This document shows positions 1-38,784 of a stretch of DNA of 38,784 nucleotides, piece by piece (the first letter of the stretch is position 1; every line of letters begins with the position of its first letter). The translations under genes and the position numbers were made by a program. Below the pieces are notes generated by a model. The model was not told the origin of the DNA. It saw only the letters and a program-made list of their open reading frames with translations, and made no database searches. This stretch comes from Candidatus Nanohalarchaeota archaeon (lineage in GTDB: Archaea > Nanohalarchaeota > Nanosalinia > Nanosalinales > JAFCCC01): the NCBI GenBank assembly GCA_017610385.1, contig JAFCCC010000008.1, positions 1 through 38,784 on the forward strand, written 5' to 3'.

Positions 1-213
1 TCAATTGGATATACATTTTTTTACTCATTTCCAACCATTAAAATTGGAGAAACAGAAGAATATTCTCATAGATCTGTATGTATGATTTCTTCAACCCAAG
101 AGAATTGTGTGGAACTTAAGATGCCTTCAATAAATTTAATTAAATTACAACCAGGTCAACATTTCTTAAAAATAAAATATATCCATCCTGGTGTTATGGA
201 AGTGACAGAATGA
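1..213 (+). CDS. C-terminal end of an unidentified, probably secreted protein (partial)
   Basis: An open frame enters from the left edge and ends at a TGA at 211-213, giving 70 residues. It has two cysteines (in VCMISS and ENCVEL) and alternating hydrophobic and polar residues that suggest a beta-rich extracellular domain. The stop overlaps the next start as ATGA, so the two genes are probably translationally coupled and belong to the operon that follows. The fragment is too short to assign a family. Confidence 0.6.
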   Translation, partial: SIGYTFFYSFPTIKIGETEEYSHRSVCMISSTQENCVELKMPSINLIKLQPGQHFLKIKYIHPGVMEVTE

Positions 214-695
214 AGGGTGTTGCTGAAACACTTAATGTAATGATTATTATCATCATTATTGGAATATTTGCTACGATTTTGTTTTTAATAAGATTTAGGG
301 GGACTGGAGAAAATATTGTTACTTTCGGAGAAGCTTCTCAAGAATTTGAGTCTAAAACACTATTAAATTCATTGTATTCTATACATTATCCTATTGTGGG
401 CGCAGATAATGAAGAACTTATGTGGGTTCTAAGATTTGGTTGCGCATATGGAAATATAGAAACAGGAGAATTTATTGTTTCTCCAACAATACCAGTTATT
501 TTTGATCCGCAATTATTTATTGAAAATTATTTTGAGCAAAAAATCGGAGAAAATTATTTCTTGGAGATTGTTTGCGGAAATAGAACACTAGACTACGGCA
601 AAAAACCACCAAATAATAAGAAAATATTATCAAATAAGCTAATGTTTCCTATTCCTGGGAGAGGTTATGGTGAGTCGTATTTGAGGCGGTGGTAG
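210..695 (+). CDS. Small membrane-anchored protein with pilin-like N-terminus
   Basis: 161 residues. The N-terminus is MKG followed by VAETLN and a very hydrophobic helix of about 20 residues containing six consecutive isoleucines; the rest is probably extracytoplasmic and includes three cysteines. Lys-Gly directly before a transmembrane helix is the pattern of archaeal class III (type IV pilin-like) signal peptides, and most genes of this operon share it. The start overlaps the preceding stop (ATGA) and the next gene begins one base after its TAG. I do not recognise the C-terminal domain. Confidence 0.7.
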   Translation: MKGVAETLNVMIIIIIIGIFATILFLIRFRGTGENIVTFGEASQEFESKTLLNSLYSIHYPIVGADNEELMWVLRFGCAYGNIETGEFIVSPTIPVIFDPQLFIENYFEQKIGENYFLEIVCGNRTLDYGKKPPNNKKILSNKLMFPIPGRGYGESYLRRW

Positions 696-696
696 A

Positions 697-2004
697 ATGA
701 GAAACTCAAAGGGATTCAGTTTGATAACTCTTGTTTTTGTTGTTGTAGTTGTGGTAATAGGAGGAATTGCGTGGTATATGAATAATTCTATTTCGGGTCA
801 GGGAATTTCTAGAGAGATTTTGGAAAATTTTAAATTACAGAAAGTGGAATTGGAAAACGAAAACTCAATATTATACTTAGAACAGGCTCTGTGGGATTCT
901 ACTGCAAATGCGTCACAAACAGTTTCAGATCTGGCAGGAAGAAATGTGACAAATGAAACAGACACTAATTTAACATATTGGCGATGCGATTTGGATGAAG
1001 TAAGTAATTCTGGAAGAGAAGTTACATACCAAATACCATCAATTGAGCGTGTTCAATTATCTTTACAAAACAAAACTATGACCTATCTTGAAAATATATT
1101 GAATCAATTACATGGAATAAGAGATGGGGTAATTTATGATGTGGGGGGTGTAAAATGTGCAGAAGTAGGATATAATACCCCCTTAGACAGCCCTTTAAAT
1201 TCTAAATATAAAACAGCGGGTATTATTAACAAAATAGATACAACTTTTGAGAGTTACAAAAGAGAGCGTGCTAATCTAACTTTCAATGACGATATAAGAT
1301 ATAACCGCTTCTGGTATATGTATACGATTATGGCTCGTTGGACTCAGGAACAGGATATGGAATCAGACATTTTAAGTGAGATGGCCAAGGTTTATGATTG
1401 GGTTGATGACGTTGTATGCACACCTAGTTGCACATGCCCTTGTCCTTATCAACCACTTTGTACTAGAATACCAATTAATTGGAGCACGCTAGTTAGACAT
1501 GCAGTAGACAAGGGTATTGAAAAGGGTGTTAATGAATTAGAGTCTGGTTCTCGTTATTTTAATGATAATAAGATTTCTTGTGGTTATGGGATTGAAATAG
1601 ATTACTATGACAATATTCCTTATATTACAAATGCAAGAATCGGGCGTTGTGGAAGCTGGGGTCAATGGTGTCTTATGTACTGCAGATTAGATTATGAATA
1701 CAATTTTGAAGGAGATATTGATATTTCTTGCACAGATCAACAATATCAATCAATTCCAAGAAAAGATTTAGAAAGACTAAACTGGAAAATTCGTTTTAAT
1801 GTTGAAGCCACAGACCCGCCAAATGAGGGACCATTCCCACCACCATGCGATAGTTTATTGTCTGGTTCATGTAAAACCATTGAGTCTCCGGATAGACTAG
1901 GTACTGATAAATTCCCAGAATGTACTGTCACAGATCCCGAATTTAAACTTTGTGATACCGGTGTAGACACCATTGGTACTTTATGGGGTGAAAATAATGC
2001 GTAA
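697..2004 (+). CDS. Pilin-like membrane-anchored protein with Cys-rich ectodomain
   Basis: 435 residues. The N-terminus MRNSKG-FSLITLV followed by a run of valines strongly resembles a type IV prepilin signal (bacterial prepilins are typically cut at G-FTLIE), although position +5 is Thr instead of Glu. The ectodomain has about 20 cysteines, several clustered (for example CTPSCTCPCP and CGSWGQWCLMYC), implying disulfides. It is far longer than a normal pilin, so it may be a minor pilin or anchored adhesin instead of a filament subunit. The last eight bases overlap the next gene. No enzymatic motif is visible. Confidence 0.7.
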   Translation: MRNSKGFSLITLVFVVVVVVIGGIAWYMNNSISGQGISREILENFKLQKVELENENSILYLEQALWDSTANASQTVSDLAGRNVTNETDTNLTYWRCDLDEVSNSGREVTYQIPSIERVQLSLQNKTMTYLENILNQLHGIRDGVIYDVGGVKCAEVGYNTPLDSPLNSKYKTAGIINKIDTTFESYKRERANLTFNDDIRYNRFWYMYTIMARWTQEQDMESDILSEMAKVYDWVDDVVCTPSCTCPCPYQPLCTRIPINWSTLVRHAVDKGIEKGVNELESGSRYFNDNKISCGYGIEIDYYDNIPYITNARIGRCGSWGQWCLMYCRLDYEYNFEGDIDISCTDQQYQSIPRKDLERLNWKIRFNVEATDPPNEGPFPPPCDSLLSGSCKTIESPDRLGTDKFPECTVTDPEFKLCDTGVDTIGTLWGENNA

Positions 2005-3571
2005 AGGAATAGCAATTCTTACTGAAATCATTTTATCTGTTGGAATTATTGCGGCAGGTGCTATTTTTTTCTTAGTGGGTTATGATTTTCTGGGACATGA
2101 AACCCAAACGGCATACAAATATACAGAATTACAATTTTTATTGGACATTGGAAATAGAATAGATACGTCATCTTCACAACTTGGAAGAACTACTGTAGAA
2201 TATCGTGTTCCTTTTGATGTTTATAGTTTAAAAGGAGAAAATAACATATTAACCTTACAAACTGCTGACAATCCCTCCCCAAGCCATACTTTATTAGAGT
2301 TCAATTTAAAAGATTTCAACATATCAGATCAAGATTATATTTGTCTTTACTTTAAAAATAAAACAGCGGTTGTTGAACCTGGAGAGTGCCCTAATTTAAA
2401 TGTTAGCGATGATTTCTGCGCAAATTTACGGTGTGTAGATGGAATTTGTACTTCAGATTACGGAGAAAACTGCTTAAGTCCAGATTGTAATTGTAGTGGA
2501 GGAATATGCCAACCACACTATAAAACAGAGTGTTTAGATTCTAAAGGGTGCGTTAAAGAAGAGTGTGTGGGTGTTTTAAACTATAGTAACACTTGTAAAT
2601 ATTCCTGGGAATGTGGAACTTTTGAAGATGATCAGATGAATTGTAAGCCTTCTAAAAATAACATATCAAATAAAGGATGTTGTCCGCCAGATGAAGTTTG
2701 GAATGGAACCCAATGTACGATTGGCTGTGTTGGAGATCCATGTGTAACGGGAGAAGAGTGTGGAACCGGTGAACAGTGTGGTACTTCTGATGATTTGGTT
2801 TGCAATCCGACAGACATTAATTTTACAGATTTTAATAAAGGTTGTTGTCCAGAAAATTTGCGTTGGAATGGAAGTACTTGTGTGGAAGCTTTGACTATTT
2901 GTAATGGTCCTCTTCCCGCAGCATTTGATTGGAGAGATAGATTAGGCAAAAATTGGTTACCACCAATTCGAGATCAAGGTCATTGTGGCTCTTGTTGGGC
3001 ATTTTCTGCTATTGGCACAATAGAAGGTGAATACCAGGTTGAATCATATAAACCAGATTCTGGAATTAATTTGGCAGAGCAAGAACTTGTTTCAAGTTGT
3101 TGTAGCTCTTGTGGTAGCTGTAGTGGGGGTTGGCCACACAAGGCGTTTAGTTATGTTAAAAGCAGTAATGTTGTAGATGAAACATGTTTTCCATACAGAG
3201 CAAGCAATATGGGATGTAATAAATGTGGTGATGCAAAAAATAAAGACTGGACCGTAAGTTCTTTCATTAGGGTAAGTGGTACACAGAATATTAAAAGAGC
3301 ATTAGCCTGTCGTGGGCCGTTATCTGTTGCATCAATGAATTGGGGGCATGCGATTGTTTTAGTTGCATATGATGATGATAGTGACATTTGTAGGGCACAC
3401 TATGGAAAAGATGGTTGTTGGGTTATAAGAAATAGTTGGGGTGTACGATCGGGAGTATTGCATGGAGGTGTGTGGCATGACAAAGGTTATGGTTATATTC
3501 CATATTCTGGTCATTCTAAGAGCGATATTGTGAATTATGTGTACTATGTAACAGATGTGAGAGAAGCATAA
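1997..3571 (+). CDS. Membrane-anchored papain-family (C1A) cysteine protease with Cys-rich stalk
   Basis: 524 residues from the ATG at 1997; an in-frame ATG at 1973 lies inside the previous gene, and 1997 places MRKG-IAILTE directly before the helix, matching the neighbours. Residues 5-27 form the anchor. Residues about 140-300 are Cys-rich, with a CNC cluster and two CCP...WNG...C motifs. From about residue 313 (FDWRD) comes a papain-like domain: oxyanion Gln327, catalytic Cys333 in CGSCWAF, His451 in WGHAIVL and Asn479 in RNSWG, so the catalytic set is complete. No typical inhibitory propeptide is apparent; the stalk takes its place. It is probably active on the cell surface. The stalk is related to that of the C25-like protease downstream. 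Confidence 0.9.
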   Translation: MRKGIAILTEIILSVGIIAAGAIFFLVGYDFLGHETQTAYKYTELQFLLDIGNRIDTSSSQLGRTTVEYRVPFDVYSLKGENNILTLQTADNPSPSHTLLEFNLKDFNISDQDYICLYFKNKTAVVEPGECPNLNVSDDFCANLRCVDGICTSDYGENCLSPDCNCSGGICQPHYKTECLDSKGCVKEECVGVLNYSNTCKYSWECGTFEDDQMNCKPSKNNISNKGCCPPDEVWNGTQCTIGCVGDPCVTGEECGTGEQCGTSDDLVCNPTDINFTDFNKGCCPENLRWNGSTCVEALTICNGPLPAAFDWRDRLGKNWLPPIRDQGHCGSCWAFSAIGTIEGEYQVESYKPDSGINLAEQELVSSCCSSCGSCSGGWPHKAFSYVKSSNVVDETCFPYRASNMGCNKCGDAKNKDWTVSSFIRVSGTQNIKRALACRGPLSVASMNWGHAIVLVAYDDDSDICRAHYGKDGCWVIRNSWGVRSGVLHGGVWHDKGYGYIPYSGHSKSDIVNYVYYVTDVREA

Positions 3572-3608
3572 TAAAAAAGAAAATATAATAATAAAGAGAT
3601 TGATAATT

Positions 3609-4535
3609 ATGAATAAAATTAGGATAATTTTGCTTGTGGGCGCATTTGTTGTTTTTAGCAGTACGGCGTTTGGATTAAATAATCCGTCACAAGTGTATTG
3701 TACTGCCATGAATTACTCATATGTTATTGAGAATATACCAGAAGGAGAAGTTGGATACTGTTATTTTAATAATGGTGATTTCTGTGATGCGTGGGATTTT
3801 TTGATTGGAACTTGTGGTATGGCACATAGTTACTGTTTAATACAAGGATATGATATTGAAACTACTACAAATATGGAGATTTGTAATTCGGAAAACGCAG
3901 AAGAACAATGCTGTGCATGTATTTTAACCAATGGAACAGCAGTGGAAGTAACAAAATTAATGGGTCTCAGCTTTGTCGAAGGAGACTGTGGGGATCTTGT
4001 TTGTGTTTTGGGGGAAACATTTGAAAACTGCCCTGTAGATTGTCCCTCAGGAGGATTAGACCTTTTTTGTGATGGTGTAAAAGACAACATATGTGATCCA
4101 GATTGTAATATTAGTGAAGATGAAGATTGCAAACCTGTTTGCGGAAATGAAAAATGTGAACAAGGAGAGACTAATAAAAACTGCCCTGTAGATTGCGCTT
4201 TAACCTCGGTGTGTGGAAATGGTGTGTGCGAATCTGATGAAAATATTACTAATTGTAATATAGATTGTGAGAAAGAAGTCAGTTGTGGAAATGGTATTTG
4301 CGATGAAAAAGAAAGTTATCAAATTTGCCCAGAAGATTGTAAATCCGGACACAAGGACTTTTTTTGTGATGCAGTAAACGATGGTCGCTGTGATCCGGAT
4401 TGCAAGAATGGAGAAGACGTAGACTGTCAAATAAAAAGAAATTCTCATTGGTGGGTATATTCGATAGTTATTCTATCAATTTTATTTAGTCTGATTTTAT
4501 TGGTTAGAAAAAGCAAGGTACGTAAAAATGCATAA
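3609..4535 (+). CDS. Secreted, C-terminally anchored protein with CGNGxCE cysteine repeats
   Basis: 308 residues from the ATG at 3609; an in-frame TTG at 3600 is less likely. There is a Sec-type signal peptide (about residues 1-22, ending STAFG), so unlike its neighbours it lacks the Lys-Gly anchor. A C-terminal helix (about 280-300) is followed by a basic tail. The middle holds at least three repeats of the form CGN-x-x-CE-x-x-E-x(5)-C-x-x-DC, plus two copies of a D-x-FC-D...CDPDC module. The acidic, Cys-paired repeats suggest metal-stabilised or disulfide-stabilised surface modules. The last eight bases overlap the C25 protease gene. Function unknown. Confidence 0.75.
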   Translation: MNKIRIILLVGAFVVFSSTAFGLNNPSQVYCTAMNYSYVIENIPEGEVGYCYFNNGDFCDAWDFLIGTCGMAHSYCLIQGYDIETTTNMEICNSENAEEQCCACILTNGTAVEVTKLMGLSFVEGDCGDLVCVLGETFENCPVDCPSGGLDLFCDGVKDNICDPDCNISEDEDCKPVCGNEKCEQGETNKNCPVDCALTSVCGNGVCESDENITNCNIDCEKEVSCGNGICDEKESYQICPEDCKSGHKDFFCDAVNDGRCDPDCKNGEDVDCQIKRNSHWWVYSIVILSILFSLILLVRKSKVRKNA

Positions 4536-6594
4536 GAAAGGGATGGTGCAGGGATTTGTAATTGCGATGGCTGCATTTGTAATTGCTGCACTAACAATTT
4601 TTTTAGTATTTAGATATTTTTCAATGACAAGATATCCTTTAGATTCAGAACAAGTTGTGCAGGGATCTGACAAAGAAGTTGCATTTCAGTTAGCAAAATT
4701 AATTGACTATTGTTGGGAAGAAAATAATTATGGTGCAGGGAATTTAGAACAAGATTGTTTTTTAGTTACAATCAATAGTGAAAAAAATCTGAGTGCTACA
4801 TCAATTAAAAGTCAGATAAGTTATCCTCAAATAAAAATTAAATCTTTAAATTTTACTGGTGGTGAAAGCGTGAAAGCCAAAATAATTTACCATCCGGAAA
4901 ATGGAACTATTGAAATCAAAGGTTTTATGGAATTATTAAATGGTATTTGTCAACCACAATATGGAGAAGATTGCTATTTCCCAGACTGCAATTGTACAGA
5001 ATTAGGAATCAGTGATATTTGCCTGCCTTCTTATACTCCTAACAAAATAACCGCAGTAGGTTGCGTTAAACCAGACTATGTACATATCTTAAACCGTGGT
5101 TCTCAATGTAAATATAATTGGGAATGCGAAGAAGATTTAACCTGCGGGCAAACTGTTCGTTTTGATGACTTTGAATTTGCGTGTTGCCCAAATGGAACTG
5201 GGTGGAATGGAAATGAATGTATAAAATTAAAAGAAATTGGAGAAGAATGTGAAGAAACAGAAGAATGCGAAATAAATCTGAATTGCAATAATGTATCTCT
5301 AAATTTTACAGAGTATTCTAAGGTGTGTTGTGTTGGTCAAAAGCACTGGAATGGTTCTGCTTGTGTCTATGTGTATGGAGAAATATGTTTTGAGAACCAA
5401 GAATGTGATTTGGGCTTAAAGTGTAATTCAAATCCAGAAAAGACTGGAAAAAACTGTTGCCCGCCAGGAGAAAAATGGAATGGTTCTGCTTGCGAATTAA
5501 AAGAAGTTGATGTGCTGGTTGTTGCATTAAAAACCAATATGAAAAAAGTTTATTCTGATGCGGATATTGAAAACTTAGAAAATAAAGTTGACGAATATAT
5601 TTCAACAATTTCAACAACAGATGATCTTGTTGGCCTTTTTGTATATTTGGATGAAGATTTAGTAAAAAATATTATTGGCTCTAAAGTTACGAACCCAGGC
5701 GACTGGAATAATATCGATGGCATTTTAGATCAATTAATTCCCAAATTGAAAGCGAAATATTTGATTATTTTGGGGGGGTATAATCGATTTGTTCAGGCAC
5801 CAATTGGCTCTTCTCAGGGTTCAGATGACCCATATGGAGATACAGATCGAGACGGTTCATATTTACCAGATGTAAGTGTAGGAAGAATTCCAGACCCAAA
5901 TAATGGGGACCTGCAAGTACTTTTAAACGGTTTAAATACAGCTATAAGCGTACATAAAGATGGAGGTTTAACATTGGACAGTCATGTAGCACCAATAATG
6001 GGTTGCGGGGGATATGACAATAGAAATTGGAACTCTGGAAAATGTTTTTGTCAAGCCATTTGGCCATCAACTTGCGTAGCATGTGGATCCTGTTGTGGGT
6101 GCATAAATTCAGCGAGTATGTCTGGAAAAGGATTTGTAATGATTTTATCACATGGTCCAGGACCCTCTTCTACAGAACTATATAAAGGGGGGTGTTTGGA
6201 TGTCAGACCAAATTTTATTACTAGTTTAAACGTGGATACGGCGTTTTGGATTTCAATGAGTTGTGGTGGAGGTCATTTGAAATTAAAAAGTCAAACTTCA
6301 GGATCAATGGCTATGACTTTTTTAAAGAAGGGGGGTGCGATTTATGTGGGTAGCACGGATTTGAATTACGGGGGCCTAGGCGGTTGCAGTGTACCTGGCG
6401 GTGATTCTTGTATTGGTTCTCTTTACGTTGAATTTATTAAAAGATTACAAGTGGGTAAAAGTGTTGGGGCTGCCTATCGTGAAGGTAAAAACTATTATTA
6501 TGGTAGATATAACTGTGGTGCAGGCAAAAGTTACCAGACCCATATAAATTGTTTGTATGGGGATCCTACCCTAAAAATTAAAAGTATGTGGTAA
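4528..6594 (+). CDS. Membrane-anchored gingipain-like (C25, caspase-fold) cysteine protease
   Basis: 688 residues. MHKKG-MVQGF precedes a helix (about 8-30). Residues about 135-325 form a Cys-rich stalk with a YGEDCYFPDCNC motif and three CC(P/V)...WNG...C repeats, related to the stalk of the papain-like protease upstream. From about residue 328 (VDVLVVAL) a C25/clan CD domain follows: a Rossmann-like strand LIILGGYN, DVSVGRIP, probable catalytic His542 in ILSHG, probable catalytic Cys579 in SMSCGGG, then GGAIYVGST and a C-terminal LYGDPTL, all typical of gingipain relatives. The His-Cys spacing of 37 is close to that of gingipains. An Ig-like C-terminal domain is absent. Likely a surface protease; specificity unknown. 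Confidence 0.88.
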   Translation: MHKKGMVQGFVIAMAAFVIAALTIFLVFRYFSMTRYPLDSEQVVQGSDKEVAFQLAKLIDYCWEENNYGAGNLEQDCFLVTINSEKNLSATSIKSQISYPQIKIKSLNFTGGESVKAKIIYHPENGTIEIKGFMELLNGICQPQYGEDCYFPDCNCTELGISDICLPSYTPNKITAVGCVKPDYVHILNRGSQCKYNWECEEDLTCGQTVRFDDFEFACCPNGTGWNGNECIKLKEIGEECEETEECEINLNCNNVSLNFTEYSKVCCVGQKHWNGSACVYVYGEICFENQECDLGLKCNSNPEKTGKNCCPPGEKWNGSACELKEVDVLVVALKTNMKKVYSDADIENLENKVDEYISTISTTDDLVGLFVYLDEDLVKNIIGSKVTNPGDWNNIDGILDQLIPKLKAKYLIILGGYNRFVQAPIGSSQGSDDPYGDTDRDGSYLPDVSVGRIPDPNNGDLQVLLNGLNTAISVHKDGGLTLDSHVAPIMGCGGYDNRNWNSGKCFCQAIWPSTCVACGSCCGCINSASMSGKGFVMILSHGPGPSSTELYKGGCLDVRPNFITSLNVDTAFWISMSCGGGHLKLKSQTSGSMAMTFLKKGGAIYVGSTDLNYGGLGGCSVPGGDSCIGSLYVEFIKRLQVGKSVGAAYREGKNYYYGRYNCGAGKSYQTHINCLYGDPTLKIKSMW

Positions 6595-6599
6595 TAAAT

Positions 6600-7202
6600 A
6601 TGAAAAAATCTAAATTTAAATTGATGAGAAAGGGCAACGTTTGGATAATTGTAGGTCTCTCTTTACTGATAATTTTAGGAATAATAACTGCTTTGTTCGT
6701 TGTTTTGGGAGACCATAAACAAGAAACGAAGATACCTACAAAATCAATTTGTGGAGATTCTATTTGTGATGAATCAGAAGGTTGCTATAACTGCTCTATA
6801 GACTGTAAATGTGCAGAAGACGAATATTGTTCTCCTGAAAAAAACAAATGTATTTTGCCTGTTTGTGGAAACGGGATTTGCGAGTCATTTGAAGGTCCTG
6901 ATTCCTGTTGTCTAGATTGTCCATGTACAATTCCTGCAGAAATTTGCAATAATGAAAGTTTAATTTGTGAAATTCCTTGTGAAATTCCGAAATTTCCACT
7001 TTCTGATGAAAATGTAAAAGAAATTGCTATTAACTATTCAGAAAGCATAGGTTTCATTGTGGAAAACACGGAAATTGTAAACACTGGAGAATATAATGGA
7101 AACGTAGTTCGAATTATTCGGGTTTCTTATCAGGGAGAAGAATGGTTTACAACATATGGAATAACTGAGGAAGGGCAAGTTATCGAACTTCCTGTGGCGT
7201 AA
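6600..7202 (+). CDS. Membrane-anchored Cys-rich protein with CGxxIC repeats
   Basis: 200 residues from the ATG at 6600, five bases after the protease stop; an in-frame GTG at 6588 overlaps that gene and is less likely. The N-terminus has a basic stretch ending in MRKG-NVW, then a helix to about residue 38. Two Cys-rich repeats follow (CGDSICDESE and CGNGICESFE, each ending in DC-x-C), the same kind of module as in the 3609 and 17312 genes. The last 70 residues look like a small globular domain with alternating beta strands (VVRIIRVSYQGEEWFTTYG), reminiscent of PepSY-type folds, but I cannot assign it. Confidence 0.7.
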   Translation: MKKSKFKLMRKGNVWIIVGLSLLIILGIITALFVVLGDHKQETKIPTKSICGDSICDESEGCYNCSIDCKCAEDEYCSPEKNKCILPVCGNGICESFEGPDSCCLDCPCTIPAEICNNESLICEIPCEIPKFPLSDENVKEIAINYSESIGFIVENTEIVNTGEYNGNVVRIIRVSYQGEEWFTTYGITEEGQVIELPVA

Positions 7203-7235
7203 TTATCAGAATATTTATACTCTTAAAAATAAAAT

Positions 7236-7699
7236 ATGGATATGGCAAAGGGCTTGGCAGTACAATTAATTGCATCTATGATTTTGGCGTTTATTGGCTA
7301 CCACACCACGGTGGAGACGCACCAATACCAAGAGGTTGCGGAGACCCAGATAAACAAGCTCAAACTCCAGTAATTATTAAAGATCCGAATGATCTTGCAC
7401 TTCGATTAGGAGGGTATATTTTAGATTGTTGGGAAAAGTATGAAGGATATGGAGAGTCCAGAGAAGTATGTGATGGTTTAATTATTGATGAATTGGTGGG
7501 TTATGTGGATGAGAAATTAATTACACAAAAGCTTATTTCACAACAACTTTGTCCAGATAAAATTCAAAATTCTGAATTAGAAGAAAGTGATGGAACTGGT
7601 TGTGGTACACTAAATCAAATAATAATGCCAATAGAAAAAATACAAGATGGAGATTTTATTACTATTACTTTCTTTAATGAAACAATTGAGGTAAAATAA
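7236..7699 (+). pseudogene. Frameshifted pilin-like membrane protein gene
   Basis: The ATG at 7236 opens MDMAKG-LAVQLIAS..., the Lys-Gly plus helix pattern of this operon, but that frame stops at 7371-7373. The coding signal continues in another frame (stop at 7697-7699), with LGGYILDCWEKYEGYG and further cysteines resembling the LIDYCWEENNYG segment of the C25 protease gene and LIDLCYN of the next gene. The downstream frame has no ATG, GTG or TTG before the TTG at 7493, inside the conserved part. Codon choice fits the first frame until about 7300 and the second from about 7300, so the shift lies inside or just after the membrane helix. It may be a true indel, a sequencing error or recoding; the helix also looks short. 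Confidence 0.6.
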
Positions 7700-7700
7700 A

Positions 7701-8135
7701 ATGAAAAGCAAAGGTTCAATGTCTTTAGAAATGATTGTTAAATGGATCATTATGTTGGTAGTAGTTTTGGTGGCCATTGGATTAATTACGGTTTTTAGTG
7801 GGAGAATTAAAGAGTCTGTTCAAAATTTATTTCATAAAAACAATGATCAATCAGTTTATGTTCGTGTAGGTCTTATTGGTACAGATCAACAATTAAGCAA
7901 AATCGCGGAATTAATAGATCTTTGTTACAATGCAAAATTAGGTCAAAGCAGGGATGAAACATGCTATATTGTCCATAACAAAAATGGCGATTTTTCAATC
8001 ACGAAAGAACAAATAAAAGAACGCCTACCAGGCGGCTTGGCAGATAAAATGATATTTAAAGATGACGAATTTGATTCAGAAACTATTGTAATTTCTTATG
8101 GGTGGGTAGATGAAACAGTTGTATTGGAACAATAA
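7701..8135 (+). CDS. Type IV pilin-like protein (Glu+5 present)
   Basis: 144 residues. MKSKG-SMSLE has the classical prepilin arrangement: Lys-Gly cleavage site, Glu at position +5 of the mature chain, then about 20 hydrophobic residues. The ectodomain contains LIDLCYNAKLGQ and a second cysteine (ETCYIV) likely to form a disulfide. Its size is right for a small pilin or minor pilin. It follows the frameshifted gene by one base. A prepilin peptidase would be needed for processing; none lies in this window. Confidence 0.72.
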   Translation: MKSKGSMSLEMIVKWIIMLVVVLVAIGLITVFSGRIKESVQNLFHKNNDQSVYVRVGLIGTDQQLSKIAELIDLCYNAKLGQSRDETCYIVHNKNGDFSITKEQIKERLPGGLADKMIFKDDEFDSETIVISYGWVDETVVLEQ

Positions 8136-8622
8136 AGGATCTATTTCTATAGAATTGATTGGCAAATGGGTTCTAGGAATTATTATTATTGCAGTTGGAA
8201 TTGGACTAATTTATGCCCTATTGAAACCAACTAATACGGATTCCATTCATAAACAAATTGCAGAAATGGTTCGTGGCAGCGAAATTCCTATTTGTCGCGC
8301 ATATGATAACTTAGAAAAGATAAACGAGATTGATTTTCAAGCCCTGTGTTTTGCGCGAGCTACAGATAAATGCAATAGTTCGGAGAATAATATAACCTTG
8401 GATTTTGTTTTAAGCAAGGATTTTTTTGAAAAGTTTCTTGTAGATTTTAATTTTGTTTCTGGAAAAGAACCATTAGTATTCTACAAAGATGCTTGTGAAA
8501 GTTTTACTGGTTATGATGGATTTATTGTACAATCTGAAAAAAATAAGATATTATTTCTAAAAGGCGAAAAAATTAAAATAGCTAATTTAAATCCTGGGGT
8601 AGGAATCTGTCCGTTACAATAA
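8110..8622 (+). CDS. Type IV pilin-like protein (Glu+5 present)
   Basis: 170 residues, overlapping the previous gene by 26 bases. The ATG at 8110 gives MKQLYWNNKG-SISIE, again Lys-Gly with Glu at +5; a TTG at 8119 is an alternative start. The N-terminal helix (about 15-35) is clearly related to that of the preceding gene (GSxSxE then KW), so the two probably arose by duplication. The ectodomain has five cysteines. Tight overlap implies coupled translation and similar expression. Confidence 0.7.
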   Translation: MKQLYWNNKGSISIELIGKWVLGIIIIAVGIGLIYALLKPTNTDSIHKQIAEMVRGSEIPICRAYDNLEKINEIDFQALCFARATDKCNSSENNITLDFVLSKDFFEKFLVDFNFVSGKEPLVFYKDACESFTGYDGFIVQSEKNKILFLKGEKIKIANLNPGVGICPLQ

Positions 8623-8654
8623 ATGTATTTATTCTAGTAAAATAAAGTTTTTTT

Positions 8655-9170
8655 ATGCAAAAAGGCATGAGTGTGGCCATGTGGATCTGGATTATCGGGG
8701 GTGTTTTAATCGCGGGTCTGTTGTTTGTAATGGTTGTAAATAATATGGGGTTTTTTACTTCCCAGAAATCCAGAGAAGCCATGTTAGATCAATTCAGGTT
8801 GAATATTGTAAATAAAGCTGACTTGATTTGTGCCTCGAGTATAGGAAGTGTAAATCCCTCTTCGGTTGAACTCAAAAATGTTCAGGCAATATATGCTGCA
8901 GAAAAACCTAGAAATGTTGATCCAAAAGCACCACTATACATAACACAAAAAAATTATTCTATTGGTAAATATCTGTGCATGTCTTTTGATAATGAAGAGT
9001 ATCGCTGTAAAGAAATGACTTGTGAGATAAATATGACGTACATTGGAACCCCATTAAAAACTTCTGATATGTATAAAATAGGAATAAGTGATGGTTCATT
9101 TGAATTTGATCTGAGTATTCAAAAAAATGAACATAGTAAGGTATTAATTTCTGCGACACATCGTCCATAA
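8655..9170 (+). CDS. Pilin-like membrane-anchored protein
   Basis: 171 residues. MQKG-MSVAM and a helix (about residues 5-30) follow the operon's pattern, without Glu+5. The ectodomain has four cysteines, including a pair in YRCKEMTC, and ends in a beta-rich segment. It is separated from the previous gene by 32 AT-rich bases ending in a T-run, so it may have some independent expression. It is the last Lys-Gly-anchored gene of the block before a new promoter at about 9180. Confidence 0.68.
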   Translation: MQKGMSVAMWIWIIGGVLIAGLLFVMVVNNMGFFTSQKSREAMLDQFRLNIVNKADLICASSIGSVNPSSVELKNVQAIYAAEKPRNVDPKAPLYITQKNYSIGKYLCMSFDNEEYRCKEMTCEINMTYIGTPLKTSDMYKIGISDGSFEFDLSIQKNEHSKVLISATHRP

Positions 9171-9176
9171 CGCTAA

Positions 9177-9186
9177 CTTATATAAT
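9177..9186 (+). promoter_or_regulatory. Probable TATA box for the coiled-coil gene pair
   Basis: CTTATATAAT lies 23-32 bases before the ATG at 9209, the spacing expected of an archaeal TATA box with a very short leader. It separates the pilin/protease operon from the next transcription unit. Confidence 0.5.
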
Positions 9187-9208
9187 CTATCAAAAGCAAT
9201 TTCTTTAT

Positions 9209-9598
9209 ATGGCCGCACCTCAAAAACCAGAATTTGAAATAGACGTAATGGAACGTTTGAATAGCGCGTCTAGAAGAATTAGACAGCTTGAAGAAAATAT
9301 TAGAAGTATAAGAGATCATTTAACCGGTCTAGAAAATGAATTCGTCAAACAGAAGGAAGATAGGAATTCTTTTAATACGAATTTTAATAAAAAAGAGGAA
9401 CAAATTAAAATAGCCATAACTAATTTAGGTGTAGAAGTTAAGAATATCAATAGACGATTAAGAAAAGTTGCAACTAATCGAGAACTTCAAGAGATTGAAA
9501 GTTACATTCAAATTTTTAATCCATTAAAGAGCAGCTTTGTAACAAAAAAAGAGGTTCAAAAAATGATAGAAAAATATCGTGGAGGAGATCTTGAGTGA
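9209..9598 (+). CDS. Cytoplasmic coiled-coil protein
   Basis: 129 residues, highly charged, with no signal peptide or membrane helix. Heptad-like patterns run from about residue 13 to 100 (for example RIRQLEENIRSIRDHLTGLE), and the C-terminus is basic. Soluble coiled-coil proteins occur next to archaeal surface-appendage genes (archaellum FlaC/D/E-type proteins), but I see no specific signature of those families. The stop overlaps the next start (GTGA), so the two products are probably co-translated and may interact. Confidence 0.65.
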   Translation: MAAPQKPEFEIDVMERLNSASRRIRQLEENIRSIRDHLTGLENEFVKQKEDRNSFNTNFNKKEEQIKIAITNLGVEVKNINRRLRKVATNRELQEIESYIQIFNPLKSSFVTKKEVQKMIEKYRGGDLE

Positions 9599-10386
9599 AA
9601 TTTAAGTTATTTGGTAGATTAAAACAAAATGCAAAAAAAGAACCTAAAATAGAAGCGAATTTAAAACCTGCTGAAGAAATACCAGTTAATGAAGTTAGAC
9701 GAATGAGTTCTCAGGGAGTTTCTCAAGGAGAGATTGTTAATCAATTAAGAAATACTGGGTATACTTATTCTCAAATAAATAAGGCGATGAATGAAGCAGT
9801 TAAAGAAACAACAAAAATGGGTGGAATTCAAAATCAAACGCCTATGCAAAGTCAGATGTCCTCAGGTATGCCACAACCGGAAATAAATACTCAATTACCG
9901 CCAAAGGCAACACCACAGGTTCAAAATAACCAATCGAATGAGCGGTCATTTGAATACCCGCAAAATATACAATATACTGGACCCTCTAAAGAAGAACTTG
10001 GATTACAAAGCCAGGATGCATTTGCTGCCGCAGCATCACAACAGCAACAATTTTTGGTTCCTGAAAATACAGAAGAATTAATAGAGGTTATGATTGCTGA
10101 AAAGATGATTGATGTTGAAGATGAATTTGAAAGATCGCATAATAAAATTTCTGATCTTGAGAAAATTATTCTAGAGTTAAGAGACACAGTAAAAGAACTT
10201 CAGATTAGAAAAGATGAGGATGAAAAAAAGTTCTTGGGAAAGGTTATTGAAATTGAAGATTTTTTAGAAGGATCTCAAAGTAGACTTGGTGGATTAGAAA
10301 AAGCTGTTCAACAAGTTTTGCCTACTTTAGTTGAAAATGTTCGTGATTTAACAGGAGTAGTTGAGGATGCAAAGAAAAAAGAGTAA
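9595..10386 (+). CDS. Cytoplasmic protein with UBA-like helical motif and coiled coil
   Basis: 263 residues from a GTG overlapping the previous stop, with a GGAGGAG Shine-Dalgarno just upstream. Residues about 35-70 (VSQGEIVNQLRNTGYTYSQI...) look like a small three-helix UBA-like bundle. A Gln/Asn/Pro-rich linker follows (about 75-150), then a charged coiled coil (about 180-260). No membrane segment. Together with the 9209 product it could be a cytoplasmic scaffold or adaptor. Function unknown; the assignment rests on composition and motif shape. Confidence 0.65.
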   Translation: MKFKLFGRLKQNAKKEPKIEANLKPAEEIPVNEVRRMSSQGVSQGEIVNQLRNTGYTYSQINKAMNEAVKETTKMGGIQNQTPMQSQMSSGMPQPEINTQLPPKATPQVQNNQSNERSFEYPQNIQYTGPSKEELGLQSQDAFAAAASQQQQFLVPENTEELIEVMIAEKMIDVEDEFERSHNKISDLEKIILELRDTVKELQIRKDEDEKKFLGKVIEIEDFLEGSQSRLGGLEKAVQQVLPTLVENVRDLTGVVEDAKKKE

Positions 10387-10400
10387 TTTCTAGTTTAATT

Positions 10401-10949
10401 TTATGGGCTATCTCCGCCACCGTTTTTAGTAACAAGCCAGATAACTAATACAATTACTCCGAGCATTATTGCTATTCCGAAAACACTTAAAAATGCTTCG
10501 GAAGAGAAAAACGAACCAAATGCCGTGCCAACACTACTAGCAGTCATTGAAATGTTAAACACCAAAAAAACAATCATTGTGATAATTAAAATAGCTAAAA
10601 TCACGAAAATAATCCATTTGGCTGTTTTTTTATCAGTACTCATTAAATCTTCTAATTTGATATTAAAGAAACCCATTAAAATTGCAATGGCCAATAAAGC
10701 GACTAAAACAACCGCAAATCTAGAAAAAAATATAGTAAAGAAATCTGCAGGAATAAACGTATAAATGCCGCCTAGAACCAGCAAAGAAACACAAAGTGAA
10801 ATTATTAAATTAACTCCTTTATTGTCTCCAAATGCCTTTACATATTCTAAAATCCCATAAACTACTGCGAAAACTAACAACATTGGCAATAAAAAGTTAT
10901 AAAAGCCGAAATTTCTCAAGTTTTCCACAAAAAATTCAAATCCTGCCAT
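10401..10949 (-). CDS. Four-helix membrane protein, paralogue of the next gene upstream
   Basis: 182 residues from the ATG at 10949; a GTG at 10964, two bases after the upstream gene's stop, is a possible alternative. About four or five hydrophobic helices span the protein. The segment FGFYNFLLPMLL...YGILEY...FGDNKG matches SGFYHVVLPIIL...YGILEM...FGDTTKG in the 10966-11553 product, so they are paralogues in tandem. Small polytopic proteins of this kind lack enzyme motifs and may form a membrane platform or channel. The gene converges on the coiled-coil gene at 10386. Confidence 0.7.
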   Translation of the reverse strand: MAGFEFFVENLRNFGFYNFLLPMLLVFAVVYGILEYVKAFGDNKGVNLIISLCVSLLVLGGIYTFIPADFFTIFFSRFAVVLVALLAIAILMGFFNIKLEDLMSTDKKTAKWIIFVILAILIITMIVFLVFNISMTASSVGTAFGSFFSSEAFLSVFGIAIMLGVIVLVIWLVTKNGGGDSP

Positions 10950-10965
10950 GTTTGTACAGCTCACT

Positions 10966-11553
10966 TCACTTTCGTGCAGCTTTCTTTGCTATTCTTTTTT
11001 GAGTACCCTCAGCACTCGTATCCAAAAATGTCCAGACGACTAAAGCAACTAGCCCTACCACTACCAATAACAATACAATTGTTTGTGCACTAATGGCCAT
11101 ATGTGGTAAGTTAAAATTTATACCGAAAATTCCTATGCCGCCAGATTGCCTAAACAGCATGAAAATAACAAATGCGCAGATTGCAAAAATCAGCCATTTT
11201 ATCCATGCTTTATCACCAAATACAGTCGTAAAATTCTCGCCTTTAATCACACCATATAAAATAAAGAGGAATAATACTCCAACCAAAATAACCGCCAAAT
11301 AACCAGACATATTGACAACAATAGTTGAGAACCAGATCAAATAACTAGTTGAATAAGTTATAAAAAGAGTTAAAATAATAGAAATTATAATATTTATTTT
11401 GTGGCCTTTTGTAGTGTCTCCAAAAATATTAATCATTTCAAGAATTCCGTATAAAATGACTACTAAAAGAATTATTGGTAAAACCACGTGATAAAAACCG
11501 CTTTGTCCTAAAATTCCTTGTTGCCCCAGCCATTGTTCGAAATTAAATGTCAT
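10966..11553 (-). CDS. Polytopic membrane protein, paralogue of the 10401 product
   Basis: 195 residues with about four or five transmembrane helices and a basic C-terminus (KRIAKKAARK) that is probably cytoplasmic. It shares the GFY-x(3)-LP...YGILE...FGD-x-x-KG signature with the downstream paralogue. It is first in its minus-strand unit, and a TATA-like element (CTTTTATAAGG on the minus strand) lies about 27-37 bases before its start. It is divergent from the 11665 membrane gene, suggesting coordinated expression of the membrane cluster. Function unknown. Confidence 0.7.
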   Translation of the reverse strand: MTFNFEQWLGQQGILGQSGFYHVVLPIILLVVILYGILEMINIFGDTTKGHKINIIISIILTLFITYSTSYLIWFSTIVVNMSGYLAVILVGVLFLFILYGVIKGENFTTVFGDKAWIKWLIFAICAFVIFMLFRQSGGIGIFGINFNLPHMAISAQTIVLLLVVVGLVALVVWTFLDTSAEGTQKRIAKKAARK

Positions 11554-11579
11554 TTTTCAATAATAATATTAGCTTAAAC

Positions 11580-11642
11580 TCCTTATAAAAGATTCGATTA
11601 TTGTATTACATGCGAACTACACCATGCGGAATATATATATAC
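11580..11642. promoter_or_regulatory. Divergent promoter region of the membrane-protein cluster
   Basis: Two TATA-like elements face away from each other: CCTTATAAAAG at 11580-11590 (read on the minus strand for the gene starting at 11553) and an alternating AT run ending near 11640 (for the gene starting at 11665). Both sit about 25-30 bases before the start codons, giving near-leaderless transcripts. Confidence 0.45.
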
Positions 11643-11664
11643 GCCTTAAAAACAATATCATTCT

Positions 11665-12765
11665 ATGAAAAAATTCTCATCACTTTTTTTACTGGGTGTT
11701 TTAATCATAAGCTTTACAAATTTGGTTTCTGCTTCATGTCCTATGACTGGAAAACCAGAGATTACTAGTCTTAGTTCTATCAGCAATTTTATGACTCAAT
11801 TTACCTCAAATTTTTTCAATGGTGTGTGTTGGGCAGAACATGCGCTCGATGCGATAATTTTCTTTATTGTTCCTATTATATTTTTGATTGTTTTATTGAA
11901 AGCAATTATGGATGAAATTAATATATTTAATGGAAAAGTAACTTGGGCTCTGTCTATCTGCATCGCAATCATGGCGATTCCAATGGGAATTTATTCTGGT
12001 TTACTTACTGTTATGGCAAATATTGGAGCAATATTTGCCACGGTGGTGTTCTTTGCAGTTGTATTTGTAATTGGATTAAGTAAATGGTATAGAAAAAAAG
12101 CTAAAGAATATGACTTCTTAATGGGAAACAGATTTTTAACTGTGTTGGTAGTTCATTCTCCTCTAATTGTTTTATTTACTCTCACAGGAATCTGGCTTGG
12201 TACAATAAAACTGGGAACTAATTATTTGTTCCAGTTTGCCGCAGAAGGCATTCAAACAGGTAGCTCAGGAATGATTTCTTTGTATGCGTTATCATTTATT
12301 GCGATCATAACTGCTGTTTTATTGTTGGTTTTGAAAGAAGGTAGAAAAAATTGGAAGGGAGTTATTATGGTCGGAATTTTGGCGGGAATTGCAACAATAG
12401 TTTTTTCAAATTTAAGTGTTGGGGATTTAAAAGCACAATCTTCTACTTTGGGAGCTGTCTTTGGGTTTATGATTGGTATGGGATTTGCTTTGTTAGAGTG
12501 GGGAAGAAAACATTCTTTAAAAATTAAAGCAATTGATGACCAAGCAAAAGAAGGTCTTGATGGAATTCAAAGAAACATTGAACAAGCTAAATCCGACTTA
12601 AAAATAGCTAAAAAGAATTTAGAGTCTGCTACTGGAGAAGCTGCTGTGGGTTATAGGGATCAAATAATTTACATAGAAAAAAGGCTTGAGGATCTTAAAT
12701 ACAGTCGTCAAGAATTATTAGATACTGCAAATGCCGCAGCCATGAAAAAAATATGGAATAAATAA
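11665..12765 (+). CDS. Polytopic membrane protein with cytoplasmic coiled-coil tail
   Basis: 366 residues. A cleavable-looking signal (about 1-23, ending VSA before SCPMTG) is followed by a short Cys-containing segment and about seven hydrophobic helices. The last 90 residues (from about 280) are charged and helical with heptads (IQRNIEQAKSDLKIAKKN), probably a cytoplasmic coiled coil. Size and layout match the next gene (365 residues, C-terminal coiled coil), though direct sequence similarity is weak. The topology suggests a membrane platform protein; no transport-family motif is evident. Confidence 0.7.
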   Translation: MKKFSSLFLLGVLIISFTNLVSASCPMTGKPEITSLSSISNFMTQFTSNFFNGVCWAEHALDAIIFFIVPIIFLIVLLKAIMDEINIFNGKVTWALSICIAIMAIPMGIYSGLLTVMANIGAIFATVVFFAVVFVIGLSKWYRKKAKEYDFLMGNRFLTVLVVHSPLIVLFTLTGIWLGTIKLGTNYLFQFAAEGIQTGSSGMISLYALSFIAIITAVLLLVLKEGRKNWKGVIMVGILAGIATIVFSNLSVGDLKAQSSTLGAVFGFMIGMGFALLEWGRKHSLKIKAIDDQAKEGLDGIQRNIEQAKSDLKIAKKNLESATGEAAVGYRDQIIYIEKRLEDLKYSRQELLDTANAAAMKKIWNK

Positions 12766-12806
12766 ATCAACCCATCTTTTTATTCTAAAAAGTTTAAGGT
12801 AATTCT

Positions 12807-13904
12807 ATGGCAATTATTTGTTGGCTTGGATGGATCATGGTTGGACCGTTTTGGTTATTCTCGTGGATAGTAACCAAGTTAATGAATGGTTTTCCGCAAA
12901 TAAATGTCCCTCAGGCATATGGAACTTGGGTATCTTTAGTTTTATCGGTTATTTTGGTGTGGGCACTTTTTTATGCGATTATTAATGCGGTTACAGAAGG
13001 AGCATATCAACAAATGAATAAAAAGTTCAGAAAACTTGCTAATAATGTTCTAGGGTTTTTGGCTGGTTTTACTATACTCGCCTTAATTAGAATTTTGCTA
13101 GACTTTGAATCCACATGCCACCAGAATAAATTACCAGGAATTCCTGATTTAGCAGTCATAAAAGCGCAGATTATGACGTGGATTGCGACGGCAAATCAAT
13201 TTTTGTTGAGTGACGGCGTATTTTTTGCGTTTAATAGAATTATTTTTCCTTTAGCGTTTCTTGTAGGATTTTATGCATTTATTAGCTCTTTAGCTGTATT
13301 CAGAAAGAAGTGGGTTAATTTTGTTTTATCGTTGTGTATTTCAGTAATGATGATAGTTAGTCCTGCTTTGGAAATAATAACGAATTTCTTTTTGAGTAGT
13401 ATTATTAACTTACTTCTTGGTGGAGCAATATTGTATTTGATATTGAAATCTTGGAAACTTTTATTTGTGTATTTAAAAAACCAGCTAAAGGAAAAGAATC
13501 AGGTTATGACGATAACGAACCATATTACGACAGCATTCTTTTTCATAATATATTACATAGTGGTGGGTGTTTTAACGGGAATTTTAGGATTTGGCAACCC
13601 TGTATGGAATATTATGTGGGGGGCCATGACAGGATTTATTTTGTTTGGTTTGGCATATTACAAGTATTATCTTGCGCCATTCTTCAAATACAAGAATTTA
13701 ATAAGGTATCGGGATGAAATAAATGCTGAACTTAAAAATGCCGAAGCAAAGATGAATACTGCAGAAACAGAGGTTGCTAGAAAAGCGTATCAAGACGTGT
13801 ATATGAAAATATTAATGAAAAAGGAGAACTTGGAAATGGGTTTGGAGGACGTTCAAGAGGCAATAACTGCAATTAGAATGGGGTTGAAGCGCCGTGCCAA
13901 CTAG
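12807..13904 (+). CDS. Polytopic membrane protein with cytoplasmic coiled-coil tail
   Basis: 365 residues with about seven transmembrane helices and a C-terminal charged coiled coil (about residues 298-360, RYRDEINAELKNAEAKMNTA...). The architecture is the same as that of the 11665 product. Its stop overlaps the next start (GTG at 13894). With no known transporter motif, I infer a structural membrane component working with the preceding protein through the coiled coils. Confidence 0.7.
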   Translation: MAIICWLGWIMVGPFWLFSWIVTKLMNGFPQINVPQAYGTWVSLVLSVILVWALFYAIINAVTEGAYQQMNKKFRKLANNVLGFLAGFTILALIRILLDFESTCHQNKLPGIPDLAVIKAQIMTWIATANQFLLSDGVFFAFNRIIFPLAFLVGFYAFISSLAVFRKKWVNFVLSLCISVMMIVSPALEIITNFFLSSIINLLLGGAILYLILKSWKLLFVYLKNQLKEKNQVMTITNHITTAFFFIIYYIVVGVLTGILGFGNPVWNIMWGAMTGFILFGLAYYKYYLAPFFKYKNLIRYRDEINAELKNAEAKMNTAETEVARKAYQDVYMKILMKKENLEMGLEDVQEAITAIRMGLKRRAN

Positions 13905-14250
13905 TATTGGTATTCCGTTTTTTACATTTCTCTTAGAAATTATATTAATTTTGATTATAACTAAACTAACAGACCGAAAAGTGACTTATGAAAGCGTTGC
14001 TACCAATGGAATAATCACAACGATGGCTGCGGGTACTTTATTATTTGATAAAAAACCAGCAGGATTTTTGCTTTTGGCATATGCGTCTTTGTTGTTAACA
14101 GCAGGTGTAAGAGCGCATGAAGACAAAAAATTTGGATTTGAAGATAAATTTAGTAAGGCGCTTAAATTTTTTGGGCATTATTTAACTGTTAGTATTGTTC
14201 TTACAGTAGTTCTTATTTTAGCGTATATTGTGCCTTTATTTTTAGACTAA
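13894..14250 (+). CDS. Small polytopic membrane protein
   Basis: 118 residues from a GTG that overlaps the previous stop by 11 bases, so translation is probably coupled. Three or four hydrophobic helices are separated by short charged loops (TDRKVTYES, RAHEDKKFGFEDKFS). No family recognised. It is the last gene of this plus-strand membrane cluster and is followed by an AT-rich stretch with a T-run near 14270-14285. Confidence 0.62.
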   Translation: MPTSIGIPFFTFLLEIILILIITKLTDRKVTYESVATNGIITTMAAGTLLFDKKPAGFLLLAYASLLLTAGVRAHEDKKFGFEDKFSKALKFFGHYLTVSIVLTVVLILAYIVPLFLD

Positions 14251-14318
14251 TAAATTCGTTTTTAACTGGGGAGTTTATTTTTAAATTAAATAGCTAAGTT
14301 TAGAATAATGGCTTGATT

Positions 14319-14456
14319 TCATTTCTTTTCACGCTTAATTCCGAATTTTAAGCCCATTCTGCCAAGAACATATCCAAATAAAATACAGAGAATCATCAGA
14401 CTAATTGATTCTATCTGATTTTGATAGATTAAAGTACCTATACTATTTAAAATCAT
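14319..14456 (-). CDS. Very small membrane protein (45 aa)
   Basis: ATG at 14456 (minus), TGA at 14319-14321. It starts one base beyond the stop of the 55-residue gene, as expected of operon members. The product has one hydrophobic helix (about residues 18-33, LMILCILFGYVLG) and a basic C-terminus (KFGIKREKK). Codon use is like the neighbours. Support is its size-appropriate helix and perfect abutment; no homologue is known to me. Confidence 0.45.
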   Translation of the reverse strand: MILNSIGTLIYQNQIESISLMILCILFGYVLGRMGLKFGIKREKK

Positions 14457-14457
14457 G

Positions 14458-14625
14458 TTAATCACACTGGGTTAATATAAAACCTCCAATTAAAACTAAA
14501 ATACCTAAAACACTTTCTATCCAAATAAGTGTATTTTCAATTAAAAAAAAAGGTAAGACGGAAATTAATGCTCCTAAAATAATTTCTGCTCCAGCAATAA
14601 ATTTTTTATCGAAGATTTTGTTCAT
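14458..14625 (-). CDS. Very small membrane protein (55 aa)
   Basis: ATG at 14625 (minus), TAA at 14458-14460. The sequence MNKIFDKKFIAGAEIILGAL begins with a short basic stretch and contains two hydrophobic helices (about 10-29 and 33-52), so it is a probable hairpin membrane protein. It lies 27 bases downstream of the DUF357-like gene on the same strand and directly before the 45-residue gene, so it is probably co-transcribed with dph5. Function unknown. Confidence 0.5.
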   Translation of the reverse strand: MNKIFDKKFIAGAEIILGALISVLPFFLIENTLIWIESVLGILVLIGGFILTQCD

Positions 14626-14652
14626 AATTATAATTTGGTTTCGCAGTTTAAA

Positions 14653-14898
14653 TTAATTTTCTTTGAGAAAGCCATATCTTAAACCGATTTCTAGCCAACT
14701 AAAGCTCCATAAGAGTGCTTCAAAAGAGCGAATAAAATCCTTCTGTTCAAAAAAATGTTGAGAATCTTTGTAATATGCTTTTGTATTTTTCAAAAAATCG
14801 TCTCCTTTTTCTGTATTGATTACTGTTTTCAAACGAGTTTCTAATATGTCTGTCCATTTTTCAATTTCTTTTTTAAGTTTAATTTCTGTGTCATCCAT
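14653..14898 (-). CDS. DUF357-like small helical protein
   Basis: 81 residues from the ATG at 14898, one base after the dph5 stop; an in-frame TTG at 14907 would overlap dph5. The sequence is all-helical: an N-terminal charged helix (KLKKEIEKWTDILETRLKTV), then AYYKDSQHFFEQKDFIRSFEALLWSFSWLEIGLRYGFL. This length and the closing W-x-W/GLR pattern resemble the archaeal DUF357 family. That family has no established function; adjacency to a diphthamide gene hints at a translation-related setting. Confidence 0.65.
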   Translation of the reverse strand: MDDTEIKLKKEIEKWTDILETRLKTVINTEKGDDFLKNTKAYYKDSQHFFEQKDFIRSFEALLWSFSWLEIGLRYGFLKEN

Positions 14899-14899
14899 T

Positions 14900-15619
14900 T
14901 TAATCAATTAAACTAAGATATTCTTGTTCTTTATCGTCTAATCTTCCTGGAATTATCAAAGAGTGTGGTAAATCACCCAACACACTTTTCTTTAAGTTTT
15001 CAAAAGAATCATAAATGATTGTCTGATTTGGACTTCCTAATTTACATAGAATCATTAGTTTTTTTCTTTGTAATATTTTTTTATGATCTAACTGCTCTAA
15101 AATTTCAAGTGCCTCTTTTGCACTTAAGCCTATATCTAATAAGACCAACGAATGCATTTTATTTTCTAAATTAAATTTGATTATTTCGTAAGGAGATTCT
15201 GGGTAAGAATACTTCTGATATTTTTTTGGTAGGGTGGTTGTTCTTCCAAATTTATATAGAGAAAGTCCAGTTTCTGCGATTATAGTAAATATCGAACAAC
15301 TATGAATTATTTCAAAATCAATATTTTTTGATTTACATTCCGCTAACATTTCAAAGTGCGTTGTTGCAGTCAAAGGATCTCCGGAAACTAACAAAGCGAT
15401 GTTTTTATTGGCGGCTTCTTGCAAAAACATTAGATTTTCAATGGAATCTCTATTTAAAATTTTAATTTTTTTACTGATTTTTTTTTCTAATTCTTTTAAA
15501 TTATACATATTGAGGTTCGTATAAAATTCAGCACAAACTAAATCAGATCGTTTTAGTTTATCTAAGCCTTTTAGAGTTAAATCTCCGTTACTCATTCCTA
15601 AACCGATTAAATAAAACAT
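14900..15619 (-). CDS. dphB: Diphthine synthase
   Basis: 239 residues. It is a SAM-dependent methyltransferase of the tetrapyrrole-methylase fold that methylates the modified histidine of elongation factor 2 during diphthamide synthesis. Visible signatures are the N-terminal FYLIGLGMSNGDLTLKGLD, the SAM-binding LVSGDPLTATTHFE at about residues 77-90, SIFTIIAETGL..YKFGRTTTLP, and the C-terminal LIIPGRL-x-D-x-E. Length is slightly short but complete for the archaeal family. It is divergent from a Trm5-type gene, so EF2 and tRNA modification genes share one intergenic region. Confidence 0.92.
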   Translation of the reverse strand: MFYLIGLGMSNGDLTLKGLDKLKRSDLVCAEFYTNLNMYNLKELEKKISKKIKILNRDSIENLMFLQEAANKNIALLVSGDPLTATTHFEMLAECKSKNIDFEIIHSCSIFTIIAETGLSLYKFGRTTTLPKKYQKYSYPESPYEIIKFNLENKMHSLVLLDIGLSAKEALEILEQLDHKKILQRKKLMILCKLGSPNQTIIYDSFENLKKSVLGDLPHSLIIPGRLDDKEQEYLSLID

Positions 15620-15670
15620 AATTATAATTTGGGGGTAACATTTAACAACCTTTTTCTTTATTCTATACTT

Positions 15671-16489
15671 ATGAATTTAAAAGAAAAGCTGAAAGACAGA
15701 TTAACTGAAAAAGAATTATCTTATTTAATTAGATCTTTTGAAATTCTAGGAGATATTGCAGTAATTCAAGTTCCAAAACTTTTAGAAAATAAAAAAATGA
15801 TAATCGCTCGAGCGGTTAAAGAACAACATAAACATATTAAAACCGTTCTAAGAAAAATCGAAAAAGTTGATACAGAATTTAGAGTTCCGCGTTATGAACT
15901 TTTAATTGGAACAGGAACAGAAACAATTTATAAAGAGAATGACTGCCGTTATACCTTAGATCCAACTTTGGTTTACTTTTCTGAGAAATTAGGAACAGAA
16001 AGAGCGAGGATTTTGGAACAAGTTAGGGAAGGGGAAACAATTCACGCATGGTTTGCGGGTGTTGGACCGTATCCTATTCTAATTGCAAAAAATAAATCTG
16101 TTAAAATTATTGCAATTGAAAAAAATCCGAAGGCGTGCAAATATCTAGAAAAAAATGTTCTTTTGAATAAAGTACAAGATAAAATTAAAATTTATGAAGG
16201 AGATGTGCGGGAAATTGCGCCCAAAATAGGTGTTTTGGCAGATCGAACAATTATGCCACTTCCAAAAACATCAGAATTATTTTTGGATTTAGCATTGACA
16301 TATACAAAAACAGGTGGAATAGTTCATTACTATTGTTTTGGTACTGAAGATGAATTGGAAATAATTAAAGCTAAAATTAAAGAAGAATCTAAAAAACAAA
16401 AAAAAGAGGTGGATTTTTTAGGGGCGTACAAATGTGGGGTTTTGGGTCCTAAAATATATCGGTTCTGTATTGATTTTCAAATAAATTAA
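15671..16489 (+). CDS. trm5: Trm5/TYW2-family tRNA methyltransferase (probable tRNA guanine-37 N1)
   Basis: 272 residues from the ATG at 15671; an in-frame TTG at 15629 would fall in the divergent promoter. The N-terminal part has RYELLIGTGTETIYKEN and LDPTLVYFSEKLGTER, typical of Trm5/Taw2. The SAM-binding loop AWFAGVGPYPI lies at about residue 126 and the catalytic-region motif is DRTIMPLPKTSELFLD, where most Trm5 enzymes have NLP in place of PLP. The likely role is m1G37 formation, which protects reading-frame fidelity; a wyosine-pathway role cannot be excluded. Confidence 0.85.
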   Translation: MNLKEKLKDRLTEKELSYLIRSFEILGDIAVIQVPKLLENKKMIIARAVKEQHKHIKTVLRKIEKVDTEFRVPRYELLIGTGTETIYKENDCRYTLDPTLVYFSEKLGTERARILEQVREGETIHAWFAGVGPYPILIAKNKSVKIIAIEKNPKACKYLEKNVLLNKVQDKIKIYEGDVREIAPKIGVLADRTIMPLPKTSELFLDLALTYTKTGGIVHYYCFGTEDELEIIKAKIKEESKKQKKEVDFLGAYKCGVLGPKIYRFCIDFQIN

Positions 16490-16504
16490 CGAAACATTTA
16501 TATA
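16490..16504 (+). promoter_or_regulatory. BRE and TATA box
   Basis: CGAAAC (BRE-like) is followed by TTTATATA at 16497-16504, 26-33 bases before the ATG at 16530. This fits an archaeal promoter with almost no leader. Confidence 0.6.
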
Positions 16505-16529
16505 GTAGTAGTTACTTCTTAGTAGTATT

Positions 16530-17234
16530 ATGTTTACATCAATAGATGTTCAAAATGCTCTAGAAGGAGTAGATAATTTTGGAAGGTATTTGGCTCATAG
16601 AAGTGGTCGAACAGATGAAAACTATACTATCTTAAAAAGCAAATTAAAAAGAACTTTATACGCGGTTCCGATGGGTTTGGGGATTTTTTTTAACTATGGT
16701 TGTGCTGACCCCTCTGTTGCGGACGCCTCTAAAATTCCGGAAAATATAAAACCAGACTATGTGGTAGTGAATCAGGCTGAACCACAAAGAAACAAATCCT
16801 GTGAAGAAAATCCTATTGTAGATCAAAGTTCTGGGAAAATAACTGTTGGTTTTACAATTCAAATCGGGGATTTAAAAATTAGAATTGGGGGAGCCGAAAA
16901 TGAAAGATCAGAAAACAATACACCTTCTAAAGAAAACTACAATGAGTGCCCAGATATGGCGGGTGGTGTAAGCTTAAGAATTCCTACAGAAGTTCAAAGA
17001 GCAATTAGTCGATTGGATAAAAATTCACAATATTATCCAGATGCCATAGGTGCTTTAAATAATGCTTTAGTTGCTAATGCTGATTTTCCGGGAAGACCGG
17101 GGGGAACTTTTACTGCTACAGATGTTGCAGGAAATATTAATCCTGTTAGAATTGATTTAAATCCAAATTTTGTTGATCAAGGGTATACAATTACAGATTG
17201 CGTCCTAAATGAAATCAGAAAAGCGACACATTAG
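16530..17234 (+). CDS. Putative lipoprotein or secreted protein
   Basis: 234 residues. An unusually long N-terminal segment (1-40, ending KSKLKR) precedes a hydrophobic stretch TLYAVPMGLGIFFNYG and Cys58, followed by ADPS: a lipobox-like pattern, so the protein may be lipid-anchored. The TATA box position supports the 16530 start over the internal ATG near 16671. The mature part is polar, with a conserved-looking C-terminal domain (VSLRIPTEVQRAISRLD and YTITDCVLNEIRK). No family recognised. It begins a run of three independently promoted cell-surface genes. Confidence 0.6.
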   Translation: MFTSIDVQNALEGVDNFGRYLAHRSGRTDENYTILKSKLKRTLYAVPMGLGIFFNYGCADPSVADASKIPENIKPDYVVVNQAEPQRNKSCEENPIVDQSSGKITVGFTIQIGDLKIRIGGAENERSENNTPSKENYNECPDMAGGVSLRIPTEVQRAISRLDKNSQYYPDAIGALNNALVANADFPGRPGGTFTATDVAGNINPVRIDLNPNFVDQGYTITDCVLNEIRKATH

Positions 17235-17263
17235 TATACTTATTTCTTACAAGTAGTAAACTA

Positions 17264-17280
17264 ACCGAAAACTATATAAA
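17264..17280 (+). promoter_or_regulatory. BRE and TATA box for the 983-residue surface protein
   Basis: ACCGAAAAC followed by TATATAAA (17273-17280) lies 32-39 bases before the ATG at 17312. The BRE-like CGAAA and the spacing resemble the promoter at 16490. Confidence 0.6.
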
Positions 17281-17311
17281 CTAAATATTACTACTACTAA
17301 GTTACAGAATC

Positions 17312-20263
17312 ATGAAAAAATTACTTGCAGTTTTATTTGCATTGATTGCTTTCATAGGTGTTGCTAGTGCGGGAATCGTTGGCTCCTATTCTCTAAAAGT
17401 TAATGTGTATGATTATTCAACTTCTCAGAGCATTATTGCAGATTCTATTTGTGTTGATAGTAATTGTGTTTACAATAAACAAAGCTATACGTTTAATGTA
17501 AACAAAGGCGATCACAATATTTTTGTTATAGAAAATAATTACAACAGTTACAGTTCTTCACTATATATCCAATCTAATTCGTTTAAGAATGTTTATTTAC
17601 AAAGCGGTTCAGGTGGTATAACTCCTGTTGAGGGATATAGTTTAACAATTAAAATTTATGATTATGATACTAGACAGCCGATTTCTGTTGATGATATCTG
17701 TGTAGATGCGAAATGTGTTCAAAATAAGCAAATATATAGTTTTAGTGTAAGCAAAGGCACACGAATGATTGCGGTTGGAGATGAAGACTATCAAAGTTAT
17801 AGTAGTTCCATATATATTCAATCTAATTCGTTTAAGAATGTTTATCTAAAACGAAATAGTTGCCCACTTCCGCCAGCCCCGGTTTGTGGAAATGGAATTT
17901 GTGAATCAGGGGAGACACAATATAATTGTCCTCAAGATTGCGGCACACCCCAAAACGAATGTCGTGATTCTGATGGAGGTTTAGACTATTACAAAAAAGG
18001 AACCGTGATAATTAGTTCGGGTAGTTGTGGCTCTTGTGAAAATAGTTATACGGATTATTGCACTAGTTCTGTTGTTTTGAAAGAGTATTATTGTTCTGGA
18101 AATAGTATGAGTTCTACAAGTTACACTTGCTCGTATGGTTGTGAGGCGGGTGCATGTAAATTACACATTGAGCCGTCTTGTGATCCACAATATTTAGATA
18201 ATTATCAATGTAGTAGAAATTGGGTACAAAGAGAATATCAGAATACAGATTGTTCTACTGTATGGAAGAATTGGGAACTTTGTGAGCATGGTTGTGAGAA
18301 TGGTGTGTGCAAATCTGAGCCACGTTGTAATGTAGACGTCTATGATTTAACTCTAAGCGATTCTGAAGTTACTGTAGGAGAAAACGTGGTTGTAAGAGCC
18401 ACTATTAAGAATACTGGTGAAAGTACTGAAAAAATCAGAGTAAGAATGTATTATAGAACGGAACGTGAAGATGTTCAGGAGTATACTCTATCACCCGATC
18501 AATCTAGAGAAATTTCTTTTGAATTAAATAACATAGTATATGCAGGCTATGTTAAAGTTGAGGCAGAGTCTTGCAATAATGTCAAAAATGCTGTAACTAA
18601 AAGAATTAGAATTGAACAGGAATCTATTGCTACTGGAGATTTAAAAATTACTGTTATGAAGGGGGTAGGTTGTGGTACAGATTGCTCTTGCGGTTCATGT
18701 GCTTCTTGTAGTTATTCTTGTGGAACTTGTGATCGAGAGTTGCAAGGTGCAAAAGTATTAATTGAACGAGAAAGTGGTGGTTATACTACCTACAAATATA
18801 CTAATTCAGCTGGAGAAGCAAGATTTTATAATCTTCCAGAAGGAACTTATGAAATTACAGTAAGCAAAAGTGGATATAATAGTATAAGAACTAATGCAGA
18901 CGTTGAAGAAAATGAAATAACATCTAAAACAATTTCATTGGCCTGCTGTGGTGATGGAACATGTTCTTTCCATGATTTAGAACTTAGAAGAATTATTTTA
19001 CCTCAAGAGATTCATGCAGGAGATTCAATTTATATTGAGAGTAGAGTGAAAAATCTTGGTGGCTGTACTGAGAAGAACATAAAAGTAAGTGTGACTGCAT
19101 TTGGACAAACTAAAACTTCGGATGTTTTTTCATTAGGGAAAAATAATGAAAAAAGTGTTTTATTACAATTTAATATTCCTTCAAATTATTATGGCCATTA
19201 TGCAGTAATATCTCGGGTTTGGAATTCAAATGATGAAGATGTTTTGGAAACAGATGCGTTTGTTTCAGAAGTTCGTGCTATTTTAAAATTAGATCCTTCG
19301 ACGGTTCATGTTAATGAATCGGTTCATGTTTATGGATACATTAAAGGAAAGAGCTCAGCTAAATTATATTTGGGAAATAGATACATTAGAAAAATTTATA
19401 CAGATAGTAGGGGATATTATTCAACATATATAACACCAAAAGTTCCTGGCAAACTCTCTGTAAGTTTAAAAGATAGTTCGTTTACAGTAAGCAAATATCT
19501 GACGGTTATTGCCGATTTATGGATTAAAAATATTGAATTAAAGGAGATGGTTGCTGTTGGAGAAAGCTTTAGTGTTTGTTCGGTTATTGAAACTACAAAA
19601 ACAGGTTATGTAACAGTAGGCTTGTATGTGGATGGAATTAAATACACACAAACAAGACCCTATATTATAGGTTCTAAAAATGTTTGTATAACTACAAAAA
19701 TTTTGGAAAAAGGGCATAAAGAAATTCAAATTGTTGCAGCTCAAGATGATAAAAGAGATGAAATTAGTGGTAAAATAGAAGTCATTAAACCAAACACAGA
19801 AGTTTTGGTTGTACCAAAGAATCTAATGATTGAACAGGGGAAAGATGGTTTATTAAAAATTGTTGTAACAAACTCGGACCCAATTGAAAAAGAATATGTT
19901 GTTTCAATTAATTACATGGATCAAGTAAGTATAGACATTCCTGTTGATTCAGCAAGATTAACTCAGTACGAATCTAAAACATTTTATGTAAATTTAAATC
20001 CACATAAAAAAGGAGAATTTAACAGTATTGTAACTGTTAAAGCAGATGACGTAATTTTAAAAGAAATTCCAATTAAGTTATATACTTCACAACAGTATCT
20101 TTCTTGGAATGAGAAAGTCAGTATGTTTTTTCAAAGAGCGGGGATACGTGCTGGTTTGGTAACTGGAATAATTACATTGGCATTGATTGTTATTGTAATT
20201 ATTATTTCCATATTGTATGTAGGATTTTTTAGGGTAAAACCAATGGAACCACATTACAAATAG
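17312..20263 (+). CDS. Large multidomain surface protein with C-terminal membrane anchor
   Basis: 983 residues. Signal peptide 1-20 (ending VASA). Residues about 13-178 contain two tandem 83-residue repeats (VYDYST.. / IYDYDT.., each ending YIQSNSFKNVYL). A CGNGICESGE module lies at about 192-212, a Cys-rich segment at 215-337, a CARDB-like adhesion domain near 338-440 (DVYDLTLSDSEVTVGENV), a carboxypeptidase-regulatory-like beta domain at about 442-545 interrupted by a Cys cluster (CGTDCSCGSCASCSYSC), then further Ig-like domains. A helix at about 947-970 and a short basic tail anchor it. Probably an S-layer-like or adhesive protein; enzymatic motifs are absent. Confidence 0.8.
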   Translation: MKKLLAVLFALIAFIGVASAGIVGSYSLKVNVYDYSTSQSIIADSICVDSNCVYNKQSYTFNVNKGDHNIFVIENNYNSYSSSLYIQSNSFKNVYLQSGSGGITPVEGYSLTIKIYDYDTRQPISVDDICVDAKCVQNKQIYSFSVSKGTRMIAVGDEDYQSYSSSIYIQSNSFKNVYLKRNSCPLPPAPVCGNGICESGETQYNCPQDCGTPQNECRDSDGGLDYYKKGTVIISSGSCGSCENSYTDYCTSSVVLKEYYCSGNSMSSTSYTCSYGCEAGACKLHIEPSCDPQYLDNYQCSRNWVQREYQNTDCSTVWKNWELCEHGCENGVCKSEPRCNVDVYDLTLSDSEVTVGENVVVRATIKNTGESTEKIRVRMYYRTEREDVQEYTLSPDQSREISFELNNIVYAGYVKVEAESCNNVKNAVTKRIRIEQESIATGDLKITVMKGVGCGTDCSCGSCASCSYSCGTCDRELQGAKVLIERESGGYTTYKYTNSAGEARFYNLPEGTYEITVSKSGYNSIRTNADVEENEITSKTISLACCGDGTCSFHDLELRRIILPQEIHAGDSIYIESRVKNLGGCTEKNIKVSVTAFGQTKTSDVFSLGKNNEKSVLLQFNIPSNYYGHYAVISRVWNSNDEDVLETDAFVSEVRAILKLDPSTVHVNESVHVYGYIKGKSSAKLYLGNRYIRKIYTDSRGYYSTYITPKVPGKLSVSLKDSSFTVSKYLTVIADLWIKNIELKEMVAVGESFSVCSVIETTKTGYVTVGLYVDGIKYTQTRPYIIGSKNVCITTKILEKGHKEIQIVAAQDDKRDEISGKIEVIKPNTEVLVVPKNLMIEQGKDGLLKIVVTNSDPIEKEYVVSINYMDQVSIDIPVDSARLTQYESKTFYVNLNPHKKGEFNSIVTVKADDVILKEIPIKLYTSQQYLSWNEKVSMFFQRAGIRAGLVTGIITLALIVIVIIISILYVGFFRVKPMEPHYK
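17348..17845 (+). repeat. Tandem duplication of an 83-codon module
   Basis: Two consecutive 249-base units encode related modules. A 27-base stretch is identical between 17570-17596 and 17819-17845, while the rest has diverged. The junction falls exactly between modules, so the duplication kept the reading frame. Confidence 0.75.
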
Positions 20264-20301
20264 TTTACATAGTATTACTTAATAGTGGGAAAAATGCATA
20301 G

Positions 20302-20310
20302 TTATATAAA
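20302..20310 (+). promoter_or_regulatory. TATA box for the Ig-repeat protein
   Basis: TTATATAAA lies 26-34 bases before the ATG at 20336, consistent with near-leaderless transcription. Confidence 0.55.
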
Positions 20311-20335
20311 TTTTATCACTTATTAGGTACTATAA

Positions 20336-22084
20336 ATGATTAAAATGAAATTCAGATTATTAACTTTGTTCATATTTGGTATATTACTAATTAGCATAGT
20401 TGGTGCTAGCAAGGCCCAATTAGATTTGTTTCCAGATAAATCATCTGCATGTCCAACTCATACAGCATATTTTGAATTAAGTGTACAGAACATAGGTCCT
20501 GTACAAGACACATATCAAGTTACTTCTTCACAACCAGATATTATTACTATTGCACCAGATATGATTACATTAAACGCTGGTGAAATTTATAAGGATCCTC
20601 ATGTTTGGTATACTCCCAAAACAACTACTGAGCCAGGAAATTATGATTTTACATTGTATGTCACTTCAATGGCGACTGGTGAAAGATACAGCATTGATGG
20701 TTCAATTGAAGTTTTAGCATGTCATGATGTAGATATTACTCCAGTGTCCTCTGTTATGGTCGGTTGCATTGCAGAAAAATCTACATTAGATTTAATAATT
20801 TCTAATTCTGGACGAGATACTGAAGATTTTGTTTTAGATACCAATTATGGAAAATTAAGTCAATCTGAAGTTTCTCTGCAGCCAGGAACATCTGAAACAA
20901 TAACATTAACCGCACAAGGAACAAAAATCGGAAGCAGAGATATTCGAGTTACAGCACAATCAACTACATCTTATGCATATGAAACAAAGGTTATTGCATT
21001 ACAAACTGAAAAATGTTATGACTCAGCAATAATTGTCGCTCCAGAAAGAAATGAAATTTGTGCTGGAACAGAAGGATCATTTTCAGTTGTTGTGAGAAAT
21101 CTAGGAACAAAAAGTGATACTTTTATTTTAAGTTCAACTGGTGGCAGACTACAAACAGATTCACTAATTGTAGCACCAGGCGAAAGTAAGGAAACTCAAT
21201 TATACTTTACTCCAGATGAATTAAAGACTTATGAAATTACAATAAATGCGATTGGCAAAACAGAAAGCGAAGATGTTGTTACTGCGGTAGGTGCAAATTG
21301 TAAAAACGTTGCGGTTCTGTTAACGCCATCTGAACGGTCTATTTGCGAAACAGATAAAACAGATTACACAGTAATGGTTCAAAATACAGGTAAAGTTGCA
21401 GATACTTATGTATTAGTAAGCAACATTGGAACATTAGGAAAGACAAGTGTTTCTTTAAATCCTGGAGAAGACGAAACCGTAGACTTACAAGTTGATGGAA
21501 GAAAATTAGGAAGTGGAACACACATTATAAAAGTAAGAGCAAAATCTATGTTTATTAGCACTGTTAGAGATTACTCTGAAGTAAAATTGACTGTGGAAAA
21601 CTGCTATGACTTGAACATGAATGTAAATCCTACTGAAGCGCAGATTGATGCGGGAGATGGATTGCTGTTTGAAGTTACTTTACAAAACACAGGGAGTATG
21701 GAAAATACATATCACTTGAATCTTCAGGGTCCGGCATGGGCCTCATTAAAACCAAGTGATGCGACATTGGCTCCAGGAAAAAGTAAAGTGGCATATGTTT
21801 ATGTTGCAGCACCGTTTGAAATTGCGGGAAACTTTGATATAAAAATTATGGCAGAAGATCAAAGTGGAACCATTCAAAAGGTTAAAACAGTTACAGTTTC
21901 AATCGGAGAAATGAATCTTCCGGAGCAAATTCCATCTGTGAAGCCATTCTTTGAAACAGTTAGAATGTGGTGGAATACGATTGTTAACGCATTCGCCAGC
22001 ATTGGTCTGGTGTGGGGAATTGTGATTTCAATTGGTGCAGGATTGATCATTGTTAGTGCAATTATTTGGAAAGAAGTTCGATAA
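20336..22084 (+). CDS. Surface protein of five Ig-like (NEW3/CARDB-like) repeats with C-terminal anchor
   Basis: 582 residues. The signal peptide ends near residue 24 (VGASKA). Five repeats of roughly 90-100 residues follow, each with a core of the type F-x-(V/L)-x-(V/L)-x-N-x-G-x(3)-D-T-(Y/F) and a later LxPGES/LxPGED turn. Repeats are linked by cysteines at their boundaries (for example LACHDVDITP, EKCYDSAIIV, ANCKNVAVLL, ENCYDLNMNV), with a partner cysteine about 13 residues on. A helix at about 555-578 anchors the protein. It looks like an extended, disulfide-stapled stalk on the cell surface. The ATG at 20345 is an alternative start. Confidence 0.8.
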   Translation: MIKMKFRLLTLFIFGILLISIVGASKAQLDLFPDKSSACPTHTAYFELSVQNIGPVQDTYQVTSSQPDIITIAPDMITLNAGEIYKDPHVWYTPKTTTEPGNYDFTLYVTSMATGERYSIDGSIEVLACHDVDITPVSSVMVGCIAEKSTLDLIISNSGRDTEDFVLDTNYGKLSQSEVSLQPGTSETITLTAQGTKIGSRDIRVTAQSTTSYAYETKVIALQTEKCYDSAIIVAPERNEICAGTEGSFSVVVRNLGTKSDTFILSSTGGRLQTDSLIVAPGESKETQLYFTPDELKTYEITINAIGKTESEDVVTAVGANCKNVAVLLTPSERSICETDKTDYTVMVQNTGKVADTYVLVSNIGTLGKTSVSLNPGEDETVDLQVDGRKLGSGTHIIKVRAKSMFISTVRDYSEVKLTVENCYDLNMNVNPTEAQIDAGDGLLFEVTLQNTGSMENTYHLNLQGPAWASLKPSDATLAPGKSKVAYVYVAAPFEIAGNFDIKIMAEDQSGTIQKVKTVTVSIGEMNLPEQIPSVKPFFETVRMWWNTIVNAFASIGLVWGIVISIGAGLIIVSAIIWKEVR

Positions 22085-22133
22085 ACGAATTTCTTCTTTT
22101 CTTATACTTTCGAATAAAACCAAACTAATTCTG

Positions 22134-22237
22134 GATAAAAATCAAGTTTAGATAAAATCAATTCTAATTATAGATAAAATCAAGTTTAGAAGTAATACCC
22201 AATTACCTTTATTAGAATTAATACCCAATTACCTTTA
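22134..22237. repeat. Short direct repeats in the intergenic tail
   Basis: GATAAAA(A)TCAAGTTTA occurs at about 22134 and 22173, with a diverged copy at 22151. A 19-base direct repeat, TAATACCCAATTACCTTTA, is at 22193-22211 and again at 22219-22237. The second copy covers the last codons and stop of the minus-strand lipoprotein gene, so its 3' end is duplicated just beyond it. Confidence 0.7.
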
Positions 22238-23117
22238 CAGTTATGTCCTGGTCTTCATAATAATTATAAGAACCAGTTAGGGTAATTGGAATTGTTTTTC
22301 TAATTGAAACTTCGTTTGGATAAAAATTAGTGCAAAATGTTTGATTTAATAAAACATCTGCATCGATTACTTGATCTAAGCCTCCAAAGTTAATAGAAAG
22401 ATGAACCAAATTTAAATCGTCATCAAGAATATTATCAACAGGGGATCCAATAGCATAAACTGTTCCTTTTCCAGAATTTTTAGCTTTAAAACAAATTCTT
22501 AATGTCTCCTGACCACTGGAAACTACGATTGGACTTTTTGTTTCAACTGAAAATTCAATAGGACCTTTTGATGTTGTGATTGTGGGGGTTATAGCTCCGG
22601 TCACACTCGCCTCATTTCTATTTACTAAAACCAATTGTGTAGTACCAATAGACGCATATTGATGATACGTTCTAGCGTAAAAATCATAGTTTACAGTTGT
22701 TCCAGAGGCAATTGCTGGCGCCCGCAAATTCCAATAAGCAACACCTTCTTCTCCTTCAAATCCGGTATATGAATCAGGAGGATAAATATTGCCCAAACAA
22801 GCCCAATCTTCTCCTAAAGCAGAGCAAGAAGGATGATTATTTCGTATTTTCCAGCATTCTGTACAATCACCAAAAGGAGGATTATATAATCTTATTTTTA
22901 CATCTCGAGCATTTTGATCTCCTATATTTTTAACACCCACCTCTAAATAAACATCTTGATTTGATTCTGCGCTAGCGGGTTCCGCTGAGAATGTGGTGAC
23001 CTTTAAAGAATTTGAAGTATGGGTAATATCACCATTTGGATTGGTATTTGAGTTTCCAGTACATCCAGAAATTAAAACTAATACAATAACTAAAAGCAAC
23101 ACAACTATTTTTTTCAT
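22218..23117 (-). CDS. Lipoprotein with CARDB-like domains
   Basis: 299 residues. A short basic start and hydrophobic stretch end in LISGC, with Cys19 as the likely lipidation site, followed by a Ser/Thr/Asn-rich linker. The mature part carries two beta-rich domains; the first (KVTTFSAEPASAESNQDVYLEVGVKN...) has the CARDB-type N-x-G core and contains three cysteines (CTECWKIRNNHPSC) that may form disulfides. Convergent with the 20336 gene. Probably a surface adhesion or binding protein. Confidence 0.75.
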   Translation of the reverse strand: MKKIVVLLLVIVLVLISGCTGNSNTNPNGDITHTSNSLKVTTFSAEPASAESNQDVYLEVGVKNIGDQNARDVKIRLYNPPFGDCTECWKIRNNHPSCSALGEDWACLGNIYPPDSYTGFEGEEGVAYWNLRAPAIASGTTVNYDFYARTYHQYASIGTTQLVLVNRNEASVTGAITPTITTSKGPIEFSVETKSPIVVSSGQETLRICFKAKNSGKGTVYAIGSPVDNILDDDLNLVHLSINFGGLDQVIDADVLLNQTFCTNFYPNEVSIRKTIPITLTGSYNYYEDQDITVKVIGY

Positions 23118-23185
23118 CCCAACACAAATATTGTCTTTAGAGTATATTTAAGTCTTGCTTTTAATTGTAATATCAGCGATTTATA

Positions 23186-23971
23186 ATGTTGGACGTATTA
23201 AACTTCCTACAAACTTATTTTTATCTGCCATTAATACGGGATTCAGGCTATAATCTGTACAATACTTTGGTTTATGCGATACTCTTGGCCGTGGTTGCTA
23301 TATTTTTTATTCCATACATCTTAAAACGATTTAAAATACACGCAGATTCTAAATTTGCTTGGGGAATTTTTCCTTATTTTATTCTTGGGGCCATAATACG
23401 TTCTAGTGAGGATATTCATCTTTTTAATTCAATTTGGTTAATTAGTCCCTTAATTTGGGCCGTTGGTTTACTTTTCGGAATTTTAACTTTGTTACTTTCA
23501 ATTTTAATCCAGAAAAAATTCAAAGTGAAGTATCATTATGTGTGGGGTGGATTTGCTGCCTTATGTTCTGTAGCACTTTTAGTTTTCTTCCCATTTAAAA
23601 ACTGGTTAGCCCTTTTAATTGTTTCGGGAATTCTACTAACTTGGACTTTATTTTTACTTTTAACTCAAATTAAGTTTAAATTTAATAAGTGGGCAATTTT
23701 CGCACTTTGGGCACATTTATTTGATGCAACAGTGACCTTTACAGCAATCACCTTCTTTAATTTTTGGGAAAAACATGTTTTACCAAGAACTTTAATTAAA
23801 TCCCTAGGAGCTTGGAGTATGTTTCCTCTAAAACTCTTTGTTTTAATTCCAATATTATGTGGCATTATGAAGTTCATTAAAAAAGAAGATCGTTTGTATT
23901 ACTTAATTGTTGTGAGTTCCTTTGGAATTATAACGGGTTTAAGAGATTTATTAACTTTATTGTGCTCTTAA
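23186..23971 (+). CDS. DUF63-family membrane protein
   Basis: 261 residues with seven or eight hydrophobic helices. The N-terminal YNLYNTLVYAILL, the loop GIFPYFILGAIIRSSED, and HLFDATVTF further on are the conserved features I associate with the archaeal DUF63 family; acidic and polar residues within helices (RSSED, DATVT) suggest a functional membrane centre. The family has no proven activity. It starts 68 bases from a divergent lipoprotein gene and converges on the gene ending at 23973. Confidence 0.75.
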   Translation: MLDVLNFLQTYFYLPLIRDSGYNLYNTLVYAILLAVVAIFFIPYILKRFKIHADSKFAWGIFPYFILGAIIRSSEDIHLFNSIWLISPLIWAVGLLFGILTLLLSILIQKKFKVKYHYVWGGFAALCSVALLVFFPFKNWLALLIVSGILLTWTLFLLLTQIKFKFNKWAIFALWAHLFDATVTFTAITFFNFWEKHVLPRTLIKSLGAWSMFPLKLFVLIPILCGIMKFIKKEDRLYYLIVVSSFGIITGLRDLLTLLCS

Positions 23972-23972
23972 A

Positions 23973-25142
23973 TTATCTTTGTTTTTCAACAAGCATAACT
24001 TCTAGGTCACTTATTTCCATTGAGCCGTCGGTAGTTAAAACAATTTCGTTTAACCCACGAGAAATGTGTTGTTTATCAAAGAAAACTCTGGAAAGTCCAG
24101 AGCTAGGGAATAAATTAAAGGTGTGATTTGTTGTTTCGTTTTGCAATCTAATTTCTAAAGAGCCTCTCAAATAAACCTTGTTATCAAATTGAATTAGTCC
24201 TTGGTAGTTGTCTTTTGAAATCTTTTTATATTGCGCGTTAGTTACTTGAAAAACTCGTTTTACAGATGTTTGATTTGGAACTCCAAAATAAAATACTTTA
24301 AGCAAGCTATTTTCAAGATCATAAATAGAATTTTCGCCAGTTGTAATTTCTAATATATTTTCTCCTAATTTTAAGTTGGTTTCATTAGCACTAAAAAGTA
24401 TGGTGTAGGGGGTAGCGCGTAAATATGGTTTTTGGTCATAGATAATTTGATTATTAATTCTAATTGTTATGGGCTCTTCTCTTTGTGATTTCGTAACAAA
24501 AAAAGACAATTCTGCACGATCAAATCCATTTAATTCATAGTCGTGGATTTGAAAGGTCGTAGTAAATTTGTGGTAACCATAATCATTTAGGGTAAATTTA
24601 ATATTTTTTAATTTATAAATTGTTGGGGCCCAGAACCTGAGGCCAGATCCTTGAGCTTTTATTACTAATTTGTTTGCTCCGGCGCGGATATTTTCTAATT
24701 TTAAACTAGGAGAAACAGAATCTAAAACTTTTATGTTAAGTTCCTTTTTACCATTTAATTCAACAATTAAATTACCATATAAATTTGTTTCTGAAACATC
24801 AAAATTCAAGTAAGCTGCTTGGGGGTTGTTTGCATTAAATTCATAAGCCCATTCATGGTGTCCTATAAATCCGTTTTTAATACCATAAGACTCAACATTA
24901 GCTAATGTTTGATTTGCTTTCGTGGCTCCTATAGAAAAACTCCCTAAATACGTATCAGTAAACGTGTTTTCCGTATCCCCTAAAACACCCAAATTTGTAC
25001 TCAAAAACACATTATTGGCTACATAATTTTGAGAATCAGAGGAATTTTGTCCTGCCCAAAAGCCACCAATAATAAAAATGAGTAGCATTGCAGCAATAAT
25101 TAAATAAAATGCCATGTTTACTGGGGCTGCGCCTTTATTCAT
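23973..25142 (-). CDS. Lys-Gly-anchored extracytoplasmic protein with beta-sandwich-like domains
   Basis: 389 residues. MNKG-AAPVNMAFYL precedes a helix (about residues 8-28), the same arrangement as in the pilin-like operon at the window's start, but this gene stands alone. The ectodomain is rich in beta strands with two or three similar segments (LIVELNGKKELNIKVLD; EEPITIRINNQIIYDQ; GSLEIRLQNETTNHTF), like carbohydrate-binding or BACON-like sandwich domains. It has no cysteines. Divergent from pelota. Function unknown. Confidence 0.68.
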   Translation of the reverse strand: MNKGAAPVNMAFYLIIAAMLLIFIIGGFWAGQNSSDSQNYVANNVFLSTNLGVLGDTENTFTDTYLGSFSIGATKANQTLANVESYGIKNGFIGHHEWAYEFNANNPQAAYLNFDVSETNLYGNLIVELNGKKELNIKVLDSVSPSLKLENIRAGANKLVIKAQGSGLRFWAPTIYKLKNIKFTLNDYGYHKFTTTFQIHDYELNGFDRAELSFFVTKSQREEPITIRINNQIIYDQKPYLRATPYTILFSANETNLKLGENILEITTGENSIYDLENSLLKVFYFGVPNQTSVKRVFQVTNAQYKKISKDNYQGLIQFDNKVYLRGSLEIRLQNETTNHTFNLFPSSGLSRVFFDKQHISRGLNEIVLTTDGSMEISDLEVMLVEKQR

Positions 25143-25192
25143 ACTATTTATTTTGTTTTACCTTATTAAATATTTTTAACTAATATCTTATT

Positions 25193-26194
25193 ATGAAAGT
25201 ACTAAAACAAGTTCTAAAGGAGAATTTAATGGAACTTAAAGTAGAAAATGAAGAAGATCTTTGGCATCTCAGCTTTATTTTGGAAATTGGGGATTTAATT
25301 AAAATGAAGAGTTTTAGAACTTCTTCTGTGGGAAAAGAAAAAGTGCCGTGCGTTTTAAAGTTGAGGGTTGAAAAAATTTCTTATGAAGGAAAAAGAATTA
25401 GAACAACTGGAAAGATTTTAGAAGGTCCAGAGAAAGTAGAAGCTGGTTATCATACTTTTAATATAGAGGAAAACAGTTTTTTTCTGCTTTGGAAGGAAAA
25501 TTGGAAAAAATACCAAAAAGATAGGATAAAAAAAGCAATCAAAGATAAAAAATACAAGATTCTTGCGTGTTTAATTGAAAAGGAAGATGTTTCTTTTTAT
25601 GTGATTACTGAAATGGGCATAAAATTTGTTGGAGAAAAAGAATCAGAAATTCCAGGAAAAATGTTTAAGGGAGATAAATCAGAAAATGAATTTTTTGGGG
25701 AAGTCATTGCATCTTTAAAATCAATTGAATCTGATAAAATTATTCTTGCTGGACCAGGTTTTGAAAAGGAAAATTTAGCTAGAGTAATCAAAGATAAAGA
25801 AAAAGAATTAAAAAACAAAATTTTTGTTCAAAACACTAGTGTAACTGGAAAAACAGGGGTAACTGAAATTATTAAAAGAGGCGCTATTGAAAAGATAGTA
25901 AAAGAAAGTAGAATTTCCTCTGAAATTAATTTAGTTGAAAAATTTTTAGAGCTTTTAAGTAAAAATAAAGAAGTTTCATATGGATTAAAAGAAGTTCAGA
26001 GAGCTATTGTGCTCGGAGCAGTAAAAGATCTTTTAATTTCTGAAAATAAAATTAGAGAAAAAGGAGTAATTACTCTGATGGGCTCTGCTGAAAAAAACAG
26101 GGCAGAAATTCATATAATTCATGTAGATCATGATTCTGGAAGGCAATTAGAAAGTTTAGGAGGAATTGCAGCTATTTTACGCTTTAAAATTTAA
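25193..26194 (+). CDS. pelA: Pelota (archaeal ribosome-rescue factor)
   Basis: 333 residues, close to the usual archaeal length. An N-terminal Sm-like domain (about 1-125) shows LKENLMELKVENEEDLWHL and GD(L)IK-x-K-x-F-R-T; the central domain has IILAGPGFEKENLARVI; the C-terminal domain has the eRF1-like NKEVSYGLKEVQRAIVLGAVKDLLIS and ends GGIAAILRF. Pelota recognises stalled ribosomes together with aEF1A or ABCE1 and lacks the GGQ motif of release factors, as here. It stands alone in its transcription unit. Confidence 0.93.
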   Translation: MKVLKQVLKENLMELKVENEEDLWHLSFILEIGDLIKMKSFRTSSVGKEKVPCVLKLRVEKISYEGKRIRTTGKILEGPEKVEAGYHTFNIEENSFFLLWKENWKKYQKDRIKKAIKDKKYKILACLIEKEDVSFYVITEMGIKFVGEKESEIPGKMFKGDKSENEFFGEVIASLKSIESDKIILAGPGFEKENLARVIKDKEKELKNKIFVQNTSVTGKTGVTEIIKRGAIEKIVKESRISSEINLVEKFLELLSKNKEVSYGLKEVQRAIVLGAVKDLLISENKIREKGVITLMGSAEKNRAEIHIIHVDHDSGRQLESLGGIAAILRFKI

Positions 26195-26267
26195 TTGTTC
26201 AGAGTTTAAATTCTATCTTATCTCTTTAAATTATCGTATTAATTTAAATTATTCCTTATTTAAATTA

Positions 26268-27041
26268 TCAAATTTTAATTGTTTTATCGCGTAACGCAGA
26301 AGAAAGTTTTATTAAAGCATTTAAAACATAAGACTCTTCTAATCCTGCGCGAACAGTTACTTCTTGTGTTGCCACATTATATGCAATTATTTGGGTAAAT
26401 GGTTCTTCAATTGAAATAGGATCATATTTTTCTTTTTCATGATCATAAATCTTTGGGTCTCTTGCCAGGGTCCCGCCAGGATCTATTTTGCCTATTCCTC
26501 GGGCCCGAATATGTTCTTTTGCAATTTGTTCTGGGCAAGTAAATTGAATTAAATAGGTATTCCCATACTTTGCAAATCTTTGCAGAATTTCTGTTCGAGA
26601 AGAAGTTCCTTCTTTTCTTCCAAAAGTTGCGTCTAGTATTAACGGGCCTGCATAAGAAAGAATGTATTGTTCACCCCAGTCTAATAATTCGGCGTAGGTT
26701 TGTGCACTTTGCTTGGCCCGTAAATCTAGAAAGGGATTTGCTCTCTCGCGTAAAGAATCTGGTAAAATAATTCCGTGGGTGCTAGTCATTGCCACAAGAA
26801 GATTCAAATGTTCAATATCGTCTTGTTTTTCTAACCAATCAAGAACAGTACCCCACATAGTTTCTAAAGGAGCATTTTCAAAGGGGGATGTATCTGGGTA
26901 ATTTGGAAATAGTTGTGTTCTAATGGTGTCTGTGCCCAATCGCACTCCATTAAGTTCTTCTTTCAGTAGCAAAGATGTTGTAGATTTACCAGTACCTACT
27001 AATCCTGCAGAAATTATTGTATCTTGACTATGTTGATTCAT
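26268..27041 (-). CDS. P-loop kinase-like protein (AAA_33/zeta-type)
   Basis: 257 residues. The N-terminal Walker A is GLVGTGKST at residues 13-21, followed by RLGTDTIRTQLFP, the D-x-x-R arrangement of polynucleotide-kinase/zeta-toxin-like small-molecule or nucleic-acid kinases. Further motifs are GPLILDATFGRK (Walker-B-like strand) and EHIRARG (lid). The substrate cannot be deduced. No antitoxin-like gene is adjacent, so I favour a metabolic or RNA-processing kinase. It lies downstream of the tRNA-Ser gene on the same strand. Confidence 0.75.
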   Translation of the reverse strand: MNQHSQDTIISAGLVGTGKSTTSLLLKEELNGVRLGTDTIRTQLFPNYPDTSPFENAPLETMWGTVLDWLEKQDDIEHLNLLVAMTSTHGIILPDSLRERANPFLDLRAKQSAQTYAELLDWGEQYILSYAGPLILDATFGRKEGTSSRTEILQRFAKYGNTYLIQFTCPEQIAKEHIRARGIGKIDPGGTLARDPKIYDHEKEKYDPISIEEPFTQIIAYNVATQEVTVRAGLEESYVLNALIKLSSALRDKTIKI

Positions 27042-27132
27042 ATAACAAAATTATCTTCAAGTAATTTATTTTTGTGTAGTGCACTTGAAATGAGAGTTCT
27101 TTTATATTGAACAATCTACGAATGGTGTAGAA

Positions 27133-27286
27133 CGTCGGGGATGGGATTTGAACCCACGTGATCTTGCGATCATCAGGTATTTACGCAATATTTTTATAAA
27201 AGACATTTATTATAAATGTCATATTTGGTGTGCACAGACACCCTACTTAGCAACCTGACGCAATGGCCGGACTATGCGACCCCGAC
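27133..27286 (-). tRNA. trnS-GCU: tRNA-Ser(GCU) with an intron
   Basis: On the minus strand the acceptor GTCGGGG pairs with CCCCGAC, with discriminator G73 and no encoded CCA. The D arm is GCA...TGC, the anticodon stem is TCAGG/CCTGA with loop TTGCTA+A and anticodon GCT, and a long variable arm is formed by GATC-GCAA-GATC, the class II hallmark of serine tRNA. The T arm is GTGGG-TTCAAAT-CCCAT. Exons are 27248-27286 and 27133-27178, giving an 85-nt mature tRNA. A TATA-like element at 27312-27327 lies upstream. It reads AGC/AGU codons. Confidence 0.93.
27179..27247 (-). other. tRNA-Ser intron at position 37/38
   Basis: A 69-nt intron follows A37. The junctions form a canonical bulge-helix-bulge: a central 4-bp helix TTGC/GTAA (one G-U), a 3-nt bulge TAA on the 5' side and ATA on the 3' side, with the anticodon stem on one side and GTA/TGC pairing on the other. 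Cuts after the second bulge base remove exactly this segment. Inside lie hairpins GGTGT/ACACC and an 8-bp stem (GACATTTA/TAAATGTC). The tRNA splicing endonuclease is the expected enzyme. Confidence 0.85.
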
Positions 27287-27311
27287 ATTGTTACTTCTAC
27301 AATAGTACAAT

Positions 27312-27327
27312 ACTTATTTAAATTTAA
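27312..27327. promoter_or_regulatory. Shared, nearly symmetrical TATA element
   Basis: CTTATTTAAATTTAAG is almost its own reverse complement. It lies about 26-41 bases before the tRNA-Ser 5' end (minus) and 36-51 bases before the PRC-barrel start (plus), so it could serve both divergent genes. Confidence 0.5.
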
Positions 27328-27336
27328 GAATTTAAA

Positions 27337-27353
27337 CTCAAGGTATACTTGAG
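27337..27353. promoter_or_regulatory. Perfect inverted repeat, candidate operator
   Basis: CTCAAG-GTATA-CTTGAG is a perfect 6-bp inverted repeat with a 5-bp centre, located between the TATA element and the ATG at 27363. Its position around the predicted transcription start suits a dimeric repressor site or a short RNA hairpin in the leader. Confidence 0.45.
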
Positions 27354-27362
27354 GTAATACTT

Positions 27363-27668
27363 ATGGCTGCAAATGTTCTAGATTATTCAGAAATTATAGG
27401 AAAAGATGTATTTACAGATAGAGGTGCCTTTTGTGGTAAAATAAAGGATATTGAACTAGACTTACCAAAATTTAGAATTAGGTCAATAGTTGTAGATGCT
27501 GCAAGAGGATCTTACCTAGAAGAAAAAGTGGGGGGTAAGAAAGGCGTTCTAGTTCCTTACGGGATGGTCAATGCAGTAGAGGATGTTGTTGTAATAAAAC
27601 ATTTTGCTGCAAATACCGAGGATGTATCAAAGCCTTCTTCTGAAAAAGAAAGAGTCAATGAAGATTAA
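27363..27668 (+). CDS. PRC-barrel domain protein
   Basis: 101 residues, essentially one PRC-barrel: YSEIIGKDVFTDRGAFCGKI then DIELDLPKFRIRSIVVDA and LVPYGMVNAVEDVVVIK. Archaea have many free-standing PRC-barrel proteins; roles in RNA metabolism and in cell division (CdpB-type) are known for some, so the exact role here is open. The charged C-terminal 20 residues are probably disordered. Its stop overlaps the convergent peptidase gene by four bases. Confidence 0.85.
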   Translation: MAANVLDYSEIIGKDVFTDRGAFCGKIKDIELDLPKFRIRSIVVDAARGSYLEEKVGGKKGVLVPYGMVNAVEDVVVIKHFAANTEDVSKPSSEKERVNED

Positions 27669-28669
27669 TTTAGCTCTTTTGGAAAGTTTGTTAAAACTTC
27701 TTTCCTACCTTTTTTATTTATTATAAGATCATCTTCTAACCGAACTCCCCCGATTTTTGGAACATAGAGCCCAGGTTCAATTGTAAATACATTTCCTTTT
27801 TCTAGTTTTTTATTTTGAGAAATTTTCTCATGAACTTCGGTTCCTACTCCATGACCTAATAAATGGAGGTAATTTTTTCTTAAATCATAACCTTTGGTTT
27901 TCACTAATTTCTCAATATTTTGTGATATTTTTTCATAAGAAGCATTTTCTTTCACCTGAGACGTGGCGATAGTATTTAGGTCTAAAACATCATTGTATAG
28001 TTTTTCTTGTTTTTTATTTGGGTCTAAACAAAATGTTCGGGTCATATCTGAACAGTAGTTTTGATATCTCACGCCCATATCTAAAATAACCAGATCTTTT
28101 TTGGTTATTTTTTTACTATTACTTAATCTGTGTGGTTGACATGAATTTACCTGAACTAAGGGATCAAAAGAAGGCAAACACTTTTTCTTTAAAATTTCCA
28201 TTTGAATTAGAGAATAAAGTTCCCATTCTGTGAGTTTGTCATTGAGTGCATTTCTTGCTTTTTCTAATATTTTTTCAGTAATCTTGCATGCTTTTTTAAT
28301 CTTAAAAAGTTCTTTTGTTGTTTTGATTGTACGCACGTTTTCAATCAATTCAGTTACTTTGACCTTTGGAAAGATTTTCTTTAATATTTGATTTATCTCT
28401 GAATCAGATTCAATTTTTCCTTTTAACTTAAGGTTTTTCAACAAGTGAATGGCTTCGTCTTTGCTTGTATAAATCTCCTTAGGATCAAAATCAAAATAAG
28501 TATAAAAATTAGAAGTAATTAATTTGAGATTTTCTTGAGAAATAATAAATATTCCTTGTACTTCTTGTTCAAAAATATAAAACAAATTGGAGGGATTTGT
28601 AACTATTAGAGAATTTAGTTTCTTTTTTTCCATTTGAATTCTAATTTGCGTAAGTGCTTCTTGATTCAT
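27665..28669 (-). CDS. pepQ: Xaa-Pro dipeptidase/aminopeptidase (M24 family)
   Basis: 334 residues. An N-terminal creatinase-like domain (1-115) precedes the pita-bread catalytic domain. All five metal ligands are visible: Asp197 (LDMG), Asp208 (SDMTRTF), His273 (GHGVG), Glu298 (IEPGLY) and Glu312 (RLEDD). The enzyme would cleave Xaa-Pro bonds in the cytoplasm using two metal ions, probably in peptide recycling. Convergent with the PRC-barrel gene; its start faces the P1 gene region. Confidence 0.92.
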   Translation of the reverse strand: MNQEALTQIRIQMEKKKLNSLIVTNPSNLFYIFEQEVQGIFIISQENLKLITSNFYTYFDFDPKEIYTSKDEAIHLLKNLKLKGKIESDSEINQILKKIFPKVKVTELIENVRTIKTTKELFKIKKACKITEKILEKARNALNDKLTEWELYSLIQMEILKKKCLPSFDPLVQVNSCQPHRLSNSKKITKKDLVILDMGVRYQNYCSDMTRTFCLDPNKKQEKLYNDVLDLNTIATSQVKENASYEKISQNIEKLVKTKGYDLRKNYLHLLGHGVGTEVHEKISQNKKLEKGNVFTIEPGLYVPKIGGVRLEDDLIINKKGRKEVLTNFPKELN

Positions 28670-28770
28670 TATAGATATAATACAAATATTACATAGTATA
28701 AATGTTGTGTTTTTTGAGGGAGGATTAGTATGTCTTGGTATTCTCGTTGTTTGTTTAGATTACGCATAGC

Positions 28771-28784
28771 GAAACGTTTTTAAT
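28771..28784 (+). promoter_or_regulatory. Probable BRE/TATA of the ribosomal P1 gene
   Basis: GCGAAAC (overlapping the window edge of the element) followed by GTTTTTAATG resembles BRE plus TATA and lies about 47-60 bases before the ATG at 28831, allowing a leader of about 25 nt that holds the GGAGG at 28819-28823. Another TATA-like sequence (TAGTATAAA) near 28695 may give a longer transcript. Confidence 0.4.
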
Positions 28785-28830
28785 GTTATGCAATAAAGCA
28801 AGTGTATTAACCAATAAAGGAGGAAATGAA

Positions 28831-29136
28831 ATGAATTTAATTTATAGCGCATTGATGCTTCACGAAGCAAAGAAAGAAATTAATGAAGATAATGTAAAAA
28901 AGTTAGTCCAATCTATTGGAATTAAAGTAGATGATGCACAGATTAAGGCGTTAGTAACTGCTCTAGATGGAGTAGATATAGATGATGCAATTTCTAAATC
29001 AGTGAGTACAGCTCCAGTAGCGATATCACCAGCTGCAGTCAGCGGAGAGTCAAAGATTGAAGAAAAAGCAGAAAAGGAAGAAGAAAAAGCTAGCGAAGAA
29101 GAAGCAGCAGCAGGACTTGCAGGATTGTTTGGCTAA
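28831..29136 (+). CDS. rpl12: Large-subunit ribosomal protein P1 (archaeal L12)
   Basis: 101 residues from the ATG at 28831, chosen because GGAGG lies at 28819-28823 and MNLIYSALMLHEAKKEI is the family N-terminus; an in-frame ATG at 28783 would add 16 unrelated residues. N-terminal dimerisation helices are followed by an Ala-rich hinge, a Glu/Lys-rich stretch and the conserved tail EEEAAAGLAGLFG, which contacts translation factors. In many archaea P1 sits next to L10 and L1; here it stands alone. Confidence 0.95.
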   Translation: MNLIYSALMLHEAKKEINEDNVKKLVQSIGIKVDDAQIKALVTALDGVDIDDAISKSVSTAPVAISPAAVSGESKIEEKAEKEEEKASEEEAAAGLAGLFG

Positions 29137-29244
29137 ACAATCAGCCAAGCATTATATTTCTTTTTTAAATTAAGCAATTAGAGGGATCTATCTTCTTGGT
29201 TCTATTATGAAGTTTTTTATTCTACACAATACAAATAGTTTACC

Positions 29245-30447
29245 ATGAATGTTATTACCAGTTTGTTGATATTTGCAGCAATCATAATTTTTGGATTTAT
29301 TTCTAATGCGATATTCAAGAAAACTAGAATTCCAGATCTTATTTGGCTTATGCTTTTGGGCATAATAATCGGTCCAGTGACGGGTTTACTGAATCGCGGT
29401 GCAATTGTTTCACTGATGCCATATTTATCTGCTCTTGCATTACTATTCATTTTATTTGACGCGGGACTGAACATGAATTTATATAAATTACTAAAGGAAA
29501 TGCCGCGGGGATCTTTACTCGCATTTATTTCATTTGGATTCTCTATGCTGGCTGTAGGCTTTATTTCCTATTATTTTTTAGAATTAAACTTAACTACGGG
29601 TTTGTTATTGGGCGCAATTGTGGGGGGCGTAAGCTCTGCAATTGTCATTCCAATTATGTCTGGTCTGCGATCAATCAATGATCATACTTCTTTAATTTTA
29701 GAAATTGAATCTGTGATTACAGATCCATTAGCAATTATCGTTAGTTTGGCGCTAGTGGCAATTATTTCTTCTGGAGCTTCTGGACTTAGTGGGGTGGGAA
29801 GTGCGATTCAATTAACAATTAGTTCGTTTTCTATTTCAATTGTATTTGGACTTTTCGCAGGCATTTTGTGGTTAGTTTTGCTTCAGCATCTCAAGGGAGA
29901 AGATTATTTTTATATTTTAACCTTGGGATTTTTGTTCTTGCTATATGGTATTGTAGAATTGCTCGGGGGGAGTGGGGCCATTTCTGCATTAATTATTGGA
30001 TTGGTTCTAGGAAATGGTCAATCTATCGGTAGAATGTTACGATCTAAAACATTATGTGTTAATATGCCCGCCAAAACAAGGGCTCTACAATCAGAAATTT
30101 CCTTTTTCATTAAAACGTTCTTTTTTGTTTCCTTGGGTGCGATAATTACATTTGATAAAATAAGTTTGATTTTGTATGGAATAATGATTTCTTTAATTTT
30201 GTTATTTGTAAGATCACTAGCTGTTTGGATAAGTACATATCATTCTAAATTTGAAAAAGTTGATAAAGCAATAATGGCATTTATGCTCCCACGAGGATTA
30301 TCTGCGGCAGTCCTAGCAACAATAATTTTAGTAGAATATTCTCTTCCCGGAACAGAGGTATTTGCAGAAGTGATTTTCTCGATTATATTTAGTACGGCGA
30401 TTTTATCTACGTTAGGTGTTGGTACTATTGCGATTAATAAAAAATGA
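29245..30447 (+). CDS. NhaP/Kef-type cation:proton antiporter (CPA family)
   Basis: 400 residues with about 12 transmembrane helices. The signature LILEIESVITDPLAI (about residues 150-165) contains the acidic pair region typical of NhaP-like CPA1 antiporters. Other family features are LWLMLLGIIIGPVTG near the N-terminus and MLPRGLSAAVLATI near the C-terminus. There is no cytosolic TrkA domain, which favours a Na+/H+ antiporter over a Kef K+ system. Probably pH or sodium homeostasis. Located 45 bases upstream of alaS on the same strand. Confidence 0.85.
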   Translation: MNVITSLLIFAAIIIFGFISNAIFKKTRIPDLIWLMLLGIIIGPVTGLLNRGAIVSLMPYLSALALLFILFDAGLNMNLYKLLKEMPRGSLLAFISFGFSMLAVGFISYYFLELNLTTGLLLGAIVGGVSSAIVIPIMSGLRSINDHTSLILEIESVITDPLAIIVSLALVAIISSGASGLSGVGSAIQLTISSFSISIVFGLFAGILWLVLLQHLKGEDYFYILTLGFLFLLYGIVELLGGSGAISALIIGLVLGNGQSIGRMLRSKTLCVNMPAKTRALQSEISFFIKTFFFVSLGAIITFDKISLILYGIMISLILLFVRSLAVWISTYHSKFEKVDKAIMAFMLPRGLSAAVLATIILVEYSLPGTEVFAEVIFSIIFSTAILSTLGVGTIAINKK

Positions 30448-30491
30448 TTGTTAGTTATTTTAATTTTTGTATCTAATGGAGTTTTAAGAGA

Positions 30492-33278
30492 ATGGAAATA
30501 GACAAACAACTCAAAGAAAAATATCGGAAAATATTTTCACAAAATCCAGAGAAATATTATCCTGTAGAATTTTTAAAGAATTTAAATTTAGTTAGAGGAA
30601 AATGTAAAAAATGTGGTAAGTTTTTTTGGAGTACAGACCCCGCAAGAGATGTTTGCGGAGATGGTGCATGTACGGAAACTTATTCTTTTTTAGATAAAAG
30701 AGTGAAACGCTTGAATTTCACGCAAACGTGGAAGAAATTCTCAAAAATTTTGAAAAATCAAGGATATACGGAAATAAAGAGATATCCGGTTTCTGCACGT
30801 TGGCGAGATGATTTACATTTTGTAGAAGCATCTGTTGATGATTTTATCCCATATGTTGTTTCAGGAGAAATTAAACCACCAGCCAAAGCACTAATTGTAC
30901 CTCAATTCTGTCTGAGGTTTAATGATATTGCAAATATTGGAGTTACTGGAGCGCATTATTCTTTATTTACTATGATTGGTCAACATAGATTTGAAACACC
31001 CAAAGATTATAAACCAAATGAATATCTGTCTCATTTGTATAAATGGTTCAATAAGGGATTGGGCTTGAATGCAAAAGATCTTGTGTTTCATGAAGATTTC
31101 TGGGCGGGTTCTGGTAATTTTGGGCCGTGTGTTGAAGTTTTCGGTGGGGGATTAGAACTAGCAAATCAGGTTTATATGCAGTATAAACAAACTGCAAATT
31201 CCTACAAGGAACTGAAACTAAAGGTTTTAGATATGGGCTTGGGTCAAGAAAGAAACTGTTGGTTTGCATCAAACAAAATTAATTCATATGAAGCAGTTTT
31301 TCCAACCATATGTTCTAAATTAAGAAAACAACTTGGTTTGAAGTTTGATGAAAAATTATTGAAAAAATTTGTAATTTATTCTAGCGTATTAAATGATACA
31401 AAAGATAAAACGAAAACATTACAATATATTTCAAAAAAAATCAATGTGGACTATTTAACATTAAAAGCGCTTGTTGAAAAAACGTCATCATTTTATTCCA
31501 TAATAGATCACTCACGAGCGCTTTTAGTTGCTATCTCTGATGGAGTTTTGCCATCAAATGTTGGTGGAGGCTATAATTTAAGAGCAATATTCAGAAGGTC
31601 TTTTGATATAATTGAACAATTTAATTGGAATATTAATATTTCTGACCTGGTGGCGTGGCATAGTAAAGATTTGAAAAAATTACATCCTGAATTAAGTGAA
31701 AATCTTGATGAAATTCAAGAGATACTTCGCCATGAAAGAAAGAAATATTTTTCAACTAAAAAAAGCGCTGAGAAAATAATTTCATCCATTAAAAAAACTC
31801 CAACTGAATCAGATCTATTAACCTTGTATAAATCTCGGGGAATTAGTCCAGAAATGTTAATTAAATCAGGATTAAAAATAAAAGTTCCAGACGAGTTTTA
31901 TCTTAAATTAACAGAAAATCAGAATCAAGAGAAACTTTATAGTACAATTAAAAAAACAGTTTATTCAGAATTAGATAATTTGAAGGAAACAGAACTACTT
32001 TATAGAACAGATGATTATCTAAGAGAATTTAATGCAAAGGTTGTGAAGTCCTTTAGAGATTTTGTGGTTTTAGATAAGACGGCATTTTATCCAACCTCTG
32101 GCGGCCAAGCGCATGATTTGGGAACTATTAATAAATCAGAAATCATTGATGTTACGAAAATCAATGGAATTATATTGCATAAAATAAAAGGCATAAATCA
32201 GTTTAAGAGTGGAGATGTTGTTCATGGAGAAATAGAGTGGAAAAGAAGATTACAGTTAATGCAACATCATACTGCAACACACATAATTAATGGTGTTTCT
32301 AGATCACTTCTTGGAAATCATATTTGGCAAGCTGGTGCAGAAAAAACTGTGGAAAAAGCCCGATTGGATTTAACTCATTATGAAAAATTAGACCAAAAAA
32401 CATTAAAGTTAATTGAGAAAAAATCTAATGACATTATTAAGCAAGGTGTGCCAATAAAAAAAGAACTTTTAACTAAGACTCAGGCAGAAAAAAAATACGG
32501 TTTTAGATTATATCAAGGAGGTGCGATTCCAACAAATATTCTGCGTGTTGTTTCTATTGGTGAATTAGATACTGAGGCGTGTGGTGGAACACATTTGAAT
32601 AATACGCGAGAGGTTGGAAGAATTAAAATCATTGGGTCTAAGAAAATTCAGGACGGAGTTATAAGAATAGAATTTAAAGCTGGTGAAGCATTAGAACACC
32701 ATACAAATTTGGAAAAAGGTCAAAAAGCAAAAATTGCAAAATTATTTGATATTAAAGAAACTGAAAAAATAAATCTGCAAGGGATTTCTGAAATTTATTC
32801 TGTGGGAGTAAATCAAATACTAAAAACACTAAATAAATTTATACGGGAGTGGAATTTACAAAAAGCAGAAATTAAATTATTAGACACATTAAAGGAATAT
32901 GTTGGCGTTTTTAAAGAAATTCCAAGAGGATTAGGGGGTCCAAGAAAGTTATTTGCGGAATGGAAAAATCAAAAGAAAATCATTGATAAATTAAAAAAGA
33001 ATTTGGAATCTAAAATAATTTTAGAGCTTTCTTCTAAAAAAGAAAAGGTAATTGAAAAAAAAGTCAATATTTCTGACCTGGGATCATTAATTAGAATTTC
33101 TAAACAAATTACAGAAAAGAATCCGAAATTATGTGTAATTTTAATAAGTACTAAGTTTGTGGTTGGTTGCGCAGGAAAAGATTCTAAAATAAGCGCTCTA
33201 GATCAAATTAGAAAATTAGCGTCAGTCGTTCAAGGCAATTCTAGATTTGCAAAGGGATTTAAACTAAAGGGATCTTAA
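30492..33278 (+). CDS. alaS: Alanyl-tRNA synthetase, archaeal type
   Basis: 928 residues, normal for archaeal AlaRS. The N-terminus has the archaeal Zn-finger-like CGKFFWSTDPARDVCGDGAC segment, then class II catalytic core motifs (RFNDIANIGVTGAHYS). The editing domain shows HHTATH (His593, His597) and CGGTH (Cys697, His701), the zinc-binding set that clears mischarged Ser/Gly-tRNA. The C-terminal domain (about 750-928) has a helical dimerisation part and a DHHA1-like end (VVGCAGKDSKISALDQIRKLASVVQG). The last 15 bases overlap a convergent gene. Confidence 0.97.
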   Translation: MEIDKQLKEKYRKIFSQNPEKYYPVEFLKNLNLVRGKCKKCGKFFWSTDPARDVCGDGACTETYSFLDKRVKRLNFTQTWKKFSKILKNQGYTEIKRYPVSARWRDDLHFVEASVDDFIPYVVSGEIKPPAKALIVPQFCLRFNDIANIGVTGAHYSLFTMIGQHRFETPKDYKPNEYLSHLYKWFNKGLGLNAKDLVFHEDFWAGSGNFGPCVEVFGGGLELANQVYMQYKQTANSYKELKLKVLDMGLGQERNCWFASNKINSYEAVFPTICSKLRKQLGLKFDEKLLKKFVIYSSVLNDTKDKTKTLQYISKKINVDYLTLKALVEKTSSFYSIIDHSRALLVAISDGVLPSNVGGGYNLRAIFRRSFDIIEQFNWNINISDLVAWHSKDLKKLHPELSENLDEIQEILRHERKKYFSTKKSAEKIISSIKKTPTESDLLTLYKSRGISPEMLIKSGLKIKVPDEFYLKLTENQNQEKLYSTIKKTVYSELDNLKETELLYRTDDYLREFNAKVVKSFRDFVVLDKTAFYPTSGGQAHDLGTINKSEIIDVTKINGIILHKIKGINQFKSGDVVHGEIEWKRRLQLMQHHTATHIINGVSRSLLGNHIWQAGAEKTVEKARLDLTHYEKLDQKTLKLIEKKSNDIIKQGVPIKKELLTKTQAEKKYGFRLYQGGAIPTNILRVVSIGELDTEACGGTHLNNTREVGRIKIIGSKKIQDGVIRIEFKAGEALEHHTNLEKGQKAKIAKLFDIKETEKINLQGISEIYSVGVNQILKTLNKFIREWNLQKAEIKLLDTLKEYVGVFKEIPRGLGGPRKLFAEWKNQKKIIDKLKKNLESKIILELSSKKEKVIEKKVNISDLGSLIRISKQITEKNPKLCVILISTKFVVGCAGKDSKISALDQIRKLASVVQGNSRFAKGFKLKGS

Positions 33279-33761
33279 CGCACAAATATCTGGAGGATAA
33301 ATTAAATTCTGACAAATAAAATCTTCAATAAAGGTTGAATTAACTTCATTCAGCTGCTCTGTTTTTGCCCAAGACATAATGGTAATTCTAGAAGGATTAG
33401 TTTCATCAGGAGAAATATAAACTCGTGGATAATAGGTATTAGCTATCTGAGATAAATTTGAAATCAAAGGAATGCAATCAGAACAATTATATTCTATCCA
33501 AATCCCACCAATTTGACGTTCTACTGGAATTTTTGGGTGTGTATTGGGCTTTTCAATTAAAAGAACATCGCGCTGTATTTCTTGTGAAATAGGCGTATCA
33601 AAAATATTTTGAGTTAAAAATATTCTTTCATGCGTGTTGGTAGAATCAGCAGGCTTAGAAAATAATGCGAACCCGAGTGCCGAACCAATAAAAAGAATTA
33701 AAGTAAATAATGTAAAATATTTGCCCTTGTTGTGAGATTTTTTCTTTTTTCTTTTTACCAT
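33264..33761 (-). CDS. Membrane-anchored extracytoplasmic protein of unknown function
   Basis: 165 residues. A strongly basic start (MVKRKKKKSHNKGK) precedes one helix (about 16-34); the rest is extracytoplasmic. The segment GGIWIEYNCSDCIPLIS holds a CSDC pair after a beta strand, which might be a thioredoxin-like CxxC, but the remaining sequence is too divergent to claim that fold. Two more cysteines lie near the C-terminus. The gene overlaps alaS tail to tail by 15 bases. Confidence 0.65.
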   Translation of the reverse strand: MVKRKKKKSHNKGKYFTLFTLILFIGSALGFALFSKPADSTNTHERIFLTQNIFDTPISQEIQRDVLLIEKPNTHPKIPVERQIGGIWIEYNCSDCIPLISNLSQIANTYYPRVYISPDETNPSRITIMSWAKTEQLNEVNSTFIEDFICQNLIYPPDICALRSL

Positions 33762-33820
33762 ATTATATTAAATCACGATAAACCTTATAAAAATGCCGAA
33801 CCTCAATCAATAAGATTAAT

Positions 33821-34231
33821 ATGATATTAGGTATTTCATTAGACAAAATAAGTGTGGAAAGAAAAGATTATGGAAAAGGAGAATTTAAGGTTTCTTATGC
33901 TTCCGAAATAGAAGACATTAAAGAAGCAGATATCGCTGCAATGAATGAAAAGGTGGGTGAGCTATTATTTTCTTTTGACGTTACATACACTCAAGCAGAG
34001 AAGGACGTCGGTTCATTAAAATTTAAAGGAAGTGTACTTTGGAAAGGAGACTTAAAAGAACTTAAGGAAAAATGGGCTGCTAATAAAAAACTTCCAGAGG
34101 GTGTTGGATTAACTGTATTAAATGGCATCTATAGAAAATGTTTAATATTGGGTGCTGGATTATCTGAACAACTCGGGTTGCCGTCTCCAATTCCAATGCC
34201 GCGGGTTTCTTTGAAAAAGAATGAAAAGTAA
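33821..34231 (+). CDS. Conserved-looking small cytoplasmic protein, possibly SecB-fold
   Basis: 136 residues, no signal or helix anchor. Strands such as LLFSFDVTYTQAEKDVG and LKFKGSVLWKG are followed by a helical end, LNGIYRKCLILGAGLSEQLG, and a Pro-rich LPSPIPMPRV. The order (long antiparallel strands, then a helix and a proline-containing tail) recalls SecB-like chaperones, but this is shape recognition only. A weak promoter-like TATAAAA is just upstream. Function unknown. Confidence 0.6.
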   Translation: MILGISLDKISVERKDYGKGEFKVSYASEIEDIKEADIAAMNEKVGELLFSFDVTYTQAEKDVGSLKFKGSVLWKGDLKELKEKWAANKKLPEGVGLTVLNGIYRKCLILGAGLSEQLGLPSPIPMPRVSLKKNEK

Positions 34232-34269
34232 CTGCAACTTATTTAATGTGATCAAGTGTATAGAATAAT

Positions 34270-35652
34270 ATGACTACAAACAATATGAAGTGTTTTTTTG
34301 AGCCAAAATCTATTGCAGTTATTGGTGCATCTAATAATCCAAATAAATTTGGTCATATTGTTCTTCTTAATTTGATTCAGAGCGAGTATAAAGGCAAAAT
34401 TTATCCAGTCAACTTGAAAGAAAAAGAGATTATGGGACATAAATGTTATGATTCTGTGAAAAAAATTAAAGAGGATATTGATTTGGCTGTGGTAATTGTG
34501 CCGCCAAGCATTTCTAATGAAGTTGTTAAAGAGTGCGTTGAGGAAAAAATACCTTCGGTAATTATGATTACCGCAGGATATAAGGAAATTGGGGGTGCTG
34601 GAATCAAACGAGAAGAAGAGTTAATTAAAATTTTAAAAAATGGAAATACGCGATTGATTGGACCGAATTGTTTGGGTATATGGGACGGATATTCGGGAGT
34701 AGACACTATGTTCCTTCCGGTTTATAAATTGAAGCGACCGGATGCAGGTTCAATTGCGATTATATCTCAAAGCGGGGCCTTTGGTTCAGTAATTTTGGAC
34801 ATGGCCTCTGACAAAAAAATTGGAATCTCCCGTTTCATAAGCTACGGAAATGCGACAGATATTTCTGAAACAGATTTATTGAGTTATTTAGGGAAAGATT
34901 CTAAAACAAAGGCGATAGTTGCCTATATTGAAGGAATAAATAATGGAGAAAAATTTATGCGGGTTTTAAAAAAAGTTTCATTAAAAAAACCTGTTGTTAT
35001 TTTAAAATCTGGTAAATCTAAAAAAGGCAGTAGTGCGGCCACATCACACACAGGAAGTTTGGCAGGATCATATGAAGTATATAAGGGGGTTATGAAACAA
35101 TGTGGTGCTATAGAAGCCACCAATATAGAACAATTATTTGATTTTGCTAAGGTTTTATCTTCTGCTCCTCGTTTGTATGGAAATAATATCGCGGTCGTTA
35201 CCAATGGTGGCGGCTTTGGGGTTTTAAGTACAGATTCTATAGAAAAAAATAAGTTAGATTTGCCTAATTTTGCTGGTAAAATTAAATCACAACTAGAAAA
35301 AATAATACCAAGTTATGCGACAGCGCACAATCCATTGGATTTAATCGGTGATGCAGATCCTGAAAGATATAGAAAAGCATTGAATATTATCAAAAAAGAC
35401 AAAAATATCAATGGAATTCTGATTGTTTCCTTGATGCAAACAGGACCAATGGATTCTAATATAATTGATGTGTTAGTGGACTTTAAGAATTCTTATAAGA
35501 AACCTTTTGTGGTTTGTTTGGCTGGCGGAGAGTATGTTAAACTTCATGCGCAGACAATGGAAGATGCGGGTATTTCCACATATGAAATACCTGCTAGAGC
35601 TGTTGGAGCTTTAAGAGCTTTGTACCAATATGGGCAATGGAAAAAAGAATAG
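34270..35652 (+). CDS. acdA: Acetyl-CoA (acyl-CoA) synthetase, ADP-forming, alpha subunit
   Basis: 460 residues, the size of a separate alpha subunit. The CoA-binding domain starts SIAVIGASNNPNKFG; two succinyl-CoA-ligase-like domains follow, with RLIGPNCLGI, IAIISQSGAFG and the catalytic phospho-histidine His260 in TSHTGSLAGS, equivalent to His257 of the Pyrococcus enzyme. With a beta subunit it converts acyl-CoA, ADP and Pi into acid, CoA and ATP. The beta subunit (ATP-grasp) is not in this window. In a fermentative archaeon this is a main ATP-forming step. Confidence 0.92.
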   Translation: MTTNNMKCFFEPKSIAVIGASNNPNKFGHIVLLNLIQSEYKGKIYPVNLKEKEIMGHKCYDSVKKIKEDIDLAVVIVPPSISNEVVKECVEEKIPSVIMITAGYKEIGGAGIKREEELIKILKNGNTRLIGPNCLGIWDGYSGVDTMFLPVYKLKRPDAGSIAIISQSGAFGSVILDMASDKKIGISRFISYGNATDISETDLLSYLGKDSKTKAIVAYIEGINNGEKFMRVLKKVSLKKPVVILKSGKSKKGSSAATSHTGSLAGSYEVYKGVMKQCGAIEATNIEQLFDFAKVLSSAPRLYGNNIAVVTNGGGFGVLSTDSIEKNKLDLPNFAGKIKSQLEKIIPSYATAHNPLDLIGDADPERYRKALNIIKKDKNINGILIVSLMQTGPMDSNIIDVLVDFKNSYKKPFVVCLAGGEYVKLHAQTMEDAGISTYEIPARAVGALRALYQYGQWKKE

Positions 35653-35786
35653 TTGTTTCATTTCTTAAGAACAATGTATGAATGTATCAAAAAAGAAAGT
35701 TAGATAAACTATGTTCTATAAAAATAGGTTATACTCTAACAAAGAGTTGTATGGCTCTTATCACAAAATATGCGAGGTAACTAAAG

Positions 35787-37134
35787 GTGGATGAAATACC
35801 AGAAAAGGTAATTATAATGGGTGCTGCAGGAAGAGATTGAATATAAGATGTGTCTTTTGTTCCTCTTATTCCATAACTTCAACACTCATTTTAGGAATAA
35901 TAAAAGGTATAAGGTAATTTGTTTTACTGCCACACAGATTCCAGATATCTCTGGAAGAAAATATCCAAAAGAGCTTGCTGGTAAATTATATCCTTTTGGT
36001 ATTCCAATTTATGCAGAAAGTGAGTTATCAAAATTAATTGAAAAATATGATGTAGATAAAGTTGTTTTGGCATATTCTGATTTGAAATATGAGGATGTTA
36101 TGCACAAAGCATCATTGGTTTTATCTTTGGGTTCTGATTTTGAACTAATTGGTCCAAAAAATTCTATGTACAAATCAGAAGTTCCTGTAATCTCTATTTG
36201 TGCTGTAAGGACGGGTTGTGGTAAGAGTGAAACAACGCGTTATATTGCAAATTTATTGAAATCATTAGGGAAACATGTGGTGGTTATTCGTCATCCGATG
36301 CCTTATGGAACTTTGAAAGAACAAAGGATTCAACGATATGAAACCTTAGAGGATTTAAAAAAATATAAATGCACCATTGAAGAAAGAGAAGAATATGAAC
36401 AGCACATTAAAGAAGGAACTATTGTTTATGCTGGTGTGGATTATTATGATATTTTAAAAGAAGCTGAGAAAGAAGCAGATATAATATTGTGGGATGGGGG
36501 CAATAATGATTTTTCATTTTATTATTCTGATTTGAAAATTGTAATTGCGGATCCGCATCGAGCTGGAGATGAAATTGCATATTATCCAGGAGAAGTTAAT
36601 TTGAGAATGGCAGATATTATTCTAATTAACAAAGTAAGAACTGCTGAAGTTGAGAATATTGAAAAAATTAAAAATAATATTAATATTTATAATCCAAATG
36701 CAGAAGTTTTAGAAACAGAGTCTAAAATTTCTTTGGATAAAAAAGTGGATTTAAAAGATAAAAGAGTGCTGGTTATTGAAGATGGACCAACACTAACTCA
36801 TGGAGGAATGAAATATGGTGCTGGTTTTATTATAACTAAACGAAGTGGGGCACACATAATCAATCCTAATTTGTATGCTAAAGGAGAAATTAAGAAAATT
36901 TTAAAGAAATTTAAATTAGAAAATATTGTTCCTGCAATGGGGTATTCTAAAAAAGAAATTATAGACTTGGAAAGAACAATTAATGCTTCTGCATGTGATT
37001 TTGTTGTAGATGCATCTCCAGTTAATTTAAATTCAATTTTGAAAGTGAATAAACAGATTATTCAAGTGAAATATAATTTAGAACTTGTTGATGGAAATTT
37101 GGAAAAATTAATTGTGGAAAAACTAAAATTATAA
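35787..37134 (+). CDS. cpgS: Cyclic 2,3-diphosphoglycerate synthetase-like P-loop protein, interrupted by a 31-nt intron
   Basis: Exon 1 (35787-35837) starts at a GTG with GAGGT nine bases upstream and reads M-DEIPEKVIIMGAAGRD. Exon 2 (35869-37134) continues FHNFNTHFRNN...FTATQIPDISGRKYPKELAG. Joined, they give 438 residues and the conserved family N-terminus GAAGRDFHNFN. Without splicing, exon 1 hits TGA at 35838 and exon 2 is out of frame; the only alternative is a GTG at 35821 giving an unrelated N-terminus. Later motifs are Walker A CAVRTGCGKSETT, RHPMPYG, DGGNNDFSF, DPHRAGDE and NKVRTAEVENI. The family is known for cyclic 2,3-diphosphoglycerate synthesis in methanogens; many homologues are only called GTPases, so the substrate here is uncertain. 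Confidence 0.88.
35838..35868 (+). other. Candidate mRNA intron with bulge-helix-bulge
   Basis: Folding the RNA gives: outer helix GGA/UCC (35829-31 with 35870-72), central 4-bp helix AGAG/CUCU (35832-35 with 35863-66), 5' bulge AUU (35836-38), 3' bulge UAU (35867-69), intron helix GAAUA/UGUUC (35839-43 with 35858-62), and a terminal stem AAGA/UCUU with loop UGUG. Cutting after the second base of each bulge removes exactly 35838-35868, which restores the reading frame and the family motif GRDFHNF. Weak point: the outer helix is only 3 bp. Confidence 0.8.
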
Positions 37135-37722
37135 CGGGAAAATTTCTTTGTAGGTCTTATAATCTATTATTGTACTTGTTCTTATTTGTTCTAAGTGTTC
37201 TTTTAGTTCATCATGTTCTGGAAAAATTAAATTCTTTGCCCAGAAAAATGCTGCGGCATAGGCGGCCGTTGTAGATATTGCAGGAAACCATAAAAGATCT
37301 CCACTTGCGCCCTGCAAAACAAGTTCAGTAGTTTTGACACCTAGAAAGGTACTAGAGGAAATCAAAGCTAAATTTAGAAGTTTTGATAGGGCTAATCCAA
37401 TTTCTCTCCTTTGATACTTGTGGTGAATTAGATCGTATAACGCCAATGTAGCGTTTCTTGCTATTTGTGGGTCCTCTATTCTTCCTGCAGCTAAAAATAA
37501 AGGATAAATTTCTTGTTCTTCTGAAGTTAGATAGGAGGAAATTGCGGGCCGCATAAAATCTTCATCTAAGAAACGTTTTATATCCGAATAAGCTCTTAAT
37601 GTGCCCAATTGCTTATGTGTTTCTGTATCTGGTGTATATAATATTCCAAAGGGAGTTTCATCCCATGCAGATAAAAGTTTATTGGGTTTTATTGGTGTTT
37701 TTATGTAAGTCATTTCACTCAT
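37129..37722 (-). CDS. Membrane protein of unknown function with cytoplasmic helical domain
   Basis: 197 residues. The first 120 are soluble and helical (SAWDETPFGILYTPDTETHK; IYPLFLAAGRIEDPQIARNA). Two hydrophobic segments follow at about 111-130 and 140-160, then a charged C-terminus. No motif recognised. It overlaps the preceding convergent gene by six bases, and its upstream region is shared with the Hsp20 gene. Confidence 0.6.
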   Translation of the reverse strand: MSEMTYIKTPIKPNKLLSAWDETPFGILYTPDTETHKQLGTLRAYSDIKRFLDEDFMRPAISSYLTSEEQEIYPLFLAAGRIEDPQIARNATLALYDLIHHKYQRREIGLALSKLLNLALISSSTFLGVKTTELVLQGASGDLLWFPAISTTAAYAAAFFWAKNLIFPEHDELKEHLEQIRTSTIIDYKTYKEIFPL

Positions 37723-37860
37723 TTAAATCATTTTTGGAGCTATCTGAGAATCTAGAAAAATTTTCTTGATTTAACATTTAATTGCTCTATTGAAATTATG
37801 TGTAGAAAAATAAATAAATCTTTGTATCATATTAATTTTTTATTTACGCGAACCATAACC

Positions 37861-37868
37861 TTTATATA
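37861..37868 (+). promoter_or_regulatory. TATA box of the hsp20 gene
   Basis: TTTATATA lies 33-40 bases before the ATG at 37901, preceded by CATAACC. The rest of the roughly 170-base gap from 37723 shows only AT-rich sequence, with no clear heat-shock operator. Confidence 0.5.
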
Positions 37869-37900
37869 TTTGTATTTACATACACAAAACTAGTGAGATT

Positions 37901-38314
37901 ATGCCTGTTTATTTCGAAGTAGATGATATGATAAGAAAGATGAGGGAAAGCTTTAGAGAAATGCAGAGAATTAGTTTGCCTTTTTCGTCAAGTCAATTAT
38001 TTCCAATAGATTTAGAAAATAGAGAAAAGAAATTAATTTTGAAAGCAGATATTCCGGGATTAAATAAAAAAGACATTACCGTCAAAGCGACACCAACAGA
38101 ATTAATGATTTCAGCGAAAAGCTCTCAAGAAATCAGAAAAGAATCTGGAAATTATCTTCGACAAGAACGAAAATCTAGACAATTTAAAAGAATTCTAAAT
38201 CTTCCTTCGGAAATAAATCCTGACAAAATTATAGCCAAATATCAGAACGGAGTTTTGGTTATTGAAATGGAAAAAATGAAAGATATCTTCAAAAGAGATG
38301 TAAATATTGAGTAG
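37901..38314 (+). CDS. hsp20: Small heat-shock protein, Hsp20/alpha-crystallin family
   Basis: 137 residues. The alpha-crystallin domain (about 43-130) shows KLILKADIPGLNKKDITVKA, then RSRQFKRILNLPSEINPDKI and the hallmark YQNGVLVIEM. The C-terminus ends RDVNIE, with a V-x-I motif of the type that binds neighbouring dimers during oligomer assembly. It is an ATP-independent holdase for unfolded proteins, with its own strong TATA box. Confidence 0.94.
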   Translation: MPVYFEVDDMIRKMRESFREMQRISLPFSSSQLFPIDLENREKKLILKADIPGLNKKDITVKATPTELMISAKSSQEIRKESGNYLRQERKSRQFKRILNLPSEINPDKIIAKYQNGVLVIEMEKMKDIFKRDVNIE

Positions 38315-38336
38315 TTTTTTTCACCTTTCTCTTTTT
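38315..38336. terminator. T-rich transcription terminator between convergent genes
   Basis: Just after the hsp20 stop come runs of seven T at about 38317 and 38331, typical of archaeal intrinsic termination. No hairpin is needed or seen. Confidence 0.5.
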
Positions 38337-38784
38337 TTATTTTAAAAAGTTTGGAAGGGATCTTTCTGAGTAAATTTTTTCTGGATCATATAACCAACTA
38401 GGTTTAAGTTCAATTACTTTTCTAGAAACCAGCCCATTTAAGGATCCAGGTAATCGAATAAGATCTGTTTCTCCAATAGTTATTTTAGAATTAATACCAA
38501 ATTTTTTATCTACTTTTTTTGCCAAGACTGCTCTTTCCGTTGGATTCAGTTCAAATGCAAAATCATCTAGAACATGAATATGAATACTTCTCCCTGAAAA
38601 AATTATTTTGACATTATCAAAGTGATTTTTTAATAAAGAATAAAGATCACTTGCTTGATTACAACTAGTTTCAAAACAATCTTTACAAAATGAAAGTTTG
38701 CGGCCTTTTTCTGGCAGATATTTTTTTCTTATATTACATTTTAAACAATCAACATTATTTGGGTCAATATCAAAAATTAATTCT
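38337..38784 (-). CDS. priS: DNA primase small (catalytic) subunit, C-terminal part (partial)
   Basis: The frame runs off the right edge; 148 residues are visible, beginning ELIFDIDPNN. FDID supplies the two catalytic aspartates of archaeal-eukaryotic primases. A zinc-binding set follows (CLKC...CKDC), then KIIFSGRSIHIHV, the conserved SGR-x(1-2)-H-x-H nucleotide-binding motif, and near the end LIRLPGSLNGLVSRKV. An internal ATG near 38525 is not the start. PriS with PriL makes primers at replication forks. Confidence 0.93.
   Translation of the reverse strand, partial: ELIFDIDPNNVDCLKCNIRKKYLPEKGRKLSFCKDCFETSCNQASDLYSLLKNHFDNVKIIFSGRSIHIHVLDDFAFELNPTERAVLAKKVDKKFGINSKITIGETDLIRLPGSLNGLVSRKVIELKPSWLYDPEKIYSERSLPNFLK

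Follow-up and report, generated by a model that had tools for sequence, protein, structure and literature searches.

Among the closest described systems are the modular pilins PilB and PilC of Streptococcus sanguinis, in which a class III pilin module carries a grafted functional domain, VWA included; peptidase modules of the S74 and M26 types are also listed for bacterial modular pilins (PMC8179133). In Archaea, proteases with class III signals have been noted before (PMC2910488, citing Szabo 2007). The Sulfolobus bindosome likewise places class III signals on functional extracellular proteins assembled by an ATPase and TadC, but its subunits are sugar-binding proteins (PMC2910488), whereas the locus described here encodes proteases and VWA among many small pilins. 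Tad pilus loci, with TadG and the TadE-TadF pseudopilins, share with it a gene, next to TadA/TadC-type genes, for a VWA protein that has an N-terminal helix (PMC4858521). The VWA protein found here has no Tad family match. We know of no protease pilins in Tad loci. In the same phylum, Nanohaloarchaeota, SPEARE combines surface proteases with adhesion domains proposed to act against the host S-layer; each SPEARE protein is a single giant polypeptide in which serine protease, LamG and restriction domains occur together, and no class III signal is reported for them (PMC6642349), and none of the three domains was detected in the window proteins scanned, which sets the locus apart from SPEARE. Gingipains share with one of the proteins below the C25 catalytic domain and its His/Cys dyad, but Pfam detected no type IX secretion C-terminal domain in that protein, which has a pilin-type N-terminal anchor instead. 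Pilus gene clusters have been described from one nanohaloarchaeal order, but no pilins were annotated in them (PMC9563170).

The window that we analysed (38,784 nt) is the entire contig JAFCCC010000008.1, and the operon is thus cut at base 1. Genes were called for the whole genome with all 18 contigs joined; the genome groups with the Nanohaloarchaeota, in agreement with the reduced archaeon of the original prediction. The end of a second contig (C4) matches the first 64 bases of the window exactly and the open reading frame runs on in frame. Because of this overlap, 1..213 (like all window features below, on the forward strand) codes for the last 70 residues of a class III VWA protein of 883 aa, the remainder of which lies at C4:7833-10335 (start MFRKG/QLSTYLKPV, the slash following Lys-Gly; VWA domain E=1.4e-20). 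Its ortholog is an 836-aa VWA protein in Nanohaloarchaea SG9. The truncation of this pilin by the contig end and the interspecies exchange of proteases are the most informative facts, and both are hidden from a view confined to the window.

Prepilin peptidase, ATPase and FlaJ-like genes had been suggested as targets to look for upstream. The prepilin peptidase (A24) is present in the genome (C8:50239-50586, E=6.9e-10), and the secretion ATPase and TadC/T2SSF platform genes (C8:4447-10458, C8:10461-12521 and C8:2275-4398) lie directly upstream by contig overlap. The join of C8 to C4 is an 11-base overlap, in frame and inside a repetitive gene, and is weaker than the 64-base join of C4 to the window. 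Reading toward the window, the order is a divergent ATPase with TadC1, then TadC2, a pilin starting KGQKELTM and the VWA pilin. The same linkage is seen in NHA22, where C28 has an identical arrangement of ATPase/TadC1 and TadC2/KGQ-pilin and where the C31 cluster, which encodes a zincin, is headed by TadC2. No close TadC2 was found in SG9, although it carries the pilin cluster.

Throughout 1-9170 the genes overlap or nearly abut, as had been claimed, with spacing of -26 to +38 bases. The same transcriptional run extends through a cytoplasmic coiled-coil protein (9209..9598) and a cytoplasmic protein with a coiled coil (9595..10386), both kept in position in NHA22 and NHA23 (E=7e-22 and E=2e-50, respectively). 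The membrane protein at 11665, used as a search anchor, gave no relatives. A short basic leader, Lys-Gly and a helix open eight products (210, 697, 1997, 4528, 6600, 7701, 8110 and 8655) and the broken gene at about 7233-7699, with open reading frames and starts as originally described. Glu at +5 is present in 7701 and 8110, as stated, and in those two only; this restriction to two subunits was counted against reading the locus as a filament.

A pilin-like class III protein of 161 aa (210..695, start MKG/VAETLNVMIII) has orthologs at the same position in SG9 (E=3.5e-20), NHA22 and NHA23. It is followed by a large class III protein of 435 aa with 16 Cys (697..2004, start MRNSKG/FSLITLVF; weak Pfam N_methyl match, E=0.067), with orthologs of 425 aa in SG9 (E=4e-46) and 826 aa in NHA22, and fragments in NHA22/23. 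The bitopic Cys-rich protein of 200 aa at 6600..7202 has KG before its helix, but its NHA22 relative does not (KTNIYV), which leaves 6600 a doubtful pilin. The small class III pilin gene at 7233..7699 is broken, with helix and head in different frames; compared with four intact orthologs of 175-190 aa, it misses about 80 bases internally and changes frame. This break may be an assembly error; if real, it might point to a system in decay. Two further small class III pilins are 7701..8135 (MKSKG/SMSLEMIVKW; weak Flp1_like match below the cut-off, E=0.0019), whose orthologs have a leader of merely MG or MA, and 8110..8622 (NNKG/SISIELIGKW), with orthologs in all clusters. The most conserved pilin of the cluster (8655..9170, start MQKG/MSVAMWIWIIGG) was identified in 5 of the 28 genomes of the phylum, in 7 copies. 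When compared with the lollipop fold expected of pilins (a long helix and a beta sheet), its predicted structure has a helix at 7-60 followed by beta strands (mean pLDDT only 66.7), and Foldseek found no significant match of this model in PDB. The latter result and the failure of the C25 model were also counted against the filament reading, as were the missing close TadC2 of SG9, the short C8-C4 overlap and the broken pilin gene. Outside the phylum, among named genomes, the anchor pilin gave only matches of 31-35 residues in Lentzea and Fibrobacter, which we judged to be chance.

Two members carry catalytic domains of unrelated protease clans, in line with the original prediction. The first (1997..3571, start MRKG/IAILTEIILSVGI) consists of a class III helix, a head of about 115 aa, a Cys-rich stalk and a complete C-terminal papain (C1A) domain at residues 306-517 (PF00112, E=3.5e-32) that keeps the catalytic Q327, C333, H451 and N479; Pfam detected no I29 propeptide. 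The second (4528..6594, start MHKKG/MVQGFVIAM) has the same build, with a class III helix, a pilin head, a Cys-rich stalk and a C-terminal gingipain-family (C25) domain (PF01364, E=1.4e-11, 44.7 bits versus a cut-off of 23; H542/C579 dyad by motif). This domain is divergent, as its Pfam match falls in two stretches, and its structure model did not confirm the C25 fold (pLDDT 37). A PDB sequence search with the C25 protein gave only receptor matches with weak E-values, which were considered spurious. The stalks of the two protease pilins are 42% identical, and the head of 4528 is homologous to the 7701 family, whose member in this operon is a plain pilin (hhalign 96.5%, E=1e-9). Between them, 3609..4535 encodes a secreted type I membrane protein of 308 aa with a Sec-type signal and a C-terminal TM segment, and is not class III. 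It contains DUF333 (E=2.7e-13) and repeated Cys motifs (CGNGxCExxE..NCPxDC), and its Cys region is similar to genes at the equivalent position in SG9, NHA22 and NHA23. We found no report of DUF333 as a protease partner in the literature.

Orthologous clusters are present in 5 of the 28 genomes of the phylum, including SG9, J07AB43, NHA22 and NHA23. In SG9, NHA22 and NHA23 the papain slot is occupied by a zincin-like metalloprotease with the motif HExxHxxGxx(H/D) (HETGHSTGLYH in SG9, HEKGHNFGLRH in NHA23 and HEIGHEYGLND in NHA22); the Pfam score for metzincin-like M12 (reprolysin-like) is slightly below the cut-off in SG9 and weaker in NHA22. The C12 cluster of NHA22 has bare forms of both protease pilins (147 and 142 aa), the 147-aa pilin occupying the papain slot with no protease. 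Between the siblings NHA22 and NHA23, the protease and the N-terminal half of the next gene, the positional counterpart of 3609, are replaced as one block, with flanks 92-95% identical. The protease slot changes faster than the pilins. No C1 or C25 was found elsewhere in the phylum. As in modular pilins, the N-terminal module is homologous to stand-alone pilins and the grafted C1A, C25, VWA and zincin domains are not specific to pili.

The same pilin bears one protease or another, or no protease at all, depending on the species, and these archaea thus probably have pilus-type structures that keep interchangeable proteases on the cell surface. We consider it likely that the locus encodes a type IV filament of nanohaloarchaea whose modular minor pilins display these proteases. 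It would be the pilin operon of a pilus or short pseudopilus limited to some Nanohaloarchaeota, with each product inserted into the membrane through its helix, cleaved after Lys-Gly by the prepilin peptidase and assembled by the dedicated ATPase and TadC platform proteins. The small pilins 7701, 8110, 8655 and the broken 7233 would build or initiate the filament, and the VWA, papain and C25 proteins would be three long modular minor pilins whose globular domains sit at the tip or the base of the filament, or close to either, both proteases standing on Cys-rich stalks presumably stabilised by disulfides. The VWA subunit may bind a surface while the proteases cut adjacent protein, either the envelope of a host or partner or an extracellular protein then imported in peptide form. 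The protease head is a cassette open to exchange, and the Sec-secreted protein encoded next to it (here 3609) may be its specific partner.

Polymorphic toxins swap the toxin with a cognate partner as a cassette. A polymorphic effector system on pili, in which an episymbiotic lineage shows proteases at the tips and swaps each with its cognate, separately secreted partner, is a tentative and rather unlikely extension; the partner might be an inhibitor, chaperone or co-receptor, and swapping might keep pace with the host or prey envelope.

Proteases and VWA could instead form a class III-anchored array in the membrane or S-layer that has no filament and feeds peptides to transporters, an arrangement with a precedent in the bindosome, where functional domains on class III helices are assembled by an ATPase/TadC pair (PMC2910488). 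C4 indeed carries an ABC transporter with a solute-binding protein (start MTKKG) between a Cys-rich gene and the VWA pilin, but the orthologous clusters of SG9 and NHA22 have no transporter. The window cluster itself contains no class III sugar-binding subunit, in contrast to the bindosome. The numerous small pilins, Glu at +5 and the beta-rich head model also argue against such an array, and we regard it as unlikely.

Less probable still is that the proteases act on their own system or sibling subunits, in maturation, turnover or filament release, as suggested for transglutaminase-family surface peptidases that are tied to archaeal pili and may process or degrade pilins (PMC4858521). One slot holding unrelated families (C1A here, zincins in relatives) or a bare pilin, and changing faster than the pilins, is easier to reconcile with targets that vary and lie outside than with one conserved target within the system.

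Under a strict rule, [KR]G stands right before the N-terminal helix in 6 of the 9 called genes of the cluster (7701 and 8110 fail solely because of a Lys within the helix), compared with 25 of 122 other proteins of the genome with 1-2 TM segments, many of which sit in other ATPase/TadC-containing clusters, and with 2 of the 43 polytopic ones, in each of which the motif follows an internal alternative start. Lys-Gly is therefore not equally common before the first helix of ordinary membrane proteins, and genome-wide KG outnumbers KA (35 versus 7 genes). That these are ordinary membrane proteins with Lys-Gly by chance and no link to pili is highly improbable, for although the KG of 6600 is not conserved, true cases among polytopic proteins number 0 of 43, KG prevails over KA, and synteny with ATPase/TadC genes is conserved. 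Elsewhere in the genome, class III clusters encode VWA, PKD and beta-helix domains, and no protease domain was detected among their members scanned (a set without the 1018-aa protein at C8:19292); an NCBIfam search matched nothing useful. The strong class III enrichment, the prepilin peptidase, the ATPases and TadC and the homology of the C25 head to a plain pilin support the predicted pilin-type assembly or anchoring for display of proteases in a reduced archaeon, for which digestion of host or prey may be one use among others.

The claim that no described system has this composition holds in part. The principle is known (PMC8179133; PMC2910488), whereas the composition of the operon and the cassette exchange appear to be new, and we found no literature report of a DPANN pilin with a cysteine protease. 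Compared with known modular pilins, this system is archaeal, from DPANN, uses C1A, C25 and zincin modules, has two protease pilins and a VWA pilin per operon, and shows Cys-rich stalks and a cassette exchange that takes in a neighbouring gene for a secreted protein. With it, the modular pilins that carry peptidase modules reach into Archaea, where the module is exchanged between sibling species. At this locus pilins can be named, together with the genes for their assembly and three kinds of enzyme that they bear. The locus makes the pilus as a display for interchangeable proteases directly testable, and it bears on the means by which DPANN cells break into their partners or feed on them.

The window is the complete contig C2 (38,784 bases) of a 788-kb genome with 32% G+C in 18 contigs. 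It carries a same-strand gene run at 210-9170, with intergenic spacing of -26 to +38 bases, that extends on to 10386. In eight products of the run a short, basic leader runs into Lys-Gly and is followed by a hydrophobic helix. The ninth (7233-7699) is broken, with head and helix in separate frames, and is about 80 bases short compared with four intact orthologs. The product of 3609-4535 is unlike these: it combines a Sec signal with DUF333 and repeated Cys motifs and has a helix at its C-terminus. The gene at 6600 is doubtful as a pilin because a relative lacks the Lys-Gly. Beside the cluster, a pair of coiled-coil proteins and, after them, two divergently encoded proteins with multiple TM segments (9209-11553) keep their order in the isolates NHA22 and NHA23. 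Farther along, a 983-aa secreted protein with CARDB/PEGA-type domains (17312-20263) contains a CGNGICESGET..NCPQDC motif resembling those of 3609 and 6600, and a solitary 389-aa class III protein without a Pfam match (23973-25142, minus strand) begins MNKG|AAPVNMAFYL (the bar marks expected cleavage).

The Lys-Gly leader exceeds chance. Genome-wide, [KR]G precedes an N-terminal helix in 35 genes versus seven for [KR]A. Under a strict rule it is found in 6/9 cluster genes, in 25/122 of the remaining proteins that have one or two TM segments (many in other ATPase/TadC clusters) and in 2/43 polytopic proteins, both at internal alternative starts. The Pfam models Class_IIIsignal and Pilin_N match proteins elsewhere in the genome, which also encodes a prepilin peptidase. 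On these data Lys-Gly does not precede the first helix of ordinary membrane proteins at the rate seen in the cluster, a result that the original prediction had named as one that would refute it.

Two members carry proteases. The C-terminal 210 residues of the protein encoded at 1997 form a papain (C1A) domain (E=3.5e-32) in which none of the four catalytic-site residues is missing, and the protein encoded at 4528 ends in a divergent C25 domain (E=1.4e-11) with the motifs SHG and SMSCGGG at H542/C579. Related Cys-rich stalks (42% identity) join pilin part and protease in both. In the C25 protein, the head below the protease shares homology with the family of plain pilins that includes 7701 (hhalign 96.5%, E=1e-9); its match to the 7233 family is weaker (78.5%, E=1.7e-5). 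A model of moderate confidence gives 8655 a pilin-like shape, a 54-residue helix followed by beta strands; a search of the PDB with it found no significant match.

The best conserved pilin, 8655, is found in 5 of the 28 genomes of the phylum, and no convincing match was detected outside it. The genomes named among the matches (Nanohaloarchaea SG9, Candidatus Nanosalina J07AB43, NHA22 and NHA23) put the present genome with the Nanohaloarchaeota. Its predicted proteome has a median pI of 8.84, unlike that of a salt-in halophile, although the order includes salt-adapted nanohaloarchaea. The order of the pilin cluster is conserved among these relatives. C1 and C25 are confined to this genome among the 28; in SG9, NHA22 and NHA23 the protein in the papain slot shares the pilin start and the Cys-rich stalk, and its protease part is a zincin domain (HETGHSTGLYH, HEIGHEYGLND and HEKGHNFGLRH, respectively). 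A second NHA22 cluster (contig C12) has bare pilins of 147 and 142 aa at both protease positions. VWA-type relatives are retained in SG9 and J07AB43; the J07AB43 pilin locus (L068, L069, L082) is divided between two sites, with members cut short or interrupted by internal stops, which points to decay.

Between the siblings NHA22 and NHA23, the DNA of pilin part and stalk is 92% identical, and identity drops sharply across about 1.2-1.3 kb covering the protease domain and the first ~140 residues of the following gene (L065:6217-7487 versus L070:2573-3778; sharp edges, flanks 92-95% identical). The protease domains share 27% amino-acid identity, similarity between the ~140-residue starts of the following gene is undetectable, and identity returns to 95% in its Cys-rich second half. 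Misassembly is not likely, because both breakpoints lie within Cys-rich coding sequence and both frames are open. At the following position in the window, gene 3609 differs once more, its N-terminal domain being an unrelated DUF333. From this one genome pair we infer that protease and neighbouring gene were replaced together; their products may be partners.

The sequence upstream of position 1, where assembly genes were to be sought, was reached through contig overlaps. Contig C4 ends in 64 bases identical to the first 64 of the window, with the reading frame running through, so that ORF 1-213 encodes the C-terminal part of a class III protein of 883 aa that contains a VWA domain (metal-site motif DISGS). 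C4 starts within a repetitive Cys-rich protein; the other end of this protein probably lies at the edge of contig C8, which has an 11-base in-frame overlap with C4. Next on C8 are a pilin (KKG|QKELTMI) and a TadC platform gene; divergent are an ATPase interrupted by intein sequence (C8:4447-10458, 2003 aa, with intein splicing and LAGLIDADG matches) and a second TadC gene. NHA22 contig C28 has the same arrangement, but its ATPase (58-63% identical) is free of inteins; on NHA22 C31 the protease cluster starts with an ortholog of the platform gene (44%). Given these overlaps and parallels, the assembly genes very probably belong to the locus. Elsewhere on C8, a second large class III cluster (16286-27164; L017, L018), including a 1018-aa member and another carrying PKD domains, lies beside its own ATPase and TadC genes; in the 29141-32788 set one of the proteins scanned, most likely the 1215-aa ATPase, also has intein splicing/LAGLIDADG matches. 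An ABC transporter adjoins the pilin locus (C4:2511-5878; L012), and its solute-binding protein, beginning MTKKG plus a helix, recalls proteins of the Sulfolobus bindosome.

That no such system had been described holds in part. Bacterial modular pilins are known, some with S74 and M26 peptidase modules (PMC8179133), and archaeal extracellular proteases with class III signals have been reported (PMC2910488); in one set of nanohaloarchaeal MAGs, pilus clusters were found with no pilins annotated (PMC9563170). What is new, as far as the literature examined goes, is the presence of C1A, C25 and zincin modules on minor pilins of archaea, an operon combining two proteases with a VWA pilin, and the exchange of a protease as a cassette.

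The main alternative is a bindosome-like array without a filament. Most likely the products build a type IV filament or pseudopilus, on which large modular minor pilins would present VWA domains for binding and proteases for cutting outside the cell. Such a structure could serve to feed on protein or, in the way proposed for SPEARE proteins (PMC6642349), to attack the envelope of a partner; the sequence alone fits both.

Follow-up and report, generated by a model that had tools for sequence, protein, structure and literature searches.

A five-helix membrane protein family and predicted cytoplasmic coiled-coil proteins conserved alongside a pilus motor in DPANN archaea

DPANN are widespread small-genomed archaea, and their contact machinery is mostly unknown. 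In the account of Hamm et al. 2024 (PMC11291902), every cultivated DPANN archaeon is reported to depend on contact with a host. A cluster of seven genes at positions 9209-14250 of a 38,784-nucleotide stretch (the window) from a genome of a nanohaloarchaeal order raises the question of whether its membrane and coiled-coil proteins are a local set or parts of a conserved machine. The genes and their upstream neighbours are:

210..7202, + strand: operon of N-anchored proteins, including two proteases with pilin-like N-termini
1973-3571, + strand: papain-type protease (Peptidase_C1, E 3.6e-32) with pilin-like N-terminus
4528-6594, + strand: gingipain-type C25 protease (Peptidase_C25, E 1.4e-11) with pilin-like N-terminus
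7701-8135, 8110-8622 and 8655-9170, + strand: three pilin-like genes directly upstream of F3 and on the same strand
9209..9598, + strand: F3, coiled-coil protein of 129 aa, predicted cytoplasmic, whose gene is a conserved partner
9595..10386, + strand: F1, predicted cytoplasmic coiled-coil protein, 263 aa
10401..10964, - strand: F0 copy adjoining F1, predicted five-helix membrane protein, 187 aa; read from a GTG start, with an ATG at 10949 as alternative
10966..11553, - strand: second F0 copy, predicted five-helix membrane protein, 195 aa
11665..12765, + strand: polytopic protein, 366 aa, with N-terminal signal-like helix, F0-like helical hairpin and predicted cytoplasmic coiled-coil tail
12807..13904, + strand: polytopic protein, 365 aa, with seven predicted helices and a charged coiled-coil-like tail
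13894..14250, + strand: small membrane protein, 118 aa, three predicted helices

The open reading frames agree with the earlier description. The F0 pair is convergent with the F3 and F1 genes, which share four bases, and divergent from the 11665 gene. Since it lies on the opposite strand to both flanks, the cluster comprises at least three transcription units. The 13894 gene overlaps the 12807 gene by 11 bases, and the best Pfam match of its product is no better than E 0.03. Housekeeping neighbours (DphB, a Trm5-like protein and an 84-aa ORF family) are common to 11-12 of 41 sequences.

The minus-strand genes are the tandem paralogues that the earlier note had recognised: their products are 31% identical (E 6e-14), each with five predicted transmembrane helices. 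A profile of this family, F0, has a strong match in 94 of 394 archaeal genomes. Within the window's order F0 is present in 23 of 28 genomes and missing from 5, and at least two copies occur in 68 of 79 stretches holding F0, counting labels per stretch and not strict tandem runs. Pro26 (10966 protein numbering) is nearly invariant. Across 85 sequences the positive-inside pattern predicts an N-out/C-in topology, and the helices carry almost no internal charge, none of it conserved. The paralogues look position-specific in that, in 36 of 51 cases, an F1-adjoining copy has its closest relative in the F1-adjoining copy of a different family. Against this, tree neighbours across families share a position in only 77 of 146 cases (48.9 expected), and a same-locus copy is closer in 32.

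F0 has no consistent counterpart in Pfam or NCBIfam, the commonest family of each being met by 3 of the 85 members at E 0.01 (DcuA_DcuB in the case of Pfam). Kinship with FlaJ/TadC, a comparison suggested by the earlier note, was rejected: at E 0.01 the 85 members match 17 Pfam families between them, none of them T2SSF, and hhalign gives a probability of 0.3% for F0 against the TadC-like platform family F2. An AlphaFold2 model of the 10966 protein is of middling quality (mean pLDDT 78.8, pTM 0.45); with this model Foldseek returned three matches (best E 8), a viral structure library 33 (best E 0.54), and VIA-align against 20 chains a best Z of 6.4, to a GPCR, which is within the chance range for helical matches. 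A PDB-sequence profile search brought up a designed binder (E 7e-5) and subunit J of NADH-quinone oxidoreductase, also a five-helix protein (E 1.2e-4, 25 bits, 144 residues); because no complex I neighbours were recognised at the loci, we judged both to be matches of composition.

A simple home-made heptad score, set against 500 shuffles, favours coiled coils. The score of the 9209 protein was reached by 0/500 shuffles and that of the 9595 protein by 9/500, compared with 430/500 for DphB and 34/500 for the Trm5-like protein as controls; for the tail of the 11665 protein the count was 1/500 and for that of the 12807 protein 10/500, both tails having been claimed as coiled coils beforehand. BLAST clustering places the F3 family in 23 and the F1 family in 27 of 41 sequences. 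F3 is conserved in alignment at its ends (RR-x-R..LEE at the start, P..S.FVT..EV at the end), and F1 combines a short N-terminal M-x-F-x-LFG-x-L motif, a small helical repeat-like module, a P/Q-rich linker and the coiled coil. No transmembrane helix is predicted in the 9209 or 9595 protein. None of 47 F3 members has a transmembrane or N-terminal hydrophobic segment, and 60 of 61 F1 profile matches have no transmembrane helix, the exception being a different, longer protein with four. Lacking export signals, F1 and F3 should therefore be cytoplasmic, which bears out the earlier description of two cytoplasmic proteins with overlapping genes.

The F3 and F1 proteins resemble each other at profile level only (hhalign 84%, against E 0.013 in BLASTP), a likeness that their common coiled-coil character could explain. 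We read the Enkurin match of the 9209 protein (E 1.6e-4, just under the Pfam cut-off) and 24 other weak Pfam matches as generic to coiled coils. FlaC_arch (PF05377) gave no match over its cut-off: the 9595 protein reaches E 0.79, the window's genome has none, and one F1 protein (genome G012) scores 20.2 bits against a cut-off of 27.8. In a profile comparison with nine FlaC rows, F1 reached 57.9% and F3 44.9%, while multi-sequence control families, only two of which look coiled-coil-like, stayed at or below 2.8%. This is suggestive of kinship with FlaC/ArlC, outside that family proper.

The larger polytopic proteins fit the earlier description in part. By hydropathy count the 12807 protein has the seven helices ascribed to both, and the 11665 protein has eight including a signal peptide. 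'Paralogous pairs' is shown for the F0 pair only, resemblance within the 11665/12807 and F3/F1 pairs being weak or at profile level: 11665 and 12807 proteins match at E 6e-4 in a two-sequence BLASTP comparison and at 2.0-2.5% in hhalign. The 11665 protein shows an hhalign probability of 87.9% to a family that adjoins F0 arrays elsewhere; proteins of this family likewise have a charged helical tail at the C-terminus. For the 12807 protein the probability is 42.1% to that family, where the best control has 5.7%, and 3.8% to F0 itself, no closer than one control (5.7%); its membership is probable. Among the matches listed, a profile of the 11665 protein and its related family reaches the 10966 protein (E 1.1e-6) and also F1/F3 (E 0.001-0.03), the latter because of the shared coiled-coil tail. 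Searched as a single sequence, the 11665 protein matched in 1 of 60 genomes, its own, and the 12807 protein found no confident homologue in 30 genomes (best foreign match E 0.0047, with a stop inside). The structure model of the 11665 protein is poor (pLDDT 55.5).

We fetched 80 stretches around F0 matches, 79 of which hold F0; the stretches represent 78 genomes out of the 94 with a strong match, that of the window being one of the 78. Their neighbour maps rest on a greedy ORF caller, which gets some starts and some short ORFs wrong, and in a few cases the label 'F0' denotes a larger relative. Profiles match F1 in 59 of the 79 stretches, F3 in 45, the ATPase family F4 in 51 and F2 in 44. At least one of the four is found in 60; where more than 5 kb was available on both sides (45 stretches), F1 or F4 is present in 38. 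The 19 stretches with none of the four include seven with such flanks. Where F1 and F0 lie close together (55 cases), F1 points towards F0 in 47; F4 and F3 are divergent in 37 of 38. At least 26 family-level groups show this divergent/convergent arrangement. Among 20 arbitrary 20-kb control stretches from eight of these genomes, F0, F2, F3 and F4 occur in none and F1 in one.

F4 is a T2SSE-family pilus ATPase (E 2.9e-13 at locus L058), its nearest solved relatives being archaeal GspE (2oap), CpaF and FlaI, and F2 is a large TadC-like platform protein (T2SSF E 1.1e-10, L058); both the T2SSE-family ATPase and the T2SSF/TadC-type platform of the type IV filament superfamily are thus present. In the window's genome a matching ATPase with two inteins and a platform lie on another contig (C8). 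This genome has two F2 copies, both matching the F2 profile at E 1e-160 or better; against T2SSF one gives E 4e-5, below the Pfam cut-off, and the other nothing at E 0.001. In 24 of 34 loci F2 is followed by proteins with a pilin-like N-terminus, called by a hydropathy rule; by the same rule 60 of 110 genes following F2 are pilin-like, whereas random stretches give 18 of 388.

Genome-wide, the F4 ATPase subtype is found in 89 and F3 in 90 of the 94 F0 genomes, and F3 never occurs without F0 at the chosen cut-off; the F4-subtype and F3 cut-offs were set after the data had been seen, and the genomes share ancestry, for which reasons Fisher P values on these counts should not be read as probabilities. 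F0 occurs without F3 or F4 in one genome (G380, 97% complete), and the F4 subtype without F0 in five, three of them from one family. Neither F3 nor F4 passes in any of the five F0-less genomes of the window's order; these genomes are incomplete (78-85%) and the genes lie side by side, so that the joint absence can reflect an assembly gap.

The F0 set is thus not local: it is conserved across many genomes with a pilus motor. Neither outcome that the earlier note named as refuting its idea was obtained: most homologues do not stand apart from pilus genes but adjoin the pilus ATPase, the TadC-like platform and pilin-like proteins, and no unrelated family was matched consistently. What recurs as partner from genome to genome is the ATPase/TadC-like pair, which the window lacks. 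Four large N-anchored proteins of relatives had no Pfam match when scanned, so that a part for the proteases is not supported.

The genes probably encode accessory inner components of the type IV filament machine (pilus) typical of DPANN, to which they would add a scaffold in the membrane and the cytoplasm. F0 is predicted to span the membrane five times, with F1 and F3 staying in the cytoplasm. We infer that several distinct F0 paralogues, together with proteins of the 11665 and 12807 type, would assemble around the TadC-like platform, and that F1 and F3 would form a coiled-coil collar coupling an F0 ring to the ATPase. ArlC/D/E are cytoplasmic proteins thought to play such a coupling role in the archaellum. 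Attaching to other cells would be the role of the filament. In essence this keeps the membrane platform with cytoplasmic tethers, tied to a pilus system, that was proposed from the sequence, with the physical platform and the scaffold mechanism as its conjectural elements. The 13894 protein and the 210..7202 operon are linked to the scaffold by position only. A more far-reaching possibility, which we consider rather unlikely, is that F0 and its larger coiled-coil-tailed relatives represent a new, DPANN-centred class of part in a membrane machine. Several five-helix subunits, distinct from one another since ancient times, would form a hetero-oligomeric ring on an ordinary type IV pilus motor and make it a dual device that would grip another cell and also open or stabilise the contact zone for passage of material.

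Could F0 instead be a pilus-coupled translocation channel for DNA uptake or symbiont-host transfer, comparable in function to VirB6/TrbL or to a competence channel? The presence of several small polytopic paralogues in each machine and the signal peptides of the larger relatives would suit one, and 1 of 85 F0 members touches the TrbC/VirB2 model (E 0.0011). However, Pfam scans of the window proteins and the 85 members at E 0.01 met no TrbL entry, though a more distant homology may exist; the helices lack conserved charge, and no nuclease, ComEC or VirB4-like conserved neighbour was seen. A channel is unlikely in our judgement. That the genes serve an unrelated envelope process and lie near pilus genes merely through inherited gene order would agree with the shared housekeeping neighbours and with the ATPase lying outside the window, but the same genomes hold these genes and the ATPase subtype, even on different contigs as in the window's genome, and the layout recurs in many groups, which makes this very unlikely.

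We give little credence to the view that the coiled-coil proteins are host-binding surface or tip proteins, with F0 as their export or anchoring device. The text of Hamm et al. 2024 (PMC11291902) suggests such a role by likening coiled-coil proteins of their loci to the viral attachment protein reovirus sigma-1, and reports coiled-coil/CpaF/TadC loci across cluster-2 DPANN with the coiled-coil proteins detected by proteomics; their loci and those of F1/F3 agree in phylum, partners and gene set, and are likened here by these alone. Set against it are the near-absence of N-terminal hydrophobic segments or transmembrane helices (0/47 F3 and 1/61 F1 matches, the one being the different four-helix protein) and the profile similarity of both families to cytoplasmic FlaC/ArlC, though a signal-less export route for F1/F3 is possible.

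The accessory-scaffold reading agrees with the archaellum motor (FlaI/ArlI, FlaJ/ArlJ, FlaC/D/E = ArlC/D/E) in combining a T2SSE ATPase, a T2SSF platform and cytoplasmic coiled-coil partners; the similarity of FlaC to the F1/F3 profiles is weak, and, unlike in the archaellum, a FlaC match is absent from the window's genome. We know of no archaellum counterpart of F0. The loci resemble Tad/CpaF-TadC pili and the archaeal pilus clades described by Makarova et al. in 2016 (PMC4858521), in which membrane and cytoplasmic extras that differ by lineage join a core of ATPase and TadC; the membrane extras listed there are other arCOGs, and in the text consulted Nanoarchaeota are named once and DPANN, Nanohaloarchaea and Parvarchaeota not at all. 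The text consulted of Makarova et al. 2019 (PMC6393860) recognises as pilus islands those DPANN loci in which uncharacterised proteins accompany TadC, the unknown proteins being taken for diverse pilins, whereas F0 proteins are five-helix proteins and not pilins.

The closest match is to the loci that Hamm et al. 2024 (PMC11291902) describe as conserved in Nanohaloarchaeota and other cluster-2 DPANN, which likewise combine a CpaF-type ATPase, a TadC platform and coiled-coil proteins; loci of this kind were thus known already. Added here are the F0 family and the layout: the text consulted names no multi-helix partner family, F0 is without mention in it, and the word 'transmembrane' is absent from the main text. 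In contrast to that account, we find five-helix tandem paralogues, a fixed gene layout and coiled coils predicted to be cytoplasmic, a placement that corrects where the host-binding tip should be sought. Naming the five-helix family and placing the coiled coils inside the cell offers concrete candidate parts for a DPANN contact apparatus. Many distantly related families keep this layout and spend several genes on it although their genomes are below 1.5 Mb, so the module is likely to matter.

In the window itself, the pilin-like proteins 7701, 8110 and 8655 each have a short charged start followed by a single N-terminal transmembrane helix. The 7701 protein matches Flp1_like at E 0.0019, under the Pfam cut-off, and a homologue of the 8655 protein (family F17) adjoins F3 at the loci of two relatives.

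The window, which makes up all of contig C2 (38,784 bases) of a 0.79-Mb nanohaloarchaeal genome, encodes a pair of paralogous membrane proteins (family F0) next to two coiled-coil genes (F3 and F1), which are preceded by a run of anchored proteins. For none of the seven cluster proteins (9209-14250) was there a Pfam match over the cut-off.

Gene order of the cluster and the region upstream of it
5' of F3, + strand: run of N-anchored proteins with one N-terminal helix each, including the two proteases below
1973-3571, + strand: papain-type protease, pilin-like N-terminal helix, Cys-rich stretches
4528-6594, + strand: gingipain-type (C25) protease, pilin-like N-terminal helix, Cys-rich stretches
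9209-9598, + strand: F3, soluble protein
9595-10386, + strand: F1, soluble protein
10401-10964 and 10966-11553, - strand: F0 paralogues, five helices each, on which F3 and F1 converge
11665-12765, 12807-13904 and 13894-14250, + strand: three genes divergent from the F0 pair

A profile built from the two F0 sequences matches 42 of 149 archaeal genomes, and an 85-sequence profile matches 107 of 394 at E 0.001, 94 of them at 1.3e-9 or better and 13 no better than 2e-5. The strong matches are mostly in genomes of 1.6 Mb or less, the two larger ones being G282 (2.1 Mb) and G196 (3.8 Mb, 6% contamination). Scanning named genomes for 9595-type F1 proteins yielded 16 loci: 14 in nanohaloarchaea, one in a woesearchaeote and one in another archaeon.

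We sampled F0 neighbourhoods in 80 stretches from 77 genomes other than that of the window. Batch 1 covers 37 of the 41 other genomes found with the two-sequence profile, three of them sampled twice; the 40 further stretches of batch 2 were picked solely by an F0 match of the 85-sequence profile. F0 is present in 79 of the 80. By profile, the 39 stretches of batch 1 contain F1 in 27 cases, the platform protein F2 in 23, F3 in 21, the pilus ATPase F4 in 24 and at least one of these in 28; for the 40 stretches of batch 2 the counts are 32, 21, 24, 27 and 32, respectively. At least two F0 labels per stretch are found in 33/39 and 35/40. Of the cases in which F1 and F0 are close, 22/25 in batch 1 and 25/30 in batch 2 are convergent; F4 and F3 are divergent in 19/19 and 18/19. 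The usual layout is therefore F2-F4 diverging from F3-F1, which in turn converges on an F0 array. The window has kept the F3-F1/F0 half. In 20 arbitrary 20-kb control stretches from eight of these genomes F0, F2, F3 and F4 are found in none and F1 in one, the single match being a 266-aa protein with two helices and a similar helical module at its start (L187 5270-6070). The short helical module of the F1 N-terminus seems also to open multi-helix membrane proteins, namely L039_14 (392 aa) and this L187 protein.

The co-occurrence extends to whole genomes: among the 394, a high-scoring F4 subtype is found in 89/94 F0 genomes versus 5/300 others, and F3, at a strong cut-off, in 90/94 versus 0/300, with both cut-offs set at score gaps after the data had been seen and the genomes not independent of each other. 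Within the window's own order, neither F3 nor F4 passes its threshold in any of the five genomes that lack F0; the completeness of these five is 78-85%. A second, lower-scoring F4 group (~500-800 bits) is found in genomes without detectable F0 (e.g. G046, G117, G179), some of which have weak F3 matches; the group may belong to a sister system whose membrane parts have diverged.

By sequence, F4 is a T2SSE ATPase, with archaeal GspE, CpaF and FlaI as solved relatives, and F2 is a T2SSF platform protein. The window's genome encodes the matching ATPase on contig C8 (L082 4447-10458), as a 2,003-aa read-through with two intein stretches, flanked on both sides by F2-type genes (2275-4386 and 10461-12521); to three other T2SSE loci of this genome the F4 profile gives much weaker matches (1e-31 to 1e-35). 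The divergent extra F2 copy on C8 occupies the place of F3 in other loci. Judging from their lengths, long F4 genes in relatives (1,244-1,958 aa; e.g. L043, L066, L132, L135, L140, L144) may also contain inteins. Proteins with a pilin-like N-terminus lie 3' of F2 in 24/34 loci; the rule, which also picks up ordinary signal peptides, selects 60/110 genes after F2 versus 18/388 in random stretches. In the window itself, the papain-type and C25 proteases are possibly carried on or near a filament.

Over 85 F0 sequences, positive charge is concentrated in loops 1-2 and 3-4 and in the C-terminal tail, with hardly any in the other loops and the helices nearly devoid of charge, a pattern that fits the predicted topology of five helices with the N-terminus outside and the C-terminus inside. 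Pro26 is the sole nearly invariant residue. The structure prediction for F0, of middling quality (pLDDT 78.8, pTM 0.45), gave no convincing match to solved folds. A tree of 146 copies was read with neighbours restricted to those of other families. The nearest neighbour of the F1-adjoining copy also adjoins F1 in 36/51 cases, and at least this first position therefore looks anciently distinct; over all positions the neighbour agrees in 77/146 (48.9 expected), and a copy from the same locus is closer in 32.

Larger proteins beside F0 arrays, in five groups, contain an F0-like hairpin according to hhalign (71.7-96.4%; ≤0.2% for ten unrelated membrane proteins). One group (L041_26, L042_05, L042_06) has a signal-like helix at the start and a charged helical tail at the end, like the 11665 protein, which aligns with it at 87.9%; their joint profile recovers the window's 10966 protein (E 1.1e-6). 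The 12807 protein aligns with the same group at 42.1% (best control 5.7%). On these sequence matches we therefore count the 11665 protein as a relative and the 12807 protein as a probable one.

A helix or N-terminal hydrophobic stretch is found in 0/47 F3 and 1/61 F1 matches, and both families are predicted to be cytoplasmic. In profile comparisons with archaellum FlaC, F1 scores 57.9% and F3 44.9% (controls ≤2.8%); the cut-off of the Pfam FlaC model is not reached. We read F1 and F3 as putative cytoplasmic parts working like ArlC/D/E, membership of that family not being implied.

In the arrangement we propose, F0 paralogues and hairpin-plus-tail proteins would encircle the TadC-like platform, with F1 and F3 linking this assembly to the ATPase. 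The filament may serve in attachment, a role borrowed from what Hamm et al. 2024 (PMC11291902) propose for such loci and from DPANN biology. That paper describes two conserved loci of cluster-2 DPANN encoding CpaF, TadC and coiled-coil proteins. The kind of machine was thus already known, whereas some of its parts appear to be new: we found no mention of the five-helix family in the main-text passages of PMC11291902 covered here or among the entries listed by open-access literature searches.

The window's genome has a second pilus locus on contig C3 (L080 9256-15793), which combines a separate ATPase gene with two short TadC genes, a chaperonin-like gene and the gene of a coiled-coil-like protein of 188 aa that the F3 profile matches at E 0.0018; the locus resembles 'Locus 1' of Hamm et al. 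as described in the legend of their Fig. 4. Adjoining the cluster, at 14653-16489 of the window, are an 84-aa ORF, DphB and a Trm5/TYW2-like methyltransferase gene, which are found beside the cluster in 12, 12 and 11 of 41 sequences, respectively, other families included.
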